A stretch of 37,530 nt of DNA from a virus, in the IMG/VR virus record IMGVR_UViG_3300019758_000015, positions 1-37,530 of that record; one strand, 5' to 3'. Both the position numbers and the translations under genes were made by a program. The notes beneath the pieces were generated by a model. The model did no database searches. It was not told the DNA's origin and saw only the letters and a list, made by a program, of their open reading frames with translations. Positions within the stretch are counted from its first letter, which is position 1; each line of letters starts with the position of its first letter. Positions 1 to 37,530 of this stretch are shown here, piece by piece.

Positions 1-263
1 CCCTGAGATTGTAGGATTTTGTTTGCTTGGCCTGACGGTAACGGCAAGTGAGTTGCACTTGCTTCTAAGTTGTCTGCTAATGCTTGTAAGCACGCAGAAA
101 GTGCAGTTGCTGCATCAGTCCCTGATTGTATTTGCGCGTTATATCCTGCGTGCATTTGTTTAAAAACACTGGCCATTAACGCTAAATTGCTCATGTAAGT
201 TTGAGCGCCATGTAAAGGGTGAAAATCAAAGTCTTCAGGTAAGTTTTCTAGTGGCTCGGCCAT
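1..263 (-). CDS. partial small tail-module protein (C-terminus off window)
   Basis: Eighty-seven residues are visible on the minus strand, beginning MAEPLENLPEDFDFHPL; the reading frame stays open to the window edge, so the C-terminus is missing. The start overlaps the stop of the preceding tail gene in a TAATG arrangement, indicating translational coupling within the tail operon. The visible part is acidic at the N-terminus and then helical and Ala-rich, with no membrane segment. I do not recognise the family. Its position after two distal-tail-type genes suggests a tail-tip accessory or assembly protein, but that is inference from order only. Confidence 0.7.
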   Translation of the reverse strand, partial: MAEPLENLPEDFDFHPLHGAQTYMSNLALMASVFKQMHAGYNAQIQSGTDAATALSACLQALADNLEASATHLPLPSGQANKILQSQ

Positions 264-1108
264 TAGCATTCCTCTATTGCAACTGGCGCTTGCCAATTAA
301 GATCTAAGTTATGTTTAAAAGGGGGTAAGGTTGTAAATTTACAGGCCATTGCATGGTGGTGTTCATGCTTTCCACCTGTGCCAGGATATAAAGAAACGAA
401 CCAATCATTAGCAGACGTTCCTTGATAAACGGCATCGTAAAAGTCTGCACGGTCATCAATAGGTAAATATTTAAACTGCCAAGAAAAACGCCTAAACTGC
501 TTACTTTTTTTCACCGTATGTAAGCTTGCGCCTTTGGTTCTAATTAACTCTTCATCAGCATCAACTTGATTAATGCTGCCTAAACTAAAGTTAACAGTTG
601 GCTCAAACAATTGGCCAATATACAAACGCGCTATATCAATGTAGCCTTTGGTATTATCGGGGTCTTGAATGGTTATTCTGAATGACCAAGCCAGTATGGT
701 GGCAAACCAAAGTGGCTTGTAGCGCACTTCCCATTCATCATTTATTGCTTCAACTAAGTCATCAATACCAAATTCAAGTTCGCCTAATAGTTTCGTTTCA
801 AATACATCAATTAAACCTGTATCTAATAGAACTTCGCCATTTTGTTTGTCACCACTGAAAATTTCTACACGCCATTTAGCTGTAGCGCCTAAATTATGGC
901 GGTGCATTACCAAACCACTTAAGTTTTTTAAGCCATTAAAGGTGCCATCTATCACTATTTCGTCGGTCGTTTCCGTACGAAAAATATGACTGTTGGAGTA
1001 TTTCTTTAAGTTATCTAAACCTAAAAATAGCAATTCAGTGCCTTTGGTTAATGTTAACGTTGCATCGTTGGTTGCATTCGTTAATAGCATTCTTATTTTT
1101 TGATTCAT
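263..1108 (-). CDS. phage tail protein, distal tail module
   Basis: A 281-residue soluble protein with no membrane segment, rich in beta-type stretches and aromatic residues (for example FRRFSWQFKYLPIDDRADF), which fits a tail-tip or receptor-proximal structural protein. It is read from the same operon as the tape measure, after the 468-residue tail protein, overlapping that gene by four bases (ATGA). Mu-like siphophages (D3112/B3 type) carry two or three such conserved proteins directly after the tape measure. The structural role follows from position; no catalytic motif is seen. A histidine cluster (KHEHHHAM) lies near residue 250. Confidence 0.65.
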   Translation of the reverse strand: MNQKIRMLLTNATNDATLTLTKGTELLFLGLDNLKKYSNSHIFRTETTDEIVIDGTFNGLKNLSGLVMHRHNLGATAKWRVEIFSGDKQNGEVLLDTGLIDVFETKLLGELEFGIDDLVEAINDEWEVRYKPLWFATILAWSFRITIQDPDNTKGYIDIARLYIGQLFEPTVNFSLGSINQVDADEELIRTKGASLHTVKKSKQFRRFSWQFKYLPIDDRADFYDAVYQGTSANDWFVSLYPGTGGKHEHHHAMACKFTTLPPFKHNLDLNWQAPVAIEEC

Positions 1109-2511
1109 TGAATTATCTCTATTACGGCCAAGCCTAATGCAGGAGTTGCTTCATTCGCAATAACCAAACATGTATTCCCCAGGTCTTGCACAAATTCGGT
1201 ATTTATCTCATCACCCACCGTGAAGGTGATTGCTGCGCCGTAGGCTTTCATGCTGTAAATTTTACGTATACGTGTATTAAGTGCTGCGCGGCGTGTCGCT
1301 TCACTTTGTGCATCAGCTTTTTGCACTAATAATGTATAGGCATTAATTTCAGGGTAATTAGCGTGTTTTGTTGCAACGTCAGCATTTTTTGCTGATACAA
1401 CAGAATATTCTTTAGAAAGTAATTCACGGTTAGCTGTAGACACTGCGCCAAATAAGCCGTCAGGTTGAACCGTGTAATTTTTTGCATAATGCACATTTAC
1501 TGCAGGTACTGACAATACGCGACGTGTTACCGTAAACGAATCAGGATCTATATCATCATCCGTGAGCAACGCTACACCTGAGCCAGTTAATCCATTAAAT
1601 TTAATGGTTTTAAACTCATTGTTACTGTTAATGCACCAAGCAAAACCTGCACTGACACAAGCATCGTCGATTAAATCTCGACGCGTGGTACTGTCATTAA
1701 TGTAAGCGCCCATTTCGTAGCTGGGAACAGCTGAAAACGTTCCTTGTTTAGCGCTTATTTCTGATTCGGTTAATAGGCTATTAACGATGCTAAAACATGT
1801 ATTATCTGCTTGAATAACGTTGCACGTTATACGGCCTTGGGCTTGTGTATTTAATGTAAATATTCCGGTTTCATAATCAACAATAGCAGGCACAGCCAAG
1901 CCGCCATCAAACACGGTTAAACTCGTAATAGCACCATCATTAATTTGATAAGTACCATCACCTAGTTCATCAATTAATACAGGCTCTGCATTGAATACAG
2001 TGCCAAAAACGCGCGGTATGCTTTTTCCTTCGGCAATACCATCTTCGTACGTTGAACAGATAGACACATCTAATGCGTAAGTAGCATCAAGTAGCGGAAT
2101 GTTATAATTATTGCCATCTGGCTCTATGTCTTGTGCAAACCATTGAGCAATTAATTGAAAATCACTTTTTGGCCATGATGGATCACCCAAATAAATACGC
2201 ACTTGCTGACCTTCTACATCGTAAGACAATAAGTTGCTCACAAATTCGGTAGATAAAAATTTCAGCGTGCTACGTATGGTTGTTGTACGGCCATAAAATA
2301 TTTCATCAAGACGTTGACCAAGTGTAATTTCGTCAATGATCACATCGTTATACGGCATGTGTGGCGGTGTGTCAGTTGCCACGCTTTGAAAAGGTGAATC
2401 ACTTAAGTACAAGGTTTTTAATTCGCCTTGGTCTAGGTAATCAACTTCAACTAAGTGACAACGAAAGTTACTTGGTATAGCAAGCCATTGTTGAAACTGT
2501 GCATCGTTCAT
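1105..2511 (-). CDS. phage tail protein (DUF2163/BR0599-like, tentative)
   Basis: A 468-residue soluble protein immediately downstream of the tape measure gene; its ATG overlaps the tape-measure stop (TAATG). The N-terminal half (WLAIPSNFRCHLVEVDYL onward) resembles the tail proteins of Mu-like siphophages and gene transfer agents grouped near DUF2163/BR0599, which build the tail tip or hub. The C-terminal half carries beta-rich repeats and a segment resembling the nonspecific tail-hub domain that precedes fibre attachment. Family assignment is from pattern and gene order, not a search. There is no sign of truncation and codon use matches its neighbours. Confidence 0.6.
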   Translation of the reverse strand: MNDAQFQQWLAIPSNFRCHLVEVDYLDQGELKTLYLSDSPFQSVATDTPPHMPYNDVIIDEITLGQRLDEIFYGRTTTIRSTLKFLSTEFVSNLLSYDVEGQQVRIYLGDPSWPKSDFQLIAQWFAQDIEPDGNNYNIPLLDATYALDVSICSTYEDGIAEGKSIPRVFGTVFNAEPVLIDELGDGTYQINDGAITSLTVFDGGLAVPAIVDYETGIFTLNTQAQGRITCNVIQADNTCFSIVNSLLTESEISAKQGTFSAVPSYEMGAYINDSTTRRDLIDDACVSAGFAWCINSNNEFKTIKFNGLTGSGVALLTDDDIDPDSFTVTRRVLSVPAVNVHYAKNYTVQPDGLFGAVSTANRELLSKEYSVVSAKNADVATKHANYPEINAYTLLVQKADAQSEATRRAALNTRIRKIYSMKAYGAAITFTVGDEINTEFVQDLGNTCLVIANEATPALGLAVIEIIQ

Positions 2512-5500
2512 TATGCTTGCCTCTGTTGACTAACTAAGCCTGCAACGGTTAAATCTAGGTTACTATTACCCGATTTTTGAGCGTCTAATTGCTTATTCAA
2601 CACGTCAATTATCTTTGCTTGATTTGCAACCGTTTCAGTTAACTGTTGCGTTGTTTGTTTTTGCGATTCAAGCTGTGCAGTAGCGACTTCAATGTTCTTC
2701 TCAGCCAATACAATTTGTTGAGTTTGCTTTTCAAGCTGCGCTTTGCTGATTTCGTTGGTTGTTTCAATAAGCGCTACTTGTGCGTTAAATTGCTCAGTAA
2801 CAACAACGGTTTCAGCTGCTGCTTGGTTGTTTGCTTGTGCTTCTAGATCATCAAGTAATAAACCTAAACTTTGTAATTCGGTAATAGCGCCTGTTTGCAA
2901 CTGCAGTGCTTCTTTTTGATAAAGCTCATCAACTGATAACTGTACAGGTGCGTTAGCATCTAAGTTTGCTATTTGATTTAACGAAGATTGAACACTGTTA
3001 AAAATAGCGGTGAACTGTGAAGAGCTACCAAACATTTGTCTGGCTTCTTCAAGGTATGCATCAGCACTGGTACCTAAATTTTCAAGCGCCGTTAAATCAA
3101 AGTTTTGCGCTGCAGACACATCGCTTGAAAAACCACTCGATGCCACACTTAAACGCTGTGACGATGACAGTGGTGAGTAAGACGATAACGACAAGCCTTT
3201 GCTGTAGCTGCTAATGCTTTCTAATGCTGATTTTAAACTGTCGTATTGCGCAAGCTCTTCTTCATACAGCGATGTTCTAACATCTTGTGCTTGTGTTTGC
3301 TGTTCAAGCTCTAAGTCATAACGCTGCATAATTAAATCATTTAACGATTCAACGGCATCAATTTGTGAGCTTATATCGCCAGAGCCTATGCCATCATACA
3401 AACCATTAATGTTTGAGTTAATAAAAGCGACTTCATCAAAGCTGCCCATTTGTTTTTTAATATCACGAATACTGGCGGCAATCCCGTCGCGTGAATTGCT
3501 AATAGAGTCTATTAACTTTTCAAGGTCTGCGCCTATGGCGGTTATTGCTGTATCAAAGGTTGTTTGCGCACTTAACAATTGCTCTTCAATAATTGCGGTA
3601 CGTTGCTTTCCGTAAAAAACTTCTAATAGCTGAACGTCTGCACCTAACTCGATAGCATTGGCTAAGTCTTCAACGTATTGTGAATTTAAGTTATATAACG
3701 ATTGCTCAAGTGGTGAAAAATCCATTTGAGCAATCTGCTCAGTTAAATCATCGTTGAATGATTTTCTCGCATCAGCAAGCTCTTGCTCTGCTTCAATAGT
3801 GCTTTGAAGAGCATCATAATATTCAGCAGATTGACCAGACAACAATAATAACTGCGCATACAGTTGTTGGTCTGCTTCGTTAAGTGGATCTAATGCTGAA
3901 ATTAAGTTTTTAAAACCGTCTGCCGTTGTTGGTAACTCTTGGCCAAGCGCAGCAAATTGTGCATTGAGTTGTTTTTGCATAAACTCAAATTGCTCAGCTT
4001 CGCTATAAAACCCGTTGAAGAAGTCACTTGCCGCGCTTTGTAGGTTTTCAATGCCACCAGCAAAGCCGATGATGGCCTGAGTTGCCTCAACTGTTTGACT
4101 AGCATCAATACTACTAAGTGTATTGCCTGTAATCTCTAATACGGAGTTAAACACAGCTTGTTCTTGCGCTAAGCGGATCAGTGTTTCGTATAAACCTTCA
4201 CCAACTTGCTGGTATTTTTGTAATGCAGGGACTTGATAAGTTGCCATTTTGTCAGATTCACTCGATATTATCCCTTCTAACTGGGCTTGAATTTCTTCAC
4301 CGGACAAGTCTTTAAAGCTAATATTGGGCAAATCAATAACAAAATCATCTAGGCTCTTAGTAACATCAAAGCCAAGTACGTTAATGGCAGCATTTATTGA
4401 GTTACCAATATCGCCAAAAATTAACGCCATTTCGTGTTGTAATTGTTGGTCTACGTCTTGATATTCAGTATCATAACTCGTGCTTGAAGATAAACCCCAC
4501 CATGATTTTTTCTTTGTTTTTATGTCAAAATATTGCTGAGCATCGACTAAACCACTATCAATAATTTCACCTAGCGTTTGTGAAACAATGCTAATGCCAG
4601 AGTCAATGAGTGATGTTTTGGTGGTATTGAATGAACCAATTAGGCTATCAACCAAACCGCCCAATGGGTCACCAAAGCCAGTAGATGATAATAATGGATC
4701 TACAACAGACAGCACTTCACTGCCCATCTTTTCAAAATGGCCATTGCTGTTGTATTTTGATGTTTTCCCTAATTCACCGCTATAGCTTTCAGCATCAAAC
4801 TTGCCAAAATTACTAACAAAGCTTGTTGCTAAATAAGTAATGTTGTTATTTAAGTCACTTAAGCTTGTGTTCATTTCACGCAATTCAGCGTATTGATCAA
4901 GCTCTAGTTCTTCTATACGCTCATAACTATTTAAAATTGATGCAGACTTATCATCACTACCAAGTACCGTGCCTGTCCCTTGGCTTTCTTGACGGTCTGC
5001 TGCTGACGTAGGTGCAGAGCCTGCACTGCCAGAAACAGCAACGCCTAAACCTGCCATAATAGCAATCATTGCCGCGCCACTGGCAAAACCAATAGGCCAA
5101 GGCGCTGCAAATGCTGCAGCAACCGCTTCAATAGCATAACTACCAATACGTAACGCTGAATTGGCTAACTCAATAGCAGTAAAAACATCACTGGCCGCTT
5201 GCATTGCTTTACGGCCTTTAGAGTTTTCACTAAACATACTGGCTGCTGAGTCAGTAATTGCACGGTAGCTGCTAATCTCGCTCATTGCATTTGCATCTTT
5301 TTGTTTAGCAAGTGCATTTTCAGCTTTGGCTATTTCGCCTAGTTGTTTTGGATCATCAGCATATTTAAGTTTATCAGCAGCAAGTTTCTTTTGTTTACTC
5401 GCGTAACTTTCTTGTTGTTGTGCGAGCTTTTCTAGCTGTTCGCCAATGGTGCCAAACGTGTTAACAATTACATTGCCAGCAGTGTTCCAGCTTTCACTAA

Positions 5501-7688
5501 TATCACTAGCACCGTCAATAACGCTTTGGTAATACTCGCTGTCATCTTGTTTTTTGGCATTAACTTGTAATTGTTCATATTGCGCATCAGTTAAGTCTTG
5601 AACTGCCTTTATTTCGGCAAGGGTTCGCTCTTCAGATAATTGACTTAAATTAGCATGTAGTAATTTTTCTTTGGCTGTAGCGCTAAGCATGTGTATTTGT
5701 TCAGACAAAGCGGTAATGTATTTTTGGTTAGCGGTTAAATCAGTGTTTTTTGATGCTGTGCTTTTTTTGTATTCAACATTAAGTAATGCAATGTATTTTT
5801 GATATTCACTAAGCGTGATAACACCTGTGCTATAAGCTTGGTGTAACCCTTTCATGTCCTCACCGTATTGGCGTGACAAACTCATTAATGGATCTAATTT
5901 ATCTATTAAACTTTGTGTGTCTTTTGATAACCCAACAACGGTTTCAGTGGTTAATTCAGCGCCATTAACAATTCTTTCATTCCATTGTATGCCTTCCATA
6001 CCTGCATCAAATAAAGCACCTTCAACATCAGATAACGCATTTTTTAAGACTTCAAGCTCTTTAGCTGCAGTTTTAGCTTCCTCACTAGTACCCCAAGATT
6101 GAACACCATACGCTGTAGATGAATTCTTTCCGTTAGTATTATTTGCTTGCTCGGCTTGTTCTTTTGCCAGGTTTTTTAACTCTTCAATGGCGGTTTTCTT
6201 TTCAGTGATAACCTTGTTGTACATTGCCTGAGTTGACAACAATTCAGCACGAGTCATTAACTCTATAGCTTTAGTGGTTTTGCCTAAATCTTCTTCAAGC
6301 TGTTGTGCTGCGGTTCTGGTTTCACCCATTGCCGTGGACATTTCATAGAGCGCATAACCTGCCAACATCGCAACGCCAACAGGGCCACCAACAAGCGCCA
6401 TACTGCCACTCAATAAACGGCTGGTAATATTGGCTTTTTTCATTGCTGTATTGTGAGCATTGGTGGCTACAGTTAAAGCACGCTCAGAAACAATAGCTTT
6501 AGTATTTGCAGCAGCTAAGTTATTTATTGCAGCAGAGCGTAAATAAGTGTTTTTTGCCATAGACAATGAACGCTTAGCGGCCAACTGCTCTTGAATTGCT
6601 TTATGTTGAGCTGACTTTGCTAGTACTAATTCACTTGCTTGTAATTTAATGTTGGATTGTAATTTAGCATTGCTTGCTATGGTATTAGCTATCAGCCCGT
6701 TACCACTGGCAATAAAAGCTTTAGCCAAGTGACCACCAACAATAACAACCAATAATTCGGCTAGCGATAATATCTCTGGTAGATGACCACTGACAGCCTC
6801 TAACCCATCAGCTAACGTTTGTGCTCCTGAGGCAAAATCATCAAAAAACACTTGGCTTAATGCTTCATTAAATTCAAACGTTTCTGTTTTTAAATTACGA
6901 AATGATTGTGCAGGACTATTAAGCGCAATAGCTAACCCTGAGCCATATTTTTGCGTTAATACATCAGCAAGTTTTGGTAATAAGTCAGCGGCGAGTACTT
7001 CACCGTTATCTAACATTTTATTTAATTCTTGGGTAGTTTTACCCATTGCCCGGGCAGCTAAATTAAATGCACCAGGAAGGCGTTCACCTAACTGGCCTCT
7101 AAGCTCTTCAGCTTGTACATTACCCTTTGATACCATTTGCTCAAGCGCCTTTAACGCACCTGCGGTATCGTCTGATGAGCGATTAAGTACGCGCATCGCC
7201 TCACTGACTGCATCAAAGACTTTAGTGGTTTTAAACCCTTCTAAAGCTGTACCACTGGTAGCGGCAGTAAATTGTACATAACTGTCAGTTGTACTTTTAA
7301 TGTCAAGGCCAAGGCGTTTAGCTAAATCTCGACTATGCTCTAATTCTTGGTTAGCAAGCTTTTGAGAGCCAGTAATGGCTTGCATGGATGCATCCCACCC
7401 TTGCGTAATATTGCCTACGTCAATAATAGAACGAACAAGAGAGTTCACTGCAATGCCTAAACCAACAATACCGACAGCTTGTGCAATAGTAGATTTTAAA
7501 GAGCCTGTGAGCGCATCAGCGCCACCACTGGCTTTTTGTAACCCTTGCTGAGCAACTACACCACTTTTCCCTGTAGCGCCAAGCGATTGATTTACCTTCT
7601 CTGTGGCAGCATCAATTTGTTGCATGTCTTTAACAACTATTTTGCCGCCTTCAGTGGTAAGTTTTATCGCTAGTTTCAAATCACTCAT
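2511..7688 (-). CDS. tail tape measure protein
   Basis: At 1725 residues this is by far the largest gene. Such proteins set tail length and are delivered through the tail during DNA ejection. Residues about 90-260 contain the conserved tape-measure N-terminal domain (LRGQLGERLPGAFNLAARAMGKT in part), typical of TMP_3-type proteins. Hydrophobic segments lie near residues 68-88, 310-325, 425-450 and 860-895. Long Gln/Glu/Ala-rich helical and coiled-coil stretches fill most of the rest, including the last 120 residues. The gene starts eight bases inside the preceding chaperone ORF. Using the usual rule of about 0.15 nm per residue, a tail near 250 nm is predicted, which is inference. Short ORFs on other frames inside it are shadows. 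Confidence 0.93.
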   Translation of the reverse strand: MSDLKLAIKLTTEGGKIVVKDMQQIDAATEKVNQSLGATGKSGVVAQQGLQKASGGADALTGSLKSTIAQAVGIVGLGIAVNSLVRSIIDVGNITQGWDASMQAITGSQKLANQELEHSRDLAKRLGLDIKSTTDSYVQFTAATSGTALEGFKTTKVFDAVSEAMRVLNRSSDDTAGALKALEQMVSKGNVQAEELRGQLGERLPGAFNLAARAMGKTTQELNKMLDNGEVLAADLLPKLADVLTQKYGSGLAIALNSPAQSFRNLKTETFEFNEALSQVFFDDFASGAQTLADGLEAVSGHLPEILSLAELLVVIVGGHLAKAFIASGNGLIANTIASNAKLQSNIKLQASELVLAKSAQHKAIQEQLAAKRSLSMAKNTYLRSAAINNLAAANTKAIVSERALTVATNAHNTAMKKANITSRLLSGSMALVGGPVGVAMLAGYALYEMSTAMGETRTAAQQLEEDLGKTTKAIELMTRAELLSTQAMYNKVITEKKTAIEELKNLAKEQAEQANNTNGKNSSTAYGVQSWGTSEEAKTAAKELEVLKNALSDVEGALFDAGMEGIQWNERIVNGAELTTETVVGLSKDTQSLIDKLDPLMSLSRQYGEDMKGLHQAYSTGVITLSEYQKYIALLNVEYKKSTASKNTDLTANQKYITALSEQIHMLSATAKEKLLHANLSQLSEERTLAEIKAVQDLTDAQYEQLQVNAKKQDDSEYYQSVIDGASDISESWNTAGNVIVNTFGTIGEQLEKLAQQQESYASKQKKLAADKLKYADDPKQLGEIAKAENALAKQKDANAMSEISSYRAITDSAASMFSENSKGRKAMQAASDVFTAIELANSALRIGSYAIEAVAAAFAAPWPIGFASGAAMIAIMAGLGVAVSGSAGSAPTSAADRQESQGTGTVLGSDDKSASILNSYERIEELELDQYAELREMNTSLSDLNNNITYLATSFVSNFGKFDAESYSGELGKTSKYNSNGHFEKMGSEVLSVVDPLLSSTGFGDPLGGLVDSLIGSFNTTKTSLIDSGISIVSQTLGEIIDSGLVDAQQYFDIKTKKKSWWGLSSSTSYDTEYQDVDQQLQHEMALIFGDIGNSINAAINVLGFDVTKSLDDFVIDLPNISFKDLSGEEIQAQLEGIISSESDKMATYQVPALQKYQQVGEGLYETLIRLAQEQAVFNSVLEITGNTLSSIDASQTVEATQAIIGFAGGIENLQSAASDFFNGFYSEAEQFEFMQKQLNAQFAALGQELPTTADGFKNLISALDPLNEADQQLYAQLLLLSGQSAEYYDALQSTIEAEQELADARKSFNDDLTEQIAQMDFSPLEQSLYNLNSQYVEDLANAIELGADVQLLEVFYGKQRTAIIEEQLLSAQTTFDTAITAIGADLEKLIDSISNSRDGIAASIRDIKKQMGSFDEVAFINSNINGLYDGIGSGDISSQIDAVESLNDLIMQRYDLELEQQTQAQDVRTSLYEEELAQYDSLKSALESISSYSKGLSLSSYSPLSSSQRLSVASSGFSSDVSAAQNFDLTALENLGTSADAYLEEARQMFGSSSQFTAIFNSVQSSLNQIANLDANAPVQLSVDELYQKEALQLQTGAITELQSLGLLLDDLEAQANNQAAAETVVVTEQFNAQVALIETTNEISKAQLEKQTQQIVLAEKNIEVATAQLESQKQTTQQLTETVANQAKIIDVLNKQLDAQKSGNSNLDLTVAGLVSQQRQA

Positions 7689-8055
7689 TCGCTATTTTTT
7701 TAACCTCTCGTTGTTTATGCCATGCTTGCAAACAAGCAGTTTCCATTACATCTAAACCATCCCAAATAAGCTCTAAAGCATCATCATCAAGTTGTTTATA
7801 CCAACGTAGTTTTGATGCCCGAGACTCAACTTTTATTGGATCTAAACAAACGGCGATGGCTTCCATGCCGATGCGTTCCCAATACTTCGCGACTAAAAAG
7901 AACAATTGAACAATAATCACATTAGCCGGTTGTATTTCTGGGAACTTGTCCTGGTCTTCATCACTTAATGGAAATTGCACTTTAATTGCTTGGGCAATAT
8001 CATCACTACTTACCCCCATGCTTTCTAAGGTTTTGGCAAAGCTTTCTTTGCCCAT
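7681..8055 (-). CDS. tail assembly chaperone, frameshift (GT-like) extension
   Basis: This frame encodes 124 residues from its first ATG (MGKESFAKTLESMGVSSDD), but it is open further upstream in the same frame as LTEVAQWWANRPSD, before any start codon. That upstream part becomes coding if ribosomes slip -1 on the GGGAAAC heptamer at 8109-8115 in the preceding gene. The resulting G-GT style fusion would be 304 residues (7681-8594). Such fusions are the rule directly before tape-measure genes, where they chaperone tape measure and tube protein. The 3' end overlaps the tape-measure start by eight bases. Independent initiation at 8055 remains possible but is not needed. Confidence 0.8.
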   Translation of the reverse strand: MGKESFAKTLESMGVSSDDIAQAIKVQFPLSDEDQDKFPEIQPANVIIVQLFFLVAKYWERIGMEAIAVCLDPIKVESRASKLRWYKQLDDDALELIWDGLDVMETACLQAWHKQREVKKIANE

Positions 8056-8096
8056 ATCGTCTTGCGTATCGCTCGGACGATTAGCCCACCATTGGG

Positions 8097-8594
8097 CTAC
8101 TTCCGTGAGTTTCCCGACAGAATTTTTTTCATTTTTTCATTTTGATGTCTATTAATTTCGTCATTGTAAACATCTGTTATTTGTTCGCGAATGAGTCGAA
8201 TATCGAGCAATGCTTCAATACTATCGTTATTTGATTCAATCTCTTTGTCGTTATCATCAACAAACGGGAACGGGTAACGAGGATGTTTTTCAAATCCAAT
8301 AAAGTACTTTTTAATGAAGCTTCTCGATAGATCTTGTATATCGCTCTTAACTTGGTTTATGTCATCAAAACTTGCATCTTCATCTTCTGCTAATTGTTCA
8401 CCTTTAGCGGTTAATTCAGCCAATAGCTTTTGGTGATGATCACGCTCTTCTTCACTTACATTGACAAATACACCAACAAAACGGGCTTTTTCGTAATTCG
8501 TTGCACCTGTTTTACCTACTGAATCTTGCGGTATTGCAATAACAACTTCTTTTTTAAAACGGCCTTCTATTAATGCTGTTAAGTTAAATTTCAT
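8097..8594 (-). CDS. tail assembly chaperone (G-like)
   Basis: A 165-residue, strongly charged protein (MKFNLTALIEGRFKKEVVIAIP) between the tail tube and tape-measure genes, the invariable place of the tail assembly chaperone in siphophages. Its last codons contain the slippery GGGAAAC heptamer, so a minority of ribosomes should make a longer G-GT fusion with the next ORF. The middle region (residues about 50-95) is acidic and helical. It is separated from the tail tube gene by 74 bases that contain a GC-rich hairpin, which may lower its expression relative to tube protein. The family is assigned from position and the frameshift architecture rather than sequence recognition. Confidence 0.8.
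   Translation of the reverse strand: MKFNLTALIEGRFKKEVVIAIPQDSVGKTGATNYEKARFVGVFVNVSEEERDHHQKLLAELTAKGEQLAEDEDASFDDINQVKSDIQDLSRSFIKKYFIGFEKHPRYPFPFVDDNDKEIESNNDSIEALLDIRLIREQITDVYNDEINRHQNEKMKKILSGNSRK
8109..8115 (-). other. programmed -1 ribosomal frameshift site
   Basis: On the minus strand the heptamer G GGA AAC sits in the zero frame of the 165-residue chaperone gene (codons TCG GGA AAC), three codons before its stop at 8097. It fits the X XXY YYZ rule and differs from the lambda G-T site (GGGAAAG) only in the last base. A -1 slip continues in the frame of the downstream chaperone ORF with no intervening stop. Confidence 0.8.
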
Positions 8595-8631
8595 TTTTAT
8601 ACTCTTTAATGGTTTTTTAATTAGAATTTAA

Positions 8632-8647
8632 GGGGCATTAAAGCCCC
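8632..8647 (-). terminator. hairpin between tail tube and chaperone genes
   Basis: GGGGC and GCCCC pair around a six-base loop in the gap between the tail tube stop and the chaperone start. The following minus-strand bases are A/T-rich but not a clean U-run, so this is at most a partial terminator or a messenger-end stabiliser that would favour tube over chaperone. Confidence 0.45.
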
Positions 8648-8668
8648 ATTTAATAGTGACAATGTGCT

Positions 8669-9604
8669 TTAACGTTGCAGCATTGAAATATCGTTATTTG
8701 ATTCGGTAGGTACGCACTTAAACGTACAGCTTAAGTAAGCAACTTTATTTCGTTCTGTTTGCGAAACACCAGTAAGCTGTGCGTTGAGAGAATGCGCTTC
8801 AAAGATATGACCTTCGTCAACTACGTCTTGGCCTATTTGTAAGTCAATAGCGCCATAGCTAAACATTTCATCGTAAAAATCCATGACGTCAGGCGTTGGC
8901 TCTTTAAACTCAATTTCAAACATGACTTTGCGATCAATAATTTCAACTGAGCCACTTTCAGGTAAATAGGCCACTTCGTTTTCAATTTTAATGACCACTT
9001 TTGATATAGCGGCTTCGTAACCAAAAATATTTTTTACGATAAAACGAGTAGGATTCGTAGGCTTAGGGTTTTTAAACGCCGATAAATCTATGCCTGTTGG
9101 TTTAGCGCCATTTGTTTGCTTGTTATATAACGCTTTGTAATTAGGGAAACGTACACGTGGTAAGCTATCTACACTAAATTCAATTTCACAGCCCATGCGA
9201 GCACCAGGTTGAATTTGTGAAGCCGTTCCTCTGAAGAACTGGCCTTTTATAGAGCCTGCAGCCGTTATATCACCTAACGTAATTGCAACATTGTCTGCAC
9301 CAGGCGTTACAACTAAGCCTGCTGCTTTTAATAATGGCGTAATAGCTGAAGGTAAATTTGCAGTACCTGAGCCAGCGTAATAGCCAGCTAAATCACCCGT
9401 CACCATACGGCGAATTTCAACAGAGCCTTTTTCACCGACCACACCAGAGTCATAATCCATGTCTTCAGTTTCAACGTCTGACAAGGTTAAGTTAGCTTTA
9501 ACGCGCATGGCATTAGCTGCAGCTGTTGGATCAGGACCACCTGCATAGCTAGATTCAAGTATCGCTAAAAACAAATATTCGCCTGTTAATATCGTTGCAC
9601 TCAT
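8669..9604 (-). CDS. tail tube protein
   Basis: A 311-residue protein, predominantly beta, starting MSATILTGEYLFLAILESSYAG. The length, the position two genes before the tape measure, and an N-terminal segment followed by strand-rich repeats (VRVKANLTLSDVETEDMDY-type region, then IEIEFSVDSLPRVRFPNY-like) match the major tail tube subunit of long non-contractile tails. The start overlaps the stop of the small upstream gene (TAATG). No sheath gene precedes it, which argues for a siphovirus and against a Mu-type contractile tail. It should be one of the most abundant virion proteins. Confidence 0.78.
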   Translation of the reverse strand: MSATILTGEYLFLAILESSYAGGPDPTAAANAMRVKANLTLSDVETEDMDYDSGVVGEKGSVEIRRMVTGDLAGYYAGSGTANLPSAITPLLKAAGLVVTPGADNVAITLGDITAAGSIKGQFFRGTASQIQPGARMGCEIEFSVDSLPRVRFPNYKALYNKQTNGAKPTGIDLSAFKNPKPTNPTRFIVKNIFGYEAAISKVVIKIENEVAYLPESGSVEIIDRKVMFEIEFKEPTPDVMDFYDEMFSYGAIDLQIGQDVVDEGHIFEAHSLNAQLTGVSQTERNKVAYLSCTFKCVPTESNNDISMLQR

Positions 9605-9801
9605 TATTTTTCATCCTTATTTTGTTCAGCTGTTTCTAATAACTTTTTACGTTCGGCGTCGATATGACTGCCGTCATTCTTTGGCTTTGTTTTGGCGGCA
9701 TCGAGAGCCGCTTGCTCTGGTTTAGAAAGCTTGGTTTCTTTCGCTGAAGCCGATTTAGCAACAGTGCTTTTTTCAGCATTTTGATTTTTATTTGTGGTCA
9801 T
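9604..9801 (-). CDS. small Lys/Ala-rich tail-module protein
   Basis: A 65-residue hydrophilic protein, MTTNKNQNAEKSTVAKSAS onward, almost entirely Lys, Ala, Glu and Asn, and probably disordered or a single helix. I place the start at 9801 because a GGAG ribosome binding site lies just upstream and the ATG overlaps the preceding stop (ATGA); a longer in-frame start at 9846 would run into the previous gene. Small charged proteins are common between tail terminator and tube genes of Mu-like siphophages, but their role is unknown. Confidence 0.65.
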   Translation of the reverse strand: MTTNKNQNAEKSTVAKSASAKETKLSKPEQAALDAAKTKPKNDGSHIDAERKKLLETAEQNKDEK

Positions 9802-10232
9802 AAAGTTGACTCCAAGTAGTAAGTGGTTGAATAGCGCTCCATCCAAAATAACTGTTGGTCTTGAAGCTTTTGCATATTACAAAGGGCTTTTGATAATGGT
9901 TTGTAACCATCTTTTGGCACCCAACCAAAAAGCCCTTCATTTAATTTTTTACGAATATTAACTAACTCAGTGTTAGTGTCTTCAGCACGGCCAGTTGAAC
10001 GAATACCAATAAGTATGCCTACTGTGTTGCGTTGCCTTTGCATCCCTGAATTTTCATCAATTTCTTTATCAACGGGCGATTCTTCTAATAAAACAATATG
10101 TGCTACAACATTTGCATTAAGTGGCTTACTCATTACTGACGCTATGTTTACGGCTTCATCGACAGTTAAAAACAACTTATTTCCTTTGTCGTTTTCTAAT
10201 TTTTTTACTTTTTCAGTAATACTCTCAATCAT
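9798..10232 (-). CDS. tail terminator-like protein
   Basis: A 144-residue protein whose C-terminal segment (LQDQQLFWMERYSTTYYLES) has the aromatic, strand-forming pattern of tail terminator/tail completion proteins (DUF1834/gp37-like neighbourhood in Mu-like phages). It follows the gpG-like gene with a four-base overlap and precedes the tube module, where the protein that caps the tail and joins it to the head is expected. No catalytic motif is visible. The alternative is a generic minor tail protein. Confidence comes mainly from order and size. Confidence 0.62.
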   Translation of the reverse strand: MIESITEKVKKLENDKGNKLFLTVDEAVNIASVMSKPLNANVVAHIVLLEESPVDKEIDENSGMQRQRNTVGILIGIRSTGRAEDTNTELVNIRKKLNEGLFGWVPKDGYKPLSKALCNMQKLQDQQLFWMERYSTTYYLESTL

Positions 10233-10663
10233 GGTAAAAGCTCCTGTAGAAAGCTTGTGGCCGTATCTTCAATTAAATTTAATTGTTTAATGTCTAAGCC
10301 TATAATTTCCCTTGCTGGTAACGTTACATTGTGATTTTGGCCTGTTTTTCCACCAAAGTGCTGGATAGCTGCGTACACTTCTGGTGAGCCGTAGAGTAAT
10401 TCATCACCTGACACTTCTGGGTGGAATGAATCTCTTAAAATAGCTGTATCAACGAGCGTTTTGCCGCCATCATTTAATGCGCGTTGTGACTCTTCCCACG
10501 CTGTACCATCAGGCGCAAGACCTGCATCAAAACGTTCTAAAACATCATCATGCAGAACTTCGCCTACTTCCCATAACAAAGCTGTTGTATTTAAAGAGCC
10601 AAGCTTATCCATTGCTTGTCTAAAATGCGTTAGACCTAATACTTCGACACGAACACCAGCCAT
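10229..10663 (-). CDS. virion morphogenesis / tail completion protein (Mu gpG-like)
   Basis: A 144-residue protein starting MAGVRVEVLGLTHFRQAMDKLG. It contains the family signature of Mu gpG/phage virion morphogenesis proteins: RFDAGLAPDGTAWEESQRAL around residues 44-63, then GKTLVDTAILRDSF and YAAIQHFGGK further on. In Mu this protein is needed for head-tail joining. It lies between the DUF1320 head-tail connector and the tail terminator-like gene, overlapping the latter by four bases. The motif order is complete, so the gene looks intact. Confidence 0.88.
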   Translation of the reverse strand: MAGVRVEVLGLTHFRQAMDKLGSLNTTALLWEVGEVLHDDVLERFDAGLAPDGTAWEESQRALNDGGKTLVDTAILRDSFHPEVSGDELLYGSPEVYAAIQHFGGKTGQNHNVTLPAREIIGLDIKQLNLIEDTATSFLQELLP

Positions 10664-10665
10664 TA

Positions 10666-11166
10666 TTAACGCCCAAAGCCATGTGTTAATTTACTTGGCG
10701 CACTACGACTCACACGCACAGTATTATTTTTAATGGTGTTTTGTGGATCGTCGGCACCGAGTACAATTAAACCTTTAGATATATCTCTTAACTGCAGCAG
10801 TGCATCTTTTTTATCATTCGTGACTTGCTCAGTAGCCGTGAGGGCCAATTCATAACGTACGAGTTTTATGCTAATACCAGGCAAAGGTGAACTTGCCACA
10901 ACATCACTAGTAAGCGGTAAATCATGACGTTTGGGAATATACCCGTTCATCAAATTTGTACTGGCTGTAATAGCATTATTTATTAGTGTTAGAGCGCGCT
11001 CAGCATCACTAACAGGCTCTGCTTGAAATGAAGTAATATCACCACCCGTAACAACCAAACTAAGTAAGTCAGCATCAATTTCAGCATCTAACTTGCCGAT
11101 AATACTCATGCGTAATTCACTTTTACCTAAGTGGTTTAGTAAGTCTGTAGCAGTGATATAGTTCAT
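10666..11166 (-). CDS. head-tail connector protein (Mu gp36-like, DUF1320)
   Basis: A 166-residue protein, MNYITATDLLNHLGKSELRMSI at the start, with the helical pattern of DUF1320/gp36 adaptors: ALTLINNAITASTNLMNGYIPKRHDLPL followed by a helical stretch ending in LRDISKGLIVLG. DUF1320 proteins form part of the head-completion ring below the portal. It overlaps the upstream gene by one base (TAATG) and is followed two bases later by the gpG-like gene. The family assignment is from motif recognition and synteny. Confidence 0.85.
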   Translation of the reverse strand: MNYITATDLLNHLGKSELRMSIIGKLDAEIDADLLSLVVTGGDITSFQAEPVSDAERALTLINNAITASTNLMNGYIPKRHDLPLTSDVVASSPLPGISIKLVRYELALTATEQVTNDKKDALLQLRDISKGLIVLGADDPQNTIKNNTVRVSRSAPSKLTHGFGR

Positions 11167-11570
11167 TAATCTTGCTCGCTATCAGTTTTAATGGCATCAG
11201 CTAAGGCTTTTGCTGCGTCAAACTCAGCCCATGCTTCATCGCGCAATTTAGCGCTAACGTTAAAACCAACAAGATCTGTTAATTTGCCAGCATCTGGTGA
11301 GCCGTTGCCAATGGTGTTTTCTTCATTGGTTAAATCCATGGTGCCAATAGCGGTAACAACTGCTGATAATTGCTGTTCTTGGCTAAGTTCGTTAGTGGAG
11401 CCATTATCATCTTGCGCTGGCTGTTCTTCAGCTTCGCTAATAGCACCAAGTGCAAGCAATGGCGCTGCTTCGTCCTTAGTTAGCGATAATGGTTCACTGT
11501 TAGGGCTAAACAATGTTTTGTTGTGTTTAACAAGCCAGTTAGCTATGTATGCTTTTGTTTTTTCACTCAT
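11166..11570 (-). CDS. small head-module protein (Mu gp35/HI1506-like)
   Basis: A 134-residue acidic protein (MSEKTKAYIANWLVKHNKTLF) with a short N-terminal domain that resembles the HI1506/Mu gp35 type found between major capsid and DUF1320 in Mu-like prophages, followed by a low-complexity Gln/Glu/Asn-rich linker and a C-terminal helical part. Its role in the family is unknown; it is usually annotated as a head accessory protein. A 92-base gap containing a weak AGCCA/TGGCT hairpin separates it from the capsid gene, consistent with lower expression than capsid. Confidence 0.6.
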   Translation of the reverse strand: MSEKTKAYIANWLVKHNKTLFSPNSEPLSLTKDEAAPLLALGAISEAEEQPAQDDNGSTNELSQEQQLSAVVTAIGTMDLTNEENTIGNGSPDAGKLTDLVGFNVSAKLRDEAWAEFDAAKALADAIKTDSEQD

Positions 11571-11662
11571 AAATCACCTGTAATTAGTTAAAAGTGCATC
11601 CTTGCTGCCACCTTGGCTATCCTAATATTTTAGCCAGTCCATTGGCTTTTAACGGTTAGTCT

Positions 11663-12604
11663 TTAAATACAGCCTTGAATTAAATAGCCTGCATCATTAC
11701 CCGTAAGTAACGATTGGCGCTCGTATTCAACACCTGCTACATGTGACTTTATGGTGCGGTCATACCAAAATTGCTCAACGTTAGGATGTTTATTCCCTGG
11801 CGCATCAAGCGCATAGTTGTAGCCATAACTCATGGTTGCATGCGAGGTGACCACTTTAGGCACAACTGCTAACACAACATCAGCGGTCCAAACATCTTCA
11901 AAGTTGTCGTTGTTTTCAGGGTTTATTAGCATTGACATGCCAATAACCACCTTTTCAATTTGGAAGATTTTTTGATAATGCTCTACGGTCATTATTTTCA
12001 GCTCGTCATCACGAAACTTAGCTAGTAATTGAGGATGCTCTTCTAAAATGTTGTGAACATCGGCAGGAATAACCATTTTGTTAGGGTATTGGCCTGTTTT
12101 TTTGCGAATAGCTTCACGACCTGCTTTTACATCACCAATAGGATTTGAATCTTCATAATCAGACCATTTAGCGCCACCTGCTAAACTTACTTTATTCGTT
12201 GCGCTGTAAGCCGCAGGATTACGTGCTAACGTTGCTTGTTCGTACTCAAGGTTATTCAATTCAATTTGCATCACAGCTTCTAATGATGAACGTTGAAAGT
12301 TTAAGCCTGGTATTTGTGTCGCTTCAGCTAACCATTCTTTTGGTACAACACAGTCAAGCGCATTGCTGTGCAATGAGAAGTTTTCATCAGCAAAACCAAT
12401 AGTAATGCGTTTTGTTACAGTACCTGGTGCACGGCGTGTGTTGATTACACGAAAAGCATCTTTACCAAATTTGATGATTTTGCCTGATTTAGCCGGCACA
12501 CCAACACGTGGAAATAATTCATGGCCAACTAACGAAGGGTTGCTATAACCAAAAGCTAAGTTCGACAATACAGGGTCTACTACGCGAATATTTTTACGAT
12601 TCAT
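11663..12604 (-). CDS. major capsid protein
   Basis: A 313-residue protein directly after protease/scaffold and decoration genes. Size, the N-terminus (MNRKNIRVVDPVLSNLAFGY) and segments such as TGQYPNKMVIPADVHNILEEHP and VWTADVVLAVVPKVVTSHAT match HK97-fold capsid proteins of the gpT/major-capsid-E type in Mu-like siphophages. It should assemble on the co-encoded scaffold, mature through the I-like protease and be fixed by the small decoration protein encoded next to it. There is no truncation or frameshift. The assignment to the capsid role is strong; the exact subfamily is less certain. Confidence 0.88.
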   Translation of the reverse strand: MNRKNIRVVDPVLSNLAFGYSNPSLVGHELFPRVGVPAKSGKIIKFGKDAFRVINTRRAPGTVTKRITIGFADENFSLHSNALDCVVPKEWLAEATQIPGLNFQRSSLEAVMQIELNNLEYEQATLARNPAAYSATNKVSLAGGAKWSDYEDSNPIGDVKAGREAIRKKTGQYPNKMVIPADVHNILEEHPQLLAKFRDDELKIMTVEHYQKIFQIEKVVIGMSMLINPENNDNFEDVWTADVVLAVVPKVVTSHATMSYGYNYALDAPGNKHPNVEQFWYDRTIKSHVAGVEYERQSLLTGNDAGYLIQGCI

Positions 12605-12631
12605 ACTTGTGTTCCTTATTTAATTAGCCAG

Positions 12632-12979
12632 TTAGCTCGTTGCAGGTAATAAAAGGGCTTCAAATTTACTACCGTCAGCATCAGCAGCACTTAATGCGCG
12701 GCCAACCACTTTACCTGCAGCCTTGGTAATGAATTTACCGTCAGCACCTACTTGAATAAGCGCATCAGCTGCAATAGCAGCACCTGCTTCACAGGTTGTT
12801 GTGCCTAATACGTCAACGGCTAATTCGTCATCAACAAAGCTATTAGTGTCAGACACACCAATCATATGTTCGCCTGAAGCGGCATAATCACCATCAGCAG
12901 CAATAGCGCGGTGAGCTTCTACAACAGTCATAGCTATGAGCGTTAAGGTTAGAATTGGGCGTTTAGATTGAGAGTACAT
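12632..12979 (-). CDS. capsid decoration/cement protein (DUF2190-like)
   Basis: A 115-residue Ala/Gly/Asp-rich protein between protease/scaffold and major capsid. The C-terminal half (CEAGAAIAADALIQVGADGKF, AGKVVGRALSAADADGSKFEALL) has the repeated small-residue strands of DUF2190-type capsid cement proteins, which bind the outside of expanded heads. The first 25 residues are hydrophobic and could be mistaken for a signal peptide, but the gene order argues for a virion protein. It starts two bases after the upstream stop, so expression is coupled to the scaffold gene. Confidence 0.72.
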   Translation of the reverse strand: MYSQSKRPILTLTLIAMTVVEAHRAIAADGDYAASGEHMIGVSDTNSFVDDELAVDVLGTTTCEAGAAIAADALIQVGADGKFITKAAGKVVGRALSAADADGSKFEALLLPATS

Positions 12980-12980
12980 A

Positions 12981-13508
12981 TTATTTAGCTCCTGCTGTTA
13001 CAGCGTCTAGCGCAACACTGTAAGAAACATCTTTTGATTTTTGATAATTAAGAACGGCCTCGTTTAACTCTTCAGGAGAATCAAACGAGGTTTCAGCAGG
13101 TGCATCGTCATCAATATTGTCTAACAACGTATGCTTGCCGCCTTTTTCAAATGCCGCTTTAAAGAAATCAACTGGGCTTTGGGTAACGTTTTTAGCGTCT
13201 TTACCTTCGCCTTGGCTAAAGGTGAACTTGCCACCTTCTTCAGCTGCATTAGCGTCAATATGCGCCATAAACTCAGCCATGCCAGTCGCTTGTGCTGGTA
13301 GTAATTTACCGTCACTAATTTGTTTTGATATCCAAGTGCCGTGTTCTTTAACTTGTTGGCCAAAAAGCATTTCAGCATTTTGTTTTTCTAATTGTGCGAT
13401 AAGGTTTTTATCCGTATCACTATCTTTGTTGAACTGTGCAGTGGCAAGGGCAACAGCATCTTTAGCCGCCTTTGCTGCGGCTTCATCCAGTTGTGCTTGT
13501 GTAAACAT
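12981..13508 (-). CDS. internal in-frame scaffold protein (Mu gpZ-like)
   Basis: Within the protease-scaffold gene an ATG at 13508 opens MFTQAQLDEAAAKAAKDAVA, the start of the helical scaffold domain. Directly before it is a near-perfect Shine-Dalgarno GGAGGA (13518-13513), four bases from the ATG. Such a strong site inside a coding frame, exactly at the domain boundary, indicates that a 175-residue free scaffold is translated from the same messenger. Mu and lambda both make a nested scaffold this way (I/Z, C/Nu3). Confidence 0.75.
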   Translation of the reverse strand: MFTQAQLDEAAAKAAKDAVALATAQFNKDSDTDKNLIAQLEKQNAEMLFGQQVKEHGTWISKQISDGKLLPAQATGMAEFMAHIDANAAEEGGKFTFSQGEGKDAKNVTQSPVDFFKAAFEKGGKHTLLDNIDDDAPAETSFDSPEELNEAVLNYQKSKDVSYSVALDAVTAGAK

Positions 13509-14252
13509 ATCATCCTCCGCAGGATTGTTAGGTTTGGAATAATTCAAAGGGGTTAAGTGGTCGTTTAATGACTCATGCTCACGTATTTCATGACGAACAG
13601 ATTCATCTTTAAGCCAGTTCATATCCCATTTATCAATAATTTTGTTCGCAACTTCATCACCTTCATTTTCTAAAAAATAATCACGAATAGATTGCATTAA
13701 ACGCACTAAAGTATTGGCTGTTTGGGTTTGTATAGAAAAGTCGAAACTAGTAGGTTTTTCTTGCTTGGCAGCAAATTTGTATTCACCTACGGGTTGTAAG
13801 TTTAAAGCAGGCTTTGTGGCACCTAAAAAAGCAACGTGGTCAATGTACCAACCCTTTTCTTTATTAAATTCTATGCCTATTGAACGCTTACCGTACTGGC
13901 CTTTAATAACTGATTCAGCAAAGGCAATATCAACGTTGTCACCCGTTAAGTACAGCTTGTCGTCATCACTTAACCTTACGTCTTTAGCAAAGCCATAAGC
14001 AGGTGCGTCAGCGGTTGGATGCCCCGTAAGAAATGGCACTGTACCAGCAGTAAAGTTGTTAACCATTTGCTGTAAGTCTTCACGACTAAATGTGTGGGTT
14101 TTACTTGCACTGTCGGTATGTTTACCTGCATGAAAGCTTTCAAACCAAGGTAGTTCGGTAACCGTGGCTAAAGCATCTTCAATAACTTGCGCTATTGGTT
14201 TCTTTACAGGTAAAGAATTAGGGGTCGAGGTATTGCTGGTGTTTGTTTTCAT
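12981..14252 (-). CDS. prohead protease fused to scaffold (Mu gpI-like)
   Basis: A 423-residue protein. Residues about 35-150 form the Mu-like protease domain: WFESFHAGKHTDS, then FLTGHPTADAPAYGFAKDVRL with the candidate catalytic His in GHP, then YGKRSIGIEF with the candidate Ser. Residues 249-423 are helical, Gln/Ala/Lys-rich scaffold sequence beginning MFTQAQLDEAAAKAAKDA. The protease trims the scaffold during head maturation. It is the first gene of the leftward head-tail operon. A conserved motif shared with the lysis operon lies at 14291, just upstream. The scaffold also appears to be made separately from an internal start. Confidence 0.88.
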   Translation of the reverse strand: MKTNTSNTSTPNSLPVKKPIAQVIEDALATVTELPWFESFHAGKHTDSASKTHTFSREDLQQMVNNFTAGTVPFLTGHPTADAPAYGFAKDVRLSDDDKLYLTGDNVDIAFAESVIKGQYGKRSIGIEFNKEKGWYIDHVAFLGATKPALNLQPVGEYKFAAKQEKPTSFDFSIQTQTANTLVRLMQSIRDYFLENEGDEVANKIIDKWDMNWLKDESVRHEIREHESLNDHLTPLNYSKPNNPAEDDMFTQAQLDEAAAKAAKDAVALATAQFNKDSDTDKNLIAQLEKQNAEMLFGQQVKEHGTWISKQISDGKLLPAQATGMAEFMAHIDANAAEEGGKFTFSQGEGKDAKNVTQSPVDFFKAAFEKGGKHTLLDNIDDDAPAETSFDSPEELNEAVLNYQKSKDVSYSVALDAVTAGAK

Positions 14253-14290
14253 GCAGCTAGTTTGCCCCGTTTAATTTGGGCTAACTGCTA

Positions 14291-14310
14291 GAAAATATTT
14301 GACGTATAAC
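14291..14310. promoter_or_regulatory. candidate late-activator binding motif, copy 1
   Basis: GAAAATATTTGACGTATAAC is 19/20 identical to 27323-27342 upstream of the lysis operon. It contains an imperfect dyad (TATT, six bases, ATAA) like the sites bound by Mor/C-type activators. It lies 39 bases upstream of the protease/scaffold start on the minus strand and also points, on plus, at a TACAGT -10-like hexamer (14329-14334). It could serve either or both directions. Confidence 0.6.
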
Positions 14311-14400
14311 GTGAAAGGCTTCTTTTTTTACAGTACGTGTTGCCAGGCAAAAGTGCAACACCTTCTCCCTAAGTTATTGCATCTGGTTTTAGTAACTATT

Positions 14401-14441
14401 CCCCGTGCCATTTTTTGTTATTTGGTGGCACGGGGCTTTTT
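14401..14441 (+). terminator. strong rho-independent terminator
   Basis: CCCCGTGCCA (14401-14410) pairs perfectly with TGGCACGGGG (14426-14435) around a 15-base loop, and CTTTTT follows on the plus strand. It stops plus-strand transcription coming from the left, before the gene at 14467. A second hairpin, GTGTTGC/GCAACAC (14337-14343 with 14355-14361), lies upstream. Between the motif at 14291 and this terminator there is no ORF, so a short RNA is possible. Confidence 0.8.
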
Positions 14442-14466
14442 AACACTTAACTAAATGAGTTAACGC

Positions 14467-14727
14467 ATGTCTTCAAAAATCAATCGTAAAAAACGCAGTA
14501 ACACGCCACTTAAAAAATGGGTACTAGTTTTAGCGTCAAGTGTTGCACAGGCAGCAAATGAAAATACCGAAACGCTGTATTACAACGGCGCTAAAGATCT
14601 TAGCCGAATACATCTTACTAACAATATTGATTTCACGCCCTGGTACGATTCAGAGCATCACGCTAATACCTGTTTAACCAACGAAATGAAACATGCTGGT
14701 TTTATAGCGCGTCAATGTTTGGTGTAG
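14467..14727 (+). CDS. small hypothetical protein, possibly exported
   Basis: An 86-residue protein with a very basic N-terminus (MSSKINRKKRSNTPLKKW), a short hydrophobic run (VLVLASSVAQA) and then a polar domain containing two cysteines. The first 30 residues look like a signal peptide with an AQA cleavage motif, but the hydrophobic core is short. It starts 25 bases after a strong terminator and has only a weak ribosome binding site. It is the first gene of a plus-strand accessory operon that continues with DUF2786. I do not recognise the family. Confidence 0.5.
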   Translation: MSSKINRKKRSNTPLKKWVLVLASSVAQAANENTETLYYNGAKDLSRIHLTNNIDFTPWYDSEHHANTCLTNEMKHAGFIARQCLV

Positions 14728-14739
14728 GAGTAGCAGCTG

Positions 14740-15429
14740 ATGAGTGTTGATAAAATAATTGATAAAATTAAAAAGTTATTAGCCCTGGCTAAAAGCGCTA
14801 ATGCTAATGAAGCCGCTTTAGCTCTTAGCCGTGCACAAAAACTAATGCAAGAGCATGCAATTACCTACACGGATATAAGTTTGGCTGATTGCGCCACCAG
14901 TGAAAGCTTGCTTGATGCTAAAGGTGTTAACAAATATGAAGTAAACCTTATTCAATTAATGGCCTATTCTTTTGGCGTCGAGCCAGTGGTTAGCTATGCG
15001 CAAGTTAATAGAAAAACACGCGCTAAAGTGTGTTTTTTGGGGATATCTCCTCAACCTGAGTTAGCCCAATATTGTTTTGATGTTTTATATCGTCAGTTAA
15101 AACAATCACGCAGCCATTATATTCAGCAACAATCGAACCGGTGCAAAACGTCAACTAAAACTAAACGCGGTGATGCCTTTGCTGAAGCTTGGACTATGTC
15201 GGTTTATAGAACCGTGCAAAAGTTTGCACTAAACGACGAACAATTAGCCTTAATTCAAACCTATAAGGACAATAGCTTTAATGACCTTGAGTCAAGCAAG
15301 GGACGTGACCGGACTAGAGGAAAAGCACGCAGTAAAGATTATCGGGCAGGTTTGGATGCCGCTAAAGATGTGCGTTTAGATCGTCCTGTAAATGGCAAGG
15401 AAACAGCTAAGTTACAGGATAACCGCTAA
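14740..15429 (+). CDS. DUF2786 protein
   Basis: A 229-residue protein whose N-terminus (DKIIDKIKKLLALAKSANANEAALALSRAQKLMQEHAI) is the DUF2786 signature. The remainder is a conserved alpha/beta domain with LMAYSFGVEPVVSY and ISPQPELAQYCFDVLYRQL, followed by a basic tail. DUF2786 proteins are common in the early or semi-essential regions of transposable phages; their biochemical role is not established. A GGAG ribosome binding site precedes the ATG, and the stop overlaps the next start (TAATG). Here the gene sits far from its usual place between B and GemA, which matters for the rearrangement discussed below. Confidence 0.82.
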   Translation: MSVDKIIDKIKKLLALAKSANANEAALALSRAQKLMQEHAITYTDISLADCATSESLLDAKGVNKYEVNLIQLMAYSFGVEPVVSYAQVNRKTRAKVCFLGISPQPELAQYCFDVLYRQLKQSRSHYIQQQSNRCKTSTKTKRGDAFAEAWTMSVYRTVQKFALNDEQLALIQTYKDNSFNDLESSKGRDRTRGKARSKDYRAGLDAAKDVRLDRPVNGKETAKLQDNR

Positions 15430-15770
15430 TGCATTATGACGATGAGCGAGAAGCTGAAGTAAACGATCTTTCTAATAAACGGCAAAGAAAGGTAAAGCCT
15501 AAAAGTAGCAAACACACTAAGCACAAGCTTTTTAAAGGTTGTGAGCATGTTGAAGATATCAACTTACTTTTTGAACTTACCAGGATAGGTAGCGATAGTA
15601 AAAAACAAGCCATGATTGATTACTTGTGCAAAGGCATGGATGCCGTTGCAGCACAAACGTTCAATGGTGTTTCTCAACCTAAATTTAGTGAAACATTAAA
15701 TCGTTTGAATGAAGTTGCCAATATCACGGGGCAACTTTTAGAGCGTAAATTAAAAATTCATCCCACTTAA
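15429..15770 (+). CDS. KorA/TrfB- or PapB-like DNA-binding protein
   Basis: A 113-residue basic protein. Residues about 60-110 form a helix-turn-helix segment, MIDYLCKGMDAVAAQTFNGV followed by SQPKFSETLNRLNEVANI, which resembles the transcription regulators grouped as TrfB/KorA or PapB. The first 45 residues are Lys/Asp-rich and probably disordered. Its start overlaps the DUF2786 stop, so the two are co-translated. It probably regulates part of the phage programme, but no target can be assigned. A 10-bp hairpin spans its stop codon and the region before the next gene. Confidence 0.62.
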   Translation: MHYDDEREAEVNDLSNKRQRKVKPKSSKHTKHKLFKGCEHVEDINLLFELTRIGSDSKKQAMIDYLCKGMDAVAAQTFNGVSQPKFSETLNRLNEVANITGQLLERKLKIHPT

Positions 15771-15782
15771 AGGGGATGAATT
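15755..15782 (+). promoter_or_regulatory. 10-bp RNA hairpin before the RMF-like gene
   Basis: AATTCATCCC (15755-15764) and GGGATGAATT (15773-15782) form a perfect 10-bp stem with an eight-base loop. It overlaps the stop of the KorA-like gene and contains the only purine-rich Shine-Dalgarno-like stretch before the next ATG at 15792. It may therefore control translation of the RMF-like gene, or protect the upstream messenger end. There is no U-run, so it is not an intrinsic terminator. Confidence 0.5.
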
Positions 15783-15791
15783 ATATTAATT

Positions 15792-16013
15792 ATGCCGTCA
15801 CTTAAATCACAAGCTGTATTTGAAGAAGGACAAAATGCTGCGCTTTGTGGCAAAACCTTAGATGATTGCCCTTATCGTAGAGTAGAGAAGATAAACGCTT
15901 GGGTAAGAGGCTTTCACGAAGGAACGCTAAAGGCACAGCAGTTAACCCTTAACCCAATGCAGGCCAGAACGAATCAAGGGCATATTGCCCACTTACGTAG
16001 TTTGTTAAATTAA
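15792..16013 (+). CDS. ribosome modulation factor-like protein (RMF/CrpP type)
   Basis: A 73-residue protein. Residues about 10-48 match the RMF pattern: EEGQNAALCGKTLDDCPYR then INAWVRGFHEGTLKA, that is G-x-x-A-x-x-G followed by CPY and W-x-x-G-[FW]-x-E. RMF dimerises and silences 70S ribosomes in stationary-phase bacteria. Phage and plasmid relatives (CrpP type) exist, but their role is debated. The C-terminal 25 residues are unrelated to RMF. It sits alone after a hairpin, inside the accessory operon. A host-ribosome target is inference. Confidence 0.68.
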   Translation: MPSLKSQAVFEEGQNAALCGKTLDDCPYRRVEKINAWVRGFHEGTLKAQQLTLNPMQARTNQGHIAHLRSLLN

Positions 16014-16027
16014 TAATTAAGGTAATT

Positions 16028-16255
16028 ATGATGAAATTAAAGAAAGCGCAAGTAGGATCTGTTGCAAGTATTGCAACGATGATGTGTGCAGACAACATGC
16101 TCGAAGCATTAAATGACAATATAATAGATGGCCTGCCAGATTCATTTGAAAACACAAAGGCCAAGTTAAAAGAGCTAATCGATACGTTTAACACTGATAT
16201 GGAAGCAGCCAGTGAACTCTACATTGAACAGGAAGATGAGCAGGAACAACAATGA
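16028..16255 (+). CDS. small acidic hypothetical protein
   Basis: A 75-residue helical protein (MMKLKKAQVGSVASIATMMC) with an acidic, Glu/Gln-rich tail (YIEQEDEQEQQ). There is a double ATG at the start and an AAGG-type ribosome binding site a few bases upstream. It overlaps the next gene by four bases (ATGA), so it is translationally coupled to a membrane protein. I do not recognise it. The antisense ORF across the same bases lacks a ribosome binding site and is a shadow. Confidence 0.6.
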   Translation: MMKLKKAQVGSVASIATMMCADNMLEALNDNIIDGLPDSFENTKAKLKELIDTFNTDMEAASELYIEQEDEQEQQ

Positions 16256-16518
16256 AAATAGGTAACTTGTTTTTTTCAATCCTAGTACTTGTTGTCGCTA
16301 TTGTACTACTTGCCAATATTGGTTGGGGATTGAGTTATTTATGGGATATTGAATTTCAATTAAACCCTGAATTTCAATACCCTGAAGTCTTTTATTTTAT
16401 ATCGCGAGTGCTTATAGGATTAGTGTTACTGGGCTATATAGTAGGAATGGGTAAGTTGTGGGATCTTTTTTACTACTGCATGACTTTGCCACCAGCCAAA
16501 AAAAGGGGAATTAAATGA
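16252..16518 (+). CDS. small two-helix membrane protein
   Basis: An 88-residue protein with two clear transmembrane segments: residues about 6-27 (FFSILVLVVAIVLLANIGWGL) and about 48-68 (FISRVLIGLVLLGYIVGMGKL), joined by a polar loop with a repeated EFQ motif. The tail is basic (PPAKKRGIK), so both ends are likely cytoplasmic. It overlaps both neighbours by four bases. Possible roles include superinfection exclusion or modulation of host membrane processes, but nothing in the sequence decides between them. Confidence 0.62.
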   Translation: MKIGNLFFSILVLVVAIVLLANIGWGLSYLWDIEFQLNPEFQYPEVFYFISRVLIGLVLLGYIVGMGKLWDLFYYCMTLPPAKKRGIK

Positions 16519-16610
16519 ATGAACATAACGAAGTAAAAAGAGCAGGCATGCAAGAAGGTTTTATTGTTGGTTGCATTGTTACAAGTTTGGTGTGGTGGTT
16601 TTTTATTTAA
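16515..16610 (+). CDS. 31-residue single-pass membrane miniprotein
   Basis: MNEHNEVKRAGMQEGFIVGC followed by a hydrophobic IVTSLVWWFFI end. The ATG overlaps the preceding stop (ATGA) and the stop is immediately followed by the ATG of the next gene, so it fits the coupled translation seen along this operon. A short charged N-terminus plus one membrane helix ending in an aromatic cluster is typical of phage membrane miniproteins. It has no recognised family. Confidence 0.5.
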   Translation: MNEHNEVKRAGMQEGFIVGCIVTSLVWWFFI

Positions 16611-16784
16611 ATGAAAAACCAAATATTAGAAGAAATAAAGCGGGTTAACGGTGCAAATACAATGCACTTATGTGATCAATTAAATATTGAATTGAGTGAG
16701 TGTATTTCATTGATTGCTGAATTAGATGAGGAGGATTTAGTTAAATTCAATACTGTATCAATGCAATGGCAATTGGAAACATAA
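16611..16784 (+). CDS. small winged-helix-like protein
   Basis: A 57-residue protein, MKNQILEEIKRVNGANTMHL CDQLNIELSECIS in two stretches, ending in LVKFNTVSMQWQLET. The pattern (helix, turn, recognition-like helix, beta hairpin) is that of a minimal winged helix such as seen in small phage regulators. It starts directly at the preceding stop codon and is the last gene of the plus-strand accessory operon. DNA binding is inference from fold pattern only. Confidence 0.5.
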   Translation: MKNQILEEIKRVNGANTMHLCDQLNIELSECISLIAELDEEDLVKFNTVSMQWQLET

Positions 16785-16938
16785 CCGTCGAACTCACTTT
16801 AAACCACCTTTAAAACATGTTTAACGATTACAGGAACGCGTTAACTTTGCTTTAACCAATAATGTATCGGTAATTAAAAATAAACGCCTTAAAATTGATT
16901 TAAGGCGCTTAATAGAATATCAACAACAAGGCACTATT
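16785..16938 (+). other. 154-base gap with a 9-bp hairpin
   Basis: No gene is visible. CGCCTTAAA (16885-16893) pairs perfectly with TTTAAGGCG (16899-16907) around a five-base loop; a U-run is lacking, so it is a weak terminator at best for the accessory operon. The remainder is AT-rich, with several TTTAAC-type repeats. Confidence 0.45.
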
Positions 16939-17112
16939 ATGAAACACAATTGGAACGAACTATTAGCAACTTGCCACCAAAAAACATTTAATGTTGCTGC
17001 AACGTTGAGCCATGAGCGCCGTCAGGCACTTCAAAAGCAGATCGGTCTTTTACATCAAAAGGGAGTTCCATGCCATGAGCTAAAGCGAGTAGAATGCCCG
17101 GCAATATCTTAG
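16939..17112 (+). CDS. 57-residue hypothetical protein (overlaps antisense ORF)
   Basis: MKHNWNELLATCHQKTFNVA and the rest of this 57-residue frame look like natural helical protein, and an AAGG stretch lies ten bases upstream of the ATG. It has three cysteines and no recognised family. It overlaps, tail to tail, a 63-residue frame on the other strand that is coupled to the TPR-like gene. Both are plausible and probably only one is real. Confidence 0.35.
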   Translation: MKHNWNELLATCHQKTFNVAATLSHERRQALQKQIGLLHQKGVPCHELKRVECPAIS

Positions 17113-17179
17113 CTTTGGGTAAACCTTGAGGAATAACAGTGAAACGGTTCTGTGAAAAAGCTTCTACCCAATCAATCAC
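16988..17179 (-). CDS. 63-residue hypothetical protein coupled to the TPR-like gene
   Basis: The frame starts with GTG overlapping the stop of the TPR-like gene (GTGA), which favours coupled translation. The sequence contains AFSQNRFTVIPQGLP and PGILLALAHGMELPF and ends in HGSTLQQH; codon choice looks ordinary for this phage. I do not recognise it. It overlaps the plus-strand frame at 16939-17112 for 125 bases, so it may be a shadow. Confidence 0.4.
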   Translation of the reverse strand: MIDWVEAFSQNRFTVIPQGLPKAKILPGILLALAHGMELPFDVKDRSAFEVPDGAHGSTLQQH

Positions 17180-18036
17180 GGGATATCTTTATTAGCCTCA
17201 GCAATTTTATTATGCTTTTCAGATAACCCATTATACTTTTTAGCGTCATCAAGCCTGCCTTCTCTTTCAGCTGCAAGCCTCATTTTGTTGTAAATAACTC
17301 CACGTTCTAAAGCAATAAAGTATTTTTGTGTCTCTTTTGGTTGATGTGAAAATTTTGAACTATTGCGTCGAGGTGACTTCTTAAGTAGCTTTTTAAATTC
17401 AATAATGGACTCTTCATATAACCCTGCTTTTTGCAGATAAAGCGGCAAACGTAAATGAGCCAATATTGGGTGCCCATTCCCTAATAATTTTTGAGCTTTT
17501 CTTAATGCGTCTACCGCAGTTTGAATATCTTCACCTTGTAATTGCGTAGCTTGTTTCATTAAATCGCTAGATTCTTGATCTTCGGCACTTTTAAAGATAA
17601 ACATACCATTACCCATATCAATAGTTTTATCTTTGTAGGTATTCGTTACAGCCACACCCTGAACATAATTACTTTGTGTTACCTCGTTACTGTCAATAGC
17701 ATTCCTTTTACTCATAACAATATTATTCTGATTGTATAGTTTTTTGTACTCAGATATTTTGTTATTTAAATCATTAAAAGCAAGCCTTGAATACCTTATA
17801 CACCCTAATGTTCTGCCTTTGCCTAAATTTCTTCCCTTGTAATAAACATGCAAATAATCATCTTTCCATGTGATCCCAATATCTAAAAAATGATATGTCT
17901 GTCCGTCAACAATTAAATACCCCTCTTCATGTTGGTATACATGTAATTCATCTATTTCACATGAACTATTGCTGATTAAAGAGTTAGTATTACTTTTTGG
18001 TTCTTTGTTATCTTTAGGTGTTTTAAATACAAACAA
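17176..18036 (-). CDS. membrane-anchored TPR-like protein, atypical start
   Basis: The frame encodes 286 residues from a TTG. Residues about 160-240 contain tetratricopeptide-like helices (AVDALRKAQKLLGNGHPILA, then LQKAGLYEESIIEFKKLL), and the C-terminus is charged and helical. The frame stays open upstream to about 18093 and there encodes a strongly hydrophobic stretch (HILLIIGAFLLVSFLLFVF), so the natural protein is probably anchored in the inner membrane and starts further upstream, at a non-ATG codon. It lies just downstream of the repressor on the same strand, so it is likely expressed in the lysogen. This is a typical moron position, and a role in host protection is inference. Confidence 0.6.
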   Translation of the reverse strand: MFVFKTPKDNKEPKSNTNSLISNSSCEIDELHVYQHEEGYLIVDGQTYHFLDIGITWKDDYLHVYYKGRNLGKGRTLGCIRYSRLAFNDLNNKISEYKKLYNQNNIVMSKRNAIDSNEVTQSNYVQGVAVTNTYKDKTIDMGNGMFIFKSAEDQESSDLMKQATQLQGEDIQTAVDALRKAQKLLGNGHPILAHLRLPLYLQKAGLYEESIIEFKKLLKKSPRRNSSKFSHQPKETQKYFIALERGVIYNKMRLAAEREGRLDDAKKYNGLSEKHNKIAEANKDIP

Positions 18037-18102
18037 AAGAAAAGAAACAAGTAAGAAAGCACCAATAATTAATAAAATATGTAATGTCCTTGCCTAATTA
18101 AA

Positions 18103-18774
18103 CTAAACAGCTCTACCTACCCAAACCACTTTACCAATAACGTGAAGAAGATCAGCATTACTGTCATCAATGGTTTCGGTTGGATAAGCTGGGTTGTCTG
18201 AAATAATATCTATTGCGCCTGTTAATCGTTTGCGTAGACGTTTAACAAATAAATCCTTTTCAATACGGATGATGTAAAGGCCATCAACAAAACGATCCAT
18301 TGGACTTTTATCAATCAATAATTCATCACCACTATGAATACTTGGCTCCATGCTGTCGCCTTTTGCCTGAATCATCACTAAATCTTTGCTTTGTAAATGA
18401 TGTGCGGTTATCCATTCTTTTTTAAATATTAAACTTTTATCACTTTCTTCAGTGAGTATTTCAGCGCCATGACCTGCTGAGGCTTTAATGTTCAATAACG
18501 GTATTTCAATGTAGGCACGAGCATTATAACTAACATTAGGTTCTGTTGCCTTGTTGTTTAGGCCGTCACCCCTGTCTCTTTTGTGGCTTTTATGACCCAT
18601 GACAACATAATCAATATCAAAACCTAAATTATATAACTTAGCCAACTTATCTGAAGGTATTGGCGTGCCTGCTTCCCATCTGCTGTATGTTTTTCTGTCT
18701 ACCTCACAATATTCGTAAATTTCTTTTTGTTTTAAATCAATACGTTCCCTTTCTTGACGTAAAAAATGAGACAT
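18103..18774 (-). CDS. CI/LexA-type prophage repressor (HTH + S24 peptidase)
   Basis: A 223-residue protein. Residues about 10-60 are an XRE-type helix-turn-helix (QKEIYEYCEVDRKTYSRWEA). Residues about 95-223 are an S24 peptidase domain with the catalytic Ser141 in GDSMEP and Lys178 in LFVKRL. An Ala100-Gly101 pair in ASAGHG is the likely self-cleavage site. The protein should therefore be inactivated by RecA during SOS, unlike the Mu c repressor. It is transcribed leftward from a promoter that overlaps the divergent early promoter; a palindromic operator there is its likely binding site. All catalytic residues are present, so the repressor looks functional. Confidence 0.9.
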   Translation of the reverse strand: MSHFLRQERERIDLKQKEIYEYCEVDRKTYSRWEAGTPIPSDKLAKLYNLGFDIDYVVMGHKSHKRDRGDGLNNKATEPNVSYNARAYIEIPLLNIKASAGHGAEILTEESDKSLIFKKEWITAHHLQSKDLVMIQAKGDSMEPSIHSGDELLIDKSPMDRFVDGLYIIRIEKDLFVKRLRKRLTGAIDIISDNPAYPTETIDDSNADLLHVIGKVVWVGRAV

Positions 18775-18790
18775 TTATGCACCACAAGTG

Positions 18791-18845
18791 TTGACTAGGG
18801 CATATTTGCCCTATATATTATTACCAACTTAAACAATTACGCCAA
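18791..18845. promoter_or_regulatory. overlapping divergent early and repressor promoters with operator
   Basis: Plus strand: TTGACT (18791-18796), 17 bases, TATATT (18814-18819) forms a near-consensus early promoter. Minus strand: TTGGCG (18845-18840), 17 bases, AATAAT (18822-18817) forms the repressor promoter; the two -10 boxes overlap. AGGGCA-TATT-TGCCCT (18797-18812) fills the early promoter spacer and covers the repressor start point, so one bound repressor dimer would block both directions. Confidence 0.78.
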
Positions 18846-18889
18846 TAATCGTTAAGTAATTATTTTTAACTAACAGAGCGAGTATACAA

Positions 18890-19168
18890 ATGTCTTACCA
18901 AAATATCCACGCAAAAATGAAAGCGCATGGGTTTGTTACCCTAGCTGCAGAAGTATTAGAAAAAAGCCCTTCGTCAGTATCTCAAGTAATCAATGGCGAC
19001 TGCATTTCACTGCCAATAGCCAAAGGCATAGCAAAAATACTGAAGTGCCACGTTTGGGAAGCATTCCCTAAAACGCCTCAGTACCAACCCAACTACAGCC
19101 TTAAAAAGGTTAACGCAAAAAAACGTGCGCTTGAAGTTGAAACCATGCGCCAACAACTTGCTAGCTAA
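18890..19168 (+). CDS. ner: Ner/Cro-like early regulator
   Basis: A 92-residue protein with a central helix-turn-helix: GFVTLAAEVLEKSPSSVSQV followed by INGDCISLPIAKGIAKILK. Size, fold pattern and place, first gene of the early operon and divergent from the repressor, match Ner of Mu, which shuts down the repressor promoter and tunes early transcription. The C-terminal 25 residues are basic. Sequence similarity to Mu Ner is only general, so the symbol reflects role by position. A LexA-independent Cro-like function is equally well described by the same evidence. Confidence 0.72.
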   Translation: MSYQNIHAKMKAHGFVTLAAEVLEKSPSSVSQVINGDCISLPIAKGIAKILKCHVWEAFPKTPQYQPNYSLKKVNAKKRALEVETMRQQLAS

Positions 19169-19177
19169 GGAATTCCC

Positions 19178-19858
19178 ATGTCTGATGTAAACAATAATGT
19201 TAACGACAAGCTTGCAATGTCACGCAGTAATGCTCTAGAGCGTTCAGCAAGACGTTTAGAAAATAAAGCTGCTGCTAACGCGTTACGCAAAGCTAAGTTT
19301 AAAGACAAAGCTTTATTACCTAAGTTTGCACATATAGACCTTGCCACGTATCACGCAGGTGTCGCCTTGCTTCGCTGTGCTTACCAGCCAAATCAAGAAT
19401 TTTTATCGCTATGTACTCACCCTTGGCATTTGCTGCTATGGACTGAAAGTCCCAATCGGGCACGTTTATTAAATGAAGCTGTTCTGTTATTAGCAGCAGA
19501 TGATGAGCCTCTTGAACTACAGTCATTAGCTCAACTGTTAAAGCAAAGTTTGCCTCAATTAACGGCTGTTTTTGAAAATGATCAACTCCCAGAGTCAGCA
19601 TGGTTAATAATTTGTCGGAAACTAATTGCTTATCCTGTATTAGGACATCCGCTTGCGCATCTTCAAGCTGAGCAGCTGTATAGGTTTCAGCTAACACAGC
19701 CGTTAAACATTGTTGCCAAGCCAATATGGTTTGCTTTAACTGTTGAACAAAAACAGGCTTTTGTTGCGTATTCATCATCATTTTCTATCTCTCGTTGGTT
19801 TAAAGAAAAGCTTCAGTGGTTGAAGCAGGTTTTAAATATTAACAAAACAATTTTTTAA
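19178..19858 (+). CDS. early hypothetical protein
   Basis: A 226-residue protein preceded by AAGGAA eight bases before the ATG, the best ribosome binding site nearby. Residues 1-50 are basic and helical (SNALERSARRLENKAAANAL), and the rest is Leu/Ala-rich and helical (LLNEAVLLLAADDEPLELQS). There are no membrane segments and no recognised family. It lies second in the early operon, where Mu-like phages carry poorly conserved regulators. A 153-residue antisense frame (19320-19781) crosses it but has no ribosome binding site and is judged a shadow. Confidence 0.6.
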   Translation: MSDVNNNVNDKLAMSRSNALERSARRLENKAAANALRKAKFKDKALLPKFAHIDLATYHAGVALLRCAYQPNQEFLSLCTHPWHLLLWTESPNRARLLNEAVLLLAADDEPLELQSLAQLLKQSLPQLTAVFENDQLPESAWLIICRKLIAYPVLGHPLAHLQAEQLYRFQLTQPLNIVAKPIWFALTVEQKQAFVAYSSSFSISRWFKEKLQWLKQVLNINKTIF

Positions 19859-19866
19859 ATTAACCA

Positions 19867-19917
19867 GTAAAAATTAATTACTTTTTACCCCTAACTTTTA
19901 CTTAACCTTTTACTTAA
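19867..19917. promoter_or_regulatory. iterated TTTTAC boxes before the transposition genes
   Basis: GTAAAAA (19867-19873) and TTTTTAC (19882-19888) form a perfect inverted repeat. TTTTTAC is then the first of three direct repeats: TTTTACCCCTAA, CTTTTACTTAA and CCTTTTACTTAA, with starts 11-12 bases apart, about one helical turn. The array fills the gap before the next gene. It could be an operator or an internal transpositional enhancer; related TTTTTACC boxes lie near 37.2 kb. Confidence 0.55.
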
Positions 19918-19960
19918 TAAAAGTGCTCATTAATGCACTTTAAAAATAAGGAATACAGTC

Positions 19961-20413
19961 ATGACAACTATGCAAAATGACTTTTTTGAATCATTAACAA
20001 ATGATGCTTTAGAGGCTGAAAATGCACCGCATTTAGATATGTCGTTAGACCTTATTGCCGTTGTTAATCAGTGCATACGTAACAGCCCGTTGTCACGTGA
20101 CCAAATAATAGATCGTATTAACTTGTGCTTGCGAGATTCAACCTTAACGGTGAGCAAAATAGCGTTTAATAAATGGTTAAGTGCAAGCCAAGCCAATGCC
20201 ATACCTGGCTGGGCTTTACCTGCTATTTGTTGGGCAGTACAAAGCGACGCACCTTTTAAAGCATTATTGCAGCCTATAGGCCGTAAAGTAGTAGATATGC
20301 GTGGAGATTACATGCGTGAGTTAACCGAAAAACGTTTAGCTGCTAGTGAGCAACTAAAAGAAAGCAAAGCATTAGAAAAACAAATGCAACGCATGATTGA
20401 AGGTAAATATTAA
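19961..20413 (+). CDS. early hypothetical protein upstream of transposition genes
   Basis: A 150-residue helical protein with a helix-turn-helix-like stretch in its centre (SRDQIIDRINLCLRDSTLTV followed by SKIAFNKWLSASQANA) and a charged coiled C-terminus (LAASEQLKESKALEKQMQRM). It starts directly after the TTTTAC iterons and its stop overlaps the next start (TAATG). Similar proteins sit just before the DUF3102-like gene and transposase in other Mu-like siphophages; the function is unknown. A DNA-binding accessory factor is a reasonable inference. Confidence 0.6.
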   Translation: MTTMQNDFFESLTNDALEAENAPHLDMSLDLIAVVNQCIRNSPLSRDQIIDRINLCLRDSTLTVSKIAFNKWLSASQANAIPGWALPAICWAVQSDAPFKALLQPIGRKVVDMRGDYMRELTEKRLAASEQLKESKALEKQMQRMIEGKY

Positions 20414-21339
20414 TGACTAAAGCATTAACCACCAATCATCCGATAACGGCTCAAATACTTGAACAAGTAAAGGGCATTAACATTACGTTGCCTGACGCTG
20501 TTGACGATAAATGGGCTGAAATTGAACAAAAAGAAATAGCCTTAGCAGTTCATATTGCGGAACTGGGTTATCGCTATATGGATTTACGTGAAGCGGTTGG
20601 CCACGGGGAGTTTTTAAAGGCTATTGAGCAACGTGGCATAGCGCAAAAAACGGTACAACGTTACATGCAAATAGCTAACTTTTTCATGGAATCAACAGAA
20701 GCAAATGCGACAGCGATGTCGCATTTGAAACCAACGCAAATTGGTATTCTTGCAAGGCTACCTGATAAAGAAAAACAGGCACTTACTCCTGAACGCATAG
20801 AAGAATATGCGCCAATGTCTACCCGTGCGCTTGAGGCTGAAGTTAAACAACTGCGTTTAAACTTTGCCGAGCAAGATAGTGTAAAGGCTGAAAACGAGCG
20901 CTTAAAGCACCAGTTAAAAGAGTCTCAACGTGATTATGCGAATAAAGTAACGCAATTAAACCATGAGCAATTAAAAAAGAAGCCTGAAACTATTTACGGT
21001 ATTCATGCTGAAGTTGCACATACCCGTGAACGTTCTATGGCTATTGCTGAGCTTTTAACAACCGTAGCGGTTGAAATTAACCAATTAGTGCAACGTTGTA
21101 CTAACTCTGAATTAGCCCCTGAATTAGGCCGTGATTGTGCCTTAGCCATTAATACCTCGCTAAGTGGCCAAATTATGCAAATGGCAAATAGTTTAACTAC
21201 CTTGCACGAAAGTCACAGTAAAACCGTATTAACCACACCTGACAATTTACCTATGTATAGCGCTATTGAAGTAAGTGAAGCATTAAGTAATGCCGAATAT
21301 GCCAAAGGCCAGTACAAAGCAACTATAGGAGCGCTATAG
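20413..21339 (+). CDS. DUF3102-like early protein
   Basis: A 308-residue protein. Residues about 30-110 carry the DUF3102 pattern, AVHIAELGYRYMDLREAVGH followed by FLKAIEQRGIAQKTVQRYMQIANFF, a helix-turn-helix-like domain also found in plasmid and phage partition or regulator proteins. A coiled coil follows (residues about 140-190), and the C-terminal 110 residues are helical. It is directly upstream of the transposase, separated by one base, so the two are co-translated. A role as accessory to transposition or replication control is inferred from position. Confidence 0.65.
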   Translation: MTKALTTNHPITAQILEQVKGINITLPDAVDDKWAEIEQKEIALAVHIAELGYRYMDLREAVGHGEFLKAIEQRGIAQKTVQRYMQIANFFMESTEANATAMSHLKPTQIGILARLPDKEKQALTPERIEEYAPMSTRALEAEVKQLRLNFAEQDSVKAENERLKHQLKESQRDYANKVTQLNHEQLKKKPETIYGIHAEVAHTRERSMAIAELLTTVAVEINQLVQRCTNSELAPELGRDCALAINTSLSGQIMQMANSLTTLHESHSKTVLTTPDNLPMYSAIEVSEALSNAEYAKGQYKATIGAL

Positions 21340-21340
21340 C

Positions 21341-23026
21341 ATGGCTCATAACGCAATTACCGAATACAAAAACTTAGCCTTAAGCACTAATGTTGTTAAC
21401 AGCTGGGAACACGCAACACAAAAACAACAAACCGTTGCTAATGCGCGTAAAACCGTTATTACCGAAGTTGAATCATTACAAGCCACATTACCGTTTTATA
21501 AAGCAGTAAAGCAGTTTAAAGAGAATATTAATTTTCAAGCGGTTAATAACACTGTGTTAATGGCTATTAAAAGCCTTAATAACAAAGTACCCAGTGCTAA
21601 CACCCTTAAAACATGGATAGCTAGCTTTGAAGAAAATGGCTTAGCAGGTTTGCTGCCAAACCATAAAGGCTCAACACGTAAAAGCTATGGTTGGGAGCAT
21701 TTAGCATTAACGCTTTACCATAAACCACAAAAACCAAGCCTGAAAAATGTAGCGTTACAATTACGAGAAGATCACGATTTTGACACAGCAACAGACCATA
21801 ACGTTTGGTATTTTTTTAGCTTATTACCTGCAGAGTTAAGTGATAAGTCTCGTTGGAGAATTGGCACTAAACTATACCGTGATGGTCAGCGTCAATATAA
21901 CCTTAGACACACTGAAAACATGCAGGTTGGTGACATTTATCAAGGTGATGGCCATACATTAGACGTGTACCTAAAGCACCCTAGTACAGGTAAATTATGG
22001 CGCGCTGAGCTAACGGTATTTCAAGACTGGAAAAGCCGCTATATTGTTGGTTGGTATTTATCAAATGCTGAAAGCTCTATTACTACAATGGCAGCACTAA
22101 GCCACGGTTTAGGTACTTATAACCATGTGCCATTAATGCTGTACATAGATAATGGTTGTGGCTTTAAAAGCAAGCTTATGAATGACGATACAGCAGGTTT
22201 TTATGCAAACTTTGGTATGGACGTTATTTTTGCTATTCCTGGTAATGCAAAAGCCAAAGGTAACGTTGAACGTTTCTTCCGAGTAATGGAAGAAGACTTA
22301 AATAAACGTTTTGACACCTACTGCGGCTCAGATATGTCACCTGATATTTCTCGTCATTTTAGCAGCACTAAAATGCATATTATGGCAAAGAAAAATATTC
22401 ATGTGCCTACTCAAGAAGAATGGATTGAAGCGTTTGAAGGTTGGTTAATTAACTACCATAACCGACCACACCCCGAATATAAAAACACAACACCTGCAGC
22501 AATGTGGGCGCAGTTAAATAATACCCCCGTACATGACATGAATTTACTGGTAAAACCGCGCTCAAAAGTAAATGTAAGAAGAGGCTCGTTAATTCATCAG
22601 GGCCGTACTTATCGCTCTACGTATTTACACCAGTTTAATGACCAAGAATTAGTTGCTGAATACGACATGCATAACGATAGCGCTATGCGTATTTTTGACA
22701 CTGACGGTACTTATTTATTAACCGTTGACTTAGCACATAAAAAAGCGGCCATACCCACAAGCCGCTTAGAGCAAGCAAGAGTTAATTCACTTAAATCGTC
22801 AGAAAAACGCTTACAAAATAAGTTAACAGAAAACCGCCTACGTCATGCGCCTATGCATACGTCGCACGTTGAGCAATTAAAAGAAATGGAGCTATTAACG
22901 ACAACAACAGAAGAAGTATTAATTGAACACAGTGAACCCGAAATTAACTTAAATGAAATGATGCAAGATGGCTTGTTTACGAGCAAAGCTGATAACGAAG
23001 ACGAATTAGATTTACTGAATATTTAA
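21341..23026 (+). CDS. A: DDE transposase (MuA-like)
   Basis: A 561-residue transposase that cuts the prophage ends and joins them to target DNA in replicative transposition. The catalytic core is intact: Asp203 in YQGDGHTLDVY, Asp270 in YIDNGCGF and Glu310 in NVERFFR. The 67-residue spacing of the two aspartates equals that of MuA (269/336). Residues about 1-160 hold the helical DNA-binding part (NTLKTWIASFEENGLAGLLP). After the rve core, residues about 400-460 form the beta-barrel domain (RRGSLIHQGRTYRSTYL). The C-terminal tail is acidic and should contact the B ATPase encoded 28 bases downstream. The protein is shorter than MuA (663 residues), as usual in siphoviral relatives. Confidence 0.96.
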   Translation: MAHNAITEYKNLALSTNVVNSWEHATQKQQTVANARKTVITEVESLQATLPFYKAVKQFKENINFQAVNNTVLMAIKSLNNKVPSANTLKTWIASFEENGLAGLLPNHKGSTRKSYGWEHLALTLYHKPQKPSLKNVALQLREDHDFDTATDHNVWYFFSLLPAELSDKSRWRIGTKLYRDGQRQYNLRHTENMQVGDIYQGDGHTLDVYLKHPSTGKLWRAELTVFQDWKSRYIVGWYLSNAESSITTMAALSHGLGTYNHVPLMLYIDNGCGFKSKLMNDDTAGFYANFGMDVIFAIPGNAKAKGNVERFFRVMEEDLNKRFDTYCGSDMSPDISRHFSSTKMHIMAKKNIHVPTQEEWIEAFEGWLINYHNRPHPEYKNTTPAAMWAQLNNTPVHDMNLLVKPRSKVNVRRGSLIHQGRTYRSTYLHQFNDQELVAEYDMHNDSAMRIFDTDGTYLLTVDLAHKKAAIPTSRLEQARVNSLKSSEKRLQNKLTENRLRHAPMHTSHVEQLKEMELLTTTTEEVLIEHSEPEINLNEMMQDGLFTSKADNEDELDLLNI

Positions 23027-23054
23027 CTCAATTAAACAAAAAGGAATACACCTA

Positions 23055-24089
23055 ATGGCTAAAGAACATATTGACTACCCAATTACATTTACTGAGTTTT
23101 ATAGTGAAAAAAATAGAGAAGATGTTCACCGTATTATTGACTGGTTAAACGAAAGCAAAAGCCGTACACAGTCACATTTAGTTAAACAAATATCTTATTC
23201 GGCAGGCTCTGTTAGTACGCTAATTAATGGCGTTCATCCTAAAGACCCTCAACCGGTTATTAATGTAATTATTCCTATTGTTGACGATGTTAGTAAGCCT
23301 GTTGCAGCAGGAGATTTTATACATACTAGCACTTACAATATTGTGCTGTCTGCGTGTAAAAAGGCGAAAGATTCAGCCCGTTTTACGGTAGTAGCTGGCT
23401 CGCCAGGTGTGGGTAAATCGTCGTCGTTACTTGAGTACGCAAAACACGATCCTAACGCTATTTATATTTGTGGTAGTGAAACCACCACTAGCAGTGTAGT
23501 GCTTGATGAATTGATGGAGTCGTTAAACATTAAATCAAGAGCCAGTAACACTAAGCATAGTCGTTTAAAGTTAATTATTAACAAGCTGCAAGGCTCTAAA
23601 CGTTTAATTATTTTAGATGAAGCAGACAAGTGCGCTAAAGATGCATGTGATCCGCTGCGTACTATTTCAGACAAAACAGGCTGTGGCGTGGTGTTAGCAG
23701 GTAATCATCAACTGCGCGATAACATTATTGTAGGGAACAATCGCTACGACTTAATAAGTGACCGTGTGGTGTTTTGGCCTGAAGCCATAAACCATATCAC
23801 GCTTGAAGATTGTAGCTTGTTAATGCGTCCTTATTTTACTGAACAAATGCTAGGTGATGACTTTGATGTACTGGTGAAGTATGCCTACGAACTCACTAAA
23901 GGCAGTGCCCGTAAGTTAGTTGATTCACTTATCCCTAATGCTCTTGATGTGTATAAAAACCAAATTCAACGTAATGCGGACGCAGCGCTTACATGCAATT
24001 GGTTAAGAAACATAGGTAAGCAATTAATGGGCATTCAAAACCCACCGCCATTGCCGCACAAGCCTAGTGCTATAGCCGTGCCAGCGTAA
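23055..24089 (+). CDS. B: transposition target-selection ATPase (MuB-like)
   Basis: A 344-residue AAA+ ATPase. Residues about 20-60 are an N-terminal helix-turn-helix (SHLVKQISYSAGSVSTLING) as in MuB. Walker A is GSPGVGKS (115-122) and Walker B RLIILDEAD (183-191); the sensor-type segment VVLAGNHQLRD follows. MuB forms ATP-dependent filaments on target DNA, stimulates the transposase and gives target immunity. The gene has an AAGGA ribosome binding site and follows A closely. A Pro-rich tail ends the protein. Confidence 0.95.
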   Translation: MAKEHIDYPITFTEFYSEKNREDVHRIIDWLNESKSRTQSHLVKQISYSAGSVSTLINGVHPKDPQPVINVIIPIVDDVSKPVAAGDFIHTSTYNIVLSACKKAKDSARFTVVAGSPGVGKSSSLLEYAKHDPNAIYICGSETTTSSVVLDELMESLNIKSRASNTKHSRLKLIINKLQGSKRLIILDEADKCAKDACDPLRTISDKTGCGVVLAGNHQLRDNIIVGNNRYDLISDRVVFWPEAINHITLEDCSLLMRPYFTEQMLGDDFDVLVKYAYELTKGSARKLVDSLIPNALDVYKNQIQRNADAALTCNWLRNIGKQLMGIQNPPPLPHKPSAIAVPA

Positions 24090-24135
24090 TTAATTTTTAA
24101 CTCTATTTTAACTAGTAACAACTAAAAAGGTAAAC

Positions 24136-24840
24136 ATGATGACAGAAACAAATAAAAACGAAATGAATGCACCAAAAGGCTTTGTTTTTAATGCCCAAGG
24201 TGACTTGATTCGGATCAGCAATTTAACACCATTACAGCAAGAAGAAGACGCGTTATGTAAAAGCTTATTTCCTATGGCGAAAGACCTTAATGAGCAAATG
24301 GCTAAATTTAAGTATCAGTCTATGAATATGGTTGATCAAGTGATTGAGCGATGCGTAAAAGAGCACAATATTATTAAGCTGAAAAAAATTAAAGGTACCG
24401 TTACTTTCCTTAGCATTAACGGGTTATTTAAAGTTGTACGCAGCATTGATGATCGCATTGAAATTAACAGTAACATTGAAGCAGCTAGACAGTTATTTGA
24501 CCAATACCGTGATGTGATTAAACGCGATGCTAGTGGTGATGCTCAGCAATGGATAAATACAAGCTTTGAAACGAAGAACGGCAAGATGAGTACGGGCAAG
24601 TTAATTGAAATTATGAATAAGGAAATAGATCACCCTATTTATCGTAAAGGCGTAGAAGCATTACGTAAGTCGTTATTTGTAGCAGGTACTAAAGCCTATT
24701 TACGCTTTTATTATAGAGACGCTTCAGATGATGAATGGTGCTCTTTGCCTTTACAATTTTCAAGTATTGACGCTATTAACCCAGAAGAAGATCACGTTGA
24801 TGAAGAGCAAGAAAAAGAAGTTGCACAAGCGTCAGCGTAG
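24136..24840 (+). CDS. DUF3164 protein
   Basis: A 234-residue protein with the DUF3164 signature: KGFVFNAQGDLIRISNLTPL at the start, then an all-helical middle and the conserved LRFYYRDASDDEWCSLPLQF near the end. DUF3164 proteins follow B in many Mu-like phages; their function is unknown, and replication or modification of host processes has been suggested only from position. An AAAGG ribosome binding site precedes the double ATG. The acidic tail (EEDHVDEEQEKEV) is low complexity. A small overlapping frame beyond its end was rejected. Confidence 0.86.
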   Translation: MMTETNKNEMNAPKGFVFNAQGDLIRISNLTPLQQEEDALCKSLFPMAKDLNEQMAKFKYQSMNMVDQVIERCVKEHNIIKLKKIKGTVTFLSINGLFKVVRSIDDRIEINSNIEAARQLFDQYRDVIKRDASGDAQQWINTSFETKNGKMSTGKLIEIMNKEIDHPIYRKGVEALRKSLFVAGTKAYLRFYYRDASDDEWCSLPLQFSSIDAINPEEDHVDEEQEKEVAQASA

Positions 24841-24908
24841 TTGGCAATGGCAATTAAAAAAAAGTATTGAAACTGTCGAGTTAGACAAAAGTAAACCTAT
24901 TCCAAACC

Positions 24909-24941
24909 GCCTTTAACGCAACTTAAATATACGTTAAAGGC
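24909..24941 (+). terminator. 10-bp hairpin upstream of the HU gene
   Basis: GCCTTTAACG (24909-24918) pairs perfectly with CGTTAAAGGC (24932-24941) around a 13-base loop, followed by ATTTT. It sits between DUF3164 and HU and could attenuate transcription into HU or terminate part of the early messenger. Confidence 0.55.
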
Positions 24942-24974
24942 ATTTTAAACCAAAACCTGAAGGGGTAAGTAAAA

Positions 24975-25250
24975 ATGAATAAATCTCAATTAATTGAAAA
25001 AATCGCATTAGCCGCTGATATTTCTAAAGCTGATGCTGGCCGTGCATTAGATGCTTTTATTGAAGTAACTACTGAAGAGTTAAAACAAGGTGGCGATGTT
25101 GCTTTAGTGGGCTTTGGTACATTCAGTGTTAGTGCACGAGCCGCACGTACTGGTCGTAATCCTCAAACGGGTGAAGCATTACAAATTGCTGCCGCTAAGG
25201 TACCTAAATTTAAAGCAGGTAAAGGCTTAAAAGATGCAGTAAACGTTTAG
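24975..25250 (+). CDS. HU-family DNA-bending protein
   Basis: A 91-residue protein that is full-length [22 protein letters not shown], the dimer core [20 protein letters not shown], the arm sequence [20 protein letters not shown], and the tail [11 protein letters not shown]. The Pro in the arm tip needed for DNA intercalation is present. HU assists assembly of Mu transposition complexes, so a phage-borne copy next to A and B is meaningful. It has a strong AGGGG ribosome binding site and is framed by hairpins on both sides, suggesting separate control. Confidence 0.97.
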
Positions 25251-25268
25251 TTTTACTGGTAACTAACA

Positions 25269-25290
25269 AGCCGCTTAGTTGCGGCTTTTT
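25269..25290 (+). terminator. intrinsic terminator after HU
   Basis: AGCCGC and GCGGCT pair around a six-base loop and run directly into TTTTT on the plus strand. This is a good rho-independent terminator inside the early region, so genes beyond it need read-through or another promoter. Confidence 0.8.
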
Positions 25291-25326
25291 GGGCAGTAAC
25301 ATAACGATAAAGATAGGTGATAAAAA

Positions 25327-25956
25327 ATGAAACATTATTCGGAATTTGGTTTGACGCCACTTATGGCGGTAGTTGATATAGAAACATTAGATACGGCTAT
25401 AACTGCGGTAATAGCTTCTGTTGGTTGCGTAGTAGTAAACGTATTCACGGGCCAGGTAATTAGTGAGTTTTACGAACGCTGTGAAATTGTTCATCAATCA
25501 ACAACACACGGTAGAACTAAGTCTCAAAGCACCGTTGACTGGTGGAGTAAGCAAGCAGTAGATTGCATGCTTGCTTATCTTGAGGTTTTTGATAAGGGGC
25601 TTGAAAGAGATTCAATCTACAACGTTTTACCACGCTTTAATGATTTCTTAGTAAAGTCATTTGATGGTGAACGTGTGCAACTTATGGGTAATGGGCCTGA
25701 ATTTGATAACGCAAAAATAGAACATGCTATGCAGCAATTCGATATAGAACCAGCTTGGGATCATGGAACTAATCAAAGCTTAAGAACTGCTGTTTGGATG
25801 GGGCGCATGTTGGCAGGTATAGACCCTAAATATGCCTTTGAATTAACAGAGGATAAAGTTAAGCACCATGCATTACATGACGCTTGCCATGAAGCTCAAT
25901 ATCTATGTGCCATTTTTCAAGCATTTATTCCAGTAATACCAGGAGAGGAAAAATGA
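25327..25956 (+). CDS. DEDDh 3'-5' exonuclease (DUF5051-like)
   Basis: A 209-residue exonuclease. The metal-binding residues appear in order: Asp and Glu in VVDIETL (about residues 16-19), Asp in GPEFDNAKIE (about 121) and the HxxxxD-type end HHALHDACHEAQYL (about 180-190). The family (exoribonuclease Rv2179c-like) degrades RNA or short DNA 3' ends and is common in Mu-like prophages and T4-like dexA neighbours. Its stop overlaps the next start (ATGA). The substrate in the phage is unknown. Confidence 0.85.
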   Translation: MKHYSEFGLTPLMAVVDIETLDTAITAVIASVGCVVVNVFTGQVISEFYERCEIVHQSTTHGRTKSQSTVDWWSKQAVDCMLAYLEVFDKGLERDSIYNVLPRFNDFLVKSFDGERVQLMGNGPEFDNAKIEHAMQQFDIEPAWDHGTNQSLRTAVWMGRMLAGIDPKYAFELTEDKVKHHALHDACHEAQYLCAIFQAFIPVIPGEEK

Positions 25957-26174
25957 CAGCAAAAGTTGAAATAACTTGTGATGGCAATGGTTGCACAGCA
26001 TCTATTTCTAATGAAGCTAATGGTAGTACTGATGATGTTAGCTCATTAATGAAATGGCATAAATGGCGTAATGACCCAACAACTGATGAATATCAATATT
26101 GTTCATGTTGTTGGCCTGCGGTGAAAGCTGAATATGAAGAAATGCATAAAAATGGCGAGTTATCAACGTTATGA
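25953..26174 (+). CDS. small zinc-finger-like protein
   Basis: A 73-residue protein starting MTAKVEITCDGNGCTASISN; the ATG at 25953 has an excellent GGAGAGG site and overlaps the exonuclease stop. It carries CDGNGC near the start and CSCCW near the end, two cysteine clusters that could bind one zinc ion. A longer frame starting at 25905 lies inside the exonuclease and is not needed. Function unknown; coupled to another Cys-pair protein downstream. Confidence 0.68.
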   Translation: MTAKVEITCDGNGCTASISNEANGSTDDVSSLMKWHKWRNDPTTDEYQYCSCCWPAVKAEYEEMHKNGELSTL

Positions 26175-26482
26175 CAACTAAAACGCAAGAAATAAACGCA
26201 GGGCAAACTAAAGGTGAGAGAGGTTGTACCCCTGTGATTTATAGCCCTTTATGGCCTGTAAAGATACTTAAAATTCGTTTGAACTCTGGTAAGGCAATAA
26301 TCAGCAGTTTAGGCCGAGAATTAAAGTGTTCTAAATGTAAAGAATATTGGCCTGCAGACACGCAGTTTTATCATTCTAAACCGGGTGTAAAAAGTGGATT
26401 ACAAGATTGGTGTAAAGCATGTTATGGCACTTGGGATAGAGAACGTAGAGAACTTAGAAAACAAAAAAGGAAAGCGCAATGA
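26171..26482 (+). CDS. zinc-ribbon protein
   Basis: A 103-residue protein with a classical treble-clef/zinc-ribbon segment: CSKCKEYWPADTQFYHSKPG then DWCKACYGTWDRERRELRKQ, that is CxxC and CxxC spaced by about 24 residues, followed by a basic tail. Such phage proteins resemble HNH-endonuclease adaptors without the catalytic His. It overlaps both neighbours by four bases, so it belongs to the exonuclease-to-GemA coupled set. DNA binding is inferred from the basic tail. Confidence 0.7.
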   Translation: MTTKTQEINAGQTKGERGCTPVIYSPLWPVKILKIRLNSGKAIISSLGRELKCSKCKEYWPADTQFYHSKPGVKSGLQDWCKACYGTWDRERRELRKQKRKAQ

Positions 26483-26871
26483 AAATTAGACGATTATTAA
26501 AAGCAGCTCAAACGAACCTTGACATGGATCAACAATCTTATGTTGCCACTCTTGAACATTTCACGGGTAAATCAAGCAGTACGTTACTTAGTTATGATGA
26601 ATGTAAAACCGTGTTAGCGCATTTTGAAACGTTAGGTTATCAAGCACCTGTCAACCCACGGCTTAAGCAAATAAAGCGTATTCAGTACCTTTGGATCCGT
26701 TTACAAGAAGAAAAAAAATTAAATAAGCCTGGCATGAATGCAATGCACAGTTTTTGTAATAACTTTACTAAAGACATTTCAGTATATAAAGCTGAGCCTA
26801 GCCAATTAAGCGCGTGTATTGAAGCGTTAAAAGCTTGGTGTAAACGCGAAGAGGTTACTTTTAATGAGTGA
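26479..26871 (+). CDS. gemA: GemA-like regulatory protein (Mu gp16, DUF1018)
   Basis: A 130-residue protein with the GemA/gp16 pattern: LLKAAQTNLDMDQQSYVATL near the start, a central RLKQIKRIQYLWIRLQEEKK and a C-terminal CIEALKAWCKREE helix. In Mu, GemA affects host gene expression and DNA supercoiling and is expressed with Mor. The gene overlaps the zinc-ribbon gene by four bases and the mor gene by eight, reproducing the gemA-mor pair of Mu. Intact length for the family. Confidence 0.85.
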   Translation: MKIRRLLKAAQTNLDMDQQSYVATLEHFTGKSSSTLLSYDECKTVLAHFETLGYQAPVNPRLKQIKRIQYLWIRLQEEKKLNKPGMNAMHSFCNNFTKDISVYKAEPSQLSACIEALKAWCKREEVTFNE

Positions 26872-27283
26872 TATGTCAACAAGTAACCCTGTTGATTTAC
26901 GTGCATTGCCCACACGTACTAGCATGCTTGCTAAGCGTATTGGTTTACAGCTTACTTATGAGTTTTTAAATGCTTTTTGGTGTGAAACTTTGTATATACC
27001 GCCTAATTTAAAACATTCAAATTTAGATAAGCGTGTGGGAATGACTGTTGCTTTAGCACTTATTGAGTTATGGCCTAATCAACAGTTTACACCTCCTAAG
27101 CCTGATAAGTTATTGCAAAAATGGCGTGATCATGAAATTGGCTCAAGTGACTTGTCAACTAAAGAACTATGTAAAAAATATAACATTACTCGCCAACGGT
27201 TAAGCCAAATACGCTTAGCCTTGAAATCACCTACTGAGCGCAAACAACAGTTTGAAAATTTAACGCTTGACCTACCGATATAA
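26864..27283 (+). CDS. mor: Mor/C-family transcription activator
   Basis: A 139-residue protein. Residues about 85-130 form the DNA-binding helix-turn-helix (STKELCKKYNITRQRLSQIR), and the N-terminal half contains the dimerisation helices and the strand typical of Mor. Mor activates the Mu middle promoter by binding just upstream of a -10 box. Only one Mor/C-type gene is visible in this window, so it may act directly on late promoters. The motif repeated at 14291 and 27323 is the best candidate site, the second copy lying 40 bases beyond this gene. Confidence 0.87.
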   Translation: MSDMSTSNPVDLRALPTRTSMLAKRIGLQLTYEFLNAFWCETLYIPPNLKHSNLDKRVGMTVALALIELWPNQQFTPPKPDKLLQKWRDHEIGSSDLSTKELCKKYNITRQRLSQIRLALKSPTERKQQFENLTLDLPI

Positions 27284-27286
27284 AAT

Positions 27287-27313
27287 GAGCGAAGCTAATT
27301 AAGCACTTCGCTC
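27287..27313 (+). terminator. hairpin after mor
   Basis: GAGCGAAG and CTTCGCTC pair perfectly (8 bp) around an 11-base loop directly after the mor stop. No U-run follows on plus, so it is a weak or factor-dependent end of the early messenger. Confidence 0.45.
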
Positions 27314-27322
27314 TACTCCCCT

Positions 27323-27342
27323 GAAAACATTTGACGTATAAC
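27323..27342 (+). promoter_or_regulatory. candidate late-activator binding motif, copy 2
   Basis: GAAAACATTTGACGTATAAC, 19/20 identical to 14291-14310, lies 70 bases before the lysis operon. A weak -10-like CATACT starts 18 bases after the motif, the same distance as TACAGT after copy 1. No good -10 lies 17 bases from the TTGACG, so an activator-dependent promoter is more likely than a plain sigma-70 one. Confidence 0.62.
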
Positions 27343-27412
27343 CCTTCTATTTAAAAATTTCATACTGCACTTATGGCATTTTGCCGTGTCTTTTTTCTCA
27401 AGGATGTGTTGT

Positions 27413-27898
27413 ATGAAAAAATTGTATTATGGCCTTAAATCGAAAGAACAAGCTTTTGCCTTAGCTAAAGAAGTTAGCGATGGCTTAGGCAGTAAAAATG
27501 ATACCGAATCAGAATTAATGTTATTAGGCACTGCTTGTGCTGAAACAAAGTTAGGTACATACCCTGATAACACGCCAAAAACATTAGGTGTTGGCCTTTG
27601 TCAGCATGACCAAATAGGCTTAGACGATATTAAACAAGAAGGTGAACAACGCCATTTTGATATTATTAAAAAGCTGTGGGGCTACGATATTTTAGCGATT
27701 AAATTAGCTGACTTAGCTGAAGACCCTAAGTTATCTTTTATTTGTTGTCGCCTATCCTATAAACGTGTTCCTGCCTCTATCCCCAAAACAACTCAAGGTA
27801 AAGCTGCCTATTGGAAGCAGTACTATAACACCGAAGCAGGCAAAGGCACTGAACAACATTATATTGATGCCGTTGATGAATGTTTAGGAGCTAAGTAA
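27413..27898 (+). CDS. putative endolysin (lysozyme-like)
   Basis: A 161-residue protein; I choose the ATG at 27413 because AGGA lies eight bases upstream, over the longer GTG frame at 27386. Residues about 37-65 read MLLGTACAETKLGTYPDNTP and GVGLCQHDQI, a pattern of phage muramidase/transglycosylase-like folds in which the Glu of AETKLG is a candidate catalytic acid. It is the first late gene and is followed at once by a holin, the standard lysis position. No signal peptide is visible, so it should depend on the holin for release. The exact glycosidase family is uncertain. Confidence 0.62.
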   Translation: MKKLYYGLKSKEQAFALAKEVSDGLGSKNDTESELMLLGTACAETKLGTYPDNTPKTLGVGLCQHDQIGLDDIKQEGEQRHFDIIKKLWGYDILAIKLADLAEDPKLSFICCRLSYKRVPASIPKTTQGKAAYWKQYYNTEAGKGTEQHYIDAVDECLGAK

Positions 27899-28455
27899 TG
27901 GATATTTTAAACGTACTAAAAGATGTTGGTGTGGGGTTGATATCATCAACTCCGTTAGGCCAAGCCGCATTACCTATTATTAATGCTTTTTTACCGAAAG
28001 ATAAGCAGCTTGGTAGCAGTTCAACGGGGGAAGATGCACAACAGGCTATTGATAGTTTACCCCCTGAAGCAAAGCAACAACTTCTCCTGGCAAAGATTAA
28101 TTTACAGGTTGAAGAAGAGCGCGGCCAAACGAATCGTTATGAGGCCATGTGCAAGGCTGACGGACAAGAAACACGGGCTAAACTCGTTAATAAAGCGATG
28201 AATGCTTTAATTTTGTTGTCATTTTTATTTGTAGGTGCTGTGGCTTATGTGTATAGCACTAAAGGCGCTGAATATGCTTTTAGTTATGAAATGGCTGCGG
28301 TGTTTACAACCGTGTCAGCTGTTTTTGCTTATGTGGTTAGATCATACATGGGCGATTTAAAAACCGAAACACAATCAAGACATGCGGTTGCAAGTGGAAC
28401 TCCCCCTAAACCTACTGGTATTGCTGGTATTATTAGCGCAATACAGGGGAAGTAA
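27898..28455 (+). CDS. holin of the GTA 3TM type
   Basis: A 185-residue protein. The segment SLPPEAKQQLLLAKINLQVE followed by two membrane helices (about 100-120, ALILLSFLFVGAVAYVY, and about 130-150, MAAVFTTVSAVFAYVV), with a mildly hydrophobic N-terminus, matches the three-helix holins described from gene transfer agents and Mu-like prophages. It would open the inner membrane to release the endolysin encoded just upstream; the two genes overlap by one base (TAATG). Confidence 0.78.
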   Translation: MDILNVLKDVGVGLISSTPLGQAALPIINAFLPKDKQLGSSSTGEDAQQAIDSLPPEAKQQLLLAKINLQVEEERGQTNRYEAMCKADGQETRAKLVNKAMNALILLSFLFVGAVAYVYSTKGAEYAFSYEMAAVFTTVSAVFAYVVRSYMGDLKTETQSRHAVASGTPPKPTGIAGIISAIQGK

Positions 28456-28740
28456 ATGACTGATAAAAAACAACCTGTAATGAGCAGTGAAACAGCCCTT
28501 ATTTTGCATGAATTAGGAAAAATAACTGGGCAGCTTGATTCATTAGAAAAACATACCTGTGAATGGCGAGATACACAGTCTAAAACGAACGATGCCATAT
28601 TTAAAAAGCTTGATGATCATGATGAGCGTATTCGCCATAATGAAACGAGTATAGCGAAAAAAGCAGGTGTTATTTCTGCTGCTACAGGTGTAGGTGTAGC
28701 TTTATTGGCGGAAGCTTTAAAACGTGGACTGTTAAGCTAA
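28456..28740 (+). CDS. small lysis-module protein, coiled coil plus C-terminal helix
   Basis: A 94-residue protein with a charged coiled-coil region (ELGKITGQLDSLEKHTCEWR to IRHNETSIAKK) and a C-terminal membrane-type segment (AGVISAATGVGVALLAEALK). The architecture resembles haemolysin XhlA-like or DUF2730-like proteins found next to phage holins, which may anchor or modulate lysis. It starts directly at the holin stop and overlaps the next start by one base. The precise family is not recognised. Confidence 0.6.
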   Translation: MTDKKQPVMSSETALILHELGKITGQLDSLEKHTCEWRDTQSKTNDAIFKKLDDHDERIRHNETSIAKKAGVISAATGVGVALLAEALKRGLLS

Positions 28741-29237
28741 TGGCTAGAAACCAAGATAAACATGATGCCATTCGCCGCAGCTTTGTGATAGATCGCGTTA
28801 ACTTAAAAGCCGCGGCTGAATTACACAAAGTTGCACCAGCAACAGCAGCCCGTTGGAAAGTTAAAGCGAAAGAAAAAGGAGATTGTTGGGATAAAGCTCG
28901 CAGTGCTTCTCGTCTTGCTCAAGGTGGTATTGGGGATTTGTCTATTCAAGTATTAGAAGACTTTACCCTTCAATACAGTGCCTTGATGGAGGTATTAAAA
29001 CATTCAGAAATTGAGCCTTTAGAAAAGGCGAGTATTTTAACTAAGCTTGCCGACAGTTACGTGAAAATAACGAAAGCGGCTGGTGGTGGTGATAACCAAA
29101 TAGCCCGTTTGAGTGTAGCAATGGAAACGTTGAAATTATTCTCTGGCTTTATTGCTGAACGTTCTCCTCATATGTTAGAGCAATTTGTGTTGTTACTCGA
29201 ACAATTCGCCCCTGAACTTAGCAAGCAGTATAGCTAA
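28740..29237 (+). CDS. DUF1804 protein (Mu gp27-like, small-terminase position)
   Basis: A 165-residue protein. Residues about 5-50 (HDAIRRSFVIDRVNLKAAAE, then APATAARWKVKAKEKGDCWD) are a helix-turn-helix typical of DUF1804/gp27, followed by helices. These proteins sit immediately before the large terminase in Mu-like phages and are thought to act as small terminase or packaging recognition subunit. The stop is one base before the terminase start. Confidence 0.85.
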   Translation: MARNQDKHDAIRRSFVIDRVNLKAAAELHKVAPATAARWKVKAKEKGDCWDKARSASRLAQGGIGDLSIQVLEDFTLQYSALMEVLKHSEIEPLEKASILTKLADSYVKITKAAGGGDNQIARLSVAMETLKLFSGFIAERSPHMLEQFVLLLEQFAPELSKQYS

Positions 29238-29238
29238 C

Positions 29239-30987
29239 ATGGCTGATTTAAAAGAGAAAGAATTTCTTGATGAAGTGGCTCAGCTTACAGCGAAGCTACG
29301 CCAAGAAATAGACGCTAAAAAGCAAAACCTTGATACTTCACCTGATGCAATAAGAAAACGCCGTAAAAGAGTGTTAAGTGGCGATTTTGAGTGCTTTGTT
29401 TATACCTATTTCCCACATCATATGTGGCTTGAAAAAGGTCAAAAATGTAGCGAATTTCAAGGACGTTTTTTTAAACGTTTTCCACAAGCATTATTTAGTG
29501 ATGACCCTGTTAGAGATTGGTATGCAGCGCCGCGTGGTGAAGGTAAATCAACGCTGTTAACAAAACTAGGGCCTATCTTTGTTACTGCCTTAGATTTGCT
29601 TCAACGTCCTGCTATACGTGAAGAGTTGGATATAAAGAAAATCCCTGACATTCACATTAACTACATGATTGTTTTTGGTGCTGAAACACGTATGCCTGCC
29701 AAGTTACTTGAAGTGGTTAAAACCGAGTTAATTAACAACCCACAGTTGCAGTTAGACTTTCCTGAAATTTGTGGTGGTACTGGGCATTGGAAAATTGGCG
29801 AGTTTACGACCAGTAATGGCGTGACTATTGAAAGCCGAGGTATTAACCAAGCCGTTCGAGGAACCTTCAGCGGCGCTAATAGACCACAGTTATTATTAAG
29901 TGATGACATTATTACTGATAGTGAAGCTAAATCAGCTACTGAACGTGATGGTCGGTGGGACACGTTAGAAGCTGGTATTGATTATTTAGGGCCACCTGAT
30001 GGTAGCGTTAAATTTATGGCTGTGAATACGGTTTTACACCATGACGACCCAATTAGCCGAGCTAAAAACAGCCCTGGCCATACGGTATTTCATTTTAAAG
30101 CGTTGGTTGAAATGCCGCACAATATGGATTTATGGCACCACTGTGAAGAGTTGATGCGTAATGACGATAAACGCTACAAACTTGAAATGGCTGCCCGTGA
30201 TGGTTTTGCTAAATTAAAAGACTTTCCTAGTTATAAGTTTTGGATCAAAAACAAAAAAGCCATGAGTAAAGGTGCTGTTGTTAGTTGGTCGTGTGTACGT
30301 GATTTGTACACAATAATGGCGCTTAGAGTGAAGAACTTAAAAGCGTTCAATAAAGAAATGCAAGGCATACCTCGTAGTGATGACGAATTGCTGTTTGATA
30401 CATTTGAATTTTGGGTGAATAAATTACCAGAATGGAAAACGTATGGTGCTTGTGACCCAAGTATGGGCAAAGGTGAAAGCGCTGATCCTAGTGCGCTAAT
30501 TATTGGCCATTATCATCCACTAACGAAAAAAGGTCATATTGAACATTGTGTACGTAAACGTCGGCAACCTTCAGTACTTTTGGCTGACATGATTAAGCTT
30601 CAAAATGAGTTTAACCCGATTACTTGGGGCTTTGAAAACAACAATGCCTTTGAGTGGATGCGTAAATCTTTTGCCAACATGGCATTAGATCAAAGAGTCA
30701 TTATGCCAACCACAGGTTGGACAGCCATTAAGTCTCAGCAAGAATATATTGAAAGCTTAGAGCCGTTTATTACGGATATAGATCCTAATATTTTATTCCA
30801 TGCCCGGTGTCATGCGTTAATTGAAGAAATGGGCACGTACCCTGATAAAGAAAGCCATCATCATTACGATGCGTTAGTAGCATTGCATTTGTGGTGGGTA
30901 ACGGCTGTTGCACGCAGTGGTGGTATACCATTAGCACGTTCAGCTAACACTAGCGGCGGTGTTAATACCGCAGGATTTGGTCGATGA
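29239..30987 (+). CDS. terminase large subunit
   Basis: A 582-residue packaging motor; the ATG at 29239 is chosen because the longer frame (29185) starts inside DUF1804 with TTG. Walker A-like AAPRGEGKST is at residues 97-106 and Walker B PQLLLSDDI at about 216-224. The nuclease half contains Asp406 in GACDPSMGKGESADPSALI and the C-terminal HHYDALVALHLWW acidic motif. The enzyme cuts and pumps DNA into the prohead, with the portal encoded by the next, four-base-overlapping gene. Mu-type terminases package headful from the phage left end. Confidence 0.95.
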   Translation: MADLKEKEFLDEVAQLTAKLRQEIDAKKQNLDTSPDAIRKRRKRVLSGDFECFVYTYFPHHMWLEKGQKCSEFQGRFFKRFPQALFSDDPVRDWYAAPRGEGKSTLLTKLGPIFVTALDLLQRPAIREELDIKKIPDIHINYMIVFGAETRMPAKLLEVVKTELINNPQLQLDFPEICGGTGHWKIGEFTTSNGVTIESRGINQAVRGTFSGANRPQLLLSDDIITDSEAKSATERDGRWDTLEAGIDYLGPPDGSVKFMAVNTVLHHDDPISRAKNSPGHTVFHFKALVEMPHNMDLWHHCEELMRNDDKRYKLEMAARDGFAKLKDFPSYKFWIKNKKAMSKGAVVSWSCVRDLYTIMALRVKNLKAFNKEMQGIPRSDDELLFDTFEFWVNKLPEWKTYGACDPSMGKGESADPSALIIGHYHPLTKKGHIEHCVRKRRQPSVLLADMIKLQNEFNPITWGFENNNAFEWMRKSFANMALDQRVIMPTTGWTAIKSQQEYIESLEPFITDIDPNILFHARCHALIEEMGTYPDKESHHHYDALVALHLWWVTAVARSGGIPLARSANTSGGVNTAGFGR

Positions 30988-32432
30988 AAGCTCATAAAAA
31001 AGAAATACTTGATAACAGCATTATTGAACGTTTGCATGATGATCAGCTGGTTGGAATGATGCACGAATTACCTGACACTGATGAGCTTTTACGTAAAGCA
31101 GGTGTTGATCAGGAAGTTTACCGCGAAATTCTACAAGACCCTCATGTAATGGGGGAAGTACGACAAATTTATAGTGCGCTATTAAGTTTTAAATATGAAT
31201 TACAAGCAGGTGATGATTCAGCTTCAGCAAACCAAGCGTTAGAGCTATGCCAGAACATACTTAAAAAAAGACCACATCCAACCATGCGTTGGCCTGATCT
31301 ATTCTGGTCTATTGGTAAAGCGCCACTTACAGGACGTAGAGTACACGCTATTAATTGGAAGGAAGAAAACGGTAAATTAATACCAGGACAAATTCACGAT
31401 ATTGAATCGAGAAAGTACGGCTTCAATTATCAAGGCGAATTACTGATTAAAAGCATGGAAATACCATTAGGTGAAATTGCGCCTGATTTTCGATTTTTAG
31501 TTACTCGTCATATGTCTGATGCAACAAACCCTTACGGGCTCGCTATTTTAAGTTGTTGCTTTTGGAGTTGGATGTTTAAAAATGGCGGTCTAAAATTCTT
31601 TGTTCGTTTTTGTGAACGCTTTGGACAACCATTCCCTATTGGAAAGTACCCTCAAGGCACATTAGAAAGCGATATTGACAAGTTGGTCACGTCGTTACAA
31701 GGATTGGCTGAAGATGCCGTTGCTGCTATTCCTGATGATAGTAGTATTGATGTATTAGAAGTTAAAACCAGTGGTCAATTACCGCAAGAGCGCTTGGTTT
31801 TATTAATGAACCGTGAAATAAGTAAAGCGCTAACCAGTCAAACTGCTGCCAGTGAATTAACGGGGGATGGTGGTAGCCGAGCCGCGTCAGAAACTCACCA
31901 AGGGAGAACCGATCAAAATGCTAAAGCTGATAGAGGTTTACTTGAAGATACTGCAAACCAACTTTTTGAGTTTGTGACCATAATTAATTTTGGTGAAAAT
32001 GTAGCTTCGCCAGTAATGAAATTTATTGATAAAAAGCAAGTGAGTAAAGAAGATGTTGAGGTTGTGAAAGAGTCTGCATCTATAGTGCCGCTTGTAAAAA
32101 CAGACGTTTATAAACGTTTGAACTGGTCAGAGCCTGGTGATGGTGATGATGTTATTTTTCTTGGTACCACAGAAAAAGAAGATCCTGAAAAAGGCGGAAA
32201 AGTTGAATTTTCAAAAGCCCCAATTCAAGAATGGGATGATTATCAGCAATCTATTAGTGACATTGTAGATCAAGTAAAACAAGCGGTTGCAAAAGGTGAA
32301 ACCCTTGAGGACGCGTTAGATGCGATTATTGCATTAGTGCCAGAGTTAGATAAAACCGTTTTGAACGATTTAATTAGCCAGGAACTTGAAATTGAATTTG
32401 GCGCTGGCATGTTGGATGCTAATAATGATTAG
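30984..32432 (+). CDS. portal protein (DUF935, Mu gp29-like)
   Basis: A 482-residue protein matching DUF935 portals: MRWPDLFWSIGKAPLTGRRV near residue 100, FLVTRHMSDATNPYGLAIL around 175, FVRFCERFGQPFPIGKYPQG around 210, and LTGDGGSRAASETHQGRTDQ near 300. The dodecameric portal forms the DNA gate of the head. Start overlaps the terminase stop (ATGA). The C-terminal 100 residues are acidic. Confidence 0.94.
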   Translation: MKAHKKEILDNSIIERLHDDQLVGMMHELPDTDELLRKAGVDQEVYREILQDPHVMGEVRQIYSALLSFKYELQAGDDSASANQALELCQNILKKRPHPTMRWPDLFWSIGKAPLTGRRVHAINWKEENGKLIPGQIHDIESRKYGFNYQGELLIKSMEIPLGEIAPDFRFLVTRHMSDATNPYGLAILSCCFWSWMFKNGGLKFFVRFCERFGQPFPIGKYPQGTLESDIDKLVTSLQGLAEDAVAAIPDDSSIDVLEVKTSGQLPQERLVLLMNREISKALTSQTAASELTGDGGSRAASETHQGRTDQNAKADRGLLEDTANQLFEFVTIINFGENVASPVMKFIDKKQVSKEDVEVVKESASIVPLVKTDVYKRLNWSEPGDGDDVIFLGTTEKEDPEKGGKVEFSKAPIQEWDDYQQSISDIVDQVKQAVAKGETLEDALDAIIALVPELDKTVLNDLISQELEIEFGAGMLDANND

Positions 32433-32473
32433 GCTCATTAAACCTATAGTCATAGCTTTAGCTAATATCATAC

Positions 32474-33739
32474 ATGGTGGTGTTTATGCCTAATGCTACT
32501 GGGGTTAGCTATGGCTCATTACCTTACAATGAAGCTATTGATTACTTCAAACAAAAGCTAATTATCCCTAGTGAGAAGTGGGATGATTTAGTGGGTCCCA
32601 TTCACGCTAAAGGCTTTACCGTTGCAGGAGCTACAAAACTAGAATTACTTCAAGACTTCTACAAAACCATCGGCGAGTATATTGCTAATGGTGATAGTTT
32701 AGGTAACTTTCTAAAAGACTTTGATGCTATTGCGGCAAAACATGGTTGGTCATATAAAGGTGATCGCAGTTGGCGTGCAAAAACAATATTAAATACAAAT
32801 AAACGTTCTGCCTATATGGCTGGACGTTGGCAGCAATTGCAACGTGTTAAAACTCGTCGACCTTATTTAATCTATATGACGGTTGATGATAGCCGTGTTC
32901 GTCATGATCACAAAAAATGGCACTTAAAGGTTTATCACATTGATGATCCATTTTGGAAAACCCATTATCCACCTAACGGTTGGATGTGCCGTTGTTATGT
33001 TCGTTCAGCTTCTCAAAAAGATTTAGATCGCTTAGGTTTGAAAGTAGGCCAAAGTAAGAATATCGACCCTATTGAAATAGTAGATCCTGAAACGGGCCTT
33101 ATCACTAAAAAAATGCCCGGCATTGATGTTGGTTGGGATTATAACGTGGGTAAAGCATGGCTTGCACCTGATGTAATTCTAGGTCAACAATTAATGGAGT
33201 TACCAACAAAATTACGTAAACCTGCATTAGATTGGTTTGATAATTCAATATTTGATACGCCATATAAACAGTTAGTCAACAGTACAACAATGCAGTTAGC
33301 TAAAGGTGAAAAAGTTACCCAAGGTTTAGCGCAAACAGTAGGTTATTTAAGTGAAGAGATCATTAGTTATTTGTCTAACAACGCTAAGTTGCCAATTGGC
33401 GCAGCAATGGTTGTTAGAGACGGTGATATTGCCCACTGGTTAAGAGATAAAAAAGTTAACCGTGGGGCGGCAGTTCCACTTTCAATAGCATCTTCTTTAC
33501 CTAAATTACTGCGTGATCCTGATGTGGTTCTATTTGATGGCAAAGACGTGATTTTTGCTAATCAATTGAAAGATGGCCGCTATGCCAAGTTCGTGCTTAA
33601 ACTCAATTTTAAAGGCCGTTTAAGGCACGATAAATCACGGTTTAAAGAGTATTTAAACACCTTTATATCTGCAGGTATTATTGATAAAGCGAATTTGTTA
33701 GAACCGAGATACGAAGTGATAACAGGAAAGGTAAATTAA
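32474..33739 (+). CDS. head morphogenesis protein (Mu gpF-like) with C-terminal nuclease-like domain
   Basis: A 421-residue protein. Residues about 130-180 carry the Mu gpF signature: TVDDSRVRHDHKKWHLKVYH then HYPPNGWMCRCYVRS. Residues about 310-421 look like a phage Barnase-EndoU-ColicinE5/D-RelE (PBECR) domain (FDGKDVIFANQLKDGRYAKF, then basic strands). An ATG at 32486 is preceded by GGTGGT and is a possible true start, four residues shorter. It is the last gene of the rightward late operon; in Mu the protease gene would follow, but here the next gene in that position is cargo on the other strand. Confidence 0.88.
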   Translation: MVVFMPNATGVSYGSLPYNEAIDYFKQKLIIPSEKWDDLVGPIHAKGFTVAGATKLELLQDFYKTIGEYIANGDSLGNFLKDFDAIAAKHGWSYKGDRSWRAKTILNTNKRSAYMAGRWQQLQRVKTRRPYLIYMTVDDSRVRHDHKKWHLKVYHIDDPFWKTHYPPNGWMCRCYVRSASQKDLDRLGLKVGQSKNIDPIEIVDPETGLITKKMPGIDVGWDYNVGKAWLAPDVILGQQLMELPTKLRKPALDWFDNSIFDTPYKQLVNSTTMQLAKGEKVTQGLAQTVGYLSEEIISYLSNNAKLPIGAAMVVRDGDIAHWLRDKKVNRGAAVPLSIASSLPKLLRDPDVVLFDGKDVIFANQLKDGRYAKFVLKLNFKGRLRHDKSRFKEYLNTFISAGIIDKANLLEPRYEVITGKVN

Positions 33740-33744
33740 GTAGA

Positions 33745-33845
33745 TGAAGAGTGGAAGGACGCTTTAACCTTCATATATGGCTAGTTACCTAACCAGTGCT
33801 ACCACGCAACAGTATTTCTACCGCTTTTTCTAGCCTCACTCTTCA
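33745..33845 (+). other. three-way-junction inverted-repeat structure downstream of gpF
   Basis: Outer stem: TGAAGAGTG (33745-33753) with CACTCTTCA (33837-33845). Directly inside: GAAGG/CCTTC (33754-33758 with 33768-33772), then GGCTAG/CTAGCC (33779-33784 with 33830-33835), which itself encloses AGTGCT/AGTATT (33795-33800 with 33811-33816; G-U pairs allowed). The stems nest without conflict. The remaining 150 bases to 33998 hold no gene. Confidence 0.55.
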
Positions 33846-33998
33846 CTAGGGTAAGTATAACGTAAAGCAAAATTTAAACAACTATGAAAAAAACAAGGTC
33901 ACTTTTGCCACATTGAAGAAGTTAACCCGTATTGCTCTAAAGTCGATTCCGATTAGATTTAGTATCTCCATTACTAGTCACTTGAAAATTATAACTAC

Positions 33999-34844
33999 TT
34001 ATTTTTTACCTTCTAACTCTGTTATTTCTTTGTCATGCTCTTGCATTTGTTTATATGCGTCCTCTAATTTGGTTTCGTCCTCTAATTTGATTTCATCCTT
34101 GAAATCGAATATCCCATAGAGGCTCTTTATTTTAATTATTTCTTGAAGATAGAATGAATCACAATGGGAAGAGGAATGTAAGATTCTTAAATGTATTAAA
34201 TCTAATCCTGATACTACTCTTGAAAGCATTCCTTTTTTGAAAAAGTCACGTTTCTCAACAGACAAGCTTACTTTTATCCCTAAAAAGAATGCATCTACTT
34301 CTTCCATATGATGATATAACACTGACAAAGCTTTAGAATATTTCGGCTCTTTGTATATGTCAGACCATAACATGTGGATAGCATCGAATTCAGAATTAAG
34401 CGTATCAAGACTTGTTGTTTGTTTGCTCAATCTGGCATCTAAAGATGACAGATGATTCTTAAGGCGATGAACACTTACACCAAGAGCGATTAAAGAAGAC
34501 TTATGCTTACCTTTTTCAGAGGAATATTCTTTTATTTTACTTATTGAGATAAGCTCTGAAGTCTGTTTAGACTTGTAGTGAACTACATAAATACCAACAC
34601 TTGGAAGTGATAAACTCATAATACCAAGAGGTAATTTACTTATTTCCAAAAAGTAATTATAACCCGTAGAACTAAGCAGAAAATCAAGAGACATCCAAAT
34701 TAAGCTCCCCATGAACCCTCCGAAACAAATAGGGAAAAAAATCCAAAACCAAAAGCTTATATTCTTGAAGATAGGTTTACGATGATTAACTCTAAATAAA
34801 AACCAAAACAAGAAATTTATACCCTTAATTATTTTTTTAAACAC
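33999..34844 (-). CDS. unknown membrane protein, cargo gene
   Basis: A 281-residue protein starting with GTG, eight bases after AAGGGA. Residues about 9-19 are hydrophobic, and about 30-58 (FWIFFPICFGGFMGSLIWMS) and 71-90 (LGIMSLSLPSVGIYVVHY) are membrane helices. The remaining 190 residues are cytoplasmic, helical and charged (VSVHRLKNHLSSLDARLSKQ), ending in Lys/Glu-rich repeats. No enzyme motif is recognised. It is AT-richer than the phage genes, on the opposite strand to the preceding late genes, and shares an upstream regulatory element with the ApeA-like gene. That makes a defence or exclusion role plausible but unproven. Confidence 0.65.
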   Translation of the reverse strand: MFKKIIKGINFLFWFLFRVNHRKPIFKNISFWFWIFFPICFGGFMGSLIWMSLDFLLSSTGYNYFLEISKLPLGIMSLSLPSVGIYVVHYKSKQTSELISISKIKEYSSEKGKHKSSLIALGVSVHRLKNHLSSLDARLSKQTTSLDTLNSEFDAIHMLWSDIYKEPKYSKALSVLYHHMEEVDAFFLGIKVSLSVEKRDFFKKGMLSRVVSGLDLIHLRILHSSSHCDSFYLQEIIKIKSLYGIFDFKDEIKLEDETKLEDAYKQMQEHDKEITELEGKK

Positions 34845-34984
34845 GCTTTTCCCTTATAGCCTATAATTTGTATGAAACAATACATTTAAACTTTCTTTTA
34901 TTCAATTGTTTATGAAATAGCTTAAAAAAAGAAATTAAATGTGCGTTTTTACATAAAACTTAACCACTAGCTTATTTTAGAAAG

Positions 34985-35022
34985 TATATCTCAAATTTTT
35001 TGAAGTTAACTTCCGTTTTTCG
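34985..35022 (-). promoter_or_regulatory. shared cargo upstream element, copy 1 (contains dyad)
   Basis: These 38 bases are about 82% identical to 37093-37130. They contain the perfect 12-bp palindrome GAAGTTAACTTC (35002-35013) and, on the minus strand, a TATACT -10-like hexamer just beyond. The element lies about 140 bases upstream of the membrane-protein gene at 34844. Confidence 0.6.
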
Positions 35023-35089
35023 AACAAAGAAGACATTAGCTTTTAAAGACAATTAGATACTTCGGATTAGGTTTTGTCTCGATAATACC

Positions 35090-35157
35090 CACTTAAGCGG
35101 ACAGAGATAGTGTAGTGAAGCGCAACATAGTCAATTATTTATGTTCCGTTTAAAGTG
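35090..35157. repeat. 68-bp segment bounded by imperfect inverted repeats
   Basis: CACTTAAGCGGAC (35090-35102) faces TGTTCCGTTTAAAGTG (35142-35157), whose complement is CACTTTAAACGGAACA. It could be a miniature or solo insertion end, or a terminator for the ApeA-like gene, whose stop is 22 bases away. No ORF lies inside. Confidence 0.35.
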
Positions 35158-35179
35158 CTTATAGTTGGATTTTTCTAGA

Positions 35180-36988
35180 CTACAAAGCCACTGTGCTTTC
35201 AAGCAAAGAAGGAAGCCATGTATTTTTGAATTCATCAAAGACTCTCAATCTGTCTTTTACTTGTCCATGTGAGAATATATATTCAGGACAATTCAAAATA
35301 AAAGCTCCTGAAAAAAGGTTAAGTGACTCATCTTTATATTTAAGGTAAGAAATGTTCAAATATGCGAAATTTTTAACTTTTATAGTATCTACAAAAGCTA
35401 TAAGTTCTTCTTCAACAGATCGAGTTGTTTTATCTCGATTAAAGAGCCTAGCACCAACATGCTCGGTCGCTTTATCGTTCACTCTAAAAGTATCACTTGA
35501 TTTTACATAATCTAAAATTAAACATTTAGAGTTATATCTTTTAGCTTTAAAAAAATTTGTTTTATTTGTCTTAAGAAATAAGTATTTTCCCGAAGCGATA
35601 TCAAGTGAAACTCTATTAATTTGTGCCTGCTGTGTAATTGGATCCATCCAGTTGCCTAAAAAACCTATGAAATCTGAATGCGTGAAACCCATATCAATAA
35701 AAGCCCAATAACGGAGTAGCAAAACAATTTTATTGGTAACTGTGACTTCGTATGTAATATTTCCTTCATTTTGAATTTTAGGCTCATCGCCATGGGCTAC
35801 AGTATTTCTAAGTTGCTTCAAGTGTCGAAAATCATCATCTTTGAATCCCAGCACTTCAATTATATTTGGGTTAGTTCTAGACACTTTCAGATCGAATTTT
35901 TTATTAAATGAGGGAATAGATGTGTTTTGAATATTCTCATTAACCTGAATGCACATGCTGTCAATAACAGCATTGAATTTCTCTTTATCTTCATCGCCTA
36001 GACTGCATTGTAATTTCACTTCTTCCAATGAAGTTCGTGCTACTCGTCGGTATTTCTTAAACTGGCTAAGTGATAGATGTTTTTCTTCATTCTTGGCGAA
36101 GATACTTACGTATCGATCGACCAAACTAACGTATGCTAATATTCTATATTCCCAAAACCCTTCATATGAAAGCATACCAGAGATTCTAGCCCAAACATTT
36201 TTGTATTTTTCATTGTTACTACTGAAGTACCCTTGTAATAATTCTTGCCACTTATTTTCTTTGAATAAAAATGAGGAAGGAACAAAGCACTTTCTCAGCA
36301 AGATATCTTCACTTGTATCTCTTGTAGCGTTTACAAAATAGATTGACTGTTTAGTGCTTTTTGTCGTTGCATCCAGTACATACTCGACACCAATCGAATG
36401 ACCAAGTAGTAATGTAAAGAACGTCCTTATATCGCTAATTATTGCAATCAATTCAGTAATAGACCAAGAGGAGTTCTTAGATTCGATTCTCAGAAGTGAG
36501 TATTGATTAAGTTGGTAATTATTATCTTTAACATGCTTAGTATCACACCAATGTTCATTGCTTAAAGAAATCTTTTTACCACCTAAGTCGACTTCAGCAT
36601 CAAAAGTTCTAGTGTCTATTTTTCTAATGATTTCACTATTAGTAAACTCAAACCTTCCATGGCTATCCATCCATTGTGATAGTCCTTGAAGAAGAAGGTA
36701 AATTCTTTTAAATTTAACTCGTCTTTGCTCTCCCTTAATAAAGACATTTGGAAAAATGGTATTATCAAATATTTCACACTCTAACAATTGGTACTGATAC
36801 TTTTTAGACTTACAAATAAACACTTTTTGTTTTGCATATCTAGATATATCTGTATCAAAATCAACTTGAGGGGCTTGATTTTTTTTAACTGATAGAGTTC
36901 CACTACCAACAGTAGTATCAGATGTAGTAAAAACTTCAACTTTAACTGAAAACTCATCTAAAAAACCAACATATTTATCAAAAATCAT
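35180..36988 (-). CDS. apeA: ApeA-like HEPN anti-phage protein
   Basis: A 602-residue soluble protein. Residues about 5-290 resemble the ApeA N-terminal domain (beta-rich, with LLLQGLSQWMDSHGRFEF and LIAIISDIRTFFTLLLGHSI). The HEPN domain follows, with the catalytic RNase motif RNTVAH at residues 394-399 (R-x4-H) in LKQLRNTVAHGDEP. About 200 residues of extra C-terminal domain follow (NYLK-type strands, LFSGAFILNCPEYIF). ApeA-family proteins cleave RNA on infection and abort phage growth. Base composition is AT-richer than the phage body, as expected of cargo. The family call is from pattern, not a search. Confidence 0.68.
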   Translation of the reverse strand: MIFDKYVGFLDEFSVKVEVFTTSDTTVGSGTLSVKKNQAPQVDFDTDISRYAKQKVFICKSKKYQYQLLECEIFDNTIFPNVFIKGEQRRVKFKRIYLLLQGLSQWMDSHGRFEFTNSEIIRKIDTRTFDAEVDLGGKKISLSNEHWCDTKHVKDNNYQLNQYSLLRIESKNSSWSITELIAIISDIRTFFTLLLGHSIGVEYVLDATTKSTKQSIYFVNATRDTSEDILLRKCFVPSSFLFKENKWQELLQGYFSSNNEKYKNVWARISGMLSYEGFWEYRILAYVSLVDRYVSIFAKNEEKHLSLSQFKKYRRVARTSLEEVKLQCSLGDEDKEKFNAVIDSMCIQVNENIQNTSIPSFNKKFDLKVSRTNPNIIEVLGFKDDDFRHLKQLRNTVAHGDEPKIQNEGNITYEVTVTNKIVLLLRYWAFIDMGFTHSDFIGFLGNWMDPITQQAQINRVSLDIASGKYLFLKTNKTNFFKAKRYNSKCLILDYVKSSDTFRVNDKATEHVGARLFNRDKTTRSVEEELIAFVDTIKVKNFAYLNISYLKYKDESLNLFSGAFILNCPEYIFSHGQVKDRLRVFDEFKNTWLPSLLESTVAL

Positions 36989-37092
36989 AAATCGTTTCTA
37001 ACGCCTCAACGTGAATAAATAAAAAAACAGAGCAACATAACGCTTATTATGGAGATTTTTCAATAATAAGACACATATAATTTATTAGACAA

Positions 37093-37130
37093 TATATCGC
37101 AAGTATTTTGAAGATAACTTCAGCTTTGCG
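37093..37130 (-). promoter_or_regulatory. shared cargo upstream element, copy 2
   Basis: About 82% identical over 38 bases to 34985-35022, with GAAGATAACTTC in place of the perfect dyad and a TATATT -10-like hexamer at the corresponding place. It lies about 105 bases upstream of the ApeA-like start, so both cargo genes appear to have related promoters. Confidence 0.6.
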
Positions 37131-37190
37131 CACTTAGTTGTCAGTTGTGGTTATGTTCTTTTTTAAATATATAATAATGACTAATCCACT

Positions 37191-37302
37191 TCAGTGGTAA
37201 AAAACATTTCACCTCTTACCATTAAACACCCATTTCTTACTGGTAAAAACTCACTTAACTATCACTTAATCTCAATTAAGCTCATTTATTCTCAATAATG
37301 AT
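37191..37302. repeat. boxes and 10-bp phased repeats, candidate prophage end region
   Basis: Three related boxes occur: AGTGGTAAAAAA near 37193, CTCTTACCATTAA at 37213 and TTACTGGTAAAAAC at 37237. They are followed by five direct repeats one helical turn apart: CACTTAACTAT, CACTTAATCT, CAATTAAGCT, CATTTATTCT, CAATAATGAT (37252-37302). No gene is present between 36989 and 37365. Clusters of transposase-binding boxes next to non-phage DNA are what the end of a Mu-like prophage looks like. Confidence 0.5.
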
Positions 37303-37365
37303 TCTATCGTTAAACATTAATTAAATTCGACGAAATGTATACCCAACAAGGATTTGAGTCAATTT

Positions 37366-37530
37366 TTATCCCCTCTGTGAATTATCAGAAATGATTACCC
37401 CCCTACATCTAGTGCATAAACTTTTTACTCTTTCTATATCCCCTATGAAGTTGTTCCATGCCCTTGAACACTGTTCAACAATATCCTCATAACCTTGAAA
37501 GCAGCGGTTAGCCAATTCATTTTGTCTTAG
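37366..37530 (-). mobile_element. C-terminal end of an IS630-family transposase (partial)
   Basis: Fifty-four residues are read on minus from the window edge to a stop at 37366: NELANRCFQGYEDIVEQCSR, then AWNNFIGDIERVKSLCTRCR. The ending NR-x-F-x-x-Y-[ED]-x-[IL]-V-x-x-x-x-x-AWN-x-x-I followed by I/V-K-S-L/I-C is typical of IS630-type DDE transposases. The catalytic part lies beyond the window. It suggests that phage DNA has ended before this point. Confidence 0.62.

Follow-up and report, generated by a model that had tools for sequence, protein, structure and literature searches.

We identified, close to the right end of a Mu-like temperate phage, a gene for an HEPN-domain protein which is probably a self-contained HEPN-RNase abortive-infection gene that spreads as an integron cassette and is held as a moron by temperate phages. 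The window analyzed here is the whole 37,530-nucleotide stretch of viral DNA in IMG/VR record IMGVR_UViG_3300019758_000015, and the features discussed below are located in Table 1. Searching about 85,000 species genomes with a pattern-based method recovered two further copies of the gene, in Moritella sp. JT01 and Pseudocolwellia sp. AS88, both 88-90% identical to the window gene, and a search of viral contigs recovered the Moritella prophage copy again. The Moritella copy (L002) lies within a P2-like prophage, between a replication gene and a zinc-finger gene which, from their translations and general knowledge, we take to be of the gpA and ogr types. In Pseudocolwellia (L003) the gene has ordinary chromosomal genes on either side. 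Relatives of the protein were very rare in the searches made, so that the family argument rests on distant homology.

Table 1. Positions of the HEPN gene, its flanking sites and the neighbouring phage features in the window.
Feature	Position	Strand	Basis
ApeA-like HEPN gene, 602 aa, ATG start	35180-36988	minus	ORF list, Pfam and purifying selection
ApeA_NTD1 match, residues 77-202	36383-36760	minus	Pfam, N-terminal 235 aa alone
HEPN_Apea domain, residues 331-437	35678-35998	minus	Pfam
Catalytic R-x4-H motif RNTVAH, residues 394-399	35792-35809	minus	Translation and alignment
C-terminal extension after HEPN, residues 440-602	35183-35671	minus	No counterpart in 462-496-aa ApeA proteins
Integron-type cassette, first base 37041 = G of G^TTATGTT	35088-37041	minus	Shared start in all three copies
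Degenerate attC with pairing inner arms CACTTTAAACGGA / TCCGCTTAAGTG and decayed R boxes	35082-35163	minus	Sequence comparison
attI-like core directly before cassette	37042-37067	minus	3 mismatches to Pseudocolwellia integron site
49-nt direct repeat, 3' side of HEPN gene	34977-35025	minus	80% identical to other copy
49-nt direct repeat, 5' side of HEPN gene	37085-37133	minus	80% identical to other copy
Mu gene F-like protein, last late gene before slot	32474-33739	plus	Phage_Mu_F 71.6 bits (Pfam); PHROG 220
Second minus-strand slot gene, 281 aa	33999-34844	minus	ORF list; profile searches
Right end of phage, GATTACCCCCCTACA	37393-37407	plus	L042 homology ends after GATTACCCCCCTACA

By its profile matches, the window gene encodes a divergent member of the ApeA family. 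The reading frame, its length and the position of RNTVAH are exactly as an earlier note on this DNA had claimed, and the protein scores 31.3 bits with HEPN_Apea (PF18739), above the curated cut-off of 24.4, which argues that the R-x4-H motif is not a chance occurrence. The ApeA-type N-terminal region proposed in the same note is borne out by ApeA_NTD1 (PF18862), which scored 27.9 bits (cut-off 25.5) when the N-terminal 235 amino acids were scanned alone and 29.1 bits in the whole Pseudocolwellia orthologue. It went unreported in a scan of the whole window protein, presumably through HMMER's filters. The profile comparison with the ApeA_NTD and HEPN families that the note had proposed as a check therefore clears both curated cut-offs, and the protein combines the two features by which Pfam defines the ApeA family, HEPN_Apea with R-x4-H and an upstream ApeA_NTD1. 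The RNTVAH sequence is identical in the two close homologues from Moritella and Pseudocolwellia, R394 and H399 are invariant in both distant relatives as well, and an alignment of five relatives has R and H of the motif unchanged throughout. The gene also stands in AT-rich DNA, as had been noted, with a GC content of 0.32 compared to approximately 0.40 for the phage.

The PADLOC Cas13-ApeA and PDC-S58 models left the window protein unmatched up to E = 1, and both orthologues were likewise unmatched by the ApeA-type models, whereas the same models matched other ApeA proteins strongly (L073, L074) or weakly (L075), which places the window protein and its orthologues on a divergent ApeA branch. 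Searches of the HEPN protein against NCBIfam and PHROGs gave no match, and no PDB chain matched it. The earlier observation that roughly 200 residues follow the HEPN motif also holds, with 203 residues beyond H399, of which about 165 lie beyond the end of the HEPN profile match. The other ApeA proteins found here (L073-L075) are 462-496 amino acids long and end shortly after HEPN. The extension aligns weakly with an open reading frame in a genome of Pseudocolwellia's family (22% identity, residues 188-552), and a plasmid protein of Robbsia andropogonis aligns weakly with residues 272-479 of the window protein (29% identity), an alignment that reaches residue 563 when the Pseudocolwellia orthologue is used. 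Because it is partly aligned in these two distant relatives, the extension appears to be a trait of a small subfamily and is not unique. The suggestion of a new ApeA subtype thus stands in so far as the protein is divergent, missed by PADLOC and extended at its C-terminus, and is weakened by the recurrence of that extension. Pfam returned no informative family for the extension, and AlphaFold run with the three close homologues gave no usable model (pLDDT 34), since too few diverse sequences are available for so rare a protein.

Comparison of the window gene with its two homologues gave overall dN/dS values of 0.41 and 0.37. For residues 236-440, which comprise HEPN and the preceding stretch, the values for the same two pairs were 0.22 and 0.13, compared to 0.47 and 0.46 for the N-terminal part and 0.54 and 0.56 for the C-terminal part. 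The contrast between HEPN and the C-terminal part was supported in one pair (Fisher p = 0.005) and was not significant in the other (p = 0.08). These estimates indicate that the protein is constrained, most strongly around its predicted catalytic centre. That the C-terminal extension is a sensor, as the earlier note had ventured, is a guess to which its fast evolution lends mild support.

The gene is carried by the phage itself. The window encodes a Mu-type transposase (21341-23026), a terminase (29185-30987) and a portal protein (30984-32432), as assigned with Pfam and PHROGs, and the gene F-like protein of the related prophage L042 is 77% identical to that of the window. Homology between L042 and the window extends to just past gene F and resumes over window positions 37216-37407. 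The slot between these two blocks holds a different minus-strand gene in L042 (215 aa, at L042 8188-8835), and by inspection it has no evident gene in the more distant prophages L043-L045, which have similar ...TACA ends. The point at which the L042 similarity stops, together with these ...TACA ends, places the right end of the phage at 37407; the left end lies outside the window. Both minus-strand genes of the window slot are therefore inside the phage, and the HEPN gene lies 419 bp from the right end, in agreement with the location near a putative phage end given in the earlier note. Its carriage by the phage, also proposed there, is supported by the phage homology on both sides of the gene and by the variability of the slot among four related prophages. 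An origin in host DNA beyond the phage end is ruled out by the resumption of phage homology on the far side. The HEPN gene has the hallmarks of a moron, being inside the phage ends, in a slot that varies among relatives and opposite in direction to the late genes.

Several other features of this phage were observed. The second minus-strand slot gene is possibly another moron; its product has a hydrophobic N-terminal part followed by a coiled-coil-like part, matches PHROG 17460 weakly and is 36% identical to a protein encoded on a plasmid of Vibrio diabolicus, where a Fic gene and a phage-like gene are nearby. The 215-aa slot protein of L042 likewise combines a hydrophobic N-terminal part with one that is coiled-coil-like. 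A 286-aa gene in AT-rich DNA (17176-18036, minus strand), which adjoins an S24/HTH repressor gene (18103-18774), is a further possible moron. The gene order is unusual for a Mu-like phage: the genes for the protease, scaffold and major head protein and later genes run leftwards (1-14252, minus strand), and the block from transposase to gene F runs rightwards (19961-33739, plus strand), ending next to the right end.

Comparison of the three copies suggests how the gene came to be shared among such different contexts. The DNA common to all three starts at GTTATGTTGCTCT, where attC recombination crosses over, and the window and Pseudocolwellia copies share about 90 bp more ahead of this point. 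The Moritella prophage has a row of four genes here, with the HEPN gene in last place, and an attC-like site stands behind every one of them (L002 6207-6268, about 7101-7200, 7851-7951 and about 9831-9930). For three of the sites, identity to the first-cassette attC of a genuine Pseudocolwellia integron that has an integrase is 83, 75 and 71%. The Moritella copy is thus an attC-bounded gene in an array, that is, an integron gene cassette. The three other cassettes (L002 5404-7856) code for proteins of 284 and 213 aa and, between these, for a trypsin-like protein that PADLOC models match weakly; all three could also be defence genes. In the window, the 3' attC has kept its paired L arms and the 5' crossover boundary is preserved, although the R boxes have decayed and the site may no longer be competent for recombination. 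From these comparisons the HEPN gene of the window looks like an integron-derived cassette, an origin absent from the earlier note. A home-made attC scan was set aside, as it produced chance matches in shuffled sequences and missed sites.

The flank ahead of the cassette resembles an attI site. Directly before the cassette, 23 of the 26 bases of the window core agree with the stretch of the Pseudocolwellia integron that runs up to its first-cassette crossover and is hence attI by position, with 0 such matches expected by chance; in an ungapped comparison, the Pseudocolwellia HEPN copy has the core with 5 mismatches. The 26-bp core ATTACTGAGAAGTCTCCATAATAAGC, which in L077 (10627) occupies the attI position of an integron, recurs in further genomes of this family with 0-3 mismatches and no integrase nearby, at L060 1301, L054 1568 and L057 1534. 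A match to the attI core in viral contig L080, an unrelated phage without integron features, was dismissed as chance. Core-related sequences with a neighbouring 49-nt repeat were found in 32 of 297 genomes of Pseudocolwellia's family; those inspected are intergenic and several have no integrase nearby. They may be relic (solo) attI sites, or members of a family of interspersed repeats to which attI also belongs. We had considered the 49-nt repeats as the phage's own transposase sites, and dropped this idea because related repeats occupy intergenic sites in chromosomes.

These repeats, which lie on both sides of the HEPN gene, allow another reading, in which the window holds no integron cassette, the gene moves with the interspersed intergenic repeat, and the likeness to attI is part of that repeat. 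The occurrence of the core in some of the intergenic repeats, with no integrase nearby, would suit this reading. We nevertheless regard it as unlikely, because the Moritella copy is flanked by attC sites and lacks such a repeat, the homology common to the three copies still starts at the crossover base, and the core occupies the attI position of a real integron. It is similarly improbable, in our estimation, that the gene is silent cargo, an intact and unexpressed cassette carried in the phage by chance. Promoter prediction at the HEPN gene found none above chance and the attC R boxes are decayed, as such cargo might be expected to be, but the reading frame is intact in three contexts, dN/dS is well below 1 and lowest around the catalytic centre, and the gene has been kept in a slot which in related prophages is empty or holds something else.

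Integron cassettes often carry toxin-antitoxin pairs (PMC9892861) and HEPN domains are also known as toxins of such systems (PMC7641770), so the gene could instead encode a stabilising or addiction toxin for a cassette array or prophage, with no anti-phage role. This too has a low probability in our view: in all three copies the cassette contains a single long open reading frame that leaves no space on its strand for a partner gene, and the ApeA_NTD1 region and long C-terminal part are unlike small HEPN toxins.

The ApeA family, the prophage HEPN RNase Tha and anti-phage integron cassettes all point to abortive infection, by an HEPN RNase that a phage triggers, as the most likely function. ApeA has the Pfam domains ApeA_NTD1 and HEPN_Apea (Anantharaman 2013; PMC3710099) and is mentioned as a defence system in PMC7699616. 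The window protein resembles it in being encoded by a single gene with both domains in the same order and above cut-off, and with R-x4-H, and differs in escaping the PADLOC models, in its C-terminal extension and in being an integron cassette in phages. Tha is a prophage-encoded HEPN RNase of Staphylococcus aureus phages that acts by abortive infection (PMC11087260). Our working model shares with it a prophage gene, a single HEPN RNase with R-x4-H and abortive infection; Tha itself has 301 amino acids, no recognisable N-terminal domain, its HEPN at the C-terminus and different hosts. A tblastn search of phage records, many of S. aureus phages among them, gave no significant match.

Cassettes with anti-phage activity are known from chromosomal and mobile integrons (reviewed in PMC12409362). 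The gene described here would likewise be a single-gene defence in an attC-bounded cassette, although it is carried by temperate phages and not in a host array, and 602 amino acids is large for a cassette gene. Integron parts have been reported in phages (Qi 2023; PMC9892861), including integrase-less attC arrays like that in the Moritella prophage, and no HEPN or abortive-infection cassette turned up when the text of that paper was searched. The 'Integron cassette HEPN' family (PDB 3jrt) also places an HEPN domain in an integron cassette of gammaproteobacteria, but it is listed separately from ApeA in PMC3710099 and no PDB chain matches the window protein.

In the mechanism that we propose, the beta-rich ApeA_NTD1 region, the fast-evolving C-terminal extension or both would recognise a component of an incoming phage, and recognition would activate a dimeric HEPN RNase through R394 and H399. 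The activated enzyme would cleave cellular and phage RNA, so that growth of the infected cell would stop before progeny are released. Spreading as an integron cassette, the gene would have been acquired by the Mu-like temperate phage of the window. There it occupies the moron slot that separates gene F from the right end, preceded by what would be the remnant of an attI-like site. It reads in the opposite direction to the late genes, and through it a lysogen would become immune to other phages. We infer this protection from family, context and selection; dimerisation, RNase activity, the phage trigger and the direction of transfer are likewise predicted.

Chromosomal and mobile integrons are already known to store anti-phage genes, and prophages to carry defence. 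The present locus connects these two observations, since one and the same defence-type cassette, bordered by attC and attI-like sequences, is found in a chromosome and in two temperate phages that are unrelated to each other. This suggests a concrete way in which phages could draw on the integron store. It is conceivable, though we put this forward only tentatively, that the temperate phages of marine bacteria of the Colwellia/Moritella type have moron slots with attI-like or attC sites as landing places, into which host integrases load and swap anti-phage cassettes. If this is true, the phage moron slot would be a mobile annex of the host's chromosomal integron. As a divergent ApeA branch, in which the HEPN core is conserved and the N- and C-terminal parts on either side of it evolve fast, the protein also offers a case in which phage sensing by ApeA may be studied.
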